DNA of 64,000 nt from a virus: positions 57,268 through 121,267 of the IMG/VR virus record IMGVR_UViG_3300030098_005028, one strand, 5' to 3'. Below, piece after piece: positions 1 to 64,000 of this stretch. A program made the position numbers and the translations under genes. Position 1 is the stretch's first letter; each line of letters begins with the position of its first letter. Under the pieces are notes generated by a model that was not told the origin of the DNA, ran no database searches, and saw only the letters and a list, made by a program, of their open reading frames with translations.

Positions 1-740
1 AATAACTGTGTCTCTTTATGGATGTAGAACATACTTTTTGTCTTAAAGTATTCTATTTCTTGCTTTGGAAACATACTTCCAATGCCAGAGACGAAGGATT
101 GTACACCGGTGGGTTGTAGCGCATTGAAGCGACGAATACTCCCGCCAGCAACTATAACACAGAAATTCTTCTTGTCAATATCTTTGCATACATTAAATGC
201 CAATCCGAGGTCAGAAGTTTCTTCTTTCATGCCAAATATGTTTTTATGAGAAGAAATCTTATTAATTAATTCTGCTGTATAATCATAAGACCCTCCAGTT
301 CCCTTACGCATGAACATACCATGAAATATTACGGGTAACTTACTTCTATCTGCTATCTTATGAAAGTAGCTAACAATGGTCTTATCGTCATAATATCTAT
401 CAGGATAAAGAGCCATTAAAAAAGTTTTATTACTTTTCTTCATCTTTTCGTTATAAAAGTCAACATCATCAAGTACAGACCGTAAATCTTTTCCCTGAAG
501 ACCAATTATCTTTGTATTTACGAAAGAGTCATAGAGAGTAAAGTTGAGAGAAAATATTTCTTCCTTACTTAGAAGATTATATTGAGAAGTCCCTGCTGTA
601 GTCATAACGCATTTTGCGCCATTTGATTGCAAGTATGATATGTACTTTTTTGTCTTTGCTAGATCTAGGTCTCCGTTTCTTTTATAAGAAGGAGGCAACG
701 CAAAAGATGGTGTGTCGCATAACATTTTTGACTTATTCAT
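1..740 (-). CDS. DapA / N-acetylneuraminate lyase family aldolase, C-terminus beyond window
   Basis: Reading leftwards from the ATG at 740, the frame stays open to the window edge, so about 246 residues are visible and the C-terminus is missing. The fold family (TIM-barrel class I aldolases such as dihydrodipicolinate synthase and N-acetylneuraminate lyase) is shown by a GTSQYNLLSKEE segment near residues 50-61, which matches the GTTGE..LS.EE loop, and by GMKEETSD near 170-177, where K172 sits at the Schiff-base lysine. The usual YN.P segment before it reads FHGMF, so the family's catalytic tyrosine appears replaced by histidine. That makes the exact reaction uncertain. The start codon overlaps the stop of the sialyltransferase-like gene, so the two are translationally coupled. 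In this setting a lyase or synthase acting on sialic-acid-like or other keto sugars is a reasonable inference. Confidence 0.8.
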   Translation of the reverse strand, partial: MNKSKMLCDTPSFALPPSYKRNGDLDLAKTKKYISYLQSNGAKCVMTTAGTSQYNLLSKEEIFSLNFTLYDSFVNTKIIGLQGKDLRSVLDDVDFYNEKMKKSNKTFLMALYPDRYYDDKTIVSYFHKIADRSKLPVIFHGMFMRKGTGGSYDYTAELINKISSHKNIFGMKEETSDLGLAFNVCKDIDKKNFCVIVAGGSIRRFNALQPTGVQSFVSGIGSMFPKQEIEYFKTKSMFYIHKETQL

Positions 741-1374
741 AAGATATAATTAATCCTTTGTCTATCAATTCTTTTATTTTAGATCTTTCATATTTGTAGT
801 GATGGGTCATATGAGTCCCTTTGTCTTCCCAGTAATGCTGCGCGAACTCGTCATTCAACCCAAAACCGAATATATGAGGTATGACACCAACACGAATACA
901 TAGGTGTATTATCGCAAAACCTATGCTTGGTCTTCTATGGCCCGTGTTAACTTGACATATGTGTTGTATTGAAGAGTAGTCTCCTAGATAAGGATCGCAA
1001 GACGAATGTATGTTCTCATGTCTTGACCTCCATTCATCACCCCTGCCGTTATGTTCATTAGTCTGTGGGCCAATCATTAATATTTTCATATTTCTAAGAT
1101 CTTTGACGAAGTTTGCTGGTTGACCTTTGTTCGTCCAGTTGCCGACTCTTGGGTGCGGCACATTTGAAAATACATGTTGATTAGCAACACGAATAGTGGT
1201 TCTAGAACCTACATGGGTTTCATAGCTTTCTGTTGGCGCTCTGTTAAATCTAACTATGTCGTCGAATTCGTCAATGAATTCACCGTATGTTCTATTAAGT
1301 ATAGATGGACTAGAAGCAATTATTGCTATGTTGTTACTTACATCTAGGTCTGGAGTTACATATTGAAGTATCAT
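733..1374 (-). CDS. GT29-type sialyltransferase-like protein
   Basis: The 213-residue protein carries the sialylmotif organisation of GT29 sialyltransferases, which move sialic acid from CMP-sialic acid to glycans. The L-motif-like block runs from about residue 15 to 65 (SSPSILNRTYG, then IDEFDDIVRFNRAPT, then a HVGSRTT block). The S-motif-like block is RRPSIGFAIIHLC followed by IFGFG. A C-terminal HHYKYERSKIKELI resembles motif VS with its catalytic histidine. The start is set by an AGGAGG Shine-Dalgarno nine bases before the ATG at 1374 and an ATGA overlap with the methyltransferase stop; the ATG at 1383 touches the AGGAGG and is unlikely. It lacks the N-terminal membrane anchor of animal enzymes, so it should be cytosolic. 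The donor could be another nonulosonic acid. Confidence 0.78.
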   Translation of the reverse strand: MILQYVTPDLDVSNNIAIIASSPSILNRTYGEFIDEFDDIVRFNRAPTESYETHVGSRTTIRVANQHVFSNVPHPRVGNWTNKGQPANFVKDLRNMKILMIGPQTNEHNGRGDEWRSRHENIHSSCDPYLGDYSSIQHICQVNTGHRRPSIGFAIIHLCIRVGVIPHIFGFGLNDEFAQHYWEDKGTHMTHHYKYERSKIKELIDKGLIISYE

Positions 1375-2054
1375 CCACAACATCCTCCTGAACTTACATT
1401 TTCAATAGCACCTAAGTCTTTTAAGAGAAGAACGTCTACTGAGTCTTCTTCTCCGTTTGGATTTGTGCCAAATGTATCCCATTTGAATATCGTATACCCA
1501 TTTTTCTTTATTGTTTGCAAAAACTCTGACTTGTTATATGAAAATTTATATGTCTTTATTCCGTATGGTGTTTGATAAACTTCGCTATTACTTTTTTCTT
1601 TTGTTATTGGTATTCTCTGCAAAATTATCATATTTGCGCATATGCTAAGTATGTGTTCTAGGCATTCATTTCCATTTGGTAGTATGTCTATCAGCCCATT
1701 AACAACAATAAGGTCATTATCAAAAATATCATCCCACTTGATATCTTGATAAGATTTGTTATAAAAACTACCAATCTCTCCAAATGATTCACTTGCTAGG
1801 TCAACTGCCTCTTTTGAATAGTCATACCCTATGTATTGAACATCCTCAAACTCTTGCGCTACTATCATTGAGTAGGCACCACACCCACAACCAATGTCAA
1901 TAACTCTAGAAATTCTCTTCCTTACCATCGTTGCCTGATCAACAAAATGGTGCCAATGTGCAGGCCATTCATTTTGAAACTGGCTTATGTTAAGTCTTAA
2001 TTGCTGTACAAATACATCTCTGTTTTTCCATGAGTCAATGTGTTCGGAATTCAT
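1371..2054 (-). CDS. Class I SAM-dependent methyltransferase
   Basis: The 227-residue protein has a Rossmann-type methyltransferase core. Motif I is VIDIGCGCGAYS near residue 52, followed by an acidic residue ending beta-2 in YIGYDYSKEA. The position inside a sugar cassette suggests a small-molecule or glycan O/N-methyltransferase, but the substrate cannot be read from sequence. The gene starts inside the last codons of the preceding glycosyltransferase gene, and its own stop forms an ATGA overlap with the GT29-like gene. The tail SSGGCCG is unusual and could be metal-binding or irrelevant. Confidence 0.8.
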   Translation of the reverse strand: MNSEHIDSWKNRDVFVQQLRLNISQFQNEWPAHWHHFVDQATMVRKRISRVIDIGCGCGAYSMIVAQEFEDVQYIGYDYSKEAVDLASESFGEIGSFYNKSYQDIKWDDIFDNDLIVVNGLIDILPNGNECLEHILSICANMIILQRIPITKEKSNSEVYQTPYGIKTYKFSYNKSEFLQTIKKNGYTIFKWDTFGTNPNGEEDSVDVLLLKDLGAIENVSSGGCCG

Positions 2055-2928
2055 TTAGCTGATCCTCAAACCTTTTTTTCAACTTGTCCATATTCTGTAG
2101 AATTATCTCTGGGTGTTCTTCTTCAAAAGGCTTTGTTCTACAAGAGCCTCTTACACTAGGTTTGAACTCATGAACACCGTCATACTCTTCTTCTATTCGA
2201 CTTCTGGTTGATTGACTTCCAGTAACCCAAGGAAGGTATACATTTTCAAAATAATCATCAATACAATTTTGTTTACTTACCGCTGCTTTATAGTAGCTTA
2301 CTTTTTGTTTTACTTGTTGAGGGAAGACGTAGCTGTAGTGATACATTCTGACACCAAGTTTTTCATCCAGCGTATTATGGTCTAGGTGTCTTTTTGGCAA
2401 TCTTTCGTGTATAGGTATCGTGTGAGCTATAGTAGGAGGTCTATGTGTTGCCCAATAAGAACCCGGATATACCTTTCGGATTCTCATAAATTCTGCTCCT
2501 TCTTCAAATCCTCCTAATACATTATCAAATCCCCCATAGAAACTTCTGCTTCTGAAACCTACTGAAGTGATTTTGAACTCTTCCAATACCTCCATGATCG
2601 TTTCAATATCTCTTGACTTGAATACTTCATCACAATCTAAGTTCCATATGTAATCATTGTCTTCATCCAAAAGTTTCATATATGTATTGCACTGATGATC
2701 CTTTTCCTGATATTGGCTACTTACGATCTGTATTTTATTTTCAGGGTCTGGAATAGAATTCAATACTTCTATGGTTCCATCTGTAGACTTGGATAGTCCT
2801 TGTTGTTGCCAGTATGTTACTGGGCCTTCAGCAATCAAAATTTGATTTGCATATGGGTAAACAGATTTTATGCACTCTTCAAGTACATAGTTTCCATTAA
2901 GAACAATCATTCCAAAGGCTATCTTCAT
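2035..2928 (-). CDS. Glycosyltransferase, GT-A fold (GT2/GT17-like)
   Basis: The 297-residue protein opens with MKIAFGMIVLNGNYVLEECI, the start of a GT-A nucleotide-binding fold. A DxD-type metal/nucleotide motif, LDCDEVF, lies near residue 97. The N-terminal ILIAEGPVT followed by a TDGTIEVL element resembles proteins annotated as GT2 or GT17 (beta-1,4-N-acetylglucosaminyltransferase-like). A cytosolic sugar transferase acting in the same pathway as its neighbours is inferred. It overlaps the upstream GT8-like gene by four bases (ATGA). Confidence 0.72.
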   Translation of the reverse strand: MKIAFGMIVLNGNYVLEECIKSVYPYANQILIAEGPVTYWQQQGLSKSTDGTIEVLNSIPDPENKIQIVSSQYQEKDHQCNTYMKLLDEDNDYIWNLDCDEVFKSRDIETIMEVLEEFKITSVGFRSRSFYGGFDNVLGGFEEGAEFMRIRKVYPGSYWATHRPPTIAHTIPIHERLPKRHLDHNTLDEKLGVRMYHYSYVFPQQVKQKVSYYKAAVSKQNCIDDYFENVYLPWVTGSQSTRSRIEEEYDGVHEFKPSVRGSCRTKPFEEEHPEIILQNMDKLKKRFEDQLNEFRTH

Positions 2929-3833
2929 AGTTTATATGTACTCTTTATCATGTATGTGCAGTCATAGTAATTGTCGTAAACATCTTTTATTCCTAAGTTA
3001 GGCAATATATTTCCCCATTCTCCATGCCTGTCTACTCTATATAAACCCTCATCATAGTTAGGATTGAAATGGGAGAAGTGATTGAAAACTAAATCTTGAG
3101 TCACTTTCCCCTGCTTCATTACAAATTGAGAGTCCCACATTATTTTCTTATCTTGTATTTCAGCATGAGGAAAATTCCAAGGCGCACCATGCCCTATGTC
3201 TTCGTCTATAATTTTTACATTGTTCTGACCAAATATCTCCCCAAACAACTCTAGGTACTTTTGATCTCCGCATGTGCCATGTGTGACAGAAAACCTATTA
3301 TTAGTATCAACAACCACATCCTTCCAAAAACTTGAGCAGGGCAGACCTACCTCATCGTTACGGAAGTACACAATACCTACATTGTAATAACCAGTACGGC
3401 TATTAGACTCAAGCGATTGGTGCTTATGGGTAATTAATCCAATAGAGTAATTATCTACACAGTCAAATATGACTCGTGGGTCTTTATAAAATAGAATATC
3501 GGAGTCCACATAGAGACACTCACTACATTTTTTCAATACAAAGTTTGTAAAGAAGGCCGACAAAGCCCAATGAAATTCACAATGACCATCAGGATGTGTT
3601 CCATCGTCCCTAGCGTTATTCTTCTTTAGTAGTTCAAAGTCGTCACTAGCTAAATCATCCAACCTATACGGAATAATCTCTCTGAAGTTTATATCGTTTA
3701 ACTTGTGATAGGCAGTATCATCTGTACAAAGATAATGTAATTCAAATGGTTCTGATGCGTACTGCCTTATCGAATGATACATCGTAAGACCATATGTAAG
3801 ATATTTACTGTCTGAAAGAGTTGCGAATATCAT
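2925..3833 (-). CDS. Glycosyltransferase, GT8-like / nucleotide-diphospho-sugar transferase
   Basis: The 302-residue protein has the layout of retaining GT-A glycosyltransferases: an N-terminal MIFATLSDSKYLTYGL strand-loop, a central CLYVDSDILFYKDP containing the DxD motif near residue 106, and a later YYNVGIVYFRND block resembling the N-G-V-F element that positions the acceptor. The start at 3833 has no strong alternative. A 32-base gap separates it from the upstream methyltransferase-like gene. Donor and acceptor are unknown. Confidence 0.72.
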   Translation of the reverse strand: MIFATLSDSKYLTYGLTMYHSIRQYASEPFELHYLCTDDTAYHKLNDINFREIIPYRLDDLASDDFELLKKNNARDDGTHPDGHCEFHWALSAFFTNFVLKKCSECLYVDSDILFYKDPRVIFDCVDNYSIGLITHKHQSLESNSRTGYYNVGIVYFRNDEVGLPCSSFWKDVVVDTNNRFSVTHGTCGDQKYLELFGEIFGQNNVKIIDEDIGHGAPWNFPHAEIQDKKIMWDSQFVMKQGKVTQDLVFNHFSHFNPNYDEGLYRVDRHGEWGNILPNLGIKDVYDNYYDCTYMIKSTYKL

Positions 3834-3865
3834 TTTATGTAAAACCTAATTTTTATCTTAATATG

Positions 3866-4651
3866 TCATTTTAATTTGATGTAGGATATCCATGTATAAT
3901 CTGACGCTTCATTTGCGTATATGTCAAAATCTTTCTTGCGATCTGTTAATAAAGGGTCTGCCGTAATGTCTAGGTACTGCTGCCTGCTGATTTTAGCCCA
4001 TTTATAGCCACGATCAGAATCTACGGCAGAATAAATAGGAGGAAACTCATAGTATATCTCTATGTTGTCTTTCAGCCATTGTGCATCTTTTGTATTCAAT
4101 AATAAGGACGACTTAGGAGAATATGACCTTTCGCCTTCACTCAAAGGCTCCATGTTGGCAACATTTCCATAAACCGGATGATAGCTATTACCTCTTCCAT
4201 CGTGGTAGTTATCTTCGTACAGTATGTGTGTAAACCCATGATGTGCGGCTTGTTTTACTCTATCAAGACCATAGTGGTCATCAAAAAAGCATAGTGTCTT
4301 GCTTTTATCAACTGAGTCCCAATTGATATTGTTAAAATCTGTAGTTGTGTATTTTATGCGTGGCGATATATATTGTCGAACAAGAAGGTTTGGATCAATA
4401 GATATAATTTTTGCATTTGGACATGTAGTTTCTAGTAGCCAAGAACTTTGGCCTTTCCATATACCACTTTCAATAATGTATTCAGGTTGAAGCTGTCTAC
4501 ACAAGAACCATGTAGCAAACATATGGGAGGAAGACATTCCTCCTCCGTTATTACGAATCGGACGAGACGCATATACTCTCAAAAAATCTTCTAGGGAATC
4601 AATTAGGTTTTTGTTTTCCCACTGTACTTTTCCTATAGTCTCATACTTCAT
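3866..4651 (-). CDS. Methyltransferase-like protein (class I SAM fold)
   Basis: The 261-residue protein has a motif-I-like strand YIIESGIWKGQSSWLLE near residue 57 and IISIDPNLLV as the second strand. LCFFDDHYGLDRV occupies the motif IV position. This arrangement matches methyltransferase families associated with sugar or antibiotic tailoring (Methyltransf_24 and macrocin O-methyltransferase-like). The glycine loop is degenerate (ESGIWKG), so catalysis is probable rather than certain. It is flanked by two glycosyltransferases in the same orientation. Confidence 0.62.
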   Translation of the reverse strand: MKYETIGKVQWENKNLIDSLEDFLRVYASRPIRNNGGGMSSSHMFATWFLCRQLQPEYIIESGIWKGQSSWLLETTCPNAKIISIDPNLLVRQYISPRIKYTTTDFNNINWDSVDKSKTLCFFDDHYGLDRVKQAAHHGFTHILYEDNYHDGRGNSYHPVYGNVANMEPLSEGERSYSPKSSLLLNTKDAQWLKDNIEIYYEFPPIYSAVDSDRGYKWAKISRQQYLDITADPLLTDRKKDFDIYANEASDYTWISYIKLK

Positions 4652-4675
4652 AGGATAATCCCTTACTTGATAGCA

Positions 4676-5506
4676 TTATTCAAAAACCAACTCAACTTCT
4701 TGATGACACCCAACGATATTGCTAAAGTCCATCTTGTCTATATTTATTCTTTTTCCATCAATGTATTTATCATTTAGTTCTTTTAGTGATATTCCATAAA
4801 ATTCACCGCTTTGGTTTTCAGATGATCCAACAATGTTAATTGGCGTATTTACCAATACACTCTCCTTAAAGGAACACATTAGTGGAAAAAGCTGAGTTCC
4901 GACTGGAAACCTGCCTTCTAAAGAATTTGGAGTGTCATAACCATAAGAATCCAGTATTTCTATCATGTCAGACTTTCTGTAAACATGACCATCTACAGAA
5001 AAAGGATACCCGAAGTTAGAAGAGGAGGGCAGCAAGTACCATTCCCAGCCCATAAATCTATCATGTATCCAAGCACAATTTTTGGGTGTCTCTGATATTG
5101 TCTTCTTATAGGGATTTTGAATATATGTGTTTTCTCCTAATCTAAGAGATAGACACATAGCTTGATCTATATTGAACAAATTTTCTATTTCTTCATAGGA
5201 AGCCTCCATCTTCCTGTAGAGTATACTGTCATCTGTAAAGAAACAGAACAATTCATCCTGCTTTGTATGCTCCTTTAATATATACATAAGACTTTCTTTG
5301 AAACCGTATTCTGGCTTTTGTTCTTTGAACATCGTTGCCTGCGGCTTTTCTGACCTAAGAAGATTATATCCTCTTTGGAAAGAGTTATCGCTGGCAGTGA
5401 ATAGAACATTTAAGTCAAATATGCCCGGAGCATTCTTATGTATACTCTCAATACAAGCCTGTAATTGGGCAGGCCTATCTTTAGAAAAGATTATTCCTGT
5501 TATCAT
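4676..5506 (-). CDS. Glycosyltransferase family 2-like protein
   Basis: The 276-residue protein begins MITGIIFSKDRPAQLQACIE, which matches the first strand and helix of GT2 enzymes. A FCFFTDDSILYRK segment near residue 89 carries the acidic pair expected at the DxD position. The C-terminal two thirds contain WIHDRFMGWEWY, compatible with an acceptor-binding region. It overlaps the end of the GDP-fucose synthase gene by 26 bases, so the two are probably co-translated. Confidence 0.68.
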   Translation of the reverse strand: MITGIIFSKDRPAQLQACIESIHKNAPGIFDLNVLFTASDNSFQRGYNLLRSEKPQATMFKEQKPEYGFKESLMYILKEHTKQDELFCFFTDDSILYRKMEASYEEIENLFNIDQAMCLSLRLGENTYIQNPYKKTISETPKNCAWIHDRFMGWEWYLLPSSSNFGYPFSVDGHVYRKSDMIEILDSYGYDTPNSLEGRFPVGTQLFPLMCSFKESVLVNTPINIVGSSENQSGEFYGISLKELNDKYIDGKRINIDKMDFSNIVGCHQEVELVFE

Positions 5507-6422
5507 TAAACCACTCTATTGTGTCTTCCAGTCCTTCAGACAGTGAGGTCTCTGCCTCGAATCCAAATTCCTTAGCTCTACTAGTATCTAAACATCTTCT
5601 AGGCTGGCCATCTGGTTTGGATGTATCCCAGACAATCTCACCAGTGTAACCCATTTTTTCAGATATAAGGGCAACTAAATCTCTTATAGTTATCTCTTTT
5701 CCTGTACCAATATTAACAGGCTGTGGATCATTGTGTTGTTCCATAGCAGCAACTATAGCTTCCGCACAGTCTTCAACAAACAAAAACTCTCTACTTGCAG
5801 ATCCACTTCCCCATACAACAACTTCTTTTTTGTTGCTCTTTATGGCTTCGTCAAACTTTAAAATTAAAGCAGGAATAACATGACTAATTGCTGGATCAAA
5901 GTTATCATTTGGCCCATACATATTTACTGGTATTAAGTTTACTCCATTAAAACCATATTGTTCTTTGTAGGAAATTATCATTTGCATCAATGCTTTTTTT
6001 GCTATTCCATAAGGAGCATTTGTTTCCTCTGGATAACCATTCCATATTTCTTCTTCTTTAAACGGCACAGGAGTAAACTTTGGATAAGCACAGACCGTTC
6101 CAATCATCACGAATTTTTTTAGATCATAATGCCTTGCTGTTTCGATAACATTCATTCCCATAGCCAAGTTGTCATGAATGAATTTTCCGGGATTTTCTTT
6201 ATTTGCCCCAATCCCTCCGACCTTAGCTGCTAGATGAAGTACAACTTTTGGATTAAACATATCAAAAACTCCCGCACACAAGACTGGATCAGTCAAATCA
6301 TAGACAGAACCTACGGGAAATATTTTTTTGTATCCTTTAAACTTGAGTTCTTGAAGAACTGACTTTCCTAAAAATCCAGTTGCTCCAGTTAGCAAGATGC
6401 TATCGTCTTTATTTATTTCCAT
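5481..6422 (-). CDS. fcl: GDP-L-fucose synthase (NAD-dependent epimerase/reductase)
   Basis: The 313-residue protein is a full-length short-chain dehydrogenase/epimerase with the features of GDP-4-keto-6-deoxymannose 3,5-epimerase/4-reductase. It shows ILLTGATGFLG for NADP binding, HLAAKVGGIGAN, GTVCAYPK with the catalytic serine position replaced by C (the usual text is S-S-C-Y-P), the YGIAKK YxxxK pair, and NMYGPNDNFD. The last step to GDP-L-fucose is therefore phage-encoded. No GDP-mannose dehydratase (Gmd) is seen in this window; it could lie outside or come from the host. A stand-alone ManC-type cupin at 60.7 kb and a fucosyltransferase-like gene at 43.5 kb fit the same route. Confidence 0.88.
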   Translation of the reverse strand: MEINKDDSILLTGATGFLGKSVLQELKFKGYKKIFPVGSVYDLTDPVLCAGVFDMFNPKVVLHLAAKVGGIGANKENPGKFIHDNLAMGMNVIETARHYDLKKFVMIGTVCAYPKFTPVPFKEEEIWNGYPEETNAPYGIAKKALMQMIISYKEQYGFNGVNLIPVNMYGPNDNFDPAISHVIPALILKFDEAIKSNKKEVVVWGSGSASREFLFVEDCAEAIVAAMEQHNDPQPVNIGTGKEITIRDLVALISEKMGYTGEIVWDTSKPDGQPRRCLDTSRAKEFGFEAETSLSEGLEDTIEWFNDNRNNLF

Positions 6423-7437
6423 TTAAAATCTCCAAACATTTTTCCGCTTCTTCTTTGTATTGTAAGTGACGTAGCAGACTATTTATCCTGTGGCAATATG
6501 TATGTTCTTTCATGACAGTCTCATAACAAGCCTCTGCATGAGACTTTCTTAAATTAGGACTATCAATAAAATATTCTATCATCTTGATAAATTCATTTTC
6601 GTCTCTTGCGACTGGCATCTCATTCTTTGTGAATACATCTTCTACAAGAGAGTCTATATGATCGGAGATACAAAAAGACTTGCAAGCAGAAATTTTGAAA
6701 ACTCTTTCATTAACTTCAAATCCAAACTTATTTGCGTGAGGCTCGCTTACATTTGGGCATATCTTAGAAGAACAGAATAATTTTCTTACGGTGTCATCAT
6801 CTGTTACACCGCAATATTGTGGTATTCCCCATCCAGTACCAAATACTTTCATTCTATATTTACCAACCGGATTAGTAAGTGGGAATAGATACTTAGATAA
6901 ATTTTGACCTTTATAAGACCAGTAGCCACCAACAAATGAAATATCACACTCAAGTTTTTCATCAGGATAGTCTGGGTAGTACACAAAGTGATCTGCTGCT
7001 GGCTGCATAGGAATAACATTTATTCCACTATCAATCCAAGAAAGCATAGTGTCATGTATTCTTTTAGGATGATAAAAATTGAACAGGGAGAGCCTGTCGC
7101 CTATTAGTTGAGAAAGCTTGTAAGCACTTTCTTTTTCTTTCTGATCAGCAATACCAATTGGGTATTTTTTAATATCTATTATGTCGTCGTAAGGCCCCCA
7201 ATTATTTGCTTTCAATACTGCCTTAGTATTATTTATAGCTAAACATTTCGCTGTAGCCCTATCTAAATCATAGGTCGTACCTATAAAAATATCTGGCTTA
7301 AACTCATCGAAACAATCAAAGATAGGCTTTGTACCATCCCACCATGCCCAGTCCCATCCAATAGACGTAAATACATTCTTCCACCCAGAAATAATGTGGT
7401 GTAAAGCAGATGGAAATGTTTTAGACAATACTCTCAT
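6409..7437 (-). CDS. CgeB-like glycosyltransferase (GT-B fold)
   Basis: The 342-residue protein ends with a segment typical of the CgeB/Glyco_trans_1_2 group: KICPNVSEPHAN, GFEVNERVFKISACKSFCISD, then a capping helix. Its central CDISFVGGYWSYKG starts the C-terminal Rossmann domain, as in GT-B retaining enzymes. It is inferred to transfer a sugar from a nucleotide donor. It overlaps the nucleotidyltransferase gene upstream by four bases and GDP-fucose synthase downstream by 14. Confidence 0.74.
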   Translation of the reverse strand: MRVLSKTFPSALHHIISGWKNVFTSIGWDWAWWDGTKPIFDCFDEFKPDIFIGTTYDLDRATAKCLAINNTKAVLKANNWGPYDDIIDIKKYPIGIADQKEKESAYKLSQLIGDRLSLFNFYHPKRIHDTMLSWIDSGINVIPMQPAADHFVYYPDYPDEKLECDISFVGGYWSYKGQNLSKYLFPLTNPVGKYRMKVFGTGWGIPQYCGVTDDDTVRKLFCSSKICPNVSEPHANKFGFEVNERVFKISACKSFCISDHIDSLVEDVFTKNEMPVARDENEFIKMIEYFIDSPNLRKSHAEACYETVMKEHTYCHRINSLLRHLQYKEEAEKCLEILNGNK

Positions 7438-8180
7438 ATTAACTTTATATTCATATTTAGTGTCTGTAAGTCTTTAGGAGAATCTATTTCAAAAATTCTC
7501 ATACCATTGGGTTCAGATCCAGCAAACCTTCCCCCTTCTTCTATTACTTTATTTATTGCTTCGTATCCAAACCATTTTTCATGATTGTCTTGTATAGTTA
7601 TATCTTCTAGATATGTCAATTCCCTGCCATGAAGATATGCTATCTGACACCATTTGTGTTTTAATCCAAAGGACAGGTTCGTCACCACGTTGTCATCAGA
7701 CAAGAGAAGCCCAACCTCCTCATCTTTAAAAAAACCTTTTGTATCGACGACTAACTTTGATACTCCATCGTGAATACCTTTGATAGCTTTGTAATTAAAG
7801 ACTAAGTCTCCATACATCAACAACACATTTTTTCTGTTGCAAACTTGTAAGCCAATGCCAATGCTTCGGCATACATTGTTATTTTCATAATCAAAGTTGT
7901 ATACAAGTTTTACCGGATATCTTCTTCTTATCTTTTCTCTTACTAGGTTTGCACCAAATCCCACTACGACAATTATTTCACTTTGAGGATAATATTTATG
8001 TATTAGCTTTATTTGTCTCTCAATTATTGAGCTATCTTTAATATGTATCAAAGACTTTGGCCCATGAGACTTCATCCTTCTTCCTATTCCAGCAGCAGGT
8101 ATAACGACAGACAGATCTTCTCCCTTTTGATCTACCTGTTGCTCTTTTGCTTTGACTACATTTCTAGACGCTGCTGACAT
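7434..8180 (-). CDS. Sugar/alcohol-phosphate nucleotidyltransferase
   Basis: The 248-residue protein has the NTP_transferase signature LSVVIPAAGIGRRMKSHGPK starting near residue 23. A second strand, EIIVVVGFG, and NVLLMYGDLVF place the metal-binding aspartate. The family activates sugar phosphates or choline phosphate with NTPs. The spacing resembles GlmU, RfbA or LicC-type enzymes rather than CMP-sialate synthase, whose PARxxSKxxxxKN motif is absent. The first 20 residues are a charged extension. It probably supplies a donor to the surrounding glycosyltransferases. Confidence 0.78.
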   Translation of the reverse strand: MSAASRNVVKAKEQQVDQKGEDLSVVIPAAGIGRRMKSHGPKSLIHIKDSSIIERQIKLIHKYYPQSEIIVVVGFGANLVREKIRRRYPVKLVYNFDYENNNVCRSIGIGLQVCNRKNVLLMYGDLVFNYKAIKGIHDGVSKLVVDTKGFFKDEEVGLLLSDDNVVTNLSFGLKHKWCQIAYLHGRELTYLEDITIQDNHEKWFGYEAINKVIEEGGRFAGSEPNGMRIFEIDSPKDLQTLNMNIKLI

Positions 8181-8192
8181 TACGATTCCGCA

Positions 8193-8939
8193 TTAAGTTG
8201 ATTGAGAGGATTCCTTTTGCAATCTAATTCTATCCCTTATCTTTTCCCAGTTTTTGTGCCATATTTCTGAAGGCACTGTATCTGATGCATTGAATCCTGT
8301 TACAGAATATGTTGACAACGGAACAGGTATATGTATAGCAACAAATTTACTTGTAATTCTTAGCCACAAGTCCCAGTCTTCGGCTGTCCTCATAGACTCA
8401 TCATAAAGACCAACTTGATCTAATGCCTTTTTATTTATAAGAGGAGTATTGGAGATGATGCACTCCTTCTCTATTTCCTCTCTACTGTATGGTCTTCTTA
8501 GTTCGAGCATCTGCGTATTATTCTCTATGTTTTGAATTAATACATCAGCATATACAAGACCTATGTTAGAAATGTCTTCTTTAATTATTTCTACAGACAT
8601 ACTAATCTTATTTGGAAGATAAGTGTCATCTGCATCCAGCATGCAAAAGAAGTCAGTTTCATTCCAAAATTTTTGTATTGCTACATTCCTTGCGGCAGAT
8701 GGGCCTGTAGGAAATGTATTGTATATAGCGTCTATACCTATCTCTTCAGACATTGATTCTATTTTTTGTTTAGAACCATCAGTAGATCCATCATCTACTA
8801 CGACAACACGTTTATTTCCATAGTCTTGATCTAGAACACTTTGAACTGCACGCTCAACATACATTTCGTGATTGTGACATGGAATTACAACTGTTACGCT
8901 TGGAGTACTTGTTCCAGATTTCTTACCAAGTGTTTGCAT
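8193..8939 (-). CDS. Glycosyltransferase family 2
   Basis: The 248-residue protein is a classical GT2 domain. VTVVIPCHNHEMYVERAVQS opens the fold, VVVVDDGSTDGS holds the nucleotide-binding aspartates, and FCMLDADDTYLP supplies the DxD. A later MRTAEDWDLWLRI matches the ED/W catalytic-base block of the family. The C-terminus is short, without membrane segments. It overlaps the upstream Cys-rich protein by 46 bases. Confidence 0.88.
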   Translation of the reverse strand: MQTLGKKSGTSTPSVTVVIPCHNHEMYVERAVQSVLDQDYGNKRVVVVDDGSTDGSKQKIESMSEEIGIDAIYNTFPTGPSAARNVAIQKFWNETDFFCMLDADDTYLPNKISMSVEIIKEDISNIGLVYADVLIQNIENNTQMLELRRPYSREEIEKECIISNTPLINKKALDQVGLYDESMRTAEDWDLWLRITSKFVAIHIPVPLSTYSVTGFNASDTVPSEIWHKNWEKIRDRIRLQKESSQST

Positions 8940-9781
8940 CCTTGACTCTCCGAAATTCTCTTTATTTTGTCAATAAATAATTCTTCTCTTTCCTCTTCCG
9001 TGTCCAAATTTCCACCAGTCATTTTGTAGGCTTTCGTCTGGTACACGTCTCCATTTCCCTCATCTCCTTCTATGGCTAATATCTGTTCAAGATCATCAAC
9101 TATCGCTGTGTTTATTTTTGAGTAGAAATCTTTTATTGGTATATGTCCAGCATCAAATACGCTTATATAACCAAAGAAATTAGCATTAACCTTATTAGCG
9201 GCAATATTAACGCAAAGTCCTCTTGTTAGTGATTTATCATTTATATGTTCGATTGAAAAACTTATGTTAAATCTATTACAAAGTCTTTTTAATCCTATTG
9301 GCTGTATAGAAGAATTGTTGTTGATAAATGTTACATGTTTAGGTTGAAGGTCTTGTTCTAATACAGATATCAATGTTTCTTCAACATCTTCCATATCATT
9401 ACTTTCGCTGATATAAATTATGCATTTGAATTTTATTTTTGACTCTCTTCTTACTGCGAAGACTGGGTCTTTATGTACGTTGGCCCAGTCCTCGTTTCTC
9501 CAAAAAACACAATATCTGTCACGAATGACAAAGAACTCATTTCCTTGGTCATCATAGCAGTCATCAACAACGACACCCTTATCTTTGAACTTTTGTATTC
9601 TTCCTAACTCACAAGAAGTTTGTGTGTTTTCCTCATAAACTGCGAAAATGCAATTTCTGCACACCGTCTCTGGCGTTTCGGCTTCAGGTGAGAGATGAGA
9701 TTCTTGCTTTAATGTTTTGTCTAAGAAAGCATCGGGCGGCTCTGCAAATTCATTGGAAAGACGATCATTATCTTCTGACAT
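8894..9781 (-). CDS. Cys-rich N-terminal domain fused to degenerate GT2-like domain
   Basis: The 295-residue protein has a probable metal-binding N-terminal module, with CRNCIF near residue 41 and further cysteines in TSCELG, DDCYDD and RYCVFW. A GT-A-like half follows: FKCIIYISESNDMEDVEETL, then HVTFINNNSSI. The usual DxD block is not obvious; FFGYISVFDAGHI is the nearest candidate. It may be an inactive or specialised glycosyltransferase, or a scaffold for the cassette. It is flanked by a GT2 and a methyltransferase-like fragment. Confidence 0.55.
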   Translation of the reverse strand: MSEDNDRLSNEFAEPPDAFLDKTLKQESHLSPEAETPETVCRNCIFAVYEENTQTSCELGRIQKFKDKGVVVDDCYDDQGNEFFVIRDRYCVFWRNEDWANVHKDPVFAVRRESKIKFKCIIYISESNDMEDVEETLISVLEQDLQPKHVTFINNNSSIQPIGLKRLCNRFNISFSIEHINDKSLTRGLCVNIAANKVNANFFGYISVFDAGHIPIKDFYSKINTAIVDDLEQILAIEGDEGNGDVYQTKAYKMTGGNLDTEEEREELFIDKIKRISESQGCKHLVRNLEQVLQA

Positions 9782-10242
9782 TATGGTCTTTGTCCCTCTA
9801 CTAATAACTTATGTTCAAAAGTCTGTTTTTTAATTATCTTTAACCCATGTGTTGACTCTAGATAATGAGCTAAACTAATTACAGTGATAGCGTTTTTTCT
9901 GATAAACGGTTCTTCTTCACCATATAGCATAGAATTTATGTCTGCTATACTAATGTCGTGTTCATAAAAAGACTTGCATATAGAATGTGAGTCAGCAGCA
10001 CCAATAATTATTTTTCCACCATGTCTAAGTTTGCTGACCCAATGGTCTATTATACCTAACACTTCATTTTTACAGAAAAAATTTATAACATCTAATGCTA
10101 ATATTTCAGAAGCTTCTGCGTCGTCAATGAATTCTGTCAAGTCTGTCATGTTTCCATGATGACAACCTTCAGAAGCACCTAAATGGTTTACATTCAAATA
10201 TCCACTGAGTGGTGCGCCTCCATATAATAAGTTAACCTTCAT
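9781..10242 (-). CDS. Truncated methyltransferase-like protein
   Basis: The 153-residue protein corresponds to the second half of a small class I methyltransferase fold. LALDVINFFCKNEV and WVSKLRHGGKIIIGA fit the motif IV strand and the post-IV loop seen in glycan-cluster methyltransferases. A glycine-rich motif I is not visible; the N-terminus MKVNLLYGGAPLSGYLNV takes its place, as in some predicted SAM-dependent methyltransferases of polysaccharide loci. Activity is doubtful. Its stop and the next start meet in a tight overlap. Confidence 0.5.
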   Translation of the reverse strand: MKVNLLYGGAPLSGYLNVNHLGASEGCHHGNMTDLTEFIDDAEASEILALDVINFFCKNEVLGIIDHWVSKLRHGGKIIIGAADSHSICKSFYEHDISIADINSMLYGEEEPFIRKNAITVISLAHYLESTHGLKIIKKQTFEHKLLVEGQRP

Positions 10243-11257
10243 CTGATGCTTCCTCGAATAGTATATTCCAATTTGTTAAAAATTTGTCTAAAGAAAATCT
10301 TTCTTCTATTGTTTTTCTCGCCGCTTCACCCATTTTTTTTGCTAAAGAATCATTTAAAAGAAGTTCTTGTGTGTACTGACGAAGATCCATTGGGTCATTA
10401 GACAGAAATCCATTCACTCCATGTTCTATAATTTCTGGAATCATACAATTATTTGTAGAGACTATAGCACATCCGCAAGACATCGCCTCTAACATAGATG
10501 TAGGTATTGGTGATGCTGTAGACGTATTTAGATAAACTCTTGAGTTATCGTAAACAGAAGCCAGTTCTTTAGTATCAGTAGCAGGTTTTGATATTCCGGG
10601 ATTGTCACCAATAACTTTGACGGGAACGACTTGATTATGAGGAAAGCCAGTAGCGGTTCTCCATAGCGTAAACCCACAGCACCAGTCTCTGTTAGCCCAA
10701 TCATTAACAACTGACAGGGCAACCTTTTCCCTGTCTAATATATCTGTAGAGCATTTAAAAACATCCATATCAATTCCATGATGGATAACATGATATGGGT
10801 TTTCCCACTCCCATGCTTGCCTATTGTATTCTGAAATATACACATTGTAGTCAGCAATCATCTTTTTGCTCTCTGTCAATGCATCTTGATGCAAGGGGTT
10901 TGCTGTAGTCGTAGTGGTATGTTCTATATTGATAAGAGAACAGCCTATCTGTCTGGCTAGATCTTGTCCTACCCAAAATTGTCCATACTTATTCTGACTA
11001 AGGACAAGGTCTATATCTATGTACGAAGGAACTTCTATATTATCTGGATTAGAATATATGATATGGTAGTTGCTTGGAATTTCCGCATACTGTTCATTCC
11101 AGTTTCCTTTTGTAAAGTCTTTTATTGCGAGAGAATAGAAGTTATGGCCTGTCTTACATAAGTTGCTTTCATATCTCTCATGAGTAGGAAAAGTTATTAT
11201 GTTTAGAGGTTCGCCTTTTTCTCTAGTCGCTTTTCTAAGTAATGTTCTTAATAGCAT
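10232..11257 (-). CDS. Glycosyltransferase family 4-like
   Basis: The 341-residue protein has a GT-B C-terminal half with PTSMLEAMSCGCAIVSTNNC and EIIEHGVNGFLSNDP. This is the ExxAxGxP(V/I)xxxxxxG.(P/E) donor-binding block of GT4 enzymes. The N-terminal domain has a HTTTTTANPL segment near the active cleft. It overlaps a second GT4 gene upstream by 23 bases, and three consecutive GT4 genes form a tandem set from 10.2 to 14.0 kb. Confidence 0.82.
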   Translation of the reverse strand: MLLRTLLRKATREKGEPLNIITFPTHERYESNLCKTGHNFYSLAIKDFTKGNWNEQYAEIPSNYHIIYSNPDNIEVPSYIDIDLVLSQNKYGQFWVGQDLARQIGCSLINIEHTTTTTANPLHQDALTESKKMIADYNVYISEYNRQAWEWENPYHVIHHGIDMDVFKCSTDILDREKVALSVVNDWANRDWCCGFTLWRTATGFPHNQVVPVKVIGDNPGISKPATDTKELASVYDNSRVYLNTSTASPIPTSMLEAMSCGCAIVSTNNCMIPEIIEHGVNGFLSNDPMDLRQYTQELLLNDSLAKKMGEAARKTIEERFSLDKFLTNWNILFEEASDEG

Positions 11258-12362
11258 CTTTCATTTCTTTCCCAACATTGCTCAACGAAAAATCATAAGC
11301 CCTATTAATTCCAGAATCAGACTTGCTTTTCCTTTTTTCATGATCTTTGTATGCTTCTCTCATGCATCTCATCAAGTCAAGAACATCAATGTTCCACCAG
11401 TTCTCTCTGGCAGAAAACATTGAAGGAAGAGAGCTATTACTCATTCCAAAAACAGGTTCTTGATTATTCTTGACAAGCCATCCATTACTGTCGTCGATAA
11501 ATTCAGTCATCCCGCCTACATTATTAACGATAGGTGTATTTCCCATAGCCATTGCATCAAAAGCAGGCATGCACCATCCTTCACCAAAAGACGGCATTAC
11601 AAAACAGTCACATGTCTGATGAACAACCATCATCATTTCCTGACTAAGATTTTGACAGAGAATGAGTTCTTGCTTATAGTCATTTTTGTTTTTATATATT
11701 TTAAGTTCTGTTTTAACTGTGTCACACATTTCCTGTACTTTTTGCGAGCATTCAGCGTCTGACATTCCCGAAAGATTCGCCTTTATTAACAGGTGTACAT
11801 TTTCAGAAGGAGCAAACTCTAAATGAAAAGCCTTGAGCAAAGCTACTAGATTTTTTCTTCGTGTTACTTCACCAACAAAGTAGAAAACAAAATTGTCTTT
11901 TAGTTCTGGTAACTGTTGATATAAGTTGTCATATTCTTTTTCATAAACAGAAGTGTCTACTGGAACATGAAACTTTCTAATTGGAATATTAACTCCACTG
12001 GATTCAGAAACTTTTCTTGATTGAAAGTTTGCTACCCAAGCTTCATCTAAGAGATTTATCTTTTCTACCCATCCAGATCTTTTTATGCTACTAGTCTCAG
12101 TAAAATACAATCCGACGTTCTTCAACTTGCCGTGATATTCCATCTGGTAAGGAAGTATATTTTGAATTACTAATTCACATCCACTGATATCTTTCTTCTC
12201 AAGCTCAAGTATTCTTTCTGGAACATCTGCTTGGTTGTTATTCAGTTTTATATGTCTAGGAACAACATCAACATTTGCAGCATCCAAAGCTAGTATGTAA
12301 TTTTGGGCTGCGTTTCCCCACCCTGTTCCGTCTCTATAGACTCCAACAAATAAAGTTTTCAT
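11235..12362 (-). CDS. Glycosyltransferase family 4
   Basis: The 375-residue protein has FYFVGEVTRRKNLVALLKAF, the start of the C-terminal nucleotide-binding domain with the usual R/K-K-N pair. MPSFGEGWCMPAFDAMAMGN followed by GGMTEFI is the canonical EGxGxPxxEAMAxG donor site. The N-terminal KTLFVGVYRDGTGWGNAAQN has the glycine-rich acceptor loop. Retaining sugar transfer in the cytosol is the expected role; sugars are unknown. Confidence 0.87.
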   Translation of the reverse strand: MKTLFVGVYRDGTGWGNAAQNYILALDAANVDVVPRHIKLNNNQADVPERILELEKKDISGCELVIQNILPYQMEYHGKLKNVGLYFTETSSIKRSGWVEKINLLDEAWVANFQSRKVSESSGVNIPIRKFHVPVDTSVYEKEYDNLYQQLPELKDNFVFYFVGEVTRRKNLVALLKAFHLEFAPSENVHLLIKANLSGMSDAECSQKVQEMCDTVKTELKIYKNKNDYKQELILCQNLSQEMMMVVHQTCDCFVMPSFGEGWCMPAFDAMAMGNTPIVNNVGGMTEFIDDSNGWLVKNNQEPVFGMSNSSLPSMFSARENWWNIDVLDLMRCMREAYKDHEKRKSKSDSGINRAYDFSLSNVGKEMKDAIKNIT

Positions 12363-14047
12363 TTTGGATCAGCGGCCTTTATAAATTCTGGAACATAATC
12401 ACTAGGATTTGTTCTGATATGCTCCCAATAGTTATTTACTTCACACATTTCTTGGCAGAATTCAATCACCTCTTTAGATGTATAAGGAACTTGCGACCTT
12501 CTTCTCTCAGCAAATGCCGAAGATTCATCTAAATTGTATGCACCATTGATTGGAGAAACAGAGAATCCTATGTTGAGGTCTCTAAGCATCCTTTGACATA
12601 GATAGCTATCTTTCTTACCTACGTCTCCCCATATATTGCATATGCACCATTCAACAAAGTCTTTCTTAGACAAGTTAGTAGGAATTTCTTGCTGTGGATT
12701 ATGTGTTCTTGCAGGAGAGTCCCAAGTCTGGTCATGAGGAACTATCTCTACAGTATCAAAGTGGTCTTCCCATTTTTTTGCTGTTTTGTCCCAGTCGTAT
12801 CTATCTGTTGCGCATTTGTAAGTATTCTTGGAAATACTATCTCTTTCTTCTTTACTTTTTGAAAGTAGAGAATACAACTTTGTAATGAAATCTTCTTCTA
12901 TTGGGTATGCTCTGTATGTGTGGGTCTCATATTCTCTGAACATAGTGCAGTCGATAGGCACGCCTCCTACATTTCTTACCACAGATGACATTGCAGAATA
13001 ATCAACAGACATAACTGGCACGCCACAAAAAGCAGCTTCAACTTGTGGCATACCAAAGCCTTCACATATGCTGTACTGAACATAGACATCAAAACAGTTA
13101 ATAATGTTTGCTAACTGCGAAGATGATATTCCTCCTTGAGTAGAAGGCATAAAAGCTGAAATATTACCCGTTGGAGGACAGACGGTTCTTCCTCCTTTAA
13201 AGAATGAAGGGAATGTATACTCACAATCTTTACAGTCGTAAGTCACAAGCACTTTACTACCAACTCCTGATTCCCTTATTAATCTAGGAATGTCCCATCC
13301 TAAGTCTGGATAGGTTGTGTGCATGTAAAGATAAGTCTTCTCTCCAATCTCAGGGTATCGTTTCACAAACTCTGCAAATGCCTGAAGAAGCTCTGGGTAT
13401 AGTTTTCTTTTTTGATTCCTCATGACGGTTCCAATGATGAAAATATCATCTTCAAAACCCATTTCTTTACGAAATTTTTTCCTATCTTGTGGCGGCTTAA
13501 ATATTTTTCTATCTGCCGCTGGAGAGCATATGTCTAATACCTCAATTAGGCCATTGGTCTCTTCCTCTAAAACTTCTTTTCCATATTCAGAATATGTGAA
13601 CACGGCATCAGCATCCATATAGGTAGCAAGCCATTCTTCTTGGTTTGGCGCTGAGTCTATAGTAGGCATAATTACCCAATGATAAAAAGGTCTAAAAGGA
13701 GACCTTTGCTCAAACTCCATCATCCACCAGTCACGAATATCGCAAACTATGTCTGGCTTAAAGTTCAGACAGACATCTTCAAACCTCCAAGCCCCAAATT
13801 GATTCAATGCATTAGACATGTACTGTTGGTGTGCGACAGTATCATTTTCATGAGGAGCATTCCCATAAAACTTCCAAGGAATACCTGCTCTTCTTTTGTC
13901 GTCATAAGTTGAATAACAGGCGAACTCAGCAAGTTCGTATTTTCCAGTAGCATACAGTCTGGACATAACCTCCTTCGTATAGATGGAGTATCCAGTATGC
14001 ATGAAAGATGCTTCTGTACAAAAAAGAATTCTAGGTTTTCTATTCAT
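12359..14047 (-). CDS. Glycosyltransferase family 4, extended C-terminus
   Basis: The 562-residue protein is a GT4 enzyme with a long tail. RILFCTEASFMHTGYSIYTK forms the N-terminal glycine/serine loop, IIGTVMRNQKRKLYPELLQA starts the second domain, and SICEGFGMPQVEAAFCGVPV is the donor-binding block. About 120 residues beyond the GT core (from roughly 440) have no recognised family. I take the ATG at 14047, which begins MNRKPRILF and overlaps the SSB-like stop by eight bases; an upstream TTG would add nine residues inside that gene. Confidence 0.84.
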   Translation of the reverse strand: MNRKPRILFCTEASFMHTGYSIYTKEVMSRLYATGKYELAEFACYSTYDDKRRAGIPWKFYGNAPHENDTVAHQQYMSNALNQFGAWRFEDVCLNFKPDIVCDIRDWWMMEFEQRSPFRPFYHWVIMPTIDSAPNQEEWLATYMDADAVFTYSEYGKEVLEEETNGLIEVLDICSPAADRKIFKPPQDRKKFRKEMGFEDDIFIIGTVMRNQKRKLYPELLQAFAEFVKRYPEIGEKTYLYMHTTYPDLGWDIPRLIRESGVGSKVLVTYDCKDCEYTFPSFFKGGRTVCPPTGNISAFMPSTQGGISSSQLANIINCFDVYVQYSICEGFGMPQVEAAFCGVPVMSVDYSAMSSVVRNVGGVPIDCTMFREYETHTYRAYPIEEDFITKLYSLLSKSKEERDSISKNTYKCATDRYDWDKTAKKWEDHFDTVEIVPHDQTWDSPARTHNPQQEIPTNLSKKDFVEWCICNIWGDVGKKDSYLCQRMLRDLNIGFSVSPINGAYNLDESSAFAERRRSQVPYTSKEVIEFCQEMCEVNNYWEHIRTNPSDYVPEFIKAADPK

Positions 14048-14387
14048 TAAGATCTTGCCACTGAGGGTATTCAAATTCGTTTACTCTAAATCTGACTTTT
14101 TGTGTTTTGTGTCCATCGTCATCAGTATAAGTATCTACTTTTGCAGAACTATGGACAGCAATCCAGTCTCCAACATCAAAGCTGTCAAAGATTCTTTGGC
14201 CACCAGAATCCCAAGCCTCAAAGTCTAAATAACTTTTGCGTGTGCCTGCTTCTCCGTTTTTCTTTTCAAATTTTCTCCCAACTTCGAGAGTAAAATTAAT
14301 TACTGGAACACTTCTTCCGTCTTTTCTTTCAACAACTTTGCGAAGTATTGGCCTAGCAATTTTTCCAACAAAATGACATTTGTTCAT
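14040..14387 (-). CDS. SSB-like OB-fold protein
   Basis: The 115-residue protein matches the OB-fold of single-stranded-DNA-binding proteins: MNKCHFVGKIARPI, VINFTLEVGRKFEK, SYLDFEAWDSGGQRI, then VGDWIAVHSSAKVDTY. These are the SSB strand order and the W-containing strand. It lacks the acidic tail with a terminal phenylalanine that recruits partners in canonical SSB; the second SSB at 56.9 kb has that tail. It lies directly downstream of the Pol III C-terminal half and behind its own extended -10 promoter, so a specialised replication or recombination role is plausible. Confidence 0.72.
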   Translation of the reverse strand: MNKCHFVGKIARPILRKVVERKDGRSVPVINFTLEVGRKFEKKNGEAGTRKSYLDFEAWDSGGQRIFDSFDVGDWIAVHSSAKVDTYTDDDGHKTQKVRFRVNEFEYPQWQDLNE

Positions 14388-14424
14388 GAATACACCCTTA
14401 CCTAAAATAAAACTAAATACTCAA

Positions 14425-14433
14425 ATTATAACA
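14425..14433 (-). promoter_or_regulatory. Extended -10 promoter upstream of SSB-like gene
   Basis: On the minus strand the 62-base gap reads TGTTATAAT, a perfect TATAAT box with the TGn extension. No convincing -35 hexamer lies 16-18 bases upstream, as is usual for extended -10 promoters. It would transcribe the SSB-like gene and the glycan genes beyond it. Confidence 0.6.
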
Positions 14434-14449
14434 AGACATAAAGAATGTC

Positions 14450-16033
14450 CTAGATTTGCGTAACCTCTTTTACAACAAGGCCGTTTCTTTTCTTGTCTCT
14501 CTCGCCTTGAATTAAAACCGTATTTCCTTCTTGCAGTAGGCCTTGATATTCAGACCATTCTTCAGGAAAGCATACTACACTGTCAACAACGCATGAACCA
14601 TCAGAAATAGACATAAATGCCATCTTAGATCCGGGATTCTTGCCGTTTTTTGTGGTTATCTCATTTGATCTAACAATTTCTACGCCCATAACAATGTAAC
14701 CAGACTTGCCATCCAAAAATTCTTTGCAGGTAGTATTAGACTCTACAGATTTTTCGCAAGCATCAACCTTGTTGCAAGTAATAGATATTCCGAGATGCTT
14801 CTTTTCATTCCAAGCAATCTGTCCTGCGCTATCATCAAGACTATGTGGAGGATTGTCTAAAACTTTAATCAAGTCATTCAGAACATCTACACGCTTGTAA
14901 TTGCTACATCCCCCACCCTGCTTCTTTGGAAAGGCACATGCACCAAGAGCATCTTTCAGAGTGTCCCATTTTTCTCCCTGCATCCATTCTCTTTCCTTGT
15001 CCGTCAACTTACCCCAAATCTCAATCTCATAAAGCATTCTGTTTCTTGACACACCAAAACAATCCATAGCACCAGAGCAAATCATTGCCTGATTTGCCAT
15101 AGAGTTTATTTTTTTTGAGTGATGAATTAAGAATGTTATCCAATCCAAATTTTCTAAGTTATCTACAGATGAGAAATTTTCTATTATCTTTTCAACGGCT
15201 GATTCGCCTACGCCTTTTATGTCAGATAAACCAAAATATATATGGTTGTCTTTTATGTAAAATGTTTTCTTCTGATGTTTGATGTTAGGTGTTCTAACTT
15301 CTATTTCGCTTATTTTTGCATCAGATACAAGTTCATATATTTCTTCATGACTATTTTGCTTCCAAGCAGAACCTATAAGGTATGAACAAAAGAATTCGAC
15401 AGGAAAATGTGCTTTGCAGTATGCAGACCAATAGGCATTTTTTGCATAACTAACAGCATGAGACTTGTTGAAAGAATATCTTTGAGATTCTCTAATCCAG
15501 CCGAATATTTCCTTTGCTTCTTCTTTAGATACTAATCCTTTGCTATCGCATCCCTTTAGAAATTGCCCTTCTACTTTGGACATAACATCGGCTTTTTTCT
15601 TTCCAATCGCTTTCCTTAAAACATCTGCCTCTTGAAGGCTGAACCCTGCTAAAGATTGTGCTATCTGCATGGCCTGTTCTTGATATACCAAAACGCCATA
15701 GGTTTTATTCAATATTGGTTCTAACGACTCATGAAAATACTCTATGCTCTCAAGACCAGCTTTACGATCAACATAACGCTGAGTCATGCTTTTAGGTGGA
15801 TTTCCACTTACTGCCCTGAGACATCCCGGTCTAATAAGGCTTACGAGTGCCGCTAAATCTTCAATGCTGTTTGGCTTTAACCTTTTTGACCATTCTTTTC
15901 CAAGCTGGCTTTCTAGCTGAAAGACACCTTTTGTTGCGCCTTCATGAAAAAGCTTCCAAGTAGCAGGGCATTCCAAATTTATCTTATAGAAGTCAATAGT
16001 GCCTTCTAAAACACAACCGCAATCAAAATTAAT
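14450..16033 (-). CDS. dnaE: DNA polymerase III alpha subunit, C-terminal half (fingers to OB domain)
   Basis: The 527-residue protein contains the part of DnaE that follows the palm. TKGVFQLESQLG, PGCLRAVSGNPP, LVYQEQAMQIAQ, VLRKAIGKKKADVMSKVE and RYSFNKSHAVSYA are all diagnostic. A helix-hairpin-helix block (DIKGVGESAVEKI) and an OB domain (AFMSISDGSCVVDS) follow. It ends after the OB fold, so the tau-binding tail is missing. The three catalytic aspartates lie in the other gene; neither piece can work alone. The ATG at 16033 overlaps the exonuclease stop by five bases, which gives translational coupling. Confidence 0.9.
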   Translation of the reverse strand: MNFDCGCVLEGTIDFYKINLECPATWKLFHEGATKGVFQLESQLGKEWSKRLKPNSIEDLAALVSLIRPGCLRAVSGNPPKSMTQRYVDRKAGLESIEYFHESLEPILNKTYGVLVYQEQAMQIAQSLAGFSLQEADVLRKAIGKKKADVMSKVEGQFLKGCDSKGLVSKEEAKEIFGWIRESQRYSFNKSHAVSYAKNAYWSAYCKAHFPVEFFCSYLIGSAWKQNSHEEIYELVSDAKISEIEVRTPNIKHQKKTFYIKDNHIYFGLSDIKGVGESAVEKIIENFSSVDNLENLDWITFLIHHSKKINSMANQAMICSGAMDCFGVSRNRMLYEIEIWGKLTDKEREWMQGEKWDTLKDALGACAFPKKQGGGCSNYKRVDVLNDLIKVLDNPPHSLDDSAGQIAWNEKKHLGISITCNKVDACEKSVESNTTCKEFLDGKSGYIVMGVEIVRSNEITTKNGKNPGSKMAFMSISDGSCVVDSVVCFPEEWSEYQGLLQEGNTVLIQGERDKKRNGLVVKEVTQI

Positions 16034-16706
16034 CATCTGAAAAAGAGCCTTCCATTTTAAGACGAGCTTCTTTTCCATCACTACCAGTCAAGTTTCTCTG
16101 CATTTGAAGAAGCCTGATGATTATTCTTGCTGTATTCATTACGTCTTGTAATGCGTCATGTGCATTCTCAATATCTGCTTTTGCAAATCCCAGCCACTCA
16201 CAAACTGAAGTTAACTTCAATGATTTAAGATTCGGATTGTTTTCAGTCCAAAACCACATATGGTGCATAAGATCAAATTTGTGTATAGGATTAAATAATT
16301 TTTGTTGTCCTCTGTTATCATTATACGGGCCGTATTTTTTGCAGTATCTATCTACAATTATCATGTCGTATCCAAGAATATTATATCCAGCAGGAATAGG
16401 TGCCATATAAGTACCTATATTTCCTTTAGATTTGTTATGCTTGTTTACCCAGTCTACAAATTGGCCCCATACAATTTTTATATCTGGCGCTTGCTCAAGC
16501 TGTTCTAATGTAAAGCCCGTAACCTCCAATGCTCCTTGTTCTACCCTATCTAAATTTTCTGGTCTCGCCATAGATTCAAATGTGTCTATTATTTTCAGAT
16601 CCCACCTATTGATAATGCAAGCTCCGATTTGTGTTATTTCACATTCGTTAGGGTTTGCGCCTCCCGTTTCAAAGTCAAAGACGCAAATTTGGTTATAGGT
16701 TCCCAT
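16029..16706 (-). CDS. DnaQ-like 3'-5' exonuclease (DEDDh)
   Basis: The 225-residue protein has Exo I VFDFETGG with the first D/E pair, ExoII LGYDMIIVDRYCKK, and Exo III NAHDALQDV with the H-x4-D of the DEDDh group. This is the proofreading epsilon family of Pol III. It lies between and overlaps both halves of Pol III alpha (14 and 5 bases), so it is most likely the replicative proofreader produced in equal amount with them. No clamp-binding motif was recognised. Confidence 0.88.
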   Translation of the reverse strand: MGTYNQICVFDFETGGANPNECEITQIGACIINRWDLKIIDTFESMARPENLDRVEQGALEVTGFTLEQLEQAPDIKIVWGQFVDWVNKHNKSKGNIGTYMAPIPAGYNILGYDMIIVDRYCKKYGPYNDNRGQQKLFNPIHKFDLMHHMWFWTENNPNLKSLKLTSVCEWLGFAKADIENAHDALQDVMNTARIIIRLLQMQRNLTGSDGKEARLKMEGSFSDD

Positions 16707-18648
16707 TATATTTCTCCAATATCATATTTTGAACGCCATGAACCTTATCTAGTAAAGCAATACCAAGTATGTCAAACTTTACATGACCCATAGCCTCTAA
16801 GTCGTTCATTTCCATTCCGGCAATATTTTGTCCTGTTCTCTTATCGTATAAGATGGGACATATCTCATTTAATGGCTCTTGTGCTATTACAATTCCGGCT
16901 GCATGTTTAGACTGAGATCTATTTGTGCCTTCAAGCCTAATTGCTTGCTCGAATCTTTTTGCCATACTTCCTTGCAATTTTCCGTTTGCATCTTTATAAC
17001 ACCAATTCTCAAGTTCTTTAGAATTATTTTCTAATGCCCATCTTATGATACTAGCCTCTCCATCTTCTCTCATCTCTTCTAGCTGATCTGATATTTCTGC
17101 TTCATCTGGAATCCATTTGGTTATTCGATTCATTTCTTCAAAACCACATGCTGAGTGAACACGAAGAACATCTTTAAGAACACTTCTGCCTTGCATTCTT
17201 GTGTAAGTTAATATTTGAGCTACTCTGTCAGAGCCAAATCTATCTTTGATGTATTGTATTGTGTCGTCTCTTTTTTGAATTTCAAAATCCATGTCAACAT
17301 CAGGCAAACTAACACGGTCTTTTGTATTTCTTCCGGCGTTATAGAACCTCTCAAAATAGAGATCGTACTCTATTGGATCTACATCAGTAACTCCTAGTAG
17401 ATAAAGAACAAGACTACCAGCAGCAGATCCTCTTCCTGCACCAACTATTTCTCCTCTGTCTCTTGCTGCATTAATGATGTCATGAACAATAAGAAAATAG
17501 TCATTTAAATCAGCACCTGTAAGAACTTCTAATTCTTTCTTAAACCTATCGCCATATTGTTTTTTTCTTTTCTTGTACTGTTCTTCAGTGATATATCCGC
17601 ATCGCTTTATAGAATCTTCGATCTGTTCTTCTCTTTTCTTCCATCCATCACGACACAGCTTTGTAAGATAATCTTCCGATGTCATACCATCGGGACAAGG
17701 GAATTTGGGCAACCTTGGTTTTCCAGTGATATCATATTCTTCACACATGTCAGCTATGACGCACGTGTTGTTTATCTCCTCGTCAGTGTGTATCTCTTTC
17801 ATTTCTTCAAGGCTAGGTATGTGGTAGTTAGATGACTTAAAAAATATTGATAATGCAAAGTCCTTGTCTCCCCTCATCTTATTATCTACATCTTGAAGCG
17901 TTGTCTCTAACTTATTGCATAAAAGAACACGTTGGTCATATGCGTCTTCACGTCTAGCATAATGTGCGTCTGGAGTTGCCACAGGAGGTATTCCAGTTTT
18001 TTTGCTAACGTACCTCAACGCCTCTGCTACTACTTTAGCTGCTGGAAAAGAATTTTGATCAATAAGCTGAATCTCAATAAAAAAGTTTTCTTCTCCAAAA
18101 ATGTTTTGATATTTGGTTGCAAGACTGCAAGACAACTCATACCAGTTGTCTCTGACTAAAGACTTTGCTTCTTCGTATGTTGAGCAATTGTAAGCTTGAT
18201 ATGGGTCAGAGAAGATGATGTTGGCTAAGTCACTTCCTGCGTGTCCACTAAAGGCTATAAGATTGCCATCAGCAAAATTAGACAATCTTTCTAAATCAAG
18301 TCTGGGTTTATAATGAAAATTTTCTGGCTTATTGGACTCAGAAGTTGCCTGTAGTAATCTTTTCCATCCTATTTCATTTTTAGCCAAAACAACTAGATGG
18401 GTAAGTTTTTCTCTAGGTGGCTTTTCAGATATGTCTTTAGATAGATAAAATTCGCAACCAAGTATGGCTTTCTTTCCTTTTGACTTCATTGCATTGATGA
18501 AAGATACGGCACCTCCAACATTTCCATGATCTGTTAGTGCAGAACCTTCAAGACCAAGTTCTTCACACCTTTTTGCAATGTCTTTTGGCTTACTAAGTCC
18601 ATCTAAAAGCGAATAATGACTATGTACATGAAGAGGAAAAAACCTCAT
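16693..18648 (-). CDS. dnaE: DNA polymerase III alpha subunit, N-terminal half (PHP and palm)
   Basis: The 651-residue protein opens with the PHP domain (HVHSHYSLLDG, ALTDHGNVGG). It continues into the C-family polymerase core: GAGRGSAAGSLVLYLLGV, then SLPDVDMDFE near residue 450 with two catalytic aspartates, TYTRMQGRSVLKDVLRV, and VKFDILGIALLDKVHG near 624 with the third aspartate. It stops about 15 residues later, where intact DnaE proteins continue into the FQLES block. No intein motifs are seen at the end. ATGA couples it to the small gene upstream. Confidence 0.92.
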   Translation of the reverse strand: MRFFPLHVHSHYSLLDGLSKPKDIAKRCEELGLEGSALTDHGNVGGAVSFINAMKSKGKKAILGCEFYLSKDISEKPPREKLTHLVVLAKNEIGWKRLLQATSESNKPENFHYKPRLDLERLSNFADGNLIAFSGHAGSDLANIIFSDPYQAYNCSTYEEAKSLVRDNWYELSCSLATKYQNIFGEENFFIEIQLIDQNSFPAAKVVAEALRYVSKKTGIPPVATPDAHYARREDAYDQRVLLCNKLETTLQDVDNKMRGDKDFALSIFFKSSNYHIPSLEEMKEIHTDEEINNTCVIADMCEEYDITGKPRLPKFPCPDGMTSEDYLTKLCRDGWKKREEQIEDSIKRCGYITEEQYKKRKKQYGDRFKKELEVLTGADLNDYFLIVHDIINAARDRGEIVGAGRGSAAGSLVLYLLGVTDVDPIEYDLYFERFYNAGRNTKDRVSLPDVDMDFEIQKRDDTIQYIKDRFGSDRVAQILTYTRMQGRSVLKDVLRVHSACGFEEMNRITKWIPDEAEISDQLEEMREDGEASIIRWALENNSKELENWCYKDANGKLQGSMAKRFEQAIRLEGTNRSQSKHAAGIVIAQEPLNEICPILYDKRTGQNIAGMEMNDLEAMGHVKFDILGIALLDKVHGVQNMILEKYNGNL

Positions 18649-18869
18649 ACCAACCTCTTAATTTCTTCAATAATTTTGTCAATTTGTCTTTGTCTTTTAT
18701 AGTTCCCGAATAGACCTTTGTCTTCTTCGGTATCAACAAGTCTTCTCAATATCAATCTTAAATTTTTAAGATCATAGCACATTTTAAAAATAGCAGTACC
18801 CATTATGGGCTTACCTTCTCTGCTTAATTCTAAAATTTGGTCTAGTTGCTCATCGCTTAATAACTTCAT
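18645..18869 (-). CDS. Small hypothetical protein upstream of polymerase
   Basis: The 74-residue protein is charged and helical (SDEQLDQILELSREGKP, KRQRQIDKIIEEIKRL). No family recognised. It abuts the nuclease gene upstream (shared base) and overlaps the polymerase start by four bases, so it is produced with the replication genes; an accessory or loader role would be speculation. Confidence 0.7.
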   Translation of the reverse strand: MKLLSDEQLDQILELSREGKPIMGTAIFKMCYDLKNLRLILRRLVDTEEDKGLFGNYKRQRQIDKIIEEIKRLV

Positions 18870-19891
18870 TAGCCCGGAGCCTCATAATAATCAAAATGAT
18901 GATTTGGATTGATGTCTTCTACCAAAGAGGCATTCATTCCCTTTTTTCTAATTTTGTTTGCAACATATGAACATATTGTGTGTGGATTACCAGTCTTTGG
19001 GTTTATCTCCCCACTAGGATGTTCGTTTTTGCCGAAATGACAAATTCTAGTACATTTCCAAGATTTCTTTAATGATGGAACTTTCGTTCTTTTTATTTCT
19101 TGGAACCTTTTCTTTATCATTTTTTTTGTGTCTTCCATATCATCTTTTGTGAAAGAAAGAGTATATGGGCCACCATCTTTTATAAAAAATATAGTCATTA
19201 TAAACTGTTCTATATCAGGATATATTTTTGACAGAGCGTAATGATAAATTCTTAGCTGTGGGTCAGTTGTAAGCTTCTTATAAGTCTTCTCTTTGCCAGT
19301 CGCCCAGTCTAGTCTCCTTCCTGTTTTCCAATCTATTACTTCATAAATCCCCGGTCTTACTTCAGTAATTAAGTCAATTGTCCCTTTCATAGATAATTTA
19401 CCAGAAAGAGCCTCACCACTCGGCAGTTCATATTCATAGTTAGACCAATCTTCATCTATTTCAAAATTAAACGCTCCTTCAGGTTCAACTATATTTCTTT
19501 TTCGTGGATCAAATGCTCCATTGCAATATTCAATAGCGTCCCAACTCCATTTTCTACATTCTTTAAAATGTCTAGGTTGCCAATGATGAAGTGAAGACTT
19601 AGTGTAATGATCTATGCTTCTTTCAATAAGCTCTTTGATATATTCATCTGTATACATATATTCATAATCAACCGTCATCTCTCCGAAAGCGTCATCAACG
19701 AAAGTATTTGTTTGGTCTTGATGGCATTTTTTTGCCGCCGCAAGACATTCCATCACTTTGTGGACTATTGTTCCTTGTTCTGCCTTCTGACCTGAAGGTG
19801 AAGAGTGACCAAGGACATAGGTTAAGTAGTAGGCATGTGGACACATGCTGTATTGATTGTATGAGCTTGATCTGAAATATGTGATTATCAT
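18869..19891 (-). CDS. PD-(D/E)XK nuclease, RecB/Cas4-like
   Basis: The 340-residue protein has the RecB-family nuclease arrangement. YNQYSMCPHAYY near the N-terminus and GTIVHKVMECLAA give the leading histidine block. YEVIDWKTGRR supplies the D...D-x-K core, and QLRIYHYALSKIYP is the QxxxY element. Cysteines at about residue 17 and in CTRICHF and HTICSYV near the C-terminus could hold an iron-sulphur cluster as in AddB/Cas4, though the spacing is unusual. Its place in the replication operon suggests DNA end processing. Confidence 0.82.
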   Translation of the reverse strand: MIITYFRSSSYNQYSMCPHAYYLTYVLGHSSPSGQKAEQGTIVHKVMECLAAAKKCHQDQTNTFVDDAFGEMTVDYEYMYTDEYIKELIERSIDHYTKSSLHHWQPRHFKECRKWSWDAIEYCNGAFDPRKRNIVEPEGAFNFEIDEDWSNYEYELPSGEALSGKLSMKGTIDLITEVRPGIYEVIDWKTGRRLDWATGKEKTYKKLTTDPQLRIYHYALSKIYPDIEQFIMTIFFIKDGGPYTLSFTKDDMEDTKKMIKKRFQEIKRTKVPSLKKSWKCTRICHFGKNEHPSGEINPKTGNPHTICSYVANKIRKKGMNASLVEDINPNHHFDYYEAPG

Positions 19892-20755
19892 TTATTTTCT
19901 TGCCCTTGCAACATATCCATCTTGTGCAGTAGGAGCAGGAACTTTCATTGGCTTTGGTATATCGACGTTATTTACAATAAAATCTTTTTCTACCCACCCC
20001 CATTCAGCGAGTGCGTCATAAACTATCTTATTCGTCTCTTTGACAGCTAAATTTTCATTGTTTATTACCAAATCAAAGTTATTCCAATCGTAGTTTTCTT
20101 TTTCTAAAGCAAGCTCACTCTCATGTTTGTCTTCAGGACTTTTCACTCTTGTCAGCCTTATTACTTTACCTCCATTTTTCTGTATTGCCTCTACTTCATT
20201 AGGAAATCTAACATCAGTAAATATTGCAAGTTGAGACCCATGAGATAATGCCATTTTTATTCCACAGTCAGCCCAAACGTCAGGGTAAATTCTTCTAAAG
20301 AAGTCTGTCCCTACATATTGCATGACCTCCCTAGCCGTCATCTTCTTGCTTTTGAGATTTGTATTGGGCGTAGGAAGGTCGCGCCAATAAATATGAGTCT
20401 CTGTGTTCTTTTCTTCATCAGTTCCGTAGCATTGTTCATGCGTTAGGCCAAGTATGTCAATGCATACATTTCGTTTCAAAACATCTGCAAATGAGTAGTC
20501 TTTTATAAATGGCCACAACTGATCAATAGCCCATCCTACAAATTCATCATCTGTTCTTGTAACATCGAACTCTCCCCATACTATCTTCTCTTCGCCTTTC
20601 TCGACGATAAGAGAAGGAACAACAAGATTTCCATTATCTCCCATTTGGAATTTTTCAATCATTTTAAGAGAGATCATTTCCATTCCATAGAGAAAGTTAC
20701 AGGTGGTATTTTTGCCGCTCTGCTTCCTGCCAGATATCCCAAGTATTTTTGTCAT
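19892..20755 (-). CDS. Deoxynucleoside monophosphate kinase
   Basis: The 287-residue protein begins with a P-loop, ILGISGRKQSGKNTTCNFLY. It carries the phage dNMP kinase block VMQYVGTDFFRRIYPDVWAD followed by IFTDVRFPNEVEAIQKNGG and RLTRVKS. These enzymes phosphorylate several dNMPs for phage DNA synthesis. It runs directly into the RecB-like gene and overlaps the primase stop by four bases. Confidence 0.85.
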   Translation of the reverse strand: MTKILGISGRKQSGKNTTCNFLYGMEMISLKMIEKFQMGDNGNLVVPSLIVEKGEEKIVWGEFDVTRTDDEFVGWAIDQLWPFIKDYSFADVLKRNVCIDILGLTHEQCYGTDEEKNTETHIYWRDLPTPNTNLKSKKMTAREVMQYVGTDFFRRIYPDVWADCGIKMALSHGSQLAIFTDVRFPNEVEAIQKNGGKVIRLTRVKSPEDKHESELALEKENYDWNNFDLVINNENLAVKETNKIVYDALAEWGWVEKDFIVNNVDIPKPMKVPAPTAQDGYVARARK

Positions 20756-21813
20756 ATTACACTCACAGCCTTGTTTAATATTGGTTCAATATCTTTTGTA
20801 ATGTCATCAGTATTCATGTCGCCAACGTCTGTCTTGATCTTAGGAAAGTATAATCTAAATATACGCCCGCACTTTTCTTTAATTTTTTGAGCAGACAAAA
20901 TTCCCGCCTTATCGTTATCGGTCATTACGATTATGTTCAATGCTCCAGATCTCTCCAGTATTACCATCTGCTCTTCAGATAATTCAGTTCCGAACATTGC
21001 TACAGAATTATGTATACCGTTTTCCTCTAACTTCCACACATCTCCCGGCCCTTCGACCAAAATCACTTGCTTGCTTTTGTAAATATCTTCTTTCGCAAAC
21101 CAAAAATTATATAAGCAATGATTTGCTCTAAACCCAGAGGTGTGAATCCATTTGTTCTTAGGATCTTGCCAAGTTGCTCTGCCGGTTAAACCTATTGCGT
21201 GCGTATATTCATCATTATAAATTGGAACAACAGCCCTGCCTTTGAATCTTCCATTACTACTAAGTCCAACATCATACTTGTCTAGTATGGATTTACTGTA
21301 TCCCCTGTCTATATAGTAGTTGCATGGTATTTTCAATCTTTGTCTTATTAATGATCTAGGGAATATGCCTTCTTGCTTCTGAGGTTCTCGATCTAAATAT
21401 GCATCTACAGACCAATCCTTTTTAATTACGACAATACTATCATCATTTTTTATCTGTTCAATTGGTATTCCTAGAAACTCTGTTGCCCAGTCTACTGTTT
21501 TGAACCAATTTTTGCCAAATTGTTTAACTCCCCTAATCAAACCTAACAAGTTATCTTTGCATTCTTTTTCACAATGCTGCGATCTACAAATCCAATTGCC
21601 TTTTAGTCCATTCTCAAGCTCTTCTATATACAAGTTCCATGCGGTACTATTGTCTCCTTCGTGAACAGGGCAATTTCCAACAATCATCTTGCCTGAGTAT
21701 CTAAATTCTATATTCAATGCTAACAGCATATCGTTCAAATTTTGAAACAAAAGCTCCTGTATTTTTCTTAATACCTCTTGATCAAAATATAAGTCTTTAT
21801 TTTGTTTCTTCAT
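20752..21813 (-). CDS. DNA primase (CHC2 zinc finger plus TOPRIM)
   Basis: The 353-residue protein has a DnaG-like zinc finger (GNCPVHEG, WICRSQHCEKEC), a linker, and a TOPRIM domain. VILVEGPGDVWKLEENG holds the catalytic glutamate, and NIIVMTDNDKAGILSAQKI the D-x-D pair. It synthesises primers for lagging-strand replication with the helicase encoded next to it. The ATG at 21813 gives a 17-base overlap with the helicase gene; a longer start at 21849 is less likely. The helicase-binding C-terminal domain of bacterial DnaG is absent, as is common in phages. Confidence 0.88.
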   Translation of the reverse strand: MKKQNKDLYFDQEVLRKIQELLFQNLNDMLLALNIEFRYSGKMIVGNCPVHEGDNSTAWNLYIEELENGLKGNWICRSQHCEKECKDNLLGLIRGVKQFGKNWFKTVDWATEFLGIPIEQIKNDDSIVVIKKDWSVDAYLDREPQKQEGIFPRSLIRQRLKIPCNYYIDRGYSKSILDKYDVGLSSNGRFKGRAVVPIYNDEYTHAIGLTGRATWQDPKNKWIHTSGFRANHCLYNFWFAKEDIYKSKQVILVEGPGDVWKLEENGIHNSVAMFGTELSEEQMVILERSGALNIIVMTDNDKAGILSAQKIKEKCGRIFRLYFPKIKTDVGDMNTDDITKDIEPILNKAVSVI

Positions 21814-23287
21814 TAGACGGTTTTCCCATAGATACTTGCTCATCCCCATCGACGCTCATCTTCGGAGGATTAGATCTAGCAGACTGTGTACTCTGTCTAA
21901 GATTATCTCTAGTATCTTTCTCAATTACTCTTGCAAACTTACCAACCATATACATATTAATGTAGTTACCTCCTGATAACCCTCCTCCATGTCGAGCTTT
22001 AATTACTACAAGCTTTCTGTTCCCATTTTCTTCTCCGTCATCTTGAACAATTTCTTCTTCTGTTTTTGGTTTAAATATTGTTAGATTAGACGTAAGCCAT
22101 ACAACACGATCAGAACCAGAGACAGCGGCAGTGCTTTCCTTGTCAATTCCATCTCTATTCAATTGGATAAATGTTACGATAGGGAGATTATTCCTAACAG
22201 CAAAATTGTGGAAAGTAGTGGCCATGAATCCAAGTATCTGGTACTCCTGCATTGAGGAAGTAATTCCTTCTCCAGACATCATCTTTAAGTAGTCATAAAT
22301 TATTAAGCAATCATTTGTATTTCCGTTCTCGTCATAACCGACAACCTTATGAACCCATCGTCTCATGATGGATATAGTTTCTTCAAAAGGTCTTCCAGAT
22401 ATATTTAGGTAGTGTAAAGGTATTTCAAGAGTTTTTGCTGAATCTCTTACGGACTGTTTTTTCATTGTATTAGTAACATATGTACCAGTCTCAATCTCAT
22501 TGATCGGCACACTAGCTTTATTTGCTAAAATTCTTACCCAATGGTCTTCAGTCGTCATTTCCGTATCCAGATACAATACTGGTATACCAAGCTTTTCAGC
22601 GACATGAACACCGATGTTGTCGGCAAGCATACTCTTCCCTATGCCAGTTCTAGCCCCAATCATATTGACAGATTTTCTTCTAAACCCTCCACCAATGGCA
22701 GAGTCATAATGAGTAAATCCACTACTAATACCTACAGTGTCGGTTGGATTCTCTTCGATTGTATCTAAGAATGTATCAATTCCATCGTGTATCAGAGTCG
22801 GATCGTTTTGTCCATCATCAGAAACTAAGCTCGCAAAATCAAAAATCCTTTGCTCTGCCAAACCAATAATGTGGGCTATTGGTTCTTCTCCCTTTAGTTC
22901 GGATATTTCTTTTTGGCAATCGCTAAGTTGTTGATTAAGAAGTCGTATAACATGTAGCTTCCTTATTTTCGCTGCCCATCCCCTAACATTCTCAAGATTA
23001 ACCGGAGTATTTAGTGCTGCTCTAACGATTCTCCAATCATCTTTTGCAAAATGTTTATCGACATTTAACTCATTTGCTATAGCTAACAATGAAGGCTTAT
23101 CAATGTTTGACATCTTCTTAACTTGAAAGCCGTGGAAAAAACACTTAAATAAACACTGGTGCGTTAAGTCAGTGAAAGTGTCTTCCTGTAAGAAATCTAC
23201 TACATCTATATATGCGTCTTGTCCGTGTTGAAAAAGACCTGCTAAAACTACCCTTTCAGCCGATACATCTGTGTGTATTTCCATCAT
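21797..23287 (-). CDS. Replicative DNA helicase, DnaB family
   Basis: The 496-residue protein has the DnaB N-terminal helical domain (VSAERVVLAGLFQHGQDA) and a RecA-like C-terminal motor. Walker A is NMIGARTGIGKSMLADNIG near residue 212, Walker B is CLIIYDYLKMM, and the sensor region is LPIVTFIQLNRDG. It is a hexameric 5'-3' helicase. The last 40 residues are polar and probably disordered. The start makes an ATGA overlap with the small gene upstream. Confidence 0.92.
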   Translation of the reverse strand: MMEIHTDVSAERVVLAGLFQHGQDAYIDVVDFLQEDTFTDLTHQCLFKCFFHGFQVKKMSNIDKPSLLAIANELNVDKHFAKDDWRIVRAALNTPVNLENVRGWAAKIRKLHVIRLLNQQLSDCQKEISELKGEEPIAHIIGLAEQRIFDFASLVSDDGQNDPTLIHDGIDTFLDTIEENPTDTVGISSGFTHYDSAIGGGFRRKSVNMIGARTGIGKSMLADNIGVHVAEKLGIPVLYLDTEMTTEDHWVRILANKASVPINEIETGTYVTNTMKKQSVRDSAKTLEIPLHYLNISGRPFEETISIMRRWVHKVVGYDENGNTNDCLIIYDYLKMMSGEGITSSMQEYQILGFMATTFHNFAVRNNLPIVTFIQLNRDGIDKESTAAVSGSDRVVWLTSNLTIFKPKTEEEIVQDDGEENGNRKLVVIKARHGGGLSGGNYINMYMVGKFARVIEKDTRDNLRQSTQSARSNPPKMSVDGDEQVSMGKPSNEETK

Positions 23288-23661
23288 TTATCCCTTCTTT
23301 CAAACACTCTCTTAGGCGTAGTGCCTAAGTGCGGATTATTTTTGACTGAATCCTCTTTAGCTATTGTCCCGTCATCTGTCCATCCCAATTCACGATTGCC
23401 TTCACTTGGTATTTGCATTGGCTCTCTTTTTGCGATTCTACCGACATCGCCTTTAATAGGCTCGTCTCTATCTCTCATCTTAAACTTTTCATATTTTTGT
23501 GGAGGAGTATCAACATCCTTAAAGCTAATTTCACTATCGCTATCTTCGGAAACAATATTTTCGTCAGTCAGATTTTCACCAGTTAACATTTGGTGAGCCT
23601 GTGAGACTAAAGACCAGTCGTTCTCTTCGTAAGCTCGCTTCAAAATATCTGGAATAGACAT
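23284..23661 (-). CDS. Hypothetical protein upstream of helicase
   Basis: The 125-residue protein is polar and probably disordered beyond its first 30 residues (SIPDILKRAYEENDWSLV, then acidic and lysine-rich stretches). It is coupled to the helicase gene by ATGA. Position alone would allow a helicase loader or regulator, but no loader motif is visible. Confidence 0.65.
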   Translation of the reverse strand: MSIPDILKRAYEENDWSLVSQAHQMLTGENLTDENIVSEDSDSEISFKDVDTPPQKYEKFKMRDRDEPIKGDVGRIAKREPMQIPSEGNRELGWTDDGTIAKEDSVKNNPHLGTTPKRVFERRDK

Positions 23662-23662
23662 G

Positions 23663-24163
23663 TTAATTCCTTTTCGTTTGTTGAAGTTCTAAAAGTGTTT
23701 TGCACATGTAATTTATCCTTGCCGGTATATACTCCAGCCTATCTATTACTTGCTTTGCCTTATTTTTTATTTCAAGCAATTTCTTTGCGTAACCGTTGTC
23801 CTTTATTGCCATCATTTTCTTCTCAGCAAAAGGCGTATATTGCCCACCATAATTATTAACTTGTCCACAAATAATAGCATCAATATTGCTGTCAGCCCAA
23901 CTAATACGCTGATTATTTCTATTAATCTGATGCTGAATATATAAAGTTTGTTGAGAAAGGATGAAAGCGTATTCACCACACTGCTCCGCACTAAGCTTTC
24001 TTAGCTGCTCAGATTTCATACTAAAGATATGTGTTGTCTCTTCAGTATTAGTTGTCGGTATAATTCCGAGTGATTTTTCAAAATCATCAAGAATTTTTTC
24101 TACTTCAGCAAGCCTGTTATCTACCTTTAACTCGCTGTTTCCATTCGTCGTCTGATTCGTCAT
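23663..24163 (-). CDS. Hypothetical helical protein
   Basis: The 166-residue protein is largely alpha-helical with heptad-like spacing (RLAEVEKILDDFEKSLG, EQLRKLSAEQCGEYAFILSQ). I take the ATG at 24163; the frame opens further upstream but inside the nuclease-like gene. It overlaps that gene by 47 bases, more than is usual here. No family recognised. Confidence 0.65.
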   Translation of the reverse strand: MTNQTTNGNSELKVDNRLAEVEKILDDFEKSLGIIPTTNTEETTHIFSMKSEQLRKLSAEQCGEYAFILSQQTLYIQHQINRNNQRISWADSNIDAIICGQVNNYGGQYTPFAEKKMMAIKDNGYAKKLLEIKNKAKQVIDRLEYIPARINYMCKTLLELQQTKRN

Positions 24164-24515
24164 ATGGAAGTTCCACAATTCTAATATTGTTAATTTCACA
24201 CCACTCAACCTTCTTGCGGTCATTGTGTGTGTATTCAAAAAATCCTAATTTGCTACCATGAAAATGTGCAACAAATTCATAATGTTGTCTTCCGTGACAT
24301 TCTATGATTAATTTTCTATCTGGAAGATAAAAATCTGCTCTGAGATTTCCTGTTCCCGGAAGAACCACTTCTTCTAGAAGAATGTCTAGTGGATATATTT
24401 TTTTAAGAAGTGATCTAGTTCTTTTATGTAATTTTGAAGCATTCTTCTGTTCTTTCTTCAGCTTATGTTTTTTGGGGAATTTGTATTCCCTTCCATCAAA
24501 ACCTGTAACTTTCAA
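24117..24515 (-). CDS. Vsr/DUF559-like endonuclease
   Basis: The 132-residue protein has a basic N-terminus (lysine-rich to residue 40). The core is LRADFYLPDRKLIIECHGRQ followed by HYEF. The D...E-x-H-G-x-Q-H-Y arrangement is that of Vsr-like and DUF559-type PD-(D/E)XK nucleases. NNIRIVELPYDE forms the usual closing strand. Small nucleases of this kind in phages are sometimes mobile, but no intron or flanking repeat is seen. Position between replication genes suggests a recombination or repair role. Confidence 0.68.
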   Translation of the reverse strand: MKVTGFDGREYKFPKKHKLKKEQKNASKLHKRTRSLLKKIYPLDILLEEVVLPGTGNLRADFYLPDRKLIIECHGRQHYEFVAHFHGSKLGFFEYTHNDRKKVEWCEINNIRIVELPYDESDDEWKQRVKGR

Positions 24516-25006
24516 AGTAATACATCCTCAAGTTGATCTATTCTCAAGTTGTAGCAATCAGCCTTTACAACGAACTTATTAGACCCATCGAGTTGTCCTT
24601 TAAGAAGCTTTCTTCCTTTTCTAAAGTATTCATTTCTATCAATTCTTCCACAGATCCAAGCTCTCTTCCAATCATTTGGTTTAGACTTATTCCATTCTAT
24701 CCTAACAAATATGTACTCAGTACATTTTTGATGTGTGCTAGTGCTTGCGATTGAACAATCATAGAACCCTTTAGGTCTTGAAGTGCATCGTTTTGTCTTT
24801 ACGTCTATCAATCTGTGACCAACTATGATGTCATAATCGTAATGATCTACAATTTTTCCACCAATATATTCATTGACTACTTCTTCTCCTATAAATCCAG
24901 CTATGTTACCCTGACCAGAAGTGATTGAGTTTCTGATGCTACCCATCTTTCTTGATCGCAGTATTGCACGATTGATCATGTCTTGTTTTATTTTGACTTC
25001 TATCAT
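24512..25006 (-). CDS. Putative restriction-endonuclease-like nuclease
   Basis: The 164-residue protein has GFIGEEVVNEYIGG, then YDYDIIVGHRLIDVKTKRC. The E...D...D-x-K pattern is that of PD-(D/E)XK nucleases, and a later YIFVRIEW strand closes the fold. The start at 25006 is preferred because it forms an ATGA overlap with the recA stop; the frame extends 14 codons further inside recA. Target DNA is unknown. Confidence 0.6.
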   Translation of the reverse strand: MIEVKIKQDMINRAILRSRKMGSIRNSITSGQGNIAGFIGEEVVNEYIGGKIVDHYDYDIIVGHRLIDVKTKRCTSRPKGFYDCSIASTSTHQKCTEYIFVRIEWNKSKPNDWKRAWICGRIDRNEYFRKGRKLLKGQLDGSNKFVVKADCYNLRIDQLEDVLL

Positions 25007-26076
25007 GTCAACATGCTCTTTATTTCTTTCTCTAGTATCGAAAGCCATTCAGGATTTTCTCTCAGAAGATTAGACAACTTTTCTTGACCTTGAGCTTTGC
25101 ATCTTTTTTGAGTTTCTTCATCCCATTCCTTAGCATCTAACACATCTAAATGTTCTTGCATGAAGTTACATGTGTACCAGCCTTTTCCTGTTATGAAACC
25201 CAACTTTTGCCCAAGTGTTACCAGTTCCGTAATTTCATCAATACCTTTACCATATCTTAAATATGAAGTGATTTTTCTTCCCGGAGGTACTATGGCTGTT
25301 GATTCTGTAATCCAAGTGATTATTTGTCCTACAGGTGCCTCTTTTAAATCGTCTATTTTTTTTGACGAAGAAGCAAACCATTTTTCTACCTTTGACGCAT
25401 GCATTTTTATGTCTACTGCATATGCAATTTTTCTTCCACCACTTTCAACCTTTGTCTTTCCATAACCGCTGATATTTGCTATGAGGTGAGTAATGGCAAT
25501 GACTATGTTTCCATTTACCGGAAGCAGATTGGCAACCCTCCTGCAAAATTGTGATACTACTTTCGCACCCGGCGCTCTGTGTGCTTCTCCCATTTCTCCT
25601 TCAAGTTCTTTTTGAGTTATTAGTTGAGAAACAGAATCAATAATAACTAAACATCCCGGATCATCTTTTAGAATTTTTTCTGCATAACTCAAATATTCTT
25701 CTGCTGTTAGTATTCTCCCTTCTCCGGTTTTCTTGTCGTAGTAAGATTGGACAGAGAAAAACTTGTCCATCTTCAAGTTTGGTATGCCTTCTAGGTCTCT
25801 CTGTTTTAGTCTGCCCTCAATATTTAAGTAGTATACATTTCGTTCTCCGTGTTCCTTACTTTGACATTTAGCAGCGAAGTGCAATGCGCTAGTTGTCTTT
25901 CCACACTTAGGCTCTCCTGTAAGAGTGACCCAGCTACCTTCAGGGACTCCTCCTCCGAGTATAATGTCAACACATGGACTCCAAGGAATGATTTGCTTTT
26001 CTTCTTCAAGAATAGCGTCACCAGATATCAAAACGTCTTTGCCAATGATATCTGCTATTTCTTTTGTTTTACTCAT
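25003..26076 (-). CDS. recA: RecA-like recombinase
   Basis: The 357-residue protein has Walker A GEPKCGKTT at residues 54-62, an IEGRLKQRD segment at the position of the catalytic glutamate, Walker B CLVIIDSVSQL, and VIAITHLIANISGYGKTKVE over the L2 loop. It forms filaments on single-stranded DNA for strand exchange in repair and recombination-dependent replication. Length equals bacterial RecA. It overlaps small genes on both sides. Confidence 0.9.
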   Translation of the reverse strand: MSKTKEIADIIGKDVLISGDAILEEEKQIIPWSPCVDIILGGGVPEGSWVTLTGEPKCGKTTSALHFAAKCQSKEHGERNVYYLNIEGRLKQRDLEGIPNLKMDKFFSVQSYYDKKTGEGRILTAEEYLSYAEKILKDDPGCLVIIDSVSQLITQKELEGEMGEAHRAPGAKVVSQFCRRVANLLPVNGNIVIAITHLIANISGYGKTKVESGGRKIAYAVDIKMHASKVEKWFASSSKKIDDLKEAPVGQIITWITESTAIVPPGRKITSYLRYGKGIDEITELVTLGQKLGFITGKGWYTCNFMQEHLDVLDAKEWDEETQKRCKAQGQEKLSNLLRENPEWLSILEKEIKSMLT

Positions 26077-26518
26077 TTTCTGTTTCTTCCAATAGAGCTA
26101 ATATGTTTTTACTGCCCGTTGGTTTTCTTGGTTTATCTGTTACTGACTTTCTAGGGCTTATTTGAACTTCTTTTGACTCTTGATACTGAATATGTTTCTG
26201 ATTAGTATCTAATATTTTTTTCAAATTACCAGACTTTTTAAAAATACCAAAAGAGTAAACGCTCCGACATCTTTTGTCTCGGAGCGTCTTTAATATAGCG
26301 TGTGGGCTATATTCTTTAAGTAATCGGTTTACAAGAACAACCTGATACTGAAAGTCTTTCTTCCAGTCTTCGTGATTCCAAAAGTTCTCTGGTAAATCTA
26401 TATTCTTAGATTTTGCTATAAGATAGAACAACGCTTCAGTAATATATTGTGCGGCAGTTACATAACTATTACTATATATTGACCGAAACTTACTCTTATC
26501 TGACTTTTGCCTTGCCAT
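26069..26518 (-). CDS. Hypothetical basic protein
   Basis: The 149-residue protein has a structured first 90 residues (YVTAAQYITEALFYLIAKSK, FQYQVVLVNRLLKEYSP) and a lysine/serine-rich tail. No family recognised. It overlaps recA by eight bases and the upstream gene by 23, so it belongs to the recombination transcription unit and could bind DNA. Confidence 0.7.
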   Translation of the reverse strand: MARQKSDKSKFRSIYSNSYVTAAQYITEALFYLIAKSKNIDLPENFWNHEDWKKDFQYQVVLVNRLLKEYSPHAILKTLRDKRCRSVYSFGIFKKSGNLKKILDTNQKHIQYQESKEVQISPRKSVTDKPRKPTGSKNILALLEETENE

Positions 26519-26957
26519 GAATTAACTTATCCAAATTATCCAAATCATCAATAGTCAAGCGGTCATTTCGGAATCTAGTTACCTCTGGCACTCTCCACCA
26601 AGATTTCATAACCGTTCCACCGTAGACTTTTCCAATAATAATATAGTTGTCTTGGCTCTGATCTTCTCCAAACATTAAGCCAACGCCACGAGTGAACACA
26701 TACTGATCTGCATCGTGGCCTACAACTTCCGTGTGATCTCTAAACCTAATTCTTAATTCTTCTATACAAGCTTCATTTTCACAGCAATACTTTTGAAGAC
26801 TTAGCCATCCCTCAGTATCATTCAGGTAAGCTGTCTCATCATTATCTAAAGCGATCTCAGCCCATGTATCATTTTCCATCTTTTCTGGACTGTAAAAGTT
26901 CTTCAAACCATATTCTGTTAAGCAAGACTTGCTCTCTTTATTTGCATCCTCAGTCAT
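26496..26957 (-). CDS. Hypothetical acidic protein
   Basis: The 153-residue protein is acidic with one cysteine cluster (KYCCENEACIEEL) and a beta-rich C-terminal half (NYIIIGKVYGGTVMKSWWRV). No family recognised. It overlaps neighbours on both sides. Confidence 0.7.
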   Translation of the reverse strand: MTEDANKESKSCLTEYGLKNFYSPEKMENDTWAEIALDNDETAYLNDTEGWLSLQKYCCENEACIEELRIRFRDHTEVVGHDADQYVFTRGVGLMFGEDQSQDNYIIIGKVYGGTVMKSWWRVPEVTRFRNDRLTIDDLDNLDKLIHGKAKVR

Positions 26958-27300
26958 TTCTTATCCTATGAATTCTGTCGCTTGTATTAGATCGTGCCTC
27001 TTCTGTATTAACTGCACTTCTGTGTTCGTCTGCTAATTCGCTTGCTTCTTGTGTCATTACCACAACGCCATACTCTTCATTGCGAGATAACAGATTACCA
27101 GCCTTATGCCCACCAGAGTCCTCTGATTTTGCCGTGGCAATATTCTCTTGACCCTGTTCCCCCTCGTCAAGTGTATCTAGATAAGATTCGACAGTCTTAG
27201 GGCCAATGCCATCAAGTTTACTAGCGATTTCTTGACTTGTCAAGTGTTTGTGTTCACGAATGTAAAATTTTTCTATGTCACCTAGTGTTTTTTTAGGCAT
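26950..27300 (-). CDS. Helix-turn-helix-like protein
   Basis: The 116-residue protein begins MPKKTLGDIEKFYI, then HLTSQEIASKLDGIGPKTVE. The second segment reads as a helix-turn-helix, with recognition helix around PKTVESYL, so DNA binding is likely. The rest is charged and low-complexity. The ATG at 27300 overlaps the upstream stop by eight bases. It could be a small transcriptional regulator. Confidence 0.65.
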   Translation of the reverse strand: MPKKTLGDIEKFYIREHKHLTSQEIASKLDGIGPKTVESYLDTLDEGEQGQENIATAKSEDSGGHKAGNLLSRNEEYGVVVMTQEASELADEHRSAVNTEEARSNTSDRIHRIRND

Positions 27301-27685
27301 TTCTGGACTCCCGTTGAGCATTGTGTAGCCAAGCAGGATTCCTGCTAGACAAAAACTGTTTATAAAAATTGAACGACTTAAAAGAAACTTCAACTAAATT
27401 CCAAACATATTTACCCCTATGTTTTGCAAACTTGTTTGAGCTTCCTTCTGAATACATTCCCCAAGGATTGAAAAGCTCGCCGGTACTGCCAACCTTTACA
27501 TAATACTTGTGTCTTTCACCCGCCTCACTAACTATCACTACTGATTTAGCAAGACATTCTTGGCTATCAGCGTCTACTTCAGTAAGACCTTCTGCATATC
27601 CTATTACGGAAGAGGTAGTTCCAGCAGAATCTAGAACCTCTCCTTTTTGTTCTTTTGAAGAATTGATTTTATGTATATGTTCCAT
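27293..27685 (-). CDS. Hypothetical protein
   Basis: The 130-residue protein has a beta-rich middle (KSVVIVSEAGERHKYYVKVG) and an aromatic stretch GKYVWNLVEVSFKSF. No family recognised. It sits six bases downstream of the zinc-ribbon gene. Confidence 0.65.
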   Translation of the reverse strand: MEHIHKINSSKEQKGEVLDSAGTTSSVIGYAEGLTEVDADSQECLAKSVVIVSEAGERHKYYVKVGSTGELFNPWGMYSEGSSNKFAKHRGKYVWNLVEVSFKSFNFYKQFLSSRNPAWLHNAQRESRNA

Positions 27686-27691
27686 GTTATT

Positions 27692-27931
27692 CTATTCCGT
27701 TCTTTTGGCTATTACATTGACAGCGCCTTCTTCATACTCAATGTCTTGCACTTCTACCATGCCCTCTAGTTGACCAACTGCAAAGTCACCAACTACACCA
27801 ACAGAATGTGTTTCATTACAGCAAGATAAAGATATATCAGTTTTTTTGAAAGTGCTTGGGTCATGAACCCAAATGTCAACTACTGGAGATTTACACTTTT
27901 TGCAGGACAATACTATGTGGTGGTCTTCCAT
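27692..27931 (-). CDS. Zinc-ribbon-like hypothetical protein
   Basis: The 79-residue protein has CKKCKSPVVDIWVHDPS and SLSCCNETHSVGVV, a C-x2-C plus C-C/H pattern that could bind one zinc. No specific family. It overlaps the next small gene by 19 bases. Confidence 0.65.
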   Translation of the reverse strand: MEDHHIVLSCKKCKSPVVDIWVHDPSTFKKTDISLSCCNETHSVGVVGDFAVGQLEGMVEVQDIEYEEGAVNVIAKRTE

Positions 27932-28113
27932 AATGCTTTACATTCCTTTAAAAATTTATCCATCTTTTTTTCCGATTCTTCTTCAGTCATTCCATCAAAG
28001 TACAAAACTAGATGTCTGACATTAGACTCTGTTTGTTTTTGAGTTCCGTCTGGATTGATCTTATACACAAATCCGTTTATTGAAAGCCGGGCTTGATGCG
28101 GTATTCTATCCAT
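27913..28113 (-). CDS. Small hypothetical protein
   Basis: The 66-residue protein alternates short strands (RLSINGFVYKINPDG, RHLVLYFDGMTEEE) with a C-terminal amphipathic helix. No family recognised. It overlaps the FmdB-like gene upstream by eight bases. Confidence 0.62.
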   Translation of the reverse strand: MDRIPHQARLSINGFVYKINPDGTQKQTESNVRHLVLYFDGMTEEESEKKMDKFLKECKALWKTTT

Positions 28114-28567
28114 CTTTAATCCATTTTGCCTTTTCTTTATCTGTCATCTTGTGTATTTTCTTCATAGACAATTCTTTTTCTCTTTGTTCATTTGCCTTGT
28201 CTACGATGTCGTCATAACTCATTGGCTTGTCTGTCTTCACTCTTACCATACCATCTGGAAGATCCTTAGAGCTTGGAATTCTTTTCGTTTTATTCTTTGC
28301 ATGAATAGCCATCTTGTGGTCATTAGAAAGCGTTTCAGAGTTACGTTCTGCAAGATGACCTAGATTTTTTATTTCTGAAGAGGCTGCTCTGACAGAAAAA
28401 TGAGGAGCCTGCAAAATTACCTGTTTGACTTCAGGGTTTCCTTCACAACACGGTTCGTCAAGTTCAAGATCAGAAACAGTGTCTGGTTTTGCCTCATTGA
28501 ATCGTTTGTAGACTTCGTGAACCTCTCCACATTTTTGGCACTCAAAATCGTATGTAGGCATCTTCAT
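28106..28567 (-). CDS. FmdB-type zinc ribbon protein
   Basis: The 153-residue protein starts with PTYDFECQKCGEVHEVYKRF, the N-terminal strand and first C-x2-C of the FmdB/CxxC_CxxC_SSSS zinc-ribbon family. A second pair is represented by EPCCEG. The remaining 100 residues are lysine-rich and probably disordered. The family is linked to nucleic-acid or protein binding without a fixed enzymatic role. ATGA couples it to the membrane-protein gene upstream. Confidence 0.72.
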   Translation of the reverse strand: MKMPTYDFECQKCGEVHEVYKRFNEAKPDTVSDLELDEPCCEGNPEVKQVILQAPHFSVRAASSEIKNLGHLAERNSETLSNDHKMAIHAKNKTKRIPSSKDLPDGMVRVKTDKPMSYDDIVDKANEQREKELSMKKIHKMTDKEKAKWIKDG

Positions 28568-28965
28568 TCCTTTATGTAGACTGGAGAAACATAAATTGTT
28601 CCGTCCTCTAGCTTCTGTAAGTTGTACAGATTCTTGGAGCCAGTATATTCTTCTTTGGGCTTGCTATAGACATAGTATATTAAGAAAGTTTGAAAAATTA
28701 CTATGCCAGTTATGACTGACCAAGCCAACTTCTTATTTTTATTATAAAGAGCAGAAAGTATCATGACCACAAATATTGTGCCTAAAAACTTAAAAGACAT
28801 AAACAAGGCAACGCTATCGTCATTTTTTTCTATCAAGAACACACCAATAGGATTCTGTTCTATATCTAATAAAACTTCATGTATTTTTATAGACCAGTAC
28901 ATATCAATAGAAGATACTACTGCTATATAAATAATCATAATGTAATAAAAGATCTTAGAAATCAT
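28564..28965 (-). CDS. Membrane protein, about three transmembrane segments
   Basis: The 133-residue protein has hydrophobic segments at about residues 5-22, 50-72 and 80-98 (FYYIMIIYIAVVSS, FKFLGTIFVVMILSALY, SVITGIVIFQTFLIYYVY). A polar C-terminal tail of 35 residues follows. It overlaps the nrdB stop by 11 bases. Role unknown; inner-membrane location is inferred. Confidence 0.75.
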   Translation of the reverse strand: MISKIFYYIMIIYIAVVSSIDMYWSIKIHEVLLDIEQNPIGVFLIEKNDDSVALFMSFKFLGTIFVVMILSALYNKNKKLAWSVITGIVIFQTFLIYYVYSKPKEEYTGSKNLYNLQKLEDGTIYVSPVYIKE

Positions 28966-29962
28966 CTTCTATGTTTCCACTAGAGTACTCAGTCACCCTT
29001 GTCTCAAAAAAGTTTTTGCATTTTTCTAGATCAATTATTTCGCTCATCCAAGGAAAAGGATTCTTTGCATCTTTGTATGGAGAATCCATATTGAGATTGA
29101 CTAGCCTTCTATTCGCTATGTATTTTACATAGTCTATAAACATATCAGAGTTTAGTCCGAGTATTCCGTTTGGCAAAACATCTTTTGCGTATTGAACTTC
29201 AAGCTCGATTGCTTTTTCAATGTGAGACATAGTCTCTTGCTCAAAAGACTTGCTCCACACTTTTGGGTTGTCCTCTCTAATTCTGTTGATTAGGTTGGTT
29301 CCGAATTTGATGTGTAAACTTTCATCTCGTAATGTGTATTGAATTTGCTCTCCAATTCCCGGCATCTTGTTTTGTCTATTAAGAGAAAGAAGCATAGCAA
29401 AACCTGAAAAGAAGAATATTCCTTCACAAATTACATAGTAAGTAATTATGTTTCTTAGGAACTCTTTCTTTCCTTCAATAGTATTTATGTTGAAGTTAGG
29501 CCTATTTATGTCTGTACTAATTTCCATAAGAAAGTCATCTTTGACTTTGATGCTAGGTATAGATAGATAAGCCTGATAGACTTCATCAATATCTAAACCC
29601 AAAGAATCGCACACATAAACAACGGTAAGGTTATGCAGGCTTTCTTCATAAGCCTGTCGCAATATATATTGTCTACACTCAGCATCAGTAACAAACTTAA
29701 ATATGCTTAGTAGTAAGTTATTAGCCACTAAAGACTCTGATCCAGCAAAAAACCCAAGACACCTTTTGACCATCAGTCTCTCATCATCAGACAGTTGGGA
29801 AGATCTCCACTGTTCAATATCCTTTGACATTGGTACTTCTGTTGGCATCCAGTTATTTGCTGCTCCATCTAAGAACAGTTGCCAAGCCCACTTGTTTGTG
29901 TGCGGAAGAATCTGATTTACAACTGAAACCTTGTCTGAAATTATTTCTTTACTTTTTTTCAT
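28955..29962 (-). CDS. nrdB: Ribonucleotide reductase small subunit, class Ic-like
   Basis: The 335-residue protein is the metal-cofactor subunit of class I ribonucleotide reductase, which makes dNDPs from NDPs. All six dimetal ligands are visible: E76 (FFAGSESL), E107 and H110 (AYEESLHNL), then glutamate in VICEGIFFF, and glutamate and histidine in LRDESLHIKF. Two features depart from the standard tyrosyl-radical type. The first ligand is Glu rather than Asp, and the position four residues after H110, normally the radical Tyr, is V114. These are hallmarks of the radical-Tyr-lacking (class Ic-like) subclass. I take the ATG at 29962; a TTG 15 bases upstream is less likely. Confidence 0.9.
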   Translation of the reverse strand: MKKSKEIISDKVSVVNQILPHTNKWAWQLFLDGAANNWMPTEVPMSKDIEQWRSSQLSDDERLMVKRCLGFFAGSESLVANNLLLSIFKFVTDAECRQYILRQAYEESLHNLTVVYVCDSLGLDIDEVYQAYLSIPSIKVKDDFLMEISTDINRPNFNINTIEGKKEFLRNIITYYVICEGIFFFSGFAMLLSLNRQNKMPGIGEQIQYTLRDESLHIKFGTNLINRIREDNPKVWSKSFEQETMSHIEKAIELEVQYAKDVLPNGILGLNSDMFIDYVKYIANRRLVNLNMDSPYKDAKNPFPWMSEIIDLEKCKNFFETRVTEYSSGNIEDDF

Positions 29963-30083
29963 CCTGCAATCTCTCAATAATTTTTTGTAGAAGGTCTTTT
30001 ACTTTTTCTGCTTCTTCTGGTTTAAGTTCTAATATGTATCTCAATGGAGAAGTTCTAGATTGTCTATGCTCACTGAACTTCAT
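29949..30083 (-). CDS. 44-residue protein between nrdA and nrdB
   Basis: A short frame fills the gap between the two reductase genes exactly. It starts with an ATGA overlap on the nrdA stop and ends 14 bases inside nrdB. The product (MKFSEHRQSRTSPLRYILEL, then a lysine/glutamate helix) is basic and probably helical. Tight coupling makes it very likely translated; a role with the reductase is only positional inference. Confidence 0.65.
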   Translation of the reverse strand: MKFSEHRQSRTSPLRYILELKPEEAEKVKDLLQKIIERLQDEKK

Positions 30084-32530
30084 TGGCAACTCTCACAGTC
30101 TGGATCAAGTATTGAACATGCTTTGACGTTTCTTAGATCCTCTTCAGGCACTTCTTCTTCTACAATGTTTTGCACGGTTGACTTTTCTACTCTGGTCGCC
30201 GCTTTGCTTCTCAAATAATACGTTGTCTTTAATCCTTTTTCCCAACAATACATATACATATCATTAAGAAATTTAAGACTACTGGCCTTGTTGTATAAAT
30301 TCAATGATTGACCCATATCAATCCATTTTTGTCTTGCTGAAGCAGCATCTATTAATACATTATAATCAATATCAAACGCAGTCAAGAATTCTTCTTTAAT
30401 ATTTTTTTCAATAGATAGTAAAGAAATATCTCCATCTACTTCTTTAAGTGCATCAACAAGTTGATTGCACCATATTCCTTTCTTTTTGGCTATTTCAACA
30501 AAGTGTTCATTCACCATAGTAAACTCCCCACTTAATGTTGAATAAACATAAAGCACAGAGTAGTCAGGTTCAATAGACTGAGAGCATCCTTGTATGTAAG
30601 ATATAGTCGCTGTAGGAGCGATTGCCATGACATTAGAGTTTCTGACACCATGATCTTCGACATGGCTTCTCACTTTATCCCATTCGAGATTCTCAAGCGT
30701 AGATGCTTGATAAGTATCGGTAGATTCTCTTTCGTTCATCATTGAACAGTAGGTATCAATCGGAAGGTTTCCTTTGTACCATTCTGATCCTACATAAGAA
30801 GGGTACTGGCCTCTTTCTTTTGCCAGCTTCGATGAGGTAAGGATTGCGTGAAAAGATATAAACTCTTGTATAGAATCGCAAAGAGATACGGCCTCCTGAG
30901 AGTTGTATGGGATTCCTAATTTATGAAGGACATCGTGTGTACCCATCACCCCTAAACCAACAGGCCTGTTTCTTAGATTAGAATTTTTAGCCTCTTCTGT
31001 AGGGTAAAAGTTCAAGTCAATAACATTGTCGAGTCCTCTAATCGCAACATTAACTGTTTCCTCAAGCTTTTTCCAATCAACAGTCCTTACCTTCAAATGA
31101 TTTGAAAGATTGATACTGGCTAAGTTGCAGACTGCTGTTTCTCCTCTTTGCTTGACGTTACCGTTTTCATATGTTGTAGGCTTGGTATGTAACAAAATTT
31201 CTGTGCAAAGATTTGAAGAATGAACAACACCTTCATGCTTGTTGCTATACCTAATATTAGAAGCATCTTTGAAGGTAATCCAAGGATGGCCAGTTTCATA
31301 TAAAGACGTGAGTATCTTTTTCCACAGGTCTTTGGCATTGATGATCCTGAAGTTGTGAACTTCCCCATCGTCTGCCATCTTTTTGTACTTCTCGTAGTAT
31401 TTTGTGAATTCTTTTCCATATGTTTCATGCAACTCTGGACATTCTTTAGGATCAAACAAATACCAATCTGACTCTTTTTTGGCGGCGATAATAAAATCAT
31501 CACATACCCAAAGAGCAGTATTCATGTCATGACATCTTCTTCTGTCATCTCCAGTATTTTTTCTGAGATCGAGAAACTCTTCAACATCCATATGCCAGAC
31601 TTCTAAGTAAGCACAGCCAGCACCTTTCCTCTTTCCTCCTTGATTAACACCAACAAGAGTATCGTTGAATATTTTTAACCAAGGAATAAGTCCAGAAGAT
31701 ATTCCATTTGTTCCTTGAATATGAGAACCAGTAGATCTTACAGGAGTCCAATCAACTCCTAAGCCGCCAGCGTATTTAGACAATCTCGCTTGACCATGAA
31801 TAGTACCAAATATTCCGTCGATAGAATCATCGACTGTACTTAGATAACAAGAAGAAAGCTGAGACCTAGCAGTGCCACTGTTAAACAATGTTGGTGTAGA
31901 AGGGCAGTATCTGAAAGAAGATATCATTTCATATATCTCTATCGCTCTTTCTTCCTTGTTTTCCTCATTAATGCACAGCCCCATAGCCACTCTCATCCAA
32001 AATGACTGAGGTGCCTCCATCCTTCTACCTTCAATATGAATGAAGTATCGGTCATATAGAGTCTGTATTCCTAAATACTTGAATTGAGAGTCTCTTTTTG
32101 TATCAAGTTTTTCAGCCAGAAGTTTCAAATTAAAGCTTAGAAGTTTCTCACTAAGCCTTTTTTCTCTGACTAATTTTTTTATGTTTTGTATAAAAGACTT
32201 CTTATGTTGAAGATCGAATGTGTCTGAGTCAACAGTTTCGCCAAATACCTCTTTGTATATATTATTCAGAAGCATCCTAGCTGCGATTTTTGAGTAGTTA
32301 GGCTCTTTTTCTATCTTAGACCTTGCAGACATAATAAGAGCTTTGTCAATTTCAGCCGTGGTAATTTTGTCATATAATTGAAGGCTTGCATCTAGTACAA
32401 CTTCACTTACAGACACATTCTCAAGATTAGATGATGCTCTCTCAACGCATTCGTTAATTTTGTCTAAGTTTACTTCTTGTAGTCTTCCGTTTCTTTTCTT
32501 TACTCTAATCTCTCTCTGAGTCACAGCCAT
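30080..32530 (-). CDS. nrdA: Ribonucleoside-diphosphate reductase large subunit
   Basis: The 816-residue protein has an N-terminal ATP-cone (IRVKKRNGRLQEVNLDKINE), then the ten-stranded barrel with active-site cysteines in SQLSSCYLSTVDDS and HSSNLCTEILL. NLASINLSNHL and GLGVMGTHDVLHKLG mark the family. The C-terminal tail DPDCESCQ carries the shuttle cysteine pair. It is the catalytic subunit paired with the nrdB product; the ATP-cone implies dATP feedback. The ATG at 32530 follows a GAGGAA Shine-Dalgarno; a TTG 15 bases upstream is unlikely. Confidence 0.92.
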   Translation of the reverse strand: MAVTQREIRVKKRNGRLQEVNLDKINECVERASSNLENVSVSEVVLDASLQLYDKITTAEIDKALIMSARSKIEKEPNYSKIAARMLLNNIYKEVFGETVDSDTFDLQHKKSFIQNIKKLVREKRLSEKLLSFNLKLLAEKLDTKRDSQFKYLGIQTLYDRYFIHIEGRRMEAPQSFWMRVAMGLCINEENKEERAIEIYEMISSFRYCPSTPTLFNSGTARSQLSSCYLSTVDDSIDGIFGTIHGQARLSKYAGGLGVDWTPVRSTGSHIQGTNGISSGLIPWLKIFNDTLVGVNQGGKRKGAGCAYLEVWHMDVEEFLDLRKNTGDDRRRCHDMNTALWVCDDFIIAAKKESDWYLFDPKECPELHETYGKEFTKYYEKYKKMADDGEVHNFRIINAKDLWKKILTSLYETGHPWITFKDASNIRYSNKHEGVVHSSNLCTEILLHTKPTTYENGNVKQRGETAVCNLASINLSNHLKVRTVDWKKLEETVNVAIRGLDNVIDLNFYPTEEAKNSNLRNRPVGLGVMGTHDVLHKLGIPYNSQEAVSLCDSIQEFISFHAILTSSKLAKERGQYPSYVGSEWYKGNLPIDTYCSMMNERESTDTYQASTLENLEWDKVRSHVEDHGVRNSNVMAIAPTATISYIQGCSQSIEPDYSVLYVYSTLSGEFTMVNEHFVEIAKKKGIWCNQLVDALKEVDGDISLLSIEKNIKEEFLTAFDIDYNVLIDAASARQKWIDMGQSLNLYNKASSLKFLNDMYMYCWEKGLKTTYYLRSKAATRVEKSTVQNIVEEEVPEEDLRNVKACSILDPDCESCQ

Positions 32531-32570
32531 TTCCTCATAGTGCAATTTTTATGTAAATAATTTTTAATTT

Positions 32571-33242
32571 TTATAAATCATTGGGATCAACTGAAACCGA
32601 ATTAATATCAACAGATGATAGTTTATGAATGTAATTCAGGTATTCGGGATTGATTATACTATCATATGTCTTTCGGTCTATATTTGGTGCTTTCCGATCT
32701 ATGTTTACAGTTTGCCCATTACATTGTATTACAAGTACCGAAAACCCATAAAATTTTTTATCTGGCTCCCAACCCGGTGGATTGTAAGGCATGGATACAA
32801 TATCACCGCCGTAAATGCTCTGTATCTCTCTTGCCGTACCAAGTTGCATTCCATATTCATAATCAGTATTTATACCACACATGATTACTGGATTGGTTGT
32901 TCCACGCAATTCTAGAATTTTCTCCACCCACCATTGCATCCCACTCGTTTTTTTTCTATAGTTTGTCCAAAAGTAAAACACGTCTGGATTTATGTGCGTG
33001 TTTTCTTTTAAAAAATTATAAGCGTCAGCATGTACTATGCTTGTTTCACACTTATAATCCCTTGCGTTCGCTGAATCTATAAACGGTAAATCTACTTCTA
33101 TGCCGATTGCTTTCTTAGCATATTTTGACATCTCGTATAATACCGCTCCATCTGCACAACCAATTTCACAGACAAATTTATTAGAGATGAATTTATTTAG
33201 CCGATCTGATATAGCCAATCCTCTTTCCGTCCCATCTTCCAT
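32571..33242 (-). CDS. Class I SAM-dependent methyltransferase
   Basis: The 223-residue protein has motif I FVCEIGCADGAVLYEM near residue 22, the acidic end of beta-2 in AIGIEVDLPF, and motif IV-like NPDVFYFWTNYRKK. The acceptor is unknown. It stands alone between the reductase operon and a terminator, and not inside a glycan cluster. The terminator just upstream blocks read-through from the small-membrane-protein region, so this gene probably starts its own unit. Confidence 0.7.
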   Translation of the reverse strand: MEDGTERGLAISDRLNKFISNKFVCEIGCADGAVLYEMSKYAKKAIGIEVDLPFIDSANARDYKCETSIVHADAYNFLKENTHINPDVFYFWTNYRKKTSGMQWWVEKILELRGTTNPVIMCGINTDYEYGMQLGTAREIQSIYGGDIVSMPYNPPGWEPDKKFYGFSVLVIQCNGQTVNIDRKAPNIDRKTYDSIINPEYLNYIHKLSSVDINSVSVDPNDL

Positions 33243-33266
33243 TTTTGATCTTCCTTAACAATTTTG

Positions 33267-33297
33267 AAAAAAAAAGCCCGTAGCCAAAGCTACGGAC
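33267..33297 (-). terminator. Rho-independent terminator
   Basis: On the minus strand the stem GTCCGTAGC / GCTACGGGC with loop TTTG (one mismatch) is followed by a run of nine T. It lies just downstream of the 57-residue membrane-protein gene and ends its transcript before the methyltransferase gene. Confidence 0.88.
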
Positions 33298-33324
33298 TTT
33301 TATGAATCCTAAGCATTTGTTTTG

Positions 33325-33498
33325 CTATTCAGTGATTCTCAAACTGTCACCTACGATCCAAGCTACACCTAATGCAACAATGCTGTTGGCTGTATTTTCT
33401 GGAAGCCCAATAAGATCTTGCAAACAAACTACAGCGACACCGCCTACGGCAGTCCAAAATCGTCTAGAATTGATAAGTGATTTGAATTTTTCTTTCAT
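33325..33498 (-). CDS. 57-residue membrane protein
   Basis: A complete short gene with its own promoter, GGAG Shine-Dalgarno (eight-base spacing) and downstream terminator. The protein has a basic N-terminus (KEKFKSLINSRRF) and two hydrophobic stretches (WTAVGGVAVVCLQDLIGL, then ANSIVALGVAWIVG). The shape is that of small phage membrane proteins, including some holins, but no diagnostic feature proves lysis. Confidence 0.72.
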   Translation of the reverse strand: MKEKFKSLINSRRFWTAVGGVAVVCLQDLIGLPENTANSIVALGVAWIVGDSLRITE

Positions 33499-33531
33499 CA
33501 GAATTACTCCAAAGATAAATAGTTTGTGATT

Positions 33532-33560
33532 AATTTAACACCGAAATCCGTGTCAGTCAA
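33532..33560 (-). promoter_or_regulatory. Sigma70-type promoter for the 57-residue membrane protein
   Basis: Minus strand: TTGACT, 17-base spacer, then TAAATT with an upstream TGn extension. It lies 34 bases before the gene's ATG and drives a monocistronic unit closed by the terminator at 33267-33297. Confidence 0.68.
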
Positions 33561-33585
33561 GCTTCTTTTTATAAATTCTGATACG

Positions 33586-33879
33586 TTATTGTCTTTCTAT
33601 AGAATCTAATTTTTCCCTGAGCTTCGCTATCTCAACATTCAATTCGTTCAACACTGCTGTATTAGCACTAAGATTCAATCTTACTTCGTTCAATGTTGCG
33701 CGAACTAGCTCTTTATCAATAACGTAAGGAGATTCCTTTTGAATCATTTCCGATACTTTATTTTCCGTAACGTATGCCTTTGCCTCAACCAGCCAAAACC
33801 CAACCATTAGGACGATACAGCTTATCGCAGTCACAGTTGTTGTTTTCCAAATGGTTTCTTTATCAGACTTATCACCCAT
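33586..33879 (-). CDS. Membrane-anchored coiled-coil protein
   Basis: The 97-residue protein has one N-terminal transmembrane segment at about residues 12-33 (TTTVTAISCIVLMVGFWLVE) and then a heptad-rich stretch LNEVRLNLSANTAVLNELNV. N-in topology with a periplasmic coiled coil resembles inner-membrane spanins or similar lysis accessories, but no partner is identified. A promoter lies downstream of its stop, so it belongs to a separate unit. Confidence 0.65.
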   Translation of the reverse strand: MGDKSDKETIWKTTTVTAISCIVLMVGFWLVEAKAYVTENKVSEMIQKESPYVIDKELVRATLNEVRLNLSANTAVLNELNVEIAKLREKLDSIERQ

Positions 33880-33908
33880 GTCGATCCCCTCTGTGAGAAG
33901 AATACCGC

Positions 33909-33926
33909 CGCACCCTTTCGGGTGCG
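33909..33926 (-). terminator. Hairpin downstream of the probable virion protein gene
   Basis: A perfect seven-base stem (CGCACCC / GGGTGCG, four-base loop) sits 20 bases after the stop of the virion-like gene. Only a weak T stretch follows on the minus strand, so termination may be partial or the hairpin may protect the mRNA end. Confidence 0.55.
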
Positions 33927-33946
33927 ACGGATTATTCTAATTCAAA

Positions 33947-34675
33947 CTAACCTACCAAGCTGGAGCTTGCTTTGCTGCGATCAGTACCTTCGTACTCATC
34001 TCTGGTCGCACCAGTGGTGTTACCAACAACTGCACCTGATTCGCTACCAGTTGGGAATGCTTTACCTTCGTGATAGGTAAGCTGACCCGGAATAGCGTAA
34101 ACAGAAGTATCTCCAACTTGAACTGCGTAGTCATAAATACTTCCAGCAATTTTGTGGAAGGAACTACCCAGAGCAGCAGGGGCTTCTGCGGCGTTTGAAG
34201 CATCAACCCAGTTATGTCTTGAACCAGATGTACCAGTCCAAGAGAACTGATTTGCTCTCCATTTAGTAAGAGTCTTAGCACCAACAGGAGTTGGGTTTCT
34301 TTCCGTAGTACCATCAGCTACAGCATAAGTTGCCGAAGCCATATACATGGCACTGTTTGCAGATCCACCACTTACTCCAGCGAGAATAGTTGGTAATCTC
34401 AACATAACGAATCCAGTGTCTGTCTTTGAACGAGACGTAGTCACATGTGGATTGTGAGCGAAATTACCACCACTCACAGCCTTAGAAGCGGTAGCAGCAG
34501 TTGCTCCTTCTCTTGGGCTGTTACTGTGAGAAGTATCTATTGTTCTACCCGGAGTAATAGACTTAGTAATCTGATTTGTGCTGTCAATGTTTCCTGCGTG
34601 GAAAATTGTTCCACCATTATTAACATCGTTAGCTGGTGTATTAGCAAGATGGTTATTGCCTACTGGGACTGCCAT
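33947..34675 (-). CDS. Probable virion/structural protein
   Basis: The 242-residue protein is rich in Ala, Gly, Ser, Thr and Asn with few charged residues and no cysteines. That composition is unlike all its neighbours and typical of capsid-decoration or fibre-surface proteins. A strong GGAGG Shine-Dalgarno eight bases before the ATG at 34675, a private promoter-like motif upstream and a hairpin downstream point to a highly expressed single gene. No family recognised, so its place in the particle is inference. Confidence 0.65.
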   Translation of the reverse strand: MAVPVGNNHLANTPANDVNNGGTIFHAGNIDSTNQITKSITPGRTIDTSHSNSPREGATAATASKAVSGGNFAHNPHVTTSRSKTDTGFVMLRLPTILAGVSGGSANSAMYMASATYAVADGTTERNPTPVGAKTLTKWRANQFSWTGTSGSRHNWVDASNAAEAPAALGSSFHKIAGSIYDYAVQVGDTSVYAIPGQLTYHEGKAFPTGSESGAVVGNTTGATRDEYEGTDRSKASSSLVG

Positions 34676-34747
34676 AATTAAAACCTCCATAAATGGAACG
34701 TGTACATCCTAGCAAGATCCTAAAATAAATTCCTATGTCCCGGCAAC

Positions 34748-34760
34748 ATATAATACACCA
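34748..34760 (-). promoter_or_regulatory. Candidate late-promoter motif (GGTGTATTATAT type)
   Basis: The minus strand reads TGGTGTATTATAT, 73 bases upstream of the virion-protein ATG. The same 13-mer occurs at 46969-46981 ahead of the metalloprotease gene, also intergenic, and shorter versions occur at 39765-39774 and on the plus strand at 50776-50787. No -35 hexamer matches, so a phage-modified polymerase is possible. Confidence 0.5.
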
Positions 34761-34772
34761 GAAAAATGCCGA

Positions 34773-35264
34773 TTAATTTTCAGAATTAAAATTTATCATT
34801 TTGTCTAATATCGTGTTTGACGCTTCATTCTCATGCTTCTTGACTTTATCATTTATCTCTTTTCTGACTTTAGAAGCTTCAAATAATCCAGTCATAGGTA
34901 TACCTATTCGTAACCGATACCTAGAATACACGTCTAATGTTTCTACGCCAGAAATTTTACTGATTATATCGACTATTTTTTCTGTAATGTCAAAATTAGT
35001 ATGCATTAGCCAAAAGTTAAACTTTTCGCATAACAATGCCTCATCTGATATAGAGTATAGTCCAAGTGGAGTGTGAATTAGTTTTGAAGAGCCAATATCA
35101 AACTCATCACTAATTTCAGAAAACAAGTCTTCTCCAAATTGTTCCTCTTCATCAGACGAAGAATTTACAACTTTGGTTACATTTCCAAAAAGAGGATCGT
35201 TCCACTTCTCCCATATTATCTCTTTAGCCACCGATATCACCAGCTTTTCTAAACTCAAATACAT
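34773..35264 (-). CDS. Hypothetical protein
   Basis: The 163-residue protein is mixed alpha/beta with an acidic patch (SSSDEEEQFGEDLFSEISD). No family recognised. The start is uncertain: the ATG at 35264 gives a 41-base overlap with the previous gene, while GTG codons at 35240 or 35231 would give the short overlaps usual in this genome. Confidence 0.6.
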   Translation of the reverse strand: MYLSLEKLVISVAKEIIWEKWNDPLFGNVTKVVNSSSDEEEQFGEDLFSEISDEFDIGSSKLIHTPLGLYSISDEALLCEKFNFWLMHTNFDITEKIVDIISKISGVETLDVYSRYRLRIGIPMTGLFEASKVRKEINDKVKKHENEASNTILDKMINFNSEN

Positions 35265-35565
35265 TGATAGGAGAGACGTATGGGTCTTTTTCTTTGTCTG
35301 AGATTATACGTCGCTTCCATTTAGTCATAATTTTTTTAACTGTAGTTTCTGTATTGTTGGTAATTCCATATGAAATCATGGACTTAGCTGTATCTTCAAT
35401 AAATGAACCATTGGAAATAGAATGAAGCATATTAGAAATGTCTTCACATACTTTTTCATCTCCAAAGTATGGACTTATATTAGTTTTTACATATATACAA
35501 TCTTCATCATGGTCATATTCGTATTTTACATATGATCTCATGCTAGTTTCAAATTCGTCAATCAT
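35224..35565 (-). CDS. Hypothetical protein
   Basis: The 113-residue protein has MIDEFETSMRSYVKYEY followed by short strands and a basic stretch KKIMTKWKRRI. The ATG at 35565 overlaps the upstream stop as ATGA and is preferred over an upstream TTG. No family recognised. Confidence 0.65.
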   Translation of the reverse strand: MIDEFETSMRSYVKYEYDHDEDCIYVKTNISPYFGDEKVCEDISNMLHSISNGSFIEDTAKSMISYGITNNTETTVKKIMTKWKRRIISDKEKDPYVSPINVFEFRKAGDIGG

Positions 35566-35942
35566 GATACAAAACAAGCCTTTCTACAAACAGTGAGGTG
35601 GGGAACAGAGGTGTCTGCCTCTAATTCTCTAATATTTTTCCAAACCATTCCCTCCTCAAGATTATTCATTATTGGAGGAAGTTTAACTCTAAAGGTTAGA
35701 TAGACAGTCTTTTCTTCTGCCACGATCATTTCTACAAAACCTATGTTTTCAACAGACAGCCATCTTATTTCACAAAGTGTATACTTTCTTGCAATTGATA
35801 ATGCTAATTGTTCAGATTCTTTCTCGTTATCAACATCGCAAGTGGGTATTAAAAACACACCATCTTCTTCTACAAATCCGCATTCTTCTGGTTGTTTCTC
35901 TGCTGACCATTTTACAAAGACAACTGCTATTTTAACTTTCAC
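35562..35942 (-). CDS. Hypothetical protein
   Basis: The 126-residue protein is beta-rich with several hydrophobic strands (VKIAVVFVKWSAE, FVEMIVAEEKTVYLTFRVKL) and five cysteines. No family recognised. It overlaps the exostosin-like gene by 11 bases. Together with the two genes downstream it forms a three-gene unit of unknown purpose. Confidence 0.65.
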   Translation of the reverse strand: MKVKIAVVFVKWSAEKQPEECGFVEEDGVFLIPTCDVDNEKESEQLALSIARKYTLCEIRWLSVENIGFVEMIVAEEKTVYLTFRVKLPPIMNNLEEGMVWKNIRELEADTSVPHLTVCRKACFVS

Positions 35943-36894
35943 TAAACACTTTCCCCCAATAGCTCAATTTTAATTTTTCTATAGTAGACCAGTCTGGAAA
36001 TCCATTCATTATCAATTCATATTGTTCATCAAGAAAATCTTTTGTAATACAATACATGTTCTCAACTATTAGAATTGGAAGATCAGAAAAAGACTCTGAA
36101 ACATAACTTCTTTCAACAATAGGAATAGTACCAAGGGCTAATGCTTCCCAAGTTCTAAAGCAATCTATCCCGTTTCCATTTGGACAGAGGACAAACTTGT
36201 GAGAAGATAATTCATTCAAATAAGTTTCGTTATCTTTAGCTTCATCTACATATGTACAAAACGAAAAGTTTGAGTCTCTGTAAAAACTTTTTATATTCAG
36301 TCTTTCTACAGTATATGTTTGAAAGTTTACATACAGAGACTTATCTTGTCTCTTTTCTGTAAGATTAATATTGTCCAGTATTTCATATGACCAGCTAGGT
36401 ATTCCAAAAGGTATGCACTCAATCTTAGGATGCTTGCACATCATATTGACAGTAAACCATTTTCTGATGTTACTAGGAATATCTGAAAACGTAGACTTTG
36501 TATAACTATCACATTTGACTGAGAAAAGATCTGATTGATTACAGTTCTCTACATCGCATCTTGGGGGAACAATAAAGTGTCTATAGCCTAACTGAGACAA
36601 GTCTACAGTATGATCATACGGAATACTTTTGATCGCTTTGTGCATGTCCATCCATACCGAATGTTCATGTTGGTAAGCAATACCAAAGTCGCTTCTAGGA
36701 CTAACAATTACATATTCTCTTCCATTGTCGCCACATCTGTTAAAAAATTCAGATATTTCATCATTGTGGACTTGTACAATTCCAGAATCAGGAACATGTT
36801 TTAGGTTGTCGTACTTGTATTCATCATCACAATATTTGATATATGATTGTGATTCAAGACAATCAGACGATGGAATTATCAGTTTCTTTTCCAT
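35932..36894 (-). CDS. Exostosin-like glycosyltransferase (GT47-type)
   Basis: The 320-residue protein ends with the exostosin-family donor block: SSHKFVLCPNGNGIDCFRTW, then EALALGTIPIVERSY and FSDLPILIVEN. An upstream NIRKWFTVNMMCKHPKIECI and CIPFGI match the same family. Exostosin enzymes transfer glucuronic or related sugars in eukaryotes; bacterial and phage members have varied roles. It overlaps the small gene upstream by 32 bases. Confidence 0.75.
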   Translation of the reverse strand: MEKKLIIPSSDCLESQSYIKYCDDEYKYDNLKHVPDSGIVQVHNDEISEFFNRCGDNGREYVIVSPRSDFGIAYQHEHSVWMDMHKAIKSIPYDHTVDLSQLGYRHFIVPPRCDVENCNQSDLFSVKCDSYTKSTFSDIPSNIRKWFTVNMMCKHPKIECIPFGIPSWSYEILDNINLTEKRQDKSLYVNFQTYTVERLNIKSFYRDSNFSFCTYVDEAKDNETYLNELSSHKFVLCPNGNGIDCFRTWEALALGTIPIVERSYVSESFSDLPILIVENMYCITKDFLDEQYELIMNGFPDWSTIEKLKLSYWGKVFSES

Positions 36895-37099
36895 AATGTT
36901 TTTTCAACACCTCTATCCTGTCCGTTGCGTCTACCAACATGTCTAAAGCTTGGTCTAGGTTTTCGTGATAGTCTACAGTAGAGTGATCACCAATGCCAAC
37001 TCCATTATTCAATAAAAGCTCAAAAGAAAGATGTGCCTTATTTTTATCTGAAATAGCCTTATTCCATAGGTAGTCTAAAGAATGTTTTCTAATTGACAT
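36863..37099 (-). CDS. Small conserved-looking phage protein
   Basis: The 78-residue protein is helical: YLWNKAISDKNKAHLSFELL, then NLDQALDMLVDATDRIEVLK. Spacing suggests a short coiled coil. It is read after the 41-residue membrane protein with an 11-base overlap. No function recognised. Confidence 0.68.
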   Translation of the reverse strand: MSIRKHSLDYLWNKAISDKNKAHLSFELLLNNGVGIGDHSTVDYHENLDQALDMLVDATDRIEVLKKHYGKETDNSIV

Positions 37100-37214
37100 T
37101 TTTATTCCTTCTATTTATCACTTTTTTTTCCTCTCTTTTTAGTAGAAACATAGCAGACAAAGCCACAAAAATTTCTATAGACCAAGCTAAAAGTCCAGCT
37201 AGTATGGCTTCCAC
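37089..37214 (-). CDS. 41-residue single-pass membrane protein (GTG start)
   Basis: The frame begins with a GTG overlapping the stop of the GT4 gene by one base and ends 11 bases inside the next gene, filling a gap that would otherwise be empty. The product has one hydrophobic segment (ILAGLLAWSIEIFVALSAMF) followed by a very basic tail. Function unknown. Confidence 0.55.
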   Translation of the reverse strand: MEAILAGLLAWSIEIFVALSAMFLLKREEKKVINRRNKNVN

Positions 37215-38269
37215 TACAGCCCCTCCATAACTTTTTGTGCAGAATTAGTCCATGAAAAATTTTCTGCTGTCAAACGGCCTTCTTCATTATATGTCTTGCC
37301 TGATTGAACCTTGTCATGAACAGTTCTCATTATATCAACCATTTCATCAATATGTCTATCTTCTATTTTTGCCCAGTTTCCTTGTCCATTGAACCATATT
37401 CCATCAAATGCCTTTTCTGTTTTTTGTATATCAACTAGATGGCAATTGTCTTGATTGCAAAATTCTGTGTGGGCAGAGTAGTTAGTAGATATTACATGCT
37501 TTCCACAAGACATCATCTCTAGAAGCTCAAGATTCCAGCCCTCTGCTCTTGAAGGGAATAAGCCACAATGCGAGTCACCCATTATTCTTGATAGTTCTTC
37601 ATGAGTTTCTACACGAGGAATAATTTTTACTTTGTCTCCTAGTTTTGAACCTCTATAAAATCTCTGCCAGTTATGTGTTTGTTCATCACTAAGAAATGGG
37701 TTGCTGTTCATCATCCATAATTGAACATTATCTTTTTTGGTAAAGGCTTTATTAAATATCTTAGCAATAATATCGTGTCCTTTTCTCTTTTCCCACTTAC
37801 CAATATTTATAAACACAGTATCTGACTGATTAGACTCTTGAACAGAGAATACGTTTGAGTCAACGCCAAGAGGGGCGACACTAACATCCATGTCTGGGAT
37901 GTGGTTTAATATTATTGACTTCGCCCATTCTGAGCAAACGATTATAGAATCTAACTGTGACAGGTGATGCATCTCTTGTGTTGAGAACTTATCTAACTCA
38001 AATATAGGAAAGCCTACACGTTTTCCTCTTCCGACATGCATTGCCATATCATGCTGATGCCAAAGTCTCAAGCTAACAGCATCAGGATTAAAAAGCTTTT
38101 GATTTTCTATGTAATGAGCAACAGATTCAGCATCTGCCTTACTATCTACTTCAGGACTTCCTATTGGAAAATAACAAACATCTGCCATTACTCCCAACTT
38201 TTTTAATATATTCCATCCTGCTACTCCATATCCCAAACTATTAACGGGGGAAATGTAATTGATATCCAT
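37214..38269 (-). CDS. Glycosyltransferase family 4
   Basis: The 351-residue protein has the GT-B signature: FINIGKWEKRKGHDIIAKIF starts domain two, and LFPSRAEGWNLELLEMMSCG is the donor site, followed by VISTNYSAHTEF. The N-terminal MDINYISPVNSLGYGVAGWN has the glycine loop. I take the ATG at 38269 behind AGGAATAAGG; an ATG 33 bases earlier lies inside the zinc-ribbon gene. Confidence 0.85.
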   Translation of the reverse strand: MDINYISPVNSLGYGVAGWNILKKLGVMADVCYFPIGSPEVDSKADAESVAHYIENQKLFNPDAVSLRLWHQHDMAMHVGRGKRVGFPIFELDKFSTQEMHHLSQLDSIIVCSEWAKSIILNHIPDMDVSVAPLGVDSNVFSVQESNQSDTVFINIGKWEKRKGHDIIAKIFNKAFTKKDNVQLWMMNSNPFLSDEQTHNWQRFYRGSKLGDKVKIIPRVETHEELSRIMGDSHCGLFPSRAEGWNLELLEMMSCGKHVISTNYSAHTEFCNQDNCHLVDIQKTEKAFDGIWFNGQGNWAKIEDRHIDEMVDIMRTVHDKVQSGKTYNEEGRLTAENFSWTNSAQKVMEGL

Positions 38270-38283
38270 CCTTATTCCTAAAT

Positions 38284-38559
38284 CTACATTCTTTGATTCC
38301 ATCTATTTTTGGCATCATCAAAGCTACTACAGTCCTCAGTCATGCACCCACAGTCTTCACACTCATACCAATAGTAAGGATTAACACCCCATGTGCTTGC
38401 CTGCGCCATCGCTGATCCTCCACAAAAAGGACACGGCAAGAGGGATTCCCCCGTAAACTTTGACACTTGGATGTCATGCCTGCCACACTTTATGCACCAT
38501 ATTGGTTTGTTGTCTGCATTTACGATTCTACTGCAACAACTAAGTATATATCTGTCCAT
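38284..38559 (-). CDS. Lar-like zinc ribbon protein
   Basis: The 91-residue protein ends with the pattern of Lar restriction-alleviation proteins: LLPCPFCGGSAMA, YECEDCGCMTEDC, then FDDAKNRWNQRM. Two C-x2-C pairs form one zinc ribbon, and an extra N-terminal pair is at CIKCGRHD. Lar of the Rac prophage modulates a type I restriction system. Many phage proteins share this ribbon without proven activity, so the anti-restriction role is a hypothesis. Confidence 0.7.
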   Translation of the reverse strand: MDRYILSCCSRIVNADNKPIWCIKCGRHDIQVSKFTGESLLPCPFCGGSAMAQASTWGVNPYYWYECEDCGCMTEDCSSFDDAKNRWNQRM

Positions 38560-38571
38560 AGTCTAGCGTCT

Positions 38572-39582
38572 TTACCACATTTTGCATGACCAATATCTTG
38601 GCGTTGTTTTGTCCTTAGCCGTATCGCATTTGTGTCTGGCACGAAAACTTTTTCTTCTAGCGGGGTTATCTCTTTTTATTTCCATGTTTGGATCGCCAAA
38701 GTTGACTTTAATAACATTGCCTTTTTGGTTTTTAACATACACAGAAAACTTTTTTGGCCCATCTGGAGTTCTAAAAGGTTTATTAAGAGTTACTTTTCTT
38801 CCTTGATATTCAGCGGCTTTGCCTTTGTATCGCAAGGTAACTCCGTCTTTCTTATAAACGCCTCTTCTTACATATGTAAATATTTCTCCAGTTTTAGGAT
38901 GCTCATACTTGTAGTCGCCTTTTGCTTCTTTAGACTTTTTAGGAGAGTGCTTTTCATACCAATCTTTAAATTCTTTCATGTTTTTTCCGGGCATATAAAT
39001 TGTTTTGCCGTCTCCAGTTTTATGTGGATGAGCAAAAGGCTTTAGACCTATTTCTTTAGCCATCTTGATTGCTTTTTCTTCGGAATCAAAAGCATACTTT
39101 TCCATTGGGCCAGCATCATGAGACATGTCTTTATACATGTAGCCTTTACCTGTTGGTTTTTGTGCCTTCTTCCAAGACTCAGGGTCTGGTCTATCAGGAT
39201 CTCCCGGCTTTGCGGGCTTATATTTTTTGCCTTCTCTTTCTTTCTTCTTTCTTATATTGTCCCAGAGTCCGGGCTTTGCTTCTGCAATATCCCATTCTTC
39301 TGTTTCTTCTCCGAAGTCTACATAATCTGAATCTTCTGGAACAACAAAATTTTCAGCAGTAATATCTTCTGTGTAACCAATTGTATTGCAGAACTGATCC
39401 GCTGCCTGCATATACTTATCTTTATTATCAAACATATATTCACCGTCTCCGTCACTATTAAATTGGCTGTAGCAAAAAGCTAATCTTTGTTCGTTTTCTG
39501 GAAAAGTTTCCTTAGACTTAGGATCTGACATACATCTTGAAACAAAATCCCTTTGACTTTCCCCTGATTTTGGTGAAGGCAT
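38572..39582 (-). CDS. Virion-associated protein with capsid/portal-linked C-terminal domain
   Basis: The 336-residue protein starts PSPKSGESQRDFVSRCMSDP, a segment common at the N-terminus of phage head proteins. It ends with FSVYVKNQKGNVIKVNFGDP and RRKSFRARHKC, a domain often fused to phage portal, capsid or protease proteins. The middle is lysine-rich and repeated-looking (GKKYKPAKPGDPDRPDPES). The start at 39582 follows an AGGGG Shine-Dalgarno. A structural or packaging role is likely, but it stands alone among glycan genes. Confidence 0.68.
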   Translation of the reverse strand: MPSPKSGESQRDFVSRCMSDPKSKETFPENEQRLAFCYSQFNSDGDGEYMFDNKDKYMQAADQFCNTIGYTEDITAENFVVPEDSDYVDFGEETEEWDIAEAKPGLWDNIRKKKEREGKKYKPAKPGDPDRPDPESWKKAQKPTGKGYMYKDMSHDAGPMEKYAFDSEEKAIKMAKEIGLKPFAHPHKTGDGKTIYMPGKNMKEFKDWYEKHSPKKSKEAKGDYKYEHPKTGEIFTYVRRGVYKKDGVTLRYKGKAAEYQGRKVTLNKPFRTPDGPKKFSVYVKNQKGNVIKVNFGDPNMEIKRDNPARRKSFRARHKCDTAKDKTTPRYWSCKMW

Positions 39583-39638
39583 TTCAGTTACCCCTTTTTT
39601 TTTACTAATGTATTTATTTTTGGATTTTTGAAGAGATA

Positions 39639-40037
39639 TCAATAGTCCCTATATATTAACAATGTAATATGATAATAATCTAGCTCGACTTTTACTTGGA
39701 TCTTGTTTATCGCTGATTTTGCTGCGGAAACATACTTTTCATCAGTTTTATCTCTTACTATTAATAATACACCGGGAGGCCTATTAGTTAGCCTAGAATA
39801 ATGTGCTGCTTGTCCTACAGCTTCATACCATTTTTTAGCGAAGTCAACTTCGATAGCTAGGCAATCAGTAAGTATATCTACCCTTGTCCCATCAGGAAGC
39901 CTATACTCAACTTCTCCCTGCAATATTTGGTTGCAATGTAATTGATACTCTCTCTCTGTACGAAGCCCTTCATGAACAATCTTTTCTATTTGAGGGTGCT
40001 TTCTACCCCATAAGAAGCTGATGACTTTGTTTAACAT
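39639..40037 (-). CDS. PD-(D/E)XK nuclease-like protein
   Basis: The 132-residue protein has LRTEREYQLHC, then YRLPDGTRVDILTDCLAIEV and DFAKKWYEAVGQAAHYSRL. The D...E-V-D...Q-x3-Y pattern is that of small PD-(D/E)XK nucleases. It overlaps the upstream glycosyltransferase by 35 bases. Target unknown. Confidence 0.62.
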   Translation of the reverse strand: MLNKVISFLWGRKHPQIEKIVHEGLRTEREYQLHCNQILQGEVEYRLPDGTRVDILTDCLAIEVDFAKKWYEAVGQAAHYSRLTNRPPGVLLIVRDKTDEKYVSAAKSAINKIQVKVELDYYHITLLIYRDY

Positions 40038-41307
40038 TTATCTTATCTCTCACTAGATTCATACACTTTATCTTGTTTTCTACGCCAACAGTCCAATTTC
40101 CATGATGCAATATCGCTTTTTTTTCTGGAGATATATCTTCTCCAGACCATGCTTTTCGATTATTGGAATATCCAATTGTATAGTATCTCTTTGGGCATAA
40201 GGAGACACTTGTTATATATTCATCTTTAAGTTGATTAAATGCTTCCTGATCATGCATATATTTATCAACATCTGAAAGCATATGCTTAAATAGTCTCATA
40301 TTTTTATCATTATTCTTAAATATAAAAAACCCTAAACATATCGTGTCTGGTTCACAGTCTAGTTGTCCTGCAAAATCATTGTCTCCCAGACAACAGTAAA
40401 GATCTTTGATGAATGGAGAAAAGTATTGCACATCTGGGTCAGACCATATGATGTAGTCTGAATCATCATTCTCCATAGTCTTTATAGTCCATTCCCATTT
40501 GTCCTTCATTGTTTGGTTGAATCCAGTAGAAGGCGGTTTTCTAGCGTCTCCCCAGCTTCCTTCTGGGTCTCTTTGAGGAGTTACTGTCACCACTATGTCA
40601 TCACAACTCCACCCACAGTCTGTAACAGATGGAAAAAAGTATTCATCATAAAATCTTTTGTGAGTACCCGTATAAAACGTGTACATGGTAATTTTTTTAC
40701 TTTTTAAATCATGAATTGGCTTGAGGTGACACGGCTCTGGAAACTTTCTCTTTCCATCAACGGTAGAATGCTGTGAGGAAGTCCTGAAAGGGGTAGTATG
40801 TAAATGATTGGCGATAATATCTAAACATGGATTGCTTACGTTATAACCTGAGCTTTCAAGTTCTTGCGCAAATACGTTATCGCATCCTCGCTGACCAAGA
40901 CAAAATGCTCCATTGATTCCTTTTTTTACTGCACCTTTGACTATCCATGTGTCCTGAGATCTAGATTGACTTTTAACTACATGAGCATCTAAAAACTTTG
41001 ACTCTAATGTGCCTTTAGGTAGATCCCATCTACTCAACGCATAAGCATCGTCGTCTCCCATATGACGACACAAATCAATTGACTCATCAAAAAAAATATC
41101 TGCATTAGATAGAATATTAATATCATCAGGAAAAATTTTTGTAAATTCGATGAATCTTCCATAAGTCAGCATCCCATTTTCAGTATTTATAATAAATATG
41201 TTATCTATATATCTATTATAAGTGTTGAGGAGAAGGCACTTTTCATACTCTTTGTTTCTTACAGAATTATTTGTCTTTACATTTTGTACAAACAGGTTAA
41301 TATTCAT
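40003..41307 (-). CDS. Two-domain glycosyltransferase-like protein
   Basis: The 434-residue protein appears to hold two GT-A-like units. The first has INILSNADIFFDESI near residue 85. The second, from about 200, starts KITMYTFYTGTHKRFYDEYF and carries DYIIWSDPDVQYFSPFIKDL with a DxD, then CLGFFIFKNNDKN, as in GT77-type nucleotide-diphospho-sugar transferases. Which unit is active is unknown. It is coupled to the next gene upstream by ATGA. Confidence 0.68.
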   Translation of the reverse strand: MNINLFVQNVKTNNSVRNKEYEKCLLLNTYNRYIDNIFIINTENGMLTYGRFIEFTKIFPDDINILSNADIFFDESIDLCRHMGDDDAYALSRWDLPKGTLESKFLDAHVVKSQSRSQDTWIVKGAVKKGINGAFCLGQRGCDNVFAQELESSGYNVSNPCLDIIANHLHTTPFRTSSQHSTVDGKRKFPEPCHLKPIHDLKSKKITMYTFYTGTHKRFYDEYFFPSVTDCGWSCDDIVVTVTPQRDPEGSWGDARKPPSTGFNQTMKDKWEWTIKTMENDDSDYIIWSDPDVQYFSPFIKDLYCCLGDNDFAGQLDCEPDTICLGFFIFKNNDKNMRLFKHMLSDVDKYMHDQEAFNQLKDEYITSVSLCPKRYYTIGYSNNRKAWSGEDISPEKKAILHHGNWTVGVENKIKCMNLVRDKINVKQSHQLLMG

Positions 41308-42077
41308 TTGCTTATATCCTTCAAGTGATCCACATACGCTTGAATATAGTGGTCTGGAAAAACCTCTCTTGGGTTTTCTAATATTCTGTAGTCCTTGTCT
41401 ATTTCCCCCAGTAGATGACTTGGCAACCTAGATGTTTTGTGACCATAAAAGTCATGAAGATGAATATGGCAAATTTTAGGCTCATAGAACCTTCTCTTTG
41501 TTGGGTTTACAGAGCAGTCTTGAGTCTTGTTTGTTTTATGCTTGCTTCTCCATCCCTGTTTGTACCTCATTTTTTCTGATGACCTCCAAACTCTAATATG
41601 TGGATCGTGCATGACGAAAGTGCTTCCGTATGCAGAATTTCTGTCCCATATATAAATAGACGGAGATATAAAAGGAAAACAACTAAGATCAACTACTTTG
41701 TCTATTTTTTCGTCAGTCATATATGTCAATATATCTTTCAGAAGCGGAGTGAAAAACTCATCAGGATCACAGCAGATAATCCACTCATTGCCCTTTTCTT
41801 CTGCCAAACTAACTCCATAGTCACGACAAGCTATCTCATTAAAGCCTCCGTTTATAACTGACTTATCAAATCCAGACCCAAAGTCTTTCCAGTGTTCAGT
41901 AACTTTAAAATACTCTCCTTCTAATTCACCAAAGTAATCTGGCCTTTTTGGATCTGTATGCAAGACAACTATATCAGTAACCCACCAGTAAGAACTCATT
42001 GTTTTTACAGAGTCCTTGATGTAAAACCAGTCAGGTAAGCTGTTAATGTAATAAACTGTAGAAGTTACGTTTTTCAT
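41304..42077 (-). CDS. Glycosyltransferase, GT-A fold
   Basis: The 257-residue protein begins TSTVYYINSLPDWFYIKDSV and has WIICCDPDEFFTPLLKDILT near residue 95, where DPDEF is the metal/nucleotide site. CRDYGVSLAE precedes it as in GT2/GT92-like enzymes. Late histidines (ICHIHLHDFYGH) may bind metal or acceptor. It directly abuts the CAP59-like gene. Confidence 0.7.
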   Translation of the reverse strand: MKNVTSTVYYINSLPDWFYIKDSVKTMSSYWWVTDIVVLHTDPKRPDYFGELEGEYFKVTEHWKDFGSGFDKSVINGGFNEIACRDYGVSLAEEKGNEWIICCDPDEFFTPLLKDILTYMTDEKIDKVVDLSCFPFISPSIYIWDRNSAYGSTFVMHDPHIRVWRSSEKMRYKQGWRSKHKTNKTQDCSVNPTKRRFYEPKICHIHLHDFYGHKTSRLPSHLLGEIDKDYRILENPREVFPDHYIQAYVDHLKDISK

Positions 42078-43472
42078 TTATATTCTGAATGAGTCTCCAT
42101 TATGATCTTCGCACCAGTTCATATAGTTGTACAGTAAAATTTGGCTAGGGTTTACGAATATTTTTCCACCATTATCTTTGATAGCTTTATTAAACACTAC
42201 ATGCTCTGATGTTTCTCCTGAATATCTAGCACCAGAGTCAATGATATCTTTTAACTTATAAACTGCCATTCCTCCAAAACAAGAATTTACTTCTAAAAGA
42301 GGATCTCCTCTCTGAAGTGACGCATATCGAGAACCATATCTCATCATCTGTGTTCTTGATATTCTTAGTTCAGTGTGTTCTAAATCTCTATGAGGAAACG
42401 TATCCCAATACCTAATTGATTTCCTCAAAGTATTCTTTCCATTTGAACCCATTACTGACCAATCATCATGAGAGATGCTGTGTGCTATTCCGTCATAGCT
42501 GAATCCTCCTATCAAATCTAAATCTACAGGTATATAGTAATCAAAGTCAGGAGCAATCTCTATTATCTTGTCTAGACATATATTTCTACAGTGAGCAAGT
42601 CTTTCTGTTCTTTCTTTAAGTCTTCCTCCTATTCTTTCTAAGCTCAAACTTTCAGACATACATATTCTTTTGTCAGGGTCTCTCTTCGACCAATCATTTA
42701 GATATAATCCTGTTGCATCTCTAGAGTCATTTTCATATGTCACAAACACACAGTCCTTAAAAAGACTAGACAAATGCTCAAGTCTAGGGATACCAGTCGT
42801 CTCAAGGCAATGTTTTACATCTCTAGCCAGACCACATATTACCAATTTTGATTTGGACATCCTTTCATATCCATTAACGACTCTTTTTCGATAGTCTTCT
42901 TCCATGACAGGAACGAACTTGTTCTCTGGAAATTGATGAAGCCAAGAGTCCTTCATTGATTGCAAAGAGCCAGAGTGATTTATATTCATATCTCCACAAT
43001 CAAAATATTTAGCATTTAGATATATAACTTGATGGTTATTAAATATTGCATTTATAGTTACTTCTTCACTAAAGTCCTGCCCTTGATTGTAAGAATAAGC
43101 TTCTCTTAGCATGAAACAAACATCAGCAACCGCAAAACCTAAGCAACTATGCCTGAAGTGGCCTGAAGGAATGGCAACAACCCCATGATCTTTCTTCATC
43201 ATTAGTTGAGTTAGACAGTGGAAAATTGTATTCTCTTTGAGCCTAAGACCTTCTGGTGAGAAAAATATATACTTAGAATCGCCTTGAGATATTAAGTAAG
43301 GCAAATCCTTATCAGGAAAGATGGATATGCTCTTAAATCTAATGTCGTTTTTTTCTAGAGGTTGGTTGGTGGATATGTACAGATTAATCAGGTGAGATTC
43401 ATTTTTGAATCCTGCTAGATCATTTAGGTCTTCTGTAACAATGCAAACGTCTACAGATTCAAATCCACTCAT
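42078..43472 (-). CDS. Glycosyltransferase, CAP59/GT69-like C-terminal domain
   Basis: The 464-residue protein has an N-terminal GT-A-like half of 200 residues and a C-terminal half starting VICGLARDVKHCLETT. YENDSRDATGLYLNDWSKRD, RTERLAHCRNICLDKI and YYIPVDLD follow. This order and spacing resemble the cryptococcal mannosyltransferase/CAP59 family (GT69), known mainly from fungi and some bacteria and viruses. The substrate may be mannose or another hexose. The start overlaps the fucosyltransferase-like gene by 14 bases. Confidence 0.7.
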   Translation of the reverse strand: MSGFESVDVCIVTEDLNDLAGFKNESHLINLYISTNQPLEKNDIRFKSISIFPDKDLPYLISQGDSKYIFFSPEGLRLKENTIFHCLTQLMMKKDHGVVAIPSGHFRHSCLGFAVADVCFMLREAYSYNQGQDFSEEVTINAIFNNHQVIYLNAKYFDCGDMNINHSGSLQSMKDSWLHQFPENKFVPVMEEDYRKRVVNGYERMSKSKLVICGLARDVKHCLETTGIPRLEHLSSLFKDCVFVTYENDSRDATGLYLNDWSKRDPDKRICMSESLSLERIGGRLKERTERLAHCRNICLDKIIEIAPDFDYYIPVDLDLIGGFSYDGIAHSISHDDWSVMGSNGKNTLRKSIRYWDTFPHRDLEHTELRISRTQMMRYGSRYASLQRGDPLLEVNSCFGGMAVYKLKDIIDSGARYSGETSEHVVFNKAIKDNGGKIFVNPSQILLYNYMNWCEDHNGDSFRI

Positions 43473-44235
43473 AATCTTCTACATCAGATAAGATAGTAGC
43501 CATTTCAGAAAAGCTACTGTTTTTTGTTCCTACTATGGCGTTGCATCTTGAAAGAGAGCAAAAGTCTGTAATTGCTTCTCTGATGCCCATTATAGATCTG
43601 TTTCTTACTACTGGCCTTTGCGATACTACTAAATCTCCATATTTCTCAGCAAATTTGTAATAGTATTGTGTTGTGTCCGAACAGAAAAATATTTTAGGAT
43701 CACTGTGCGATCCTAAGAATTCTTCAACAAAAGGATAGCACTTTTCAAGAGTCCCTCCAAAAGTCTTTCTTATATGAACACCAATAGTGTTTTTGGTAAA
43801 GTTAGATATTATTATCTTTACTCTTTGATGTATGTCTTCTTTTGGCCTCACTAATCTTTTTAGATAAGGCCTTACTTTTTCCTTTGTATTCCAATCTGAA
43901 CAGTAGTAACAAGAACAAACTTCAATCCATTTATGATCTGAGTCTTTTAGTTGGTTTGCCTGTTTCAGCTTATATCTCTTCAACCTGCCAGACTTAATTA
44001 GTTCTTCTCTGTCTTGCCCTTCATAACAGCGGTCATAATCACCTAAGAAACTCGCAAGGTTAGGCCTGAATATCTGGTTCCAATGTGCATCACAACCTAT
44101 TGGTGGAACCCATCTGAGAGCAAACCTTCTCCCCATTTCTTCCGCAGCAGCCCAGCAAGAGGAAGAAGATTTCAAACGGTCGCCAAGACCGTTTCTAGGC
44201 CATGCCACCAAATACTTAACGGAGGGGTCTGACAT
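43459..44235 (-). CDS. Fucosyltransferase-like protein (GT23/O-fucosyltransferase fold)
   Basis: The 258-residue protein starts LVAWPRNGLGDRLKSSSS, the glycine-rich donor loop of the NodZ/FUT8/POFUT superfamily. TIGVHIRKTFGG holds the conserved arginine that binds GDP-fucose, FFCSDTTQYY is the next element, and GTKNSSFSEMA closes the site. GDP-fucose donor is supported by the fcl gene in this window. Acceptor unknown. It overlaps a small zinc-ribbon gene upstream by 20 bases. Confidence 0.68.
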   Translation of the reverse strand: MSDPSVKYLVAWPRNGLGDRLKSSSSCWAAAEEMGRRFALRWVPPIGCDAHWNQIFRPNLASFLGDYDRCYEGQDREELIKSGRLKRYKLKQANQLKDSDHKWIEVCSCYYCSDWNTKEKVRPYLKRLVRPKEDIHQRVKIIISNFTKNTIGVHIRKTFGGTLEKCYPFVEEFLGSHSDPKIFFCSDTTQYYYKFAEKYGDLVVSQRPVVRNRSIMGIREAITDFCSLSRCNAIVGTKNSSFSEMATILSDVEDYEWI

Positions 44236-44533
44236 GAAAAGTTGACTTTATTCTTTTTAGAAATTTCCTAGATCTTCCTTGATGTTCTGCTTCCAAGTAT
44301 GCAAGTAAAGGACAATCATATAAGAGATCGTATATGACACCTAATTCTTCTGCTTCGTCTGGCTTCTTGTCTAAGACTAGGTTTGCTATTGCTACTTCTA
44401 TCACTTCGATAAGTCTGTGCTGCATATAGCAAGCAGGGCAAGAGTAGAAAGATTCTCCTTCTTCAATTATTCCACTACCATCACAAGAATCGCAATGGAG
44501 TATCTTATTATTCGGTTTTTCTGGATTGTCCAT
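44216..44533 (-). CDS. DnaJ-type zinc ribbon hypothetical protein
   Basis: The 105-residue protein has CDSCDGSGIIEEGESFYSCP, then ACYM: C-x2-C-x-G-x-G plus C-x2-C, similar to half of a DnaJ zinc module. The remainder is helical and acidic. Protein or nucleic-acid binding is plausible; no enzyme domain is seen. It overlaps the GT64-like gene upstream by 26 bases. Confidence 0.65.
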   Translation of the reverse strand: MDNPEKPNNKILHCDSCDGSGIIEEGESFYSCPACYMQHRLIEVIEVAIANLVLDKKPDEAEELGVIYDLLYDCPLLAYLEAEHQGRSRKFLKRIKSTFHVRPLR

Positions 44534-45260
44534 TGTATCGCCTTTGGGGTAGGTTAATTAGGTACTCTTCCAACCTATTTATTACCGTCCTCATTGGCGT
44601 AAAATATTTTCTACACCGTCTGACCATTTCCGTTCTTTCAGACCTATGTGTTGGTCTTCTATGAATAGCGTGCTTGTCAGGCAGTCTTTTTAACTTGATA
44701 GGAATTTGCAAGTTTCTTTGTCCGAATACACTCATAGCACAGTATGAGATGAATATGTCCTCATGAAAATTATTTGTCATTGTTTTGATTTCATATTTGC
44801 TATAGAAGTCAAACTCACATGACAAAACATATGGTATCAATGATCTAGGAACACACGCAGCAGACGTTATAACAACTTCTACTGCTCCTTTTGCGTTGAT
44901 ATAGTTATATCCTCCGTCTGCGTCTGGTACTCTTCCAGAGGCACAATAAATTCTTTCTGGGTCAGACTTAAAAAATCTCCAAAAAGTATCAAAGCCTTCT
45001 TCTTCAATGATTACATCGTCATCCTGATATACTAGACATTCATTGGTAGCCAAAACTGCGTTTGCCCACCGAGTTCTAAGACCTAAATCTAAATTTGTAT
45101 TTATTATTTTTACTTTTTCATTCTTTATGTAATCAAAATAAACATCAGGATTATTATTAAAGACTATAATCTCATCAACAAGCTCATAATCTTTTTGTTT
45201 ATTTAATATCCTGAGTACGTTTTCAGGTCTCTTCCATCCATTGATTAGTACACTAATCAT
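44508..45260 (-). CDS. Glycosyltransferase, GT64/exostosin-C-like
   Basis: The 250-residue protein begins MISVLINGWKRPENVLRILN. EIIVFNNNP and CLVYQDDDVIIEEEGFDTFW follow, with the D-D-D motif of GT64 transferases, and HEDIFISYCAMSVFG is a catalytic-base-like block. GT64 in animals builds heparan sulphate or GPI glycans. Phage members are uncharacterised to my knowledge. The ATG at 45260 overlaps the upstream stop by eight bases. Confidence 0.72.
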   Translation of the reverse strand: MISVLINGWKRPENVLRILNKQKDYELVDEIIVFNNNPDVYFDYIKNEKVKIINTNLDLGLRTRWANAVLATNECLVYQDDDVIIEEEGFDTFWRFFKSDPERIYCASGRVPDADGGYNYINAKGAVEVVITSAACVPRSLIPYVLSCEFDFYSKYEIKTMTNNFHEDIFISYCAMSVFGQRNLQIPIKLKRLPDKHAIHRRPTHRSERTEMVRRCRKYFTPMRTVINRLEEYLINLPQRRYNGQSRKTE

Positions 45261-45606
45261 CTGCGCTTTCAATAAGCTCCTGTATTTCCTCGTCCGACAA
45301 TTTGTATGCCGTCTTTAATATAGAAGACAGGATATTATCGGTCAAATCTTTGTCATTTCCAACCTCGTCGGAAATTTTTTTTCTAAGAAGAGAAACTTGT
45401 ATTTTTGTTGGTTTTCTAAACTTCTCAGAAATAATCCTAAAAGATTCGCTGCAATCTTTAATCATCTTGATAGATTCTAGAACAACACCAGCAACAATCA
45501 AAGCTAAGGCAGGATCTACATTTATAACAGATTCTCTACCATCAGTTTGTTTATAGTATTCTTGACAGACAAGTTCTGAAAACTTTACATAATTCATCTT
45601 GTTCAT
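45253..45606 (-). CDS. Hypothetical protein
   Basis: The 117-residue protein is helical with one moderately hydrophobic segment (VDPALALIVAGVVLESIKMI) and an acidic C-terminus. I take the ATG at 45606, just after the Cys-rich protein's stop; the frame opens further upstream within that gene. No family recognised. Confidence 0.65.
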   Translation of the reverse strand: MNKMNYVKFSELVCQEYYKQTDGRESVINVDPALALIVAGVVLESIKMIKDCSESFRIISEKFRKPTKIQVSLLRKKISDEVGNDKDLTDNILSSILKTAYKLSDEEIQELIESADD

Positions 45607-45616
45607 CAGACTTAAA

Positions 45617-45817
45617 CTAACAGCACCCACATTCACATGGACAATCTTGGCAATCAAGACAGGCTTGTTTAATTGCTACATCATCGCCCATGACGCTGTT
45701 TACCTTTTCCACTACTTTAGGATTTTGAGAAGCTATAACCATGCCAAGTAGGATACCTACAGCAAAAGGAATAACTTTCATTATGCTTTTCTTTTTTGAT
45801 TTATTTTCTTCTGACAT
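45617..45817 (-). CDS. Small membrane protein with Cys-rich C-terminus
   Basis: The 66-residue protein has one transmembrane segment (MKVIPFAVGILLGMVIAS) and ends in CLDCQDCPCECGCC, eight cysteines within fourteen residues. The tail could bind metal or form disulphides if it faces the periplasm. A GGAG Shine-Dalgarno precedes the ATG at 45817. It follows a string of membrane genes, so an envelope role is inferred. Confidence 0.68.
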   Translation of the reverse strand: MSEENKSKKKSIMKVIPFAVGILLGMVIASQNPKVVEKVNSVMGDDVAIKQACLDCQDCPCECGCC

Positions 45818-45818
45818 T

Positions 45819-46115
45819 TTATTTCTCCGCAATAAGATTTATAGTTTTTAGTTTTGTTTGATCGTCAGGAACAATCTCTACTCCCATTTTTTCAAGAGTG
45901 TTCAGGGTCTTCAAGTTAACTTGTAGTAATATACTGTCTCTAATCACACTTTGTGCTGTAAATTTTCTCACCTCATCCATAAACATTTTTTGCTCAATAT
46001 CTATAGAATTATTTTCTACTTTAGGTGGTGTTGTTTTCTTTTTAAAAGTGTTAATAGAGTTTATTAATAAATTAACGGCAAGTAGTATCACTATTGCCCT
46101 CAAATAAGCATTCAT
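45819..46115 (-). CDS. Single-pass membrane protein
   Basis: The 98-residue protein starts MNAYLRAIVILLAVNLLINS, a transmembrane segment, and continues as a soluble alpha-helical domain (MDEVRKFTAQSVIRDSILLQ). N-in orientation with a periplasmic domain is likely. The ATG at 46115 avoids overlap with the upstream gene. Lysis accessory or envelope protein is possible. Confidence 0.65.
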   Translation of the reverse strand: MNAYLRAIVILLAVNLLINSINTFKKKTTPPKVENNSIDIEQKMFMDEVRKFTAQSVIRDSILLQVNLKTLNTLEKMGVEIVPDDQTKLKTINLIAEK

Positions 46116-46125
46116 GGTTACACCA

Positions 46126-46380
46126 TTAGAAAAACAGCTTATATACCAAACCAACTACTCCAGCAGCAATAGAAAGCCATTTTAGTACAGAAGCTAAGGC
46201 CAATAACAAATCTTTCAAAGGTCTAGGTTTGTCCTGTTTCCACTGCCTCTTATCTTCGATCTTTTCGTCACGGTCTTTCTCTCTCTGGTCTTTTTTCTCT
46301 TCTCTCTCTTGTTTTCTTAATTGTGACTTTGTTTTGTTTTCTTCAACAATTTCAACTATCCGGTTCATTTTTTTCACCAT
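46126..46380 (-). CDS. Charged coiled-coil protein with C-terminal membrane segment
   Basis: The 84-residue protein is dominated by KREQ-rich helix (KSQLRKQEREEKKDQREKDR) and ends with a hydrophobic stretch, DLLLALASVLKWLSIAAGVV, then LVYKLFF. A tail-anchored coiled coil is likely. The start could be 46380 or 46368. It follows the metalloprotease gene and overlaps it by up to 29 bases. Confidence 0.6.
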   Translation of the reverse strand: MVKKMNRIVEIVEENKTKSQLRKQEREEKKDQREKDRDEKIEDKRQWKQDKPRPLKDLLLALASVLKWLSIAAGVVGLVYKLFF

Positions 46381-46939
46381 ATAAGGATTGTATTCTAGGT
46401 ATGTCATCATCTTTCTGTGGCTCTTTAATCATTGGATTATAGTGAGGAGCCATCAAAGCCTTTGGTACTTCAGAATGTGTTAGCCCAAGTATATGTCCTA
46501 TTTCGTGAGTAGCAACATTAAGAAGTAATATCCCTTTGTTTGAAAGAGAAGATGACCAAATTTCATCAGTGTCAAATCTCATAAGTAGTTGACCAGTAAA
46601 GTTATCTTTAGGTGGCAAAAAAGCCCAAGCTAAAGTACCCATCGGGCCATCAAAATGATATTCTTGTCCTTTTCCAATATCTATAATAACATTTGCAGAC
46701 TCATCTTCAATTTGTTCAAAAGACAAGTTTGTTACGTTTTCCCAAGATTGGAAAGCCTTCTTTATAATCTCATCCCACTTTTGTGGTTCAAGATCATCAT
46801 CCCTGTTTCGTATGTAGTATTTTATGTGATCTATTCCCCATTTGTTCAGACTACCGTCTGCTCGTATAAAACTGGGACAACCACATCTAGGAACACCAAA
46901 AGAATCAATATAAGAAATAGCCAACTGTGTATTCATTGC
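46352..46939 (-). CDS. Matrixin (M10A matrix-metalloproteinase-type) protease with PRCG switch
   Basis: The 195-residue protein aligns along its length with the catalytic domain of matrix metalloproteinases. Near the N-terminus GVPRCGCPSF carries a PRCG cysteine-switch. WENVTNLSFEQIEDE, HFDGPMGTLAWAF and FDTDEIW follow. VATHEIGHILGLTHS is the zinc site, ALMAPHY the Met-turn, and DDIPRIQSLYG the final helix. A long propeptide and a signal peptide are absent, so the protein starts almost at the switch. A secreted, virion-borne or lysis-released protease is possible. The start follows GAGGGGG. Confidence 0.88.
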   Translation of the reverse strand, partial: AMNTQLAISYIDSFGVPRCGCPSFIRADGSLNKWGIDHIKYYIRNRDDDLEPQKWDEIIKKAFQSWENVTNLSFEQIEDESANVIIDIGKGQEYHFDGPMGTLAWAFLPPKDNFTGQLLMRFDTDEIWSSSLSNKGILLLNVATHEIGHILGLTHSEVPKALMAPHYNPMIKEPQKDDDIPRIQSLYGEKNEPDS

Positions 46940-46968
46940 ACAAATCCCCCTCAAAAATTGGTGCTAAT

Positions 46969-46981
46969 ATATAATACACCA
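46969..46981 (-). promoter_or_regulatory. Candidate late-promoter motif (GGTGTATTATAT type)
   Basis: Minus strand TGGTGTATTATAT, identical over 13 bases to the motif at 34748-34760 and likewise placed between genes, 30 bases ahead of the metalloprotease start. A downstream TT(A/G) context is also shared. Confidence 0.52.
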
Positions 46982-46982
46982 A

Positions 46983-47906
46983 CTAGAGAATCTCTAAACC
47001 ATGAATGCAATGTCTAATATCTGTCTCTAGAACAATCTCTCTTTTATACCTTAGAGTTTCTAGGTCAAATACTAGAATTCTAGCTGGAGATGAACCTATA
47101 AAGAGAAGGTTATCTTTCCTAGCAAGACCTCTATTCCAGTTGTCTTCAGCCACTTTATCTGAACTTTGATCGGCATGTCTGGATGATGGGACAGGAATGA
47201 GTAGCTCTTGTCCCTGACTAACTATTTTTATGTGTCTCAGGGTTGTCTTGTTAGATATTATCATGTCTGGGTACTCGTAAAAATTATGAGTGAACCCGCC
47301 TGAAGTTCTTGGGGCTACCAGATTTCCTGTCTCGACTTCGTATAAATCCGACAACGCTGCTGAGAATACCACTCGGCCATTGAACGCCGAGATTGAGTTT
47401 ATGTGGTTTTCGTCAGTCCTCTGATTCATACAGCTTGATGTCGAGTTACAGCTTGCTTCTTCGCAACTAACTTCTTTAACACTAACTATTTTCTGGTAGT
47501 CATCAAAGTATTCAGCCTCACATTCCCATATTTTCTGTACATTAAAGTCTAAGTCTGTTTTGACAATACAATTTCTGCCTGTCGATGTAACCCAGATCGA
47601 GTCATCATGAAAACATATTTCGTGAATTGATTGAAACGCAGTTGGGTTTTCTACTTTTTTTACAATCTCATAAGTGTCTTTGTCTAGTTCCATCAGTCCT
47701 GTAGCACCAGCCACAATGATTCTGTCATCAAGAACTTCAATCCCACGAAGACCCCTCTCCCCTCCTCTCTCATTGTAATTAACAAAGTCTGAGCTTAGAG
47801 GTTTATGATAGACTATGTCGTCTTTTTCTAAGTCTATTACATACAAGCCGCCATGAGTTTCTCCTTGCTCGGCTGCTCTAACGACTGTTGTGCATATTAT
47901 CTTCAT
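46983..47906 (-). CDS. Beta-propeller-like hypothetical protein
   Basis: The 307-residue protein shows repeated strand patterns, for example GLYVIDLEKDDIVYHKPLSS, RIIVAGATGLMELDKDTYEI and LLFIGSSPARILVFDLETL. This fits a WD/YVTN-like beta-propeller with about five or six blades. A CEEASCNSTSSC insertion is cysteine-rich. Related proteins occur in polysaccharide loci. It may scaffold the glycan enzymes or act as a binding protein. No catalytic residues recognised. Confidence 0.6.
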   Translation of the reverse strand: MKIICTTVVRAAEQGETHGGLYVIDLEKDDIVYHKPLSSDFVNYNERGGERGLRGIEVLDDRIIVAGATGLMELDKDTYEIVKKVENPTAFQSIHEICFHDDSIWVTSTGRNCIVKTDLDFNVQKIWECEAEYFDDYQKIVSVKEVSCEEASCNSTSSCMNQRTDENHINSISAFNGRVVFSAALSDLYEVETGNLVAPRTSGGFTHNFYEYPDMIISNKTTLRHIKIVSQGQELLIPVPSSRHADQSSDKVAEDNWNRGLARKDNLLFIGSSPARILVFDLETLRYKREIVLETDIRHCIHGLEIL

Positions 47907-48466
47907 AGATCAAAAAATAGCCATCTCTTTTTTGGGCGTATGTTATCGTAATTAATATTATCCAAGTAGTCTGTTAATTCTTCCCACTTGCCAAATATAT
48001 TATCGTGAGGTATAGCGCCAAGAAGCCAGTCTGGTGTTGCTTCTTTACCCTGCTCAACTCTAACAATAATAGGTTTCATTTGTCTGTTAGCTAAAAACAG
48101 TTCTTCATAAGTGCCGCAAGGATGAACATCTAAGTCTAGATTTACAATCAAGAAGTCTGATATATCAACCATTCTAAGATCAGTATTCCTAATGACCCTC
48201 ATATCTGAAGCAATATGATCGTAATGACCTTGCTGTTTTAATTTTTGTCTGTTTTCTCTATTTTCGGAATCTTCAAAACCAATGTTAATAGGCTTCTTGC
48301 AAGGATCTAAGACTACTACGTTTCTTGCTTTTAGGTATACGGATATTTTTTCTCTCCACCCAACTCCTCCATCAGAAACTCTATCCATAGCTCCTGAAAG
48401 GTAACACCTTTGATTCTTTAGCTTATTCACTTTTACTGGGAGATTCATTGTGTATTTTTTGTCCAT
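47903..48466 (-). CDS. Nucleoside 2-deoxyribosyltransferase-like protein
   Basis: The 187-residue protein begins its fold with RCYLSGAMDRVSDGGVGWRE. DISDFLIVNLDLDVHPCGTY followed by EELFLA carries the D...G-T-x-x-E signature of the family, which exchanges bases on deoxynucleosides or hydrolyses nucleotides. Role in phage: nucleotide salvage or base modification is possible. It abuts the glycosyltransferase-like gene upstream (TAATG overlap). Confidence 0.7.
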   Translation of the reverse strand: MDKKYTMNLPVKVNKLKNQRCYLSGAMDRVSDGGVGWREKISVYLKARNVVVLDPCKKPINIGFEDSENRENRQKLKQQGHYDHIASDMRVIRNTDLRMVDISDFLIVNLDLDVHPCGTYEELFLANRQMKPIIVRVEQGKEATPDWLLGAIPHDNIFGKWEELTDYLDNINYDNIRPKKRWLFFDL

Positions 48467-49371
48467 TATAAACCTCTATTTGCAATTTCTTCTACAAACT
48501 CAAATGCTTCTTCTCTTTTCATTCCGTCTTTTTCTAAAAATTCAACTAAAGGGATAAAACCTCTTTGATTTAAGGGAGACTTATTTTTTCTTCTCTTCTC
48601 TTTGAAGTGTGACCAGTATGTCTGATGCTCAAGTTCAACAGGGTAAGTGAACATCCATTGAATATTTACCCATTGGTCAACCCTTAACATGCTTGTCGGA
48701 CAACTCCTTCCATATTTTATATCCAACACTTTATAGTTACTCCTATAGCCAGCCATGAAGAACCATATTTTGTCAAACCATCTTATAGGCCAAAGCCTCT
48801 GTTCTTGCGACATGTAGCCATATATTTCCTTGAGCAAGTCTGTTCTAACTACACAATGATTTGGTGCCTGCCAGTTTTCTACTGTCAAATACCTATCTAT
48901 TCTTTCCAGCCTATCATCACTATAAAAATTTGTTTTTATGTAAAAGTCTTCTGGTTCTTTCCAAAAAAGCTCTTCTCCACAATGCCATCTTCCTTGAGCA
49001 AATTGGTACTCTTGGTTTTGTTTTAGAAAAGATAAAACCTCCTTAATAGCATCCTTGTAGATTACATCGTCATCTGGTATCTCAACAACATATGGTGTCT
49101 CTACCAGATCAAGAGCCTTGAACATCTTCCTATAATAAACTTCATTTGGCTCATGTATATAGATTATTTCTTCAGACTCAAAATAATGAGGAAAGAGTTC
49201 ATGATCCTTGTACTTTTTAGACAAAGAATAATTCATTGAAGACATTGGCTTGTCTGTTGAATCTGTCAGAATTATTTTACAAGGAAAGTCATCATAATAT
49301 TCTAAGAATTCATCAAGAAAATTTTCTCTGTAATGAAGAGGACATATGATTGTCAAGTCGTCTTTTAACAT
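48466..49371 (-). CDS. Glycosyltransferase-like protein (GT2-type)
   Basis: The protein from the ATG at 49371 has 301 residues. It begins MLKDDLTIICPLHYRENFLD, then IILTDSTDKPM, and YVVEIPDDDVIYKDAI near residue 92 with a D-D-D metal site. The remainder includes WQAPNHCVVRTDLLKEIYGY. The start is the weakest point: no Shine-Dalgarno is close, and the frame extends about 26 codons upstream with other ATGs. Fold assignment is reasonable, substrate unknown. Confidence 0.62.
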   Translation of the reverse strand: MLKDDLTIICPLHYRENFLDEFLEYYDDFPCKIILTDSTDKPMSSMNYSLSKKYKDHELFPHYFESEEIIYIHEPNEVYYRKMFKALDLVETPYVVEIPDDDVIYKDAIKEVLSFLKQNQEYQFAQGRWHCGEELFWKEPEDFYIKTNFYSDDRLERIDRYLTVENWQAPNHCVVRTDLLKEIYGYMSQEQRLWPIRWFDKIWFFMAGYRSNYKVLDIKYGRSCPTSMLRVDQWVNIQWMFTYPVELEHQTYWSHFKEKRRKNKSPLNQRGFIPLVEFLEKDGMKREEAFEFVEEIANRGL

Positions 49372-49489
49372 TTTTGAAACCGCTTGCTCCCGCATCAACA
49401 TCATGAACCAGACTGCATCAGGTAGTACAAACCACTGGCTCCCACACAAAAATCAAGAGCAGATTAGATAAGCTGACACAAAGTGTTCA

Positions 49490-49621
49490 TTAGGAATTAA
49501 AATAGTCTAGTATTAGTTTTGCAAGAAGAAATATAGAAATTAAGAATGGCACTAACATTCCAGACAATAATACTAATAACCAACCTCTTGCTTGATTGAC
49601 TTCTGTAAATATCTTTTTCAT
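49490..49621 (-). CDS. 43-residue single-pass membrane protein
   Basis: The short frame overlaps the upstream gene stop as ATGA. Its product has a polar N-terminus (MKKIFTEVNQARGW) and one hydrophobic helix (LLVLLSGMLVPFLISIFLL). The 118 bases between it and the next gene's chosen start may belong to an N-terminal extension of that gene. Function unknown. Confidence 0.6.
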   Translation of the reverse strand: MKKIFTEVNQARGWLLVLLSGMLVPFLISIFLLAKLILDYFNS

Positions 49622-50112
49622 TTATTAGTCCTGATGATATTCTTGATGGGGTTTAGTTTTTGATAAGGAACTCTGTAGCAAGGTCTATTTCTAAACGCAG
49701 GCCAATTACTACCATCCTCCCAGTATTCATCCTTCTTTGCATCCGCACCCTTAATCCACCCAACAATTTCCATCTCAGGAAAGTTATGAGACTTTACGAG
49801 AATGAATACTTGTTCGTCTTTATCTTTTGGGTGAATAAGTAGGTTTCCATACTTGTAATCTGTACTTCTTACTTGAATATTTTTTCCAACGTCAGCTTCT
49901 AGTAATTCATAGTCTTCGCTAAAGTCTATCCAATCTTCATTCAAAGCAATAGAAACCGCAAGTTCAGCAGTAGCACCTTGTATGTGTATTTTTCTTCCAT
50001 TACCTCTGAATCCGTATGCGTCTTTTTTTCCTATCTTCTCATTATAGCTTTGTCTATTATTGCCAGCTTTATTGGCTTGGTTTATCTGTTCTTTTGTCAG
50101 TACAATTTTCAT
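49618..50112 (-). CDS. Putative PD-(D/E)XK-like nuclease
   Basis: The 164-residue protein has IHIQGATAELAVSIALNEDW, then YELLEADVGKNIQVRSTDYK, and VFILVKSHNFPEMEIVGWIK. The E...D...Q-V-R arrangement is that of restriction-like nucleases in which lysine is replaced. It resembles the nuclease-like gene at 24.5 kb in layout. Catalysis is uncertain. Confidence 0.5.
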   Translation of the reverse strand: MKIVLTKEQINQANKAGNNRQSYNEKIGKKDAYGFRGNGRKIHIQGATAELAVSIALNEDWIDFSEDYELLEADVGKNIQVRSTDYKYGNLLIHPKDKDEQVFILVKSHNFPEMEIVGWIKGADAKKDEYWEDGSNWPAFRNRPCYRVPYQKLNPIKNIIRTNK

Positions 50113-50176
50113 TGTATATATCCCATCTCATACAAACATTCATTCGTTTATCTACGCTCAAATATCTATCTTCCAT
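50069..50176 (-). CDS. Possible 35-residue protein
   Basis: A short frame starts three bases after the methyltransferase stop, with AAGGAAG eight bases upstream, and runs 44 bases into the next gene. The product is polar and unlike any family. The large overlap lowers confidence; without it this 66-base gap holds no other recognisable signal. Confidence 0.35.
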   Translation of the reverse strand: MEDRYLSVDKRMNVCMRWDIYNENCTDKRTDKPSQ

Positions 50177-50178
50177 AT

Positions 50179-50769
50179 TTAATTCTTCCTTATCCAAAGT
50201 TGGTAGTCTTTATGAATTATCGTAAGCTCATCATAGAACAGCCCAACAAAATAATCTATTGCGATCTTTGTCAGTCCTTTATTTGCTAATGACCCTTCTG
50301 ATTCGGGATACCTAATACAAAGTAGATAGTCATCTAGTGCCATAATACCTCCAGATTTGAGAACCCTAAATGAGAGTAACATGTCCTGCAATACTGCTCT
50401 TTCATCATGATTCCCGTCAACATAAATAAAGTCAAAGTAATCTCTGGGAAACTTGCCTACATAATCTATAGAGTCACCCTTGATAATCTCAACTTTATCT
50501 TTGTGTCCGCTGAGTTTAATATTATTTACAAATGTAGAGAAAGCATCACCAGTCCATTCAGCCCAAGAATCAACGCACCAAAGTTTTGAGTCTTCATGTG
50601 TCAAGACATTATCAAGCATCCATAGTGCTGACATGCCTTCGTAAGAACCTATTTCGAGGAACTTGCACGGTTTGTCTTTATAGCAAGAAAGGAACTTGTC
50701 AAACTCTCTTACCACTGGTTCGCCGTTACTTTCAGAGAACCAATCATTTGTAAAAGTATAATTAGACAA
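50179..50769 (-). CDS. Class I methyltransferase (Methyltransf_24-like), TTG start
   Basis: The 196-residue protein has motif I KFLEIGSYEGMSALWMLDNV, LWCVDSWAEWTG as strand 2, and FDFIYVDGNHDERAVLQDM, then SGGIMALDDYLL. These match methyltransferases found in glycan loci. It appears to begin with TTG at 50769, since in-frame stops lie just upstream and the next ATG is past motif I. The plus-strand gene diverges from here. Confidence 0.72.
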   Translation of the reverse strand: MSNYTFTNDWFSESNGEPVVREFDKFLSCYKDKPCKFLEIGSYEGMSALWMLDNVLTHEDSKLWCVDSWAEWTGDAFSTFVNNIKLSGHKDKVEIIKGDSIDYVGKFPRDYFDFIYVDGNHDERAVLQDMLLSFRVLKSGGIMALDDYLLCIRYPESEGSLANKGLTKIAIDYFVGLFYDELTIIHKDYQLWIRKN

Positions 50770-50775
50770 CTGTTT

Positions 50776-50787
50776 TGTGTATTATTA
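50776..50787 (+). promoter_or_regulatory. Candidate late-promoter motif ahead of plus-strand gene
   Basis: The plus strand reads TGTGTATTATTA 16 bases before the ATG of the only plus-strand gene. It shares TGTATTAT with the minus-strand motifs at 34.7 and 47.0 kb, here reversed in step with its gene. The spacing to the start is short, so the transcript would be nearly leaderless apart from an AGGGGG Shine-Dalgarno. Confidence 0.4.
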
Positions 50788-50802
50788 GACAGGGGGTTAG
50801 AA

Positions 50803-51438
50803 ATGTATAATTTGCAGATAGAAATGTGTAGAAAGCATTTCAAAGAAAATTACTTTGACTTACTTGAAGACTCTGGAATTTATTTTTGGATTGCTGGTGG
50901 TTGTGTTGCTGATAATATATTTAACAGAGAGTACAGAGATGTAGACCTTTTTTTTAGATCAAAAGAAGATAGTCAGGAAGCTATAAATTTTTGTGTTGAA
51001 AATTACGGATTCGATGTTATCAAGAAATATAATATGCTTGAGGCTTTTATCTCGCATAGAATGGATACTTGGGAGTTCTGGCACTATCCAAATCTTAATG
51101 ATCTTTCTCCGCAGGTCTGTATAAAATATTTTGATTTTACGGTAATCTCATGCGCTATAGATTCAAACCTTGAATTTTATTATTGTGATTCATTCTTTCA
51201 AGATAACGAAAATAAAGACTTGGTTTACACTGGCAACCATTATAACTTGAGTAATGGCCGACACACTACATGCGTAAACAGACTTAATAGATATAATGAA
51301 AAAGGTTTTAATATTAAAAATTTAGATTTTTGGTTAAAGTGCAACTCTGAAAGAACCGACATGTTAGTTGGTAGAGAGCATTGGAAGCCGATTATAAAAA
51401 CAGAATTAGATATTATAGTAGATAAGCCCAATGGCTAA
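50803..51438 (+). CDS. Nucleotidyltransferase-fold protein (polymerase-beta-like)
   Basis: The 211-residue protein is the only plus-strand gene. FWIAGGCVADNIFNREYRDV, then DLFF, matches the G-G-x(9-14)-D-x-D active-site layout of CCA-adding and poly(A)-type nucleotidyltransferases, with A in place of the usual R after GGCV. The RNA-binding body domain of CCA enzymes is missing. Its neighbour tRNA-Arg lacks an encoded CCA, which invites but does not prove a tRNA substrate. It ends four bases from a convergent minus-strand gene with no terminator between them. Confidence 0.68.
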   Translation: MYNLQIEMCRKHFKENYFDLLEDSGIYFWIAGGCVADNIFNREYRDVDLFFRSKEDSQEAINFCVENYGFDVIKKYNMLEAFISHRMDTWEFWHYPNLNDLSPQVCIKYFDFTVISCAIDSNLEFYYCDSFFQDNENKDLVYTGNHYNLSNGRHTTCVNRLNRYNEKGFNIKNLDFWLKCNSERTDMLVGREHWKPIIKTELDIIVDKPNG

Positions 51439-51441
51439 GTA

Positions 51442-51552
51442 TTAGAAAAACATACCCTGCCTTTTTGGTGGATCAGGGAGTCCATGTTCTTTTAATCTAA
51501 TGTAGTCTTTATAACCGAGATATAGACCAACGGATAAACCTATAAAAAACAT
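51442..51552 (-). CDS. 36-residue membrane peptide
   Basis: The frame begins one base after the stop of the coiled-coil gene. Its product has one short hydrophobic segment (MFFIGLSVGLYLGYKDYIRL) and a proline-rich tail. It ends next to the convergent plus-strand gene. Likely real by coupling; function unknown. Confidence 0.5.
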   Translation of the reverse strand: MFFIGLSVGLYLGYKDYIRLKEHGLPDPPKRQGMFF

Positions 51553-51553
51553 A

Positions 51554-51859
51554 TCATTCCCTTTCTTCAATACTATCAAGCTCTTGATACCTTTGTTGTA
51601 CCTTTTCTAATTTTTCCTGTATAGCTGGATTTGTTCGTCTTAGTTCTACATTAAATAATGTTTCTATCTGTCTGCTTTGTATCACACTCAAAAGATAAAG
51701 ACTTTGTATCTCTTCTTTCAACTCTGATATTTCTTGTGACTGTTTATCTACTGATGAAGAAATAGAATTGTAGATTATAAACTGAAAGAAGATGGCAGAG
51801 ATAATTGTAGAAATACAGAGTCCAAATACAATATTAGACTTGTTGCTTTTGTTTGTCAT
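51554..51859 (-). CDS. Membrane-anchored coiled-coil protein
   Basis: The 101-residue protein has an N-terminal transmembrane segment (IVFGLCISTIISAIFFQFII) and a long coiled coil (SQEISELKEEIQSLYLLSVI, then QEKLEKVQQRYQEL). The ATG at 51859 is supported by AGGAG; the frame upstream runs into the tRNA. It may be a spanin-like or scaffold protein. Confidence 0.68.
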   Translation of the reverse strand: MTNKSNKSNIVFGLCISTIISAIFFQFIIYNSISSSVDKQSQEISELKEEIQSLYLLSVIQSRQIETLFNVELRRTNPAIQEKLEKVQQRYQELDSIEERE

Positions 51860-51883
51860 GTTTCTTCTCCTATAAAAATAAAG

Positions 51884-51956
<73 letters not shown>

Positions 51957-51957
51957 A

Positions 51958-52152
51958 TTAAATTTCTTCAGCAGAAACTATTGTTATAATTTCTGAGAAA
52001 TCAAGACAGCCGCAACTGTCTTTCTTTTTTAGATCTGATATTATTTCATCGGTTATCTTTTTCCTTGCTTTGTCTTCATCTTTAGCAAGCACTTCTTTTT
52101 GTGATATAAGGCCACAGTTTGAAACTCTAAAATTTATCAGATACTTTTTCAT
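51958..52152 (-). CDS. Small hypothetical protein behind a structured leader
   Basis: The 64-residue protein (MKKYLINFRVSNCGLISQKE, then KARKKITDEIISDLKKK) has a central lysine helix and a C-terminal SCGCLDF. There is no clear Shine-Dalgarno before the ATG at 52152; a large hairpin sits in its leader. It ends one base before the tRNA-Arg 5' end, so its mRNA may be matured with the tRNA. Confidence 0.65.
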   Translation of the reverse strand: MKKYLINFRVSNCGLISQKEVLAKDEDKARKKITDEIISDLKKKDSCGCLDFSEIITIVSAEEI

Positions 52153-52167
52153 ATTAATATTAAGCGA

Positions 52168-52220
52168 GAGCAGGGCTACCTTAATCGACAAAAGGAGATA
52201 AGTCGTAGATAGCCCTGCTC
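52168..52220 (-). promoter_or_regulatory. Long hairpin in the leader of the 64-residue gene
   Basis: Perfect 11-base inverted repeat (GAGCAGGGCTA / TAGCCCTGCTC) with an inner four-base stem CGAC/GTCG. The apical loop on the minus strand contains ATCTCC, complementary to a Shine-Dalgarno. No T run follows, so it is not a standard terminator. It could regulate translation or mark an RNA-processing site. Confidence 0.6.
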
Positions 52221-52234
52221 ATCGAGGGGGGTGT

Positions 52235-52402
52235 CTAATTGTTTTCTACATCAATACTATTTTTTTTTAATACATTCTTGCATGTCTTGATCCATTCTTC
52301 AATACCTTCAAGCTCGGCTCTCATATGAGCAGCACGATTAGTCAAATCTTCAATGTGTTGCTGTGCCATTTCTTCAATAGTTGGTTCGATATTATTCTCC
52401 AT
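52235..52402 (-). CDS. Small coiled-coil protein
   Basis: The 55-residue protein is a single helix with heptad spacing (MAQQHIEDLTNRAAHMRAEL, then EEWIKTCKNVLKK). The ATG at 52402 overlaps the rIIB-like stop by 11 bases. Function unknown. Confidence 0.65.
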   Translation of the reverse strand: MENNIEPTIEEMAQQHIEDLTNRAAHMRAELEGIEEWIKTCKNVLKKNSIDVENN

Positions 52403-53219
52403 CGTAACAATCCTCTTCTTCATCATACAGATGAGTTGATAATCCACTGAAAAGACTAATAAGAGATTCTATACCACCACCTTCAGAAAATTGATAAACT
52501 TCTTCTTGCATGTCAATTTCGTATTCATCTACAACTTCATAAGCACAAGTTCTAATCTTTGTGCATTTAGAATCAAGAGGAACTGATACAACATCTTTAG
52601 GGTGGATTTTTACAATAACCATCTTTCCGTCTTTACGTCCATAATCTTTTGCATATTCTATTGCTCCCGCATGAAGTCCTTCAGAACAACCCACGTTACA
52701 ATTATCATCTACTCTATTTCTTGGCATAGAAATTTTTTCACCAACACGATTGTCGATTGTTCCCGTCCAAACATCTGTCCAGTCATCTCTTAGTCTCTTA
52801 TAAGCTAAGAAGCAACCATCAGCGGTAATCGGTAGACTACGGTTTTCCAAGAAAGTATACAGTTCTTTTACAGCCCGTCCAGAAGGATTTTCCATTAGGT
52901 TGTTCAAGAATTTTAACATGTAATCAAAAGGATGACCAGCAACCATCAACTTCATAAGTCTTTCTGTAAGAGAATTGTGAAGCTCAAGTCCATCATAAAG
53001 GAAAAGTCCTTCCCTTATCTTTATTTTGCCTTCAGTGTATTCTGATACAGCAGTAGCCACATCTAGTAGCTTTCTCAATTCTTCTGCATCTGGCTCTCTA
53101 AGATTCTCGATGATCTTAAAGTAACTAGGATGGTCTACTGCAATGCTATATGTCTCATTGCCTAACATCAGGGTGATCGCACCAGAGTTAGATTGTAAAT
53201 AAGCGATTCTGTCTTTCAT
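52392..53219 (-). CDS. rIIB: RIIB-like protein
   Basis: The 275-residue protein matches phage T4 rIIB family proteins: FLENRSLPITADGCFLAYKR, MPRNRVDDNCNVGCSEGLHA and KMVIVKIHPKDVVSVPLDS. rIIB acts with rIIA at the membrane and limits exclusion or lysis effects in T4; the same partnership is likely. The gene order rIIA then rIIB is kept, 27 bases apart. The N-terminal 100 residues have an LTLMLGNETYSI-like domain of the family. Confidence 0.85.
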   Translation of the reverse strand: MKDRIAYLQSNSGAITLMLGNETYSIAVDHPSYFKIIENLREPDAEELRKLLDVATAVSEYTEGKIKIREGLFLYDGLELHNSLTERLMKLMVAGHPFDYMLKFLNNLMENPSGRAVKELYTFLENRSLPITADGCFLAYKRLRDDWTDVWTGTIDNRVGEKISMPRNRVDDNCNVGCSEGLHAGAIEYAKDYGRKDGKMVIVKIHPKDVVSVPLDSKCTKIRTCAYEVVDEYEIDMQEEVYQFSEGGGIESLISLFSGLSTHLYDEEEDCYDGE

Positions 53220-53246
53220 TGTAATTCTCCTTTGATCTTTATTAAT

Positions 53247-55466
53247 TTAGTTTATGCTATCCAAAAGGTCAACATAATCCTGCCAAATTTTGAAATCTAT
53301 TTCCTCTGATGGACGGTAATAATCAGGAATAGCATATAAACCCTTTAACACTGGGTACTCAGAGAAAAGCTGTTTCTCTAGATGCTCCATCCTTTCTCCA
53401 CTTATAAGGCCATCGGTTTCTATGCTTATGTCCATTCCAGCTTTGTACTTCATGTTCATGAGAAAGAGTTTGATAGATTTCATTTCATTGGTATTTGCAG
53501 AGTCCTTAATGTTAATTAGTTCATTAAGAGCTTTTGAATATTTAGAACCAAAGCTATCTCCTTCTTGTTTGATAAATTTGAAAAAAGTATCAACAAGACC
53601 TAAAGAGTCATGAGCCTTTTTGCTTTTGACGATAGTTCTTAATAGTTCAGATTTTTCTTCAACTAAAAATTTTTCAATGAAATCGAAGAAGTTAATCCAG
53701 TTTTCAGAAACTTTATATTTCTTCGATGATGATTTTTTTACCCCATATATCTTTAACCTATGTTCCCGTCCTTCTCTTTCATCTAAATACTTTTCTGGTA
53801 TATCATGTTTAGAAGATAGTCCATCATAAAGTGGTTCGATTATCTCTTTACAAAACTCATAAGCACTAATCTCTCGTCCATCTAAACACAGAATATTGTA
53901 GCGGTTTATCTCTACATAAATTCCTTCATCATTGTTTACATCAACTATAGTTGAGTCCCAGCATTCACTTCTATTTGTTTCGCTTGGAAAAACACAATCT
54001 AATTGGAAAACTTTTTCTTTACGAACACCAGAGCCACTTCTATAGCTAGTTCGATTAGGAGCAGGCAGATCAGAAGTAACACTTATGTGACTGTCCAAGA
54101 ATCCAACCTTGTCCATAAACTGTGTTCGTGTTTCATCACTATCGAAACTCAGTAGATATACTGGCTTTTGTGTCTCCTCAGCATACTTTTTCAGACGAGC
54201 ATTACCGCCACGATCTAAGTCATCTTCAAAGAACTCAAATCGTTCATCTACCTTGAAAGAGTCTTTTCTTGACTTCTTTGCATTCGCTAGATGTCTACTT
54301 CGTTTATCAGAGTATGTGGTAAATTTATAAATCTTGAATCTGGCAATGTCGTATTCATCTCTTAGATGACTTAGCTCACTCCAATTACTACTAATACGGT
54401 CGTGGGTAACATTGTGTCCTTCATATGTAAAATCCCCAGAACTAAACATAGAACCGATATGATGAAGAGGACTCTGAAAGCTATTAAATAAACTTTTCGA
54501 TAATAATCTAGCATCCCAAAGACTATCACAGTTATCAAACTTCCTAGAAATATATCCTTTAAGTTGGCTCACTACACATTTTATCTTTTCGCAAATCTTA
54601 ATTACATCTCTTGATTTAAGAGAAATACTTTCTCTGGAAGGAGTTGGCTTTAACTCTCCAACATCAAAATAAAGAACAAGCCCGTTGAGAATATTTCGAT
54701 AAGTATCATCAAACTCTTTTTGTTCGGGAAGATTGTTGATTGGATATGCGATGTCACCCATAACAATAATAGGGTCGTCATATCTTTGACCAGTAATCAA
54801 CCAGTCTTTTTCTTCACCAAGAACATATTTTATCTCTTTAATTTGCCAGTCATCATTAGAATTTATTACATTTGGTTTATAATCAAACCATTTGTAGACA
54901 CCACTGGCTTTGGCGTTGAACTCACTACAGTCATAATTCTTAACAGCAAACTGTATTTTTATACCGTTATGTTCTGTAGTCTCGCACTCATCTAAGAAAT
55001 TAATCTCAGGATAATTATCTTCATTAATACATGCTGTATATGTTCTTTGAATTCCATCTTTATAAGACACAATAGTAAAGTTGTCAGTGTATGCAAAAGG
55101 ACTTTTGGAACCAAGACCAAATTGACCAGTGTAGTCATTACTGTCAGTCTTAGTGCTACCAAAGTATGTAGCGAAAAGACCCATGCAATCTTCGTGAGAT
55201 AGACCAGTCCCATAGTCACGAATATAAAAATAAGGATTCAAAGAATCAGGAAGAAATACATCGTATCCTCTGTCAAATGTCTTTGCTTCTATAACTGAAT
55301 CTACAGCATTAGTAGATAGCTCACGAATCACTGCTTTGATTTTGTCTGAGTAAAGCTGGTCAGACAGAATAGCAAAAACCTCTGGAGACTGGTGGATACT
55401 AAAATTGTTTGACTCAAACTTTTCAGACTGAGCCACTTTGTTTTTTTGTTGTTCTACAATAGCCAT
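53247..55466 (-). CDS. rIIA: RIIA-like GHKL ATPase
   Basis: The 739-residue protein has a GHKL ATPase N-terminus: IRELSTNAVDS (N box) near residue 47, YIRDYGTGLSHED (G1) and YTGQFGLGSKSPFAY (G2). A long C-terminal region is typical of T4 rIIA. ATP binding is therefore likely retained. It is a membrane-associated protein in T4 and is paired with rIIB here. The first bases follow the RuvA-C-like gene closely, so the three may be co-transcribed. Confidence 0.85.
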   Translation of the reverse strand: MAIVEQQKNKVAQSEKFESNNFSIHQSPEVFAILSDQLYSDKIKAVIRELSTNAVDSVIEAKTFDRGYDVFLPDSLNPYFYIRDYGTGLSHEDCMGLFATYFGSTKTDSNDYTGQFGLGSKSPFAYTDNFTIVSYKDGIQRTYTACINEDNYPEINFLDECETTEHNGIKIQFAVKNYDCSEFNAKASGVYKWFDYKPNVINSNDDWQIKEIKYVLGEEKDWLITGQRYDDPIIVMGDIAYPINNLPEQKEFDDTYRNILNGLVLYFDVGELKPTPSRESISLKSRDVIKICEKIKCVVSQLKGYISRKFDNCDSLWDARLLSKSLFNSFQSPLHHIGSMFSSGDFTYEGHNVTHDRISSNWSELSHLRDEYDIARFKIYKFTTYSDKRSRHLANAKKSRKDSFKVDERFEFFEDDLDRGGNARLKKYAEETQKPVYLLSFDSDETRTQFMDKVGFLDSHISVTSDLPAPNRTSYRSGSGVRKEKVFQLDCVFPSETNRSECWDSTIVDVNNDEGIYVEINRYNILCLDGREISAYEFCKEIIEPLYDGLSSKHDIPEKYLDEREGREHRLKIYGVKKSSSKKYKVSENWINFFDFIEKFLVEEKSELLRTIVKSKKAHDSLGLVDTFFKFIKQEGDSFGSKYSKALNELINIKDSANTNEMKSIKLFLMNMKYKAGMDISIETDGLISGERMEHLEKQLFSEYPVLKGLYAIPDYYRPSEEIDFKIWQDYVDLLDSIN

Positions 55467-55477
55467 TTAATTTCCCC

Positions 55478-55855
55478 TCAAACGCTAAAATTAATTTTCA
55501 AAATATCTTCAATAAGTTTTTCAGGTGTCTCATAATCTTTGTATGATGTCGCATCTTTGACTAATTTTTTAGCATCAGACTTTCTGTATCCCATACTATG
55601 CAGGGATACAATCACATCACCAAAGTCTTTCTCCTTTGAGACATCTTTGGATTTTGTGCCAACATTGTTTTTATATTTAATGTTGACTTGAACCTCATCC
55701 ACTGGTTCAAGTTTGATTTTTGCATCACAGTAACATACGGTTTTTCCAACGAACTTTGCTTCCTCAACGGTCTGTTCAAATTCACTACCGCACTCTGGAC
55801 ATCTGTAAATTAGATTTACTTCTGTTTTGAATGGTTTTACATTACTGAATATCAC
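55478..55855 (-). CDS. Zinc-ribbon protein with RuvA-C/UBA-like tail (GTG start)
   Basis: The 125-residue protein has NLIYRCPECGSEFEQTVEE, then TVCYCDAKIK, forming a C-x2-C / C-x-C ribbon. A C-terminal DVIVSLHSMGYRKSDAKKLV and ETPEKLIEDILK match the three-helix RuvA domain III / UBA-type fold. I take the GTG at 55855 because AAAGGAG lies six bases upstream and the promoter at 55879-55906 would be inside any longer frame. Interaction with a helicase or ATPase is a hypothesis. Confidence 0.65.
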   Translation of the reverse strand: MIFSNVKPFKTEVNLIYRCPECGSEFEQTVEEAKFVGKTVCYCDAKIKLEPVDEVQVNIKYKNNVGTKSKDVSKEKDFGDVIVSLHSMGYRKSDAKKLVKDATSYKDYETPEKLIEDILKINFSV

Positions 55856-55878
55856 AATCAACTCCTTTGTTACACCCA

Positions 55879-55906
55879 ATCCTACCATGTAAATCGTCAT
55901 GGTCAA
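55879..55906 (-). promoter_or_regulatory. Sigma70-type promoter, 16-base spacer
   Basis: Minus strand TTGACC, 16 bases, TAGGAT with TGG just upstream (extended -10). It lies 24 bases before the GTG of the zinc-ribbon gene and would also serve rIIA and rIIB. Confidence 0.68.
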
Positions 55907-55930
55907 GAACAAACTTTATTTTTTCTAGGA

Positions 55931-56353
55931 TTATTTTCCAGAGCTTCCGAAGCCTTTTTCGCCACGCTCTGAATCTGAAAGACTATCTACATCAAGAAAT
56001 GATACGTCTTCTACTTTTTGAATGATAGCTTGTGCTATCTTGTCTCCTTTGTTTATCTTGTAATCATTGTTGCCATGATTAAACAAGATTACTTTCCACT
56101 CACCTCGATACTCAGAATCTATCACTCCAGCAAACCGGTGAATAGACTTAGACCCCATGCTAGACCTATCCCATATTAATGCACAATAACCATCTGGTAT
56201 TTCTGTAGATATTCCAGTAGAAACAAATCTTTTCGCATTAGGATTTATTGTTAGTTCTTCAGAGGAGAACAAGTCCCAACCTGCGTCTGTGTTATGATTC
56301 TTCTGAGGTATCTTCGCTGTCTCGTTCAGTCTCTTTACTTTTATCTCTATCAT
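55931..56353 (-). CDS. dut: dUTPase
   Basis: The 140-residue protein is a trimeric dUTPase with all five motifs: HNTDAGWDLFS (1), WDRSSMGSKS (2), GVIDSEYRGEW (3), INKGDKIAQAIIQ (4) and RGEKGFGSSG (5). It hydrolyses dUTP to dUMP. It overlaps a basic small gene by 62 bases, unusually long for this genome. The promoter 25 bases downstream of its stop belongs to the next unit. Confidence 0.93.
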   Translation of the reverse strand: MIEIKVKRLNETAKIPQKNHNTDAGWDLFSSEELTINPNAKRFVSTGISTEIPDGYCALIWDRSSMGSKSIHRFAGVIDSEYRGEWKVILFNHGNNDYKINKGDKIAQAIIQKVEDVSFLDVDSLSDSERGEKGFGSSGK

Positions 56354-56519
56354 TTCTCAGAGGCACAATCCTTTCCCTGTTGTCCCATTTAATCTTTTCA
56401 ACTTCTTTTTCAAGTCTCTTTTCATATCTACTCTTGGCTCTGTTCCTGAGAACCTTGCTACGGGCTTTCTTTTCTCTTGCTTTCTTCTTCTTGAACTTTC
56501 TTTTGTTCGAGTATTGCAT
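56292..56519 (-). CDS. Very basic small protein
   Basis: The 75-residue protein is dominated by lysine and arginine (SNKRKFKKKKAREKKARSKV) and ends in an acidic tail (ETERDSEDTSEES). The ATG at 56519 has an AAGG site; the longer frame begins with TTG. Nucleic-acid binding is likely from charge. The 62-base overlap with dut is notable. Confidence 0.55.
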   Translation of the reverse strand: MQYSNKRKFKKKKAREKKARSKVLRNRAKSRYEKRLEKEVEKIKWDNRERIVPLRNDRDKSKETERDSEDTSEES

Positions 56520-56658
56520 TGAAATACCTTGCGTCAAGACCTATGTAGTGCGAATCGTAACATCTCTTACAAACATACATTCTATCTTCAATAACAAGCT
56601 CTACGTTGTTATTGCAACAATTACCAAAACTATCCTGATGATCGCAAAAATAATTCAT
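56458..56658 (-). CDS. Zinc-binding small protein
   Basis: The 66-residue protein (MNYFCDHQDSFGNCC, then YVCKRCYDSHYIG) has five or more cysteines and histidines at ribbon spacing. The ATG at 56658 is preferred because upstream codons fall in the tRNA-like element. It overlaps the basic gene by 62 bases. Confidence 0.62.
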   Translation of the reverse strand: MNYFCDHQDSFGNCCNNNVELVIEDRMYVCKRCYDSHYIGLDARYFNAILEQKKVQEEESKRKESP

Positions 56659-56660
56659 AA

Positions 56661-56711
56661 TGGAGAGGAGGCAGGATTTGAACCTGCTTGCATACCTCAA
56701 TAACACCTCTC
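56661..56711 (-). other. tRNA-like minihelix (acceptor plus T-arm)
   Basis: The minus strand has a perfect T-arm (GCAGG TTCAAAT CCTGC) and flanking strands GAGAGGTG / CTCCTCTC pairing at seven of eight positions, followed by CCA-like bases. Only about 16 bases lie where D- and anticodon arms should be, forming at most a 3-bp stem. It is either a degenerate tRNA or a minimal tRNA-like structure. It follows the upstream gene's stop directly. Confidence 0.5.
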
Positions 56712-56713
56712 AG

Positions 56714-56905
56714 CTATGCAGGAATGACTTCATTCTTATGCACAGCAAGTAAAAGTTTTCTGCCATGTTCACGCTGACTAACTTCCACTACAAAGCGATT
56801 GTTAGGTTGCGGTCTTGTGACAACGGTAGCAGTTCTTCTACGGTATCGAGTAGGAATACCACTGGAATTTCGTAAAAGAACAATCATACCTTTTCTAATT
56901 TTCAT
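56714..56905 (-). CDS. Small basic protein, SH3/KOW-like
   Basis: The 63-residue protein (MKIRKGMIVLLRNSSGIPTR, then TATVVTRPQPNNRFVVEV) looks like a short beta-barrel with a basic surface. No specific family. Its TAG stop lies three bases from the tRNA-like element, so the ends of the two are tied together. Confidence 0.6.
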   Translation of the reverse strand: MKIRKGMIVLLRNSSGIPTRYRRRTATVVTRPQPNNRFVVEVSQREHGRKLLLAVHKNEVIPA

Positions 56906-56917
56906 TAGAATACTTTC

Positions 56918-57310
56918 TTAAAATGGAACAGCTTCACTATCTTCATTTGAAGTATCGTGTTCTTCCACTGTTTCTTTTTTAGTAGAATTTTGTTTAGTTC
57001 CATCTGGAACAAAGCTGAAATCGTTTCCAATGACACCTAGTCTAGTTCTTTTCTGACCAGACTCTTTGTCTTCCCAACGATCTAACTTCAAACGTCCTGT
57101 AACGATAATATATCTACCTTTTTGAAGATACTCAGCAATAACCTCTGCTTGTTTTCCCCAGAAAGTAACATCAACGAAATCACATTGATCTTCTTTTCGA
57201 CCATTAACAGCTAATGAAATCTCGCAAAGAGCAGTATCGCCTTTAGTTGACTTTAGTTTTGGTGTTTGTGTAAGTCTTCCTGAAATCTGTACTGAATTTA
57301 GATCAGCCAT
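56918..57310 (-). CDS. ssb: Single-stranded DNA-binding protein, canonical
   Basis: The 130-residue protein is a classical SSB: NSVQISGRLTQTPKLKS, CEISLAVNGRKEDQCDFVDV, VTFWGKQAEVIAEYLQKGRY, GRLKLDRWEDKES. The acidic tail ends SEAVPF, the tip that binds replication partners. It is the likely general SSB, in contrast to the OB-fold protein at 14.0 kb. An AGGAG site precedes the ATG. Confidence 0.93.
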   Translation of the reverse strand: MADLNSVQISGRLTQTPKLKSTKGDTALCEISLAVNGRKEDQCDFVDVTFWGKQAEVIAEYLQKGRYIIVTGRLKLDRWEDKESGQKRTRLGVIGNDFSFVPDGTKQNSTKKETVEEHDTSNEDSEAVPF

Positions 57311-57346
57311 ATTCTTCTCCTAAAGTAATATTAAAAATTGTTTGTA

Positions 57347-57892
57347 TTATTCGTTGGTAACTTCTTTGATCTTATCGTTAAGTTCATCAACAAGTTCTGT
57401 ATTGTCTTTCAATCCTTCGTTACTTGAATCAAACTTAGGCTTGCCAATAGCATTAGGTTTAACATCTCTTGGTGGATAATTAATAAAACTAGGATAGTCA
57501 CCATTTGGGAATGCTTTTTCTAAAGCGGAACGATAGCCTCTTTCAAAATTAGATTCAGAAAGAGCATCGTACTCCCAGTCAACCTGAGACAATCCTCGCA
57601 TATAACCTTCATGCCAAAGATTTTCAACTACGTCTTTGTCATCTCCGTTAATGTGGGCTATGACACCCTCAAGTCTTCCTTGAGCAATTAAGTTTTCTTT
57701 ATTGAGACTGTGAACATCATTAATTCTTAACCAGAGTAACTCATCAGCAAATTCAGTATTAACTTTTGCTCGCATATCTGAAATAGATAGTTGATCTGTT
57801 AGGTCATTAATTCTGCTTTGTTGGTAAATACCAAAGTTGACAAAAGTAATAACGAAACCAATCGCAATAAAATTGTAAAGTTTGTTATTCAT
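57347..57892 (-). CDS. Membrane-anchored hypothetical protein
   Basis: The 181-residue protein has an N-terminal transmembrane segment (LYNFIAIGFVITFVNFGIYQ) and a soluble domain of 150 residues with RGYRSALEKAFPNGDYPSF. No family recognised. ATGA-coupled to the 55-residue gene upstream. Confidence 0.7.
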   Translation of the reverse strand: MNNKLYNFIAIGFVITFVNFGIYQQSRINDLTDQLSISDMRAKVNTEFADELLWLRINDVHSLNKENLIAQGRLEGVIAHINGDDKDVVENLWHEGYMRGLSQVDWEYDALSESNFERGYRSALEKAFPNGDYPSFINYPPRDVKPNAIGKPKFDSSNEGLKDNTELVDELNDKIKEVTNE

Positions 57893-58056
57893 TTTCTTCT
57901 TTCCCTGTAAAAATCCTTCATATCAAAAAAAGTTTTTGGAATATAGAACTGACCACCTCTAATTTTTATTAAAAACCAGTCAGTTCCTTCAGATAACACT
58001 CTGTATTTTCTACCTTTTTGGGCAGGGTAATAGTCTACTTTACAAAATACCATCAT
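57889..58056 (-). CDS. 55-residue hypothetical protein
   Basis: A short frame fills the gap between two longer genes with ATGA overlaps at both ends. The product is aromatic and beta-rich (FCKVDYYPAQKGRKYRVLSE, then WFLIKIRGGQFYIPKTFF). The double coupling makes translation very likely. Function unknown. Confidence 0.72.
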   Translation of the reverse strand: MMVFCKVDYYPAQKGRKYRVLSEGTDWFLIKIRGGQFYIPKTFFDMKDFYRERRK

Positions 58057-58415
58057 TCTATTTTTCTAAGCCTTATAAGTTCACGGACTTCTTCTTCATC
58101 AAAGTAGTCCTCTACATTTGGCATTCTTTTATCAAAGTCCTTTAAGTCAAATGGGCTAATATCTTCACCAACTACTTTTTCAACACTTACTGCTTTTCTT
58201 CCGTCAGTTTCTCCTGCTGGCATTACCCAAACTCTAACTGTCTCTGGGTAGCACTCTTCGTACAATTCCCTCAGTTTTTCTACTCTAGCATTAAAATATG
58301 CGTCTATGTTTTCGTGCCTTACCCTACCTTTTGTAGAGCCATGTTTTCTTTCCTGTAAACGCAGTAAATTTAATGGCTGTATAGCAAAATGAGATAACGT
58401 ATCTTCGCCTACCAT
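58053..58415 (-). CDS. Hypothetical protein, first gene of a promoter-driven unit
   Basis: The 120-residue protein is charged with a central beta element (TVRVWVMPAGETDGRKAVSV) and an acidic C-terminus. No family recognised. It follows a sigma70-type promoter with a 70-base leader and an AAAGG site. Confidence 0.68.
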   Translation of the reverse strand: MVGEDTLSHFAIQPLNLLRLQERKHGSTKGRVRHENIDAYFNARVEKLRELYEECYPETVRVWVMPAGETDGRKAVSVEKVVGEDISPFDLKDFDKRMPNVEDYFDEEEVRELIRLRKIE

Positions 58416-58487
58416 CTTAATACCTTTAAGAAAAACGGCGAGAACAAAACGACATCCATGCCGAGTATGTGTCTCACCTTGACAGGC

Positions 58488-58515
58488 ATCTTACCACAAT
58501 GAACACATTTGTCAA
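58488..58515 (-). promoter_or_regulatory. Strong sigma70-type promoter, 16-base spacer
   Basis: Minus strand TTGACA, 16 bases, TAAGAT with TGG directly upstream (extended -10). It is the best -35 in the window and probably drives an early operon from 58.4 kb leftwards. Confidence 0.75.
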
Positions 58516-58527
58516 CAGTTTGTAAAA

Positions 58528-58827
58528 TTATTTATCGTATTTTTTTAATAAGGTATCTGAAATAGCTTCTGCCAGTTTGAAGTGACCATCATAGTAGTAC
58601 CTGAAAGCACTCTTGCAATCCCTAACATCATTTTGCCAATCATCAATCGAATGTGATGATCCTGTCATAATCAATGTGTCTGACCTAAGAAGTTTCTTAA
58701 ACAGTCTTACCTTGTTTTGATGCTCTTCTTTTTGTTCCTGTCTCTTCTTTTTTCTTTCAGCAATCTGCTTTGATGATAGTCTTTTTCTAGTTTTCTTCTT
58801 TGGCTTTGCTTTATTTTTTGTTGTCAT
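58528..58827 (-). CDS. Basic hypothetical protein
   Basis: The 99-residue protein starts with a lysine/arginine-rich segment (KAKPKKKTRKRLSSKQIAER) and ends in a small helical domain with FRYYYDGHFKLAEAISDTLL. A nucleic-acid-binding role is suggested by charge. ATGA-coupled to the gene upstream. Confidence 0.65.
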   Translation of the reverse strand: MTTKNKAKPKKKTRKRLSSKQIAERKKKRQEQKEEHQNKVRLFKKLLRSDTLIMTGSSHSIDDWQNDVRDCKSAFRYYYDGHFKLAEAISDTLLKKYDK

Positions 58828-59024
58828 TTGATTCCATTAAGATAGAGTGCATCTTGCACAACGCATTTGAAAATAGAGTATAAAACATCTTCGCTACTCT
58901 TATGTCCTGCATAATCAGAGAATTCATTCAAAGCTGCTTCTCCAGATATAGTATTCTCTTTAATTTCTTTACAAATATTCTTTGCTCTTTTTCTAATAGA
59001 GTTATCAATATTGATGTTCAACAT
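58824..59024 (-). CDS. Small helical hypothetical protein
   Basis: The 66-residue protein (SIRKRAKNICKEIKENTISG, then SEDVLYSIFKCVVQDALYLN) is entirely helical by composition. No family recognised. Confidence 0.65.
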   Translation of the reverse strand: MLNINIDNSIRKRAKNICKEIKENTISGEAALNEFSDYAGHKSSEDVLYSIFKCVVQDALYLNGIK

Positions 59025-59042
59025 CCTTGTGTCGTCCTTATC

Positions 59043-59339
59043 CTAAATTGAATTAAATTCTTCGACGGGAATCCTTGCGAGTATATCTACAAATATAGGC
59101 CTATTGTTGTTAGGCCATATGTGATGCCGGAACAATGTATTAAATTCTGTAAATTCTCTGGCTTGCTGATAATTACAACCCTTGTTCTGCAAAATTTTTA
59201 TCATCATTTCAGAATCATAAACTACTTTGGTATCACCGCATTCTTCTGCAAGACCAATGATAGCGTTATCGAATTGACCATCTGCGTCAACAAAAACAAC
59301 ATCTTCATGAACTTCTGATATTATCTTCCTAAGACTCAT
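59043..59339 (-). CDS. Hypothetical protein
   Basis: The 98-residue protein has DVVFVDADGQFDNAIIGLAE near its N-terminus, a D-x-D-G-like loop, and a histidine in FRHHIWPNNNRP. It could be a small hydrolase-like or binding domain, but no family is sure. ATGA-coupled to the zinc-ribbon gene upstream. Confidence 0.65.
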   Translation of the reverse strand: MSLRKIISEVHEDVVFVDADGQFDNAIIGLAEECGDTKVVYDSEMMIKILQNKGCNYQQAREFTEFNTLFRHHIWPNNNRPIFVDILARIPVEEFNSI

Positions 59340-59506
59340 TTACATTGCCTAATAATAGTTACAAATACTCCACAATCATCATCTGGGCAAGACCAAAATG
59401 ACTCAATGAATTCTTTTCCGTCTGCATCTTCTGAGTCAGTGTCAGAGTTCCAAGTCAATTCTAAACCACAGTCAGGACAGTTTCCATTTTCTAAATTTCT
59501 ATTCAT
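59336..59506 (-). CDS. 56-residue zinc ribbon protein
   Basis: A short frame lies exactly in the gap between two genes and overlaps the next start as ATGA. The product has GNCPDCGLELTW and SFWSCPDDDCGVFV, a complete four-cysteine ribbon. It is almost certainly translated. Role unknown. Confidence 0.72.
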   Translation of the reverse strand: MNRNLENGNCPDCGLELTWNSDTDSEDADGKEFIESFWSCPDDDCGVFVTIIRQCK

Positions 59507-59518
59507 AATGTATTACCT

Positions 59519-59722
59519 TTACGATCTTTTACTTCTTCTACTCATTGAGTCCATCATAGAGTTAAAAGATGATAATGCTAATATGTCGTAGATATACTCT
59601 TCTTCTTCTAAAGTCTTTTCTACTTGTGACTCAGCTTCATTAATACAACTTGCGTGTATCTTAAAGTCACGAACCTTTCTTTTCTTGTCTGCCTTCTTTG
59701 TTATAACCCTGTATTCTGGCAT
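59519..59722 (-). CDS. Small hypothetical protein
   Basis: The 67-residue protein starts MPEYRVITKKADKKRKVRDF and ends with SMMDSMSRRSKRS. Basic at both ends, acidic in the middle. No family recognised. Confidence 0.62.
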   Translation of the reverse strand: MPEYRVITKKADKKRKVRDFKIHASCINEAESQVEKTLEEEEYIYDILALSSFNSMMDSMSRRSKRS

Positions 59723-59723
59723 G

Positions 59724-60002
59724 TTATTCTTCTTCCATGAACTTATCTACTATTCTTTCTGCTTCCTCTTGTTGCTCTGCTTCGGATGCTTGAATATTAT
59801 TAGCTTTCTCTATTAACTTAGCACACTCTATACCTTTTTCGGTGAGGCTAAAATAGAATTTCCCGTCTTCACCAATGGATTGTTCAATTATTCCGTTTGC
59901 TACCATATCAGACAAATCTTCCCCAAGCTCTGCTTCGCTGAAGCCAGTAACTTCAGCAAGTTCTTGATGATTCAAATCTTTGTCTTCACTTCTATCACAC
60001 AT
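59724..60002 (-). CDS. Winged-helix-like protein
   Basis: The 92-residue protein has LNHQELAEVTGFSEAELGED, a helix-turn-helix, and DGKFYFSLTEKGIECAKLIE, the beta-wing and final helix of MarR/ArsR-like regulators. The ATG at 60002 follows AAAGGAG; the promoter at 60032-60059 lies just before it, so a longer frame is excluded. An early transcriptional regulator is a reasonable inference. Confidence 0.7.
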   Translation of the reverse strand: MCDRSEDKDLNHQELAEVTGFSEAELGEDLSDMVANGIIEQSIGEDGKFYFSLTEKGIECAKLIEKANNIQASEAEQQEEAERIVDKFMEEE

Positions 60003-60031
60003 AACTTCTCCTTTATTTATGTTGTGCCACA

Positions 60032-60059
60032 ATTCTACCACAGGATTGTAGAGGGGCAA
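60032..60059 (-). promoter_or_regulatory. Sigma70-type promoter, 16-base spacer
   Basis: Minus strand TTGCCC, 16 bases, TAGAAT with TGG upstream. It has the same design as the promoters at 55.9 and 58.5 kb and drives the winged-helix gene. Confidence 0.65.
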
Positions 60060-60076
60060 CTTGAAAGCGCAAAATA

Positions 60077-60520
60077 CTAAGAAATATTTGCTGAATTTAT
60101 GAGATCGGAAGAAGATCGTGATTTACTTCCTCCTACTCCATATGCGGTATTGATACCAAATTGTTTACAGAAATCTTCTTCTGGAGAATTTCCTTCGGTT
60201 CTATCTCCACCATTACAAAATGTCATGCTGACAAAGAATGGGTCATTGATATAAGTATCATATATACGTTTAAGAGTTGTAACTACAGACCTACCACAGT
60301 CTTCAGAGACTACGGCTCTGTCTACACCTTTGATAGAACTTACAATCCTTAGACGGTCATTCTCATTCATAAAAGGAACACTTCCCTTTAGATCTACCTG
60401 AAAATCATTATTAACAATTACTATCAAGTAGTCCCCTAGTTTTTTAGCAGACTCAATATAGTCTAAATGACCAACATGAATAGGATTAAAATATCCAGAT
60501 ATAACTACAACTTTACTCAT
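60077..60520 (-). CDS. Cytidylyltransferase-like protein (HxGH)
   Basis: The 147-residue protein has SGYFNPIHVGHLDYIESAKK with the HxGH nucleotide site, then LIVIVNNDFQVDLKG and ENDRLRIVSSIKGVDRAVVS, as in TagD, RfaE-C and other CTP/ATP:phospho-alcohol transferases. The C-terminal ISSTSD-type motif appears as SRSSSDLI. It activates a small phosphorylated compound, perhaps a sugar or glycerol, for the glycan pathway. Confidence 0.8.
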   Translation of the reverse strand: MSKVVVISGYFNPIHVGHLDYIESAKKLGDYLIVIVNNDFQVDLKGSVPFMNENDRLRIVSSIKGVDRAVVSEDCGRSVVTTLKRIYDTYINDPFFVSMTFCNGGDRTEGNSPEEDFCKQFGINTAYGVGGSKSRSSSDLINSANIS

Positions 60521-60737
60521 TTGATTCCTTGTCTAATTGTTTATGGTAAGACTTAAATTGTTTATATACTTTTTTTATTTCAATGAAAGCCTCTTTTTCA
60601 GTCATCTTACCGCCCTGTTGTAAGTCACATATGATAGACATATGAATACTCAAACCTCTAAAATAATCTTTGTATTTGTCAAAGTTAATTTCATCTACCA
60701 ACTCTAAATCTCCCAAATTATCTGAGATACTACTCAT
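60513..60737 (-). CDS. Small hypothetical protein
   Basis: The 74-residue protein is helical (ISDNLGDLELVDEINFDKYK, then ECIEIKKVYK-like helix AFIEIKKVYKQFKSYHKQL). It sits between the cupin and the cytidylyltransferase genes. No family recognised. Confidence 0.62.
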   Translation of the reverse strand: MSSISDNLGDLELVDEINFDKYKDYFRGLSIHMSIICDLQQGGKMTEKEAFIEIKKVYKQFKSYHKQLDKESNE

Positions 60738-60740
60738 GTT

Positions 60741-61235
60741 TTATCTTCCGTAGTCGTCATCAATTCTAATGATGTCGTCTTCCTGACATTCGCCAGTTTG
60801 TATTTCAATTATTATTAAATCATCATCGCCAGTATTTTTTACTCTATGAACCTCAAACTTTTTAATTGTATGAGCAGAGCCAGAAGAAACAGGAACCACT
60901 GTCTGTCCTATTTGCAATTCACCTTCACCAGATATTATTTTCCATAGTTCATCTCTTTTTCTATGAAGTTGAAGGCTTAACCTATGATTAGGTTTAACTA
61001 TAATTTTTTTTACTTTTACATATGCTTCATCTAGTAATACTTGGAATGAACCCCACTGACGGTCTTCATAATTTTTATCTCCTGAGAAACCAGAGAGGTG
61101 CATGAAAACCATATCCTCTTTATCTACCTCAGAACAAATTGGGTTTTTTTTACCACAATAACGACAAACTTTTTCTGAGCAAATTTCTCTGGGAACTATT
61201 CTGTTACAACATTCCAGTTTGAACTGCATTCTCAT
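60741..61235 (-). CDS. Stand-alone ManC-type phosphomannose isomerase cupin with zinc ribbon
   Basis: The 164-residue protein is the C-terminal cupin of bifunctional ManC enzymes by itself. RQWGSFQVLLDEAYVKVKKI, LSLQLHRKRDELWKIISGEG, then EDDIIRIDDDYGR are family hallmarks. A small ribbon (CCNRIVPREICSEKVC, CRYCGKKNPIC) precedes it. The domain interconverts fructose-6-P and mannose-6-P in full enzymes; metal-binding Q and H residues are kept. It may feed GDP-mannose for the fucose branch. ATGA-coupled to the gene upstream. Confidence 0.82.
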   Translation of the reverse strand: MRMQFKLECCNRIVPREICSEKVCRYCGKKNPICSEVDKEDMVFMHLSGFSGDKNYEDRQWGSFQVLLDEAYVKVKKIIVKPNHRLSLQLHRKRDELWKIISGEGELQIGQTVVPVSSGSAHTIKKFEVHRVKNTGDDDLIIIEIQTGECQEDDIIRIDDDYGR

Positions 61236-61426
61236 TCTTCAACAAGTCCCTCTGTTCTCTTTATAATTCTTCCTGTATTGTCTGCTAATCCAAAACCGCA
61301 TCCTTCACAAAGAACTGGTATAAGAAATCCATCCTTAACTTGTTCTTCTGTCAAAAGATTACTTAACTCAGTACGATCTTCGTCACCAAAGAATTCTTTA
61401 GAACAATCTCTACAAAACTCAGCCAT
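61232..61426 (-). CDS. Small zinc ribbon protein
   Basis: The 64-residue protein (MAEFCRDCSKEFFG, then PVLCEGCGFGLADNTG) has a paired C-x2-C ribbon. The start follows GGAAATATCGG and overlaps the upstream stop by eight bases. No family function. Confidence 0.68.
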   Translation of the reverse strand: MAEFCRDCSKEFFGDEDRTELSNLLTEEQVKDGFLIPVLCEGCGFGLADNTGRIIKRTEGLVEE

Positions 61427-61718
61427 CCGATATTTCCGGTGATGAACTAATGATCTTTCCATTGTTATCAACAGAAATAAAATAGCTATGTTCAATTCTT
61501 ATAGACCTTGAAGCCATTAGTAGTCCCTCAATATCATGCTTGCACCAGACATTGACTCTCCAATTATTTGCAAAAACATTTCCTGCTGTAATAAATTCAA
61601 ACTTTTCAGGCTTACCAAGTATAGACATCACTTGGTCTTTAACCAATGACTCGATGTCTTTAGATTTGATAGGCTGGTGCATTTCTTCTTCTTGGGGTTT
61701 ATCAATAACGGACTGCAT
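61419..61718 (-). CDS. Hypothetical protein
   Basis: The 99-residue protein has a beta-rich core (NWRVNVWCKHDIEGLLMASR, then HSYFISVDNNGKIISS). The ATG at 61718 follows the 28-residue gene by four bases; the frame opens further upstream with a hydrophobic shadow segment. No family recognised. Confidence 0.62.
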   Translation of the reverse strand: MQSVIDKPQEEEMHQPIKSKDIESLVKDQVMSILGKPEKFEFITAGNVFANNWRVNVWCKHDIEGLLMASRSIRIEHSYFISVDNNGKIISSSPEISDG

Positions 61719-61722
61719 ACTA

Positions 61723-61809
61723 TTACCAACTTTCTCTTCTGTCACAAAGATAATAAAATAATTCCAAAAAACCAAAACTTACAACTGAAATAAGCACAAC
61801 AAATAACAT
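61723..61809 (-). CDS. Possible 28-residue membrane peptide
   Basis: A tiny frame starts in a TAATG overlap with the 48-residue gene and stops four bases before the next start. The product is mostly hydrophobic (MLFVVLISVVSFGFLELFYY). Coupling supports it; size does not. Function unknown. Confidence 0.4.
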   Translation of the reverse strand: MLFVVLISVVSFGFLELFYYLCDRRESW

Positions 61810-61955
61810 TATAACCACAACTTTATATCAAAACCTTTGGCTATTCCTTGTAGCTTCTTCATGCTTCCTGTGTACACAAACAATAAGTTGTCAGAAGAAT
61901 CCCATATGCTAAATGAGTAGAAGCCATCAGATATTTTTACCAAATTATATTTCAC
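61809..61955 (-). CDS. 48-residue protein (GTG start)
   Basis: The frame begins at a GTG just inside the stop of the upstream gene. Its product is aromatic (SDGFYSFSIWDSSDNLLFVY) and has a basic C-terminus, unlike random sequence. No Shine-Dalgarno is close, so translation would depend on coupling. Confidence 0.5.
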   Translation of the reverse strand: MKYNLVKISDGFYSFSIWDSSDNLLFVYTGSMKKLQGIAKGFDIKLWL

Positions 61956-62055
61956 TGTCTACGCACTGTGTTAAAGAAGTAGGTGAAAATTTACCCTTGT
62001 CTTCTTTATGATACACTTGTGCCACAATTATTTCTATGTTGTTATTTATCTCCAT
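61945..62055 (-). CDS. 36-residue hypothetical protein
   Basis: The frame from ATG 62055 overlaps the upstream stop by 14 bases and yields MEINNNIEIIVAQVYHKEDK with a short polar tail. It is the C-terminal third of a longer frame that I reject as a shadow of the 53-residue gene. Confidence 0.5.
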   Translation of the reverse strand: MEINNNIEIIVAQVYHKEDKGKFSPTSLTQCVDSEI

Positions 62056-62203
62056 CCTTATTGACGAACAATGGAATGTTTTTTTCTGCAAGTTTTGTAT
62101 ATTCTTTAATTCGTCGTTCCCTGACTTCTGTACGCATCTTCCTGATACGTCTTTTCTTTGTGGGGTCAAGAAAGAAGTCTCCATACTTCACAATCTTACT
62201 CAT
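62042..62203 (-). CDS. 53-residue basic protein
   Basis: The frame from ATG 62203 has a GAGGAAA Shine-Dalgarno at nine bases and begins MSKIVKYGDFFLDPTKKRRI. Strong positive charge (KKRRIRKMRTEVRERRIKEY) suggests RNA or DNA binding. It uses the common MS start shared by several tiny genes here. Confidence 0.62.
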   Translation of the reverse strand: MSKIVKYGDFFLDPTKKRRIRKMRTEVRERRIKEYTKLAEKNIPLFVNKDGDK

Positions 62204-62214
62204 CTTAAATTTCC

Positions 62215-62349
62215 TCAGCTAAAAAAATAATTCACAAAATAAAATATAGTAGAGGCTATTGTTATTATTGCCATGATCTTTGCCATTCTTTCTAGCCTCG
62301 ATAATAAACTTAATAATTCAGGCACACTCATGTCGTCCAATTTTCTCAT
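62215..62349 (-). CDS. 44-residue single-pass membrane protein
   Basis: The frame overlaps the stop of the 52-residue gene as ATGA. The product has an amphipathic N-terminus (MRKLDDMSVPELLSLLSRLE) and one membrane segment (MAKIMAIITIASTIFYFVNY). Role unknown. Confidence 0.62.
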   Translation of the reverse strand: MRKLDDMSVPELLSLLSRLERMAKIMAIITIASTIFYFVNYFFS

Positions 62350-62504
62350 TTCCAGACCACACTTTCTATGAATTTTAATTCATACTTATCTAAGTCCCAC
62401 TCATCCCATCTAATAATAGATAGGAATCGACTTCCATCTTTACGTTCATACTCAAAGTATTTCTCGCCTACCTTTGTATCAAAGGCCACTGTTGGTTTAC
62501 TCAT
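62346..62504 (-). CDS. 52-residue hypothetical protein
   Basis: The frame begins eight bases before the stop of the upstream gene and yields MSKPTVAFDTKVGEKYFEYE, then FLSIIRWDEWDLDKYELKF. It is rich in Trp, Tyr and Phe, typical of a folded beta protein. No family recognised. Confidence 0.66.
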   Translation of the reverse strand: MSKPTVAFDTKVGEKYFEYERKDGSRFLSIIRWDEWDLDKYELKFIESVVWK

Positions 62505-62904
62505 TACCATTTCCTTTATCTAAATCTTCCAAGTCATAAGATTCAGCATCTGTAACAGCACAATCAATATTATATTGATAATTTTGAAACACTTGCTCAT
62601 ATGCATAACTTAACAAGGTATCCATATCCCAGTCATCCACAACTAACTTAGCAAGATTCCCAAGACGTTGAGTTGTTAAGTCTGTATCTTTTATGTTTCC
62701 TCCAACGCCCTTCCTCCATTTCCTTTTGATAAGACTCCACTGCTTTTCTGTATTAATTGTTTTAAGTGCATTCAACAACTCTAAAACTAAATGGTTAGCT
62801 TCAGAAAAACTGTAAACATTATTCTCTACAGTTACCTCAATCGTTTCATCAACTAAGCCTACTAATACAAACTCTCCTTTGTGTAGTGTGGTTATCTCAC
62901 TCAT
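62497..62904 (-). CDS. Hypothetical protein
   Basis: The 135-residue protein from ATG 62904 follows GGAGG at nine bases. It has a beta-strand N-terminus (MSEITTLHKGEFVLVGLVDE) and helices with WSLIKRKWRKGVGG. No family recognised. Overlaps neighbours by eight bases on both sides. Confidence 0.66.
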   Translation of the reverse strand: MSEITTLHKGEFVLVGLVDETIEVTVENNVYSFSEANHLVLELLNALKTINTEKQWSLIKRKWRKGVGGNIKDTDLTTQRLGNLAKLVVDDWDMDTLLSYAYEQVFQNYQYNIDCAVTDAESYDLEDLDKGNGNE

Positions 62905-63058
62905 CTTCACATACCTCCAGTTCATGCTCAAACGCTTCAACAGCCCCATCGTCGTTGCTCAAAGAATAAACTTCGCCGCAGATTCTGTCGATAGTGTATA
63001 AACCGCTTGACAGATCGCCGTCAGGATCGGTAAACCATACTTTATCACCTTCACTCAT
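62897..63058 (-). CDS. Small acidic protein
   Basis: The 53-residue protein (MSEGDKVWFTDPDGDLSSGL, then YTIDRICGEVYSLSNDDG) looks like a small beta-barrel. GGAG precedes the ATG at 63058. No family recognised. Confidence 0.64.
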   Translation of the reverse strand: MSEGDKVWFTDPDGDLSSGLYTIDRICGEVYSLSNDDGAVEAFEHELEVCEDE

Positions 63059-63212
63059 CTTCAATCTCCGGTGGACAATCTCTATCATCAATGTAATACT
63101 GCCAGTCAGCAGGTAGTCCATTAACTTCAACTACCATGCCACCCTCTACAACAATGCTTACTAGCTTGTCGCTACCAGCAACTTCTCCAGTCTTATAATT
63201 AAGATCGCTCAT
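63051..63212 (-). CDS. Small acidic protein
   Basis: The 53-residue protein (MSDLNYKTGEVAGSDKLVSI, then VNGLPADWQYYIDDRDCPPE) follows GGAGG at nine bases. No family recognised. Confidence 0.64.
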   Translation of the reverse strand: MSDLNYKTGEVAGSDKLVSIVVEGGMVVEVNGLPADWQYYIDDRDCPPEIEDE

Positions 63213-63213
63213 A

Positions 63214-63420
63214 TTAAAAATCCTCCTCAACTTCATAGCCTAGACTTCTTACAAATTCATCTAACTGGTGAGCCTTCTTCTCATATGCTTGAAGAATCCT
63301 AATTGTTTCGTTAGGAGGAAAATCTCTCTCCCAACCATCTGCTCCATGAGCTATTTCCCAAATAGCATCTACAGTTTCTAGACTAATCCCTACTATTTTA
63401 TTGTCATTATTCTCAATCAT
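63214..63420 (-). CDS. Small hypothetical protein
   Basis: The 68-residue protein (MIENNDNKIVGISLETVDAI, then RILQAYEKKAHQLDEFVRSL) is acidic and helical at the C-terminus. AAGGAAG precedes the ATG at 63420. Confidence 0.64.
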   Translation of the reverse strand: MIENNDNKIVGISLETVDAIWEIAHGADGWERDFPPNETIRILQAYEKKAHQLDEFVRSLGYEVEEDF

Positions 63421-63431
63421 TATAAACTTCC

Positions 63432-63566
63432 TTAAATAGTGGTAGTTGTACCAATTTCCCAATTCAAATCATTATTTTCCATTAGCTCGTTTAGATATTC
63501 ATGTACATCTATGTCATCAATATCGTCACGTTCAAAGTCTAAATATATTACTACTGTCTTACTCAT
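63432..63566 (-). CDS. 44-residue acidic protein
   Basis: The frame from ATG 63566 has a GAGGAG Shine-Dalgarno and overlaps the upstream stop by eight bases. The product is strongly acidic (MSKTVVIYLDFERDDIDDID, then VHEYLNELMENND). Acidic micro-proteins often act as inhibitors or DNA mimics, but nothing here proves it. Confidence 0.64.
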   Translation of the reverse strand: MSKTVVIYLDFERDDIDDIDVHEYLNELMENNDLNWEIGTTTTI

Positions 63567-63717
63567 GTTCAATCTCCTCATTTACTCTATCAACAACTAT
63601 TTGGCATAGTTTATTGGTGAGTGAATCCAATTCGCCTTTCTCCATAAAGCTATATCCATCTACACATGCTGTAATGTCATCTTGGATTAATTCTCTCAAG
63701 TTTTCTAAATTACTCAT
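63559..63717 (-). CDS. 52-residue helical protein
   Basis: The 52-residue protein (MSNLENLRELIQDDITACVD, then SLTNKLCQIVVDRVNEEIEH) is helical and acidic. GGAGG precedes the ATG at 63717. Confidence 0.64.
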   Translation of the reverse strand: MSNLENLRELIQDDITACVDGYSFMEKGELDSLTNKLCQIVVDRVNEEIEHE

Positions 63718-63898
63718 ATTCAACCTCCTTAACTTCAATACCAAGTTCACTATAACTTTTGTTAGTAGTTGCTATACAGTCATCTAAACTCCAAGCCTCG
63801 GCAACAATACGTTCATCATCTAATTTAATCTCAACAGTAGCACCAGACTCAGGGCTTATCATATGTGGTTCTAAATGTAGGTATAAAGTTTTATTCAT
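63710..63898 (-). CDS. Small hypothetical protein
   Basis: The 62-residue protein (MNKTLYLHLEPHMISPESGA, then VAEAWSLDDCIATTNKSYSE) could start at 63898 or one codon earlier. It overlaps the preceding stop by eight bases. No family recognised. Confidence 0.62.
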   Translation of the reverse strand: MNKTLYLHLEPHMISPESGATVEIKLDDERIVAEAWSLDDCIATTNKSYSELGIEVKEVEYE

Positions 63899-64000
63899 CA
63901 TCAATATCCTTATCTGCAAGATGAATGTCCCACAGTTCTTGGAATGTATCATCGCACTGTTCAAAGACATGTAGTTGTTCTTCATATAGAGCCTGAATCA
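63891..64000 (-). CDS. C-terminal end of a gene starting beyond the window
   Basis: Only the last 35 codons are inside the window; they read acidic and helical (YEEQLHVFEQCDDTFQELWD, then IHLADKDIDDE). No family can be assigned from this fragment. Confidence 0.6.
   Translation of the reverse strand, partial: IQALYEEQLHVFEQCDDTFQELWDIHLADKDIDDE

Follow-up and report, generated by a model that had tools for sequence, protein, structure and literature searches.

The 64-kb window analysed here, i.e., the whole stretch of 64,000 nucleotides that forms part of a 143,058-base IMG/VR record, encodes a 194-residue protein that is almost certainly a genuine protease domain of the M10A type, carried by a phage. 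Sequence comparisons place this protein within a viral clade of matrix metalloproteinases (MMPs) and make a stray acquisition an unsuitable description of it; in those members of the clade that have lost the propeptide, the cysteine of the activation switch appears to be the part that is mostly retained. The clade consists of cysteine-switch MMPs of tailed phages and comprises long, Tat-like and leaderless forms. It is new within the scope of the open-licence papers in PMC, as none of those listed describes phage MMPs with a cysteine switch (subscription papers lie outside that scope). Already known are the MMPs of insect viruses, the metzincins of Listeria prophages and, as annotations in a few phages, remote matrixins.

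The gene lies on the minus strand (46352..46936), with its stop at 46352 and an ATG at 46936 that is preceded, at a distance of 10–14 nt, by GGGGG; a TTG at 46954 is a possible alternative start. An earlier note made from the letters of the window had given the span as 46352–46939; the stop is correct, but the start was placed one codon too far. The same note had described an MMP catalytic domain along the whole length of the protein, with a zinc site, a Met-turn and a final helix, and had proposed an M10A profile search, and on these points its reading was borne out. Against Pfam-A the protein matched Peptidase_M10 (PF00413) with E=1.3e-38 and 132.9 bits, far over the cut-off of 24, and positions 1–159 of the 159 in the profile are covered by residues 32–187; against PHROGs no family was matched at E<=1. 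A phmmer search of the PDB retrieved 119 distinct sequences at E<=1e-3, headed by human MMP-9 (1.4e-29, 106 bits) and MMP-13 (3e-29). The catalytic zinc site HEIGHILGLTH occupies residues 144–154 (46475..46507) and the methionine of the Met-turn is Met162 (46451..46453), both read from the sequence. An AlphaFold2 model built on a 42-row alignment had a mean pLDDT of 89.0 and a pTM of 0.87, and Foldseek aligned it with MMP-13 in the PDB (6.2e-17, 41% identity). This model contains the active-site helix (residues 138–149), i.e., the zinc-binding element on which the earlier note had made its proposal depend, as well as a C-terminal helix (178–186). The protein therefore shows the features by which an M10A protease is recognised: PF00413 over the whole domain, HExxHxxGxxH with a Met-turn, and the MMP fold. 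The secretion signal of M10A enzymes was looked for by hydropathy alone, and no strongly hydrophobic stretch was detected near the N-terminus (the maximum over 10 residues is 1.1), in agreement with the absence of a signal peptide stated in the note.

The second prominent feature of this protein is a PRCG cysteine-switch motif at residues 16–19 (46880..46891, minus strand), with Cys18 as the putative switch residue. The phmmer alignment with MMP-9 begins at residue 10 and pairs this motif with the PRCG of proMMP-9, which supports the claim that a cysteine-switch motif stands at the very start of the protein. With respect to the full motif, PRCGxP(D), the window protein has PRCGCP at residues 16–21 followed by Ser instead of Asp. 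Only 15 residues lie ahead of PRCG, where a mammalian-type propeptide would have 70–90, so that, as had been noticed, there is almost no propeptide. Residues 1–13 of the AlphaFold2 model have a pLDDT below 50, and the block means are 56 for residues 11–20 and 65 for residues 21–30; hence, the docking of the switch cannot be read from the model. In a chosen subset of 42 aligned rows Cys18 was present in all 42, whilst Pro16, Arg17 and Gly19 were present in 23, 26 and 26, respectively. These chosen rows had suggested an invariant switch cysteine, a view that was abandoned when all 56 distinct viral MMPs were considered: a cysteine aligned with Cys18 is present in 49, another six have a cysteine displaced within about eight residues of the switch place (L087, L043, L086, L073, L056 and L066), and one has no cysteine near it, although some of these pairings may be due to chance, given that the proteins with a displaced cysteine and several others, some of them with an RR leader, hold extra cysteines nearby. 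The single protein without a cysteine at the switch place, L078 (6951–8297, equivalent to L216 6108–7454), is the second MMP of L216; its zinc site is intact and its gene adjoins a second MMP of the contig.

The 56 viral MMPs, which are the set left after dropping four truncated loci, occur in three forms: 30 carry an RR leader, assigned by a simple RR rule and hence Tat-like by sequence rule only, 24 are long, and two are leaderless, namely the window protein and, at 55% identity to it, the sister protein of L059/L195. The proteins of this set, like those of a set of 60 mentioned below, are distinct by exact sequence, and near-duplicates and some C-terminally cut copies are included. Alignments indicate that the long phage relatives keep the propeptide; for the long form L199, the alignment of residues 27–266 with human proMMP-1 spans both propeptide and catalytic domain (1.1e-33). 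His144, Glu145, His148 and His154, together with Met162 of the Met-turn, are present in 56/56, a conservation that is partly due to selection because the loci were found by a zinc-site and Met-turn pattern. Asp122 and Glu125, an acidic pair that we take to be of the calcium type, are outside the search pattern and are likewise kept in all 56. On the other hand, none of the 56 proteins (and none of the 42 in the chosen subset) has His at the aligned positions 104 and 120, which presumably correspond to the structural-zinc ligands of MMPs; the His ligands of the structural zinc typical of M10A are thus absent from all 56 viral MMPs, the window protein included.

The members of this clade were collected using a degenerate pattern of the M10A zinc site and Met-turn over viral contigs, which gave 115 stretches, and a profile search over 253 stretches, which confirmed 66 loci. 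A scan of viral contigs with the single protein returned as its sole match a 100%-identical copy (L002); a second record, IMGVR_UViG_3300030329_004314 (85,902 bases), has this identical protein. When sequences were ranked by phmmer against the window protein, the 60 that scored at least 91 bits were all viral, and the top bacterial sequence among the matches listed in the genome scan reached 75 bits; as this figure is the best only among the matches listed, a closer bacterial relative may exist. In genomes sampled by phylum, where each phylum takes its name from seed-locus titles, matches at E<=1e-8 were found in 14 of 294 planctomycete-phylum genomes (best 77 bits), in two of 194 verrucomicrobial-phylum genomes (best 57 bits) and in three of 299 proteobacterial-phylum genomes (best 66 bits). 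The phylogeny that the earlier note had suggested was computed from 75 rows (57 viral, 16 bacterial and two human) as an unrooted tree, and a branch with 98/98 support sets the viral clade apart from the human and most of the sampled bacterial MMPs: on one side are 52 viral rows with three long-branch planctomycete rows, and on the other the two human, 13 bacterial and five remote viral rows. In the same tree the window protein pairs with its sister from L195 (98/76). The two matrixin genes filed under 'Acinetobacter phage MD-2021a' (L124, CAKLQH020000026.1) were set aside, since they lie amid dnaK, grpE and purK and the locus looks like a bacterial chromosome filed as a phage.

That the protease is encoded by a phage, as had been proposed, is well founded, as the record encodes the large subunit of a terminase (phrog_2, 4.3e-23), a ClpP-type protein labelled as head maturation protease (phrog_94, 7.4e-33; Pfam CLP_protease, 9.1e-24; by eye the gene at L003 1963–2598), a tape measure protein (phrog_14917, 1.7e-19), rIIA and RIIB. 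Genes for a split DNA polymerase III alpha, a RecA-like protein, a primase and a helicase were recognised by eye from the translations. The polymerase occupies two ORFs (16693–18648 and 14450–16081, within 14450–18648 of the window, minus strand), and by eye a DnaQ-like exonuclease ORF (16029–16706) is located between them. Glycosyltransferase-like and sugar-nucleotide genes are very numerous for one phage in positions 1–14000 and 36–50 kb of the window, again by eye. A gene for a membrane dipeptidase (peptidase M19) is present at 762–1967 of the record (L003, minus strand; 6.7e-47), and an ORF that adjoins the MMP of a relative (L055 1573–2892) has, by eye, a start like that of this dipeptidase gene. 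Two neighbouring ORFs of the structural region (L003 19104–19832 and L004 353–1060) share MAHNPMGDGWTDD near their start and are probably paralogues. Endolysin families were not recognised in 29 + 47 proteins scanned in batches against PHROGs and Pfam, nor in 10 more, a scan that considered the best 25 of 35 PHROG families in one batch and left out the sugar and replication genes; likewise, searches of the record for Amidase_2, Phage_lysozyme and SLT found none. The record may be incomplete, so this absence carries little weight.

Regarding the host, proteins of the DUF1501 type with RR leaders are encoded near several phage MMPs (L046 6459–7712, L059 8872–10083, L080 426–1664 and L090 4913–6145); the one in L046 was identified by Pfam (4.3e-71) and the other three by clustering with it. 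The best planctomycete match of the L046 protein had 353 bits and 45% identity (best of 119 genomes) and the best among 114 verrucomicrobial-phylum genomes had 205 bits, the other phyla being represented by one genome each. This likeness, which comes from one relative, gives a weak lead toward a host among the Planctomycetota. A spacer search that compared 19.5 kb from the window (143 kb in the whole record) with 392 planctomycete-phylum genomes gave no short near-perfect match; the matches were of 41–457 bases with 63–88% identity, all of them in the regions for ribonucleotide reductase and DNA polymerase.

Another aspect that bears on function is the gene content around the MMP. Directly downstream of it, four small proteins with one hydrophobic segment each are encoded on the same strand (45253–46410). 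The nearest is a small basic protein with one C-terminal transmembrane segment (cl3, 46126..46410; 1.1e-22 with a family HMM that was built with this very sequence included), whose gene, with the ATG at 46410 taken as its start, overlaps the MMP gene at the 3' end of the latter. It is followed by a small protein with one N-terminal transmembrane segment (45819..46154, 98–111 residues depending on the start), defined by hydropathy and clustering, that had no match in Pfam or PHROGs and no relative among the loci compared. Next are a small protein with one transmembrane segment and a Cys-rich tail (cl15, 45617..45832) and, recognised by clustering, a small protein with a hydrophobic segment and a DP...C motif (cl42, 45253..45657). 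Within 3.5 kb of the 56 distinct viral MMPs, cl3 is found beside 13, cl15 beside seven, and cl42 beside nine that include all three forms; cl42 never occurs solely farther off, and its weakest members have E values of 1e-4 to 9e-4. A holin-like protein of 57 residues (cl11, 33325..33498, minus strand; family HMM 1.3e-24) is 12.9 kb away from the MMP in the window, 17 bp to 2 kb in several relatives and 5–6 kb in others; the relative of cl11 in L053 matches PHROG holin families weakly (0.0019 and 0.018). Taken together, at least one of the four small membrane-protein clusters cl3, cl7, cl11 and cl15 is located within 3.5 kb of 16 of the 56 MMPs (14 of the 30 with an RR leader, both leaderless ones and none of the 24 long ones), a count that is descriptive, as it was in the surroundings of MMP genes that these clusters were first delimited and as the loci are short; many of the 40 MMPs that have none of the four within this distance are in short loci. 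The models of these four clusters had zero matches in 87 bacterial loci. In the sister contig L059/L195 a leaderless MMP, cl3, cl7 and an RR-leader MMP follow one another in a row. Small membrane proteins thus adjoin the MMP, and the holin match that would point to a lysis cassette is weak and comes from a relative. In other relatives, trypsin-like proteases with apparent signal peptides are encoded near the MMP (L198 7118–7918, L200 1862–2551, L216 5182–5886 and L104 1702–4089), forming clusters of exported proteases in phages.

The candidate late promoter that had been assigned to the MMP gene found no support. The sequence TATTATATATTA occurs once upstream of the gene and nowhere else in the 64-kb window. 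A sigma-70-like match (9/12) just upstream of the gene, at 46998–46971, cannot be counted as evidence of late transcription, since there are 16 such matches in 3 kb against a mean of 10.0 (sd 3.2) in shuffled sequence. The motif TGTATATA[AT] was found upstream of the MMP in four of the nine relative loci scanned (expected 0.05–0.6 per locus); in the window it has four copies versus 1.95 expected, none of them upstream of the MMP.

With regard to the role of the protease, degradation of the host surface or matrix, virion maturation and lysis had all been suggested. The separate ClpP-type protein described above, which PHROGs labels as head maturation protease, speaks against virion maturation, and lysis or surface degradation seems the better supported proposal on account of the adjoining small membrane proteins and the precedent of the Listeria prophage metzincins. 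The mechanism that we tentatively prefer, with somewhat less than even confidence in it as a whole, is that of a latent cytosolic protease that lysis sets free and that becomes active once it is out of the cytoplasm; our confidence was slightly higher before the cysteine had been checked over all 56 proteins, with 49 aligned. According to this proposal, the MMP would fold and accumulate in the host cytoplasm, where Cys18 would cap the catalytic zinc and keep the enzyme silent. Late in infection it would leave through lesions made by the holin-like phage membrane proteins, or at lysis; once outside the reducing cytoplasm, the cysteine would be oxidised or displaced, or the short prosegment clipped, and the active protease would cut proteins of the host envelope and so aid the exit of the progeny. 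The relatives with an RR leader would reach the same place by Tat, and the fact that Tat exports folded proteins would explain why these forms keep the cysteine. Retention of the cysteine speaks for latency: as long as a protease stays folded in the cytoplasm, awaiting lysis in the leaderless forms or Tat export in the RR forms, it has to be kept silent. Against the proposal stand the relative that lacks a cysteine near the switch place (L078), the 12.9 kb between the MMP and the nearest holin-like gene, the weakness of the holin match, the low-confidence prosegment of the model and the 40 viral MMPs with none of the four membrane-protein clusters within 3.5 kb; in its favour, though weakly, is that no endolysin was recognised among the proteins scanned.

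Several other roles have to be weighed against this one. In two large phage contigs, L206 (6076–8654) and L211 (6090–8744), the long MMP is immediately preceded by the gene for a baseplate wedge protein (Baseplate_J 1.4e-9 in L206; phrog_6 1.7e-19 and 8.3e-14) and has no apparent signal peptide, as would be expected if the protease were carried in or on the tail of the virion and cut host surface proteins at entry; for this branch, entry rather than exit is indicated. As an account of the window protein this is nevertheless unlikely: its gene is approximately 60 kb away from the structural genes and on the other strand, amid apparent sugar genes (by eye), and the RR leaders of 30 of the 56 viral MMPs would be useless for a virion protein. 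Moreover, the tail module at L206 rests on one recognised gene, the other ORFs near the MMP having no PHROG match. Somewhat less probable still is that the enzyme works inside the host cytoplasm on host or phage proteins, for takeover or turnover, with the cysteine as a regulator. The lack of a signal peptide and the same-strand neighbours, which resemble sugar genes more than a lysis or tail module, would suit such a role; against it, one would expect latency under reducing conditions from the switch motif and export from the RR leaders of the relatives, and head maturation would be served by a separate ClpP-type protein.

The exported trypsin-like proteases beside the MMP in four relatives indicate that protease export recurs in these phages, and they would fit with an enzyme that is freed at lysis as a public good and degrades matrix or biofilm protein around the host, aiding the spread of the progeny; the benefit, however, would be shared with competitors, and we regard this as improbable. 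Finally, the existence of related enzymes in bacteria and eukaryotes could be taken to mean that the gene is a passenger picked up from a cellular host, without any function for the phage. This is very hard to reconcile with a clade that extends across many phages with a conserved active site, with the gap between the all-viral top 60 and the 75 bits of the best bacterial match among those listed, and with the retention in 56/56 of Asp122 and Glu125, and its probability is minimal. The latent protease freed at lysis remains our preferred, if tentative, reading for the leaderless form.

A broader and more speculative extension, which we consider unlikely as it stands, is that tailed phages, perhaps of Planctomycetota-like hosts, possess their own MMP family in which the cysteine switch is a compartment sensor, with three delivery routes that open protein-rich envelopes. 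If so, the enzyme would be off in the reducing cytoplasm and on outside it, as a protein-cutting counterpart of the endolysin, and the routes would be the leaderless form with small membrane proteins, Tat export and the baseplate operon. 

In textbooks, cysteine-switch MMPs figure as enzymes of animal tissues. A clade of them in tailed phages would mean that phages, on their way into or out of the cell, attack protein as well as peptidoglycan. The phage clade, with one branch that has the full proMMP architecture and another that is pared to a near-bare switch, would offer natural minimal zymogens for the study of the switch; it also bears on the unsettled origin of MMPs outside animals.

As mentioned above, the closest structural counterparts of the window protein are the vertebrate MMPs (MMP-1, -9 and -13), with which it shares the full catalytic domain, PRCG, HExxHxxGxxH and the Met-turn, with 39–43% identity to the MMP-13 entries in the Foldseek alignments shown. 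It differs from them in that it has no signal peptide, no propeptide of 70–90 residues and no further domain, and in that neither it nor any other of the 56 viral MMPs has His at the positions that presumably align with the structural-zinc histidines. Among viral proteins, the best matches in BFVD are the MMP folds encoded by insect DNA viruses (granuloviruses, ascoviruses, entomopoxviruses and iridescent viruses), which account for all of the top 18 with 21–35% identity (28% for the top match) and lengths of 193–789 residues. These are, however, viruses of eukaryotes, and the phage proteins in BFVD gave weaker matches than they did. M10-like metalloproteases have been annotated in the tailed phages Lactobacillus phage 3-521 and Maribacter phage Colly_1, but both are very distant from the window protein (tblastn 1e-3 over 25% of the query and Foldseek 7e-7 for 3-521; Foldseek 2e-3 for Colly_1).

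Short prosegments are also found in bacterial enzymes. Karilysin from Tannerella forsythia is a bacterial MMP that is kept latent by a prosegment of 14 residues (PMC6949598), and in the shortness of its prosegment it resembles the window protein; nevertheless, karilysin uses an aspartate switch whereas the window protein has a Cys in PRCG instead, and it is the latter that has no signal peptide. The same source describes prosegments of 34 residues in mirolysin and 37 in promyroilysin, with a cysteine switch that is proven in mirolysin (PMC6949598); these enzymes belong to the pappalysin and astacin families, not to M10A, and mirolysin is secreted. As for phages, the metzincin Mtz of Listeria is often encoded downstream of the holin and lysin in prophages (PMC8235301), and the word "cysteine" is absent from the main text of that report. 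Both Mtz and the window protein are phage-linked metzincins, Mtz having a Sec signal peptide, and the same report states that Mtz with its TIMP-like partner Tim boosts phage lysis and that proteolytic activity is required for this effect (PMC8235301).
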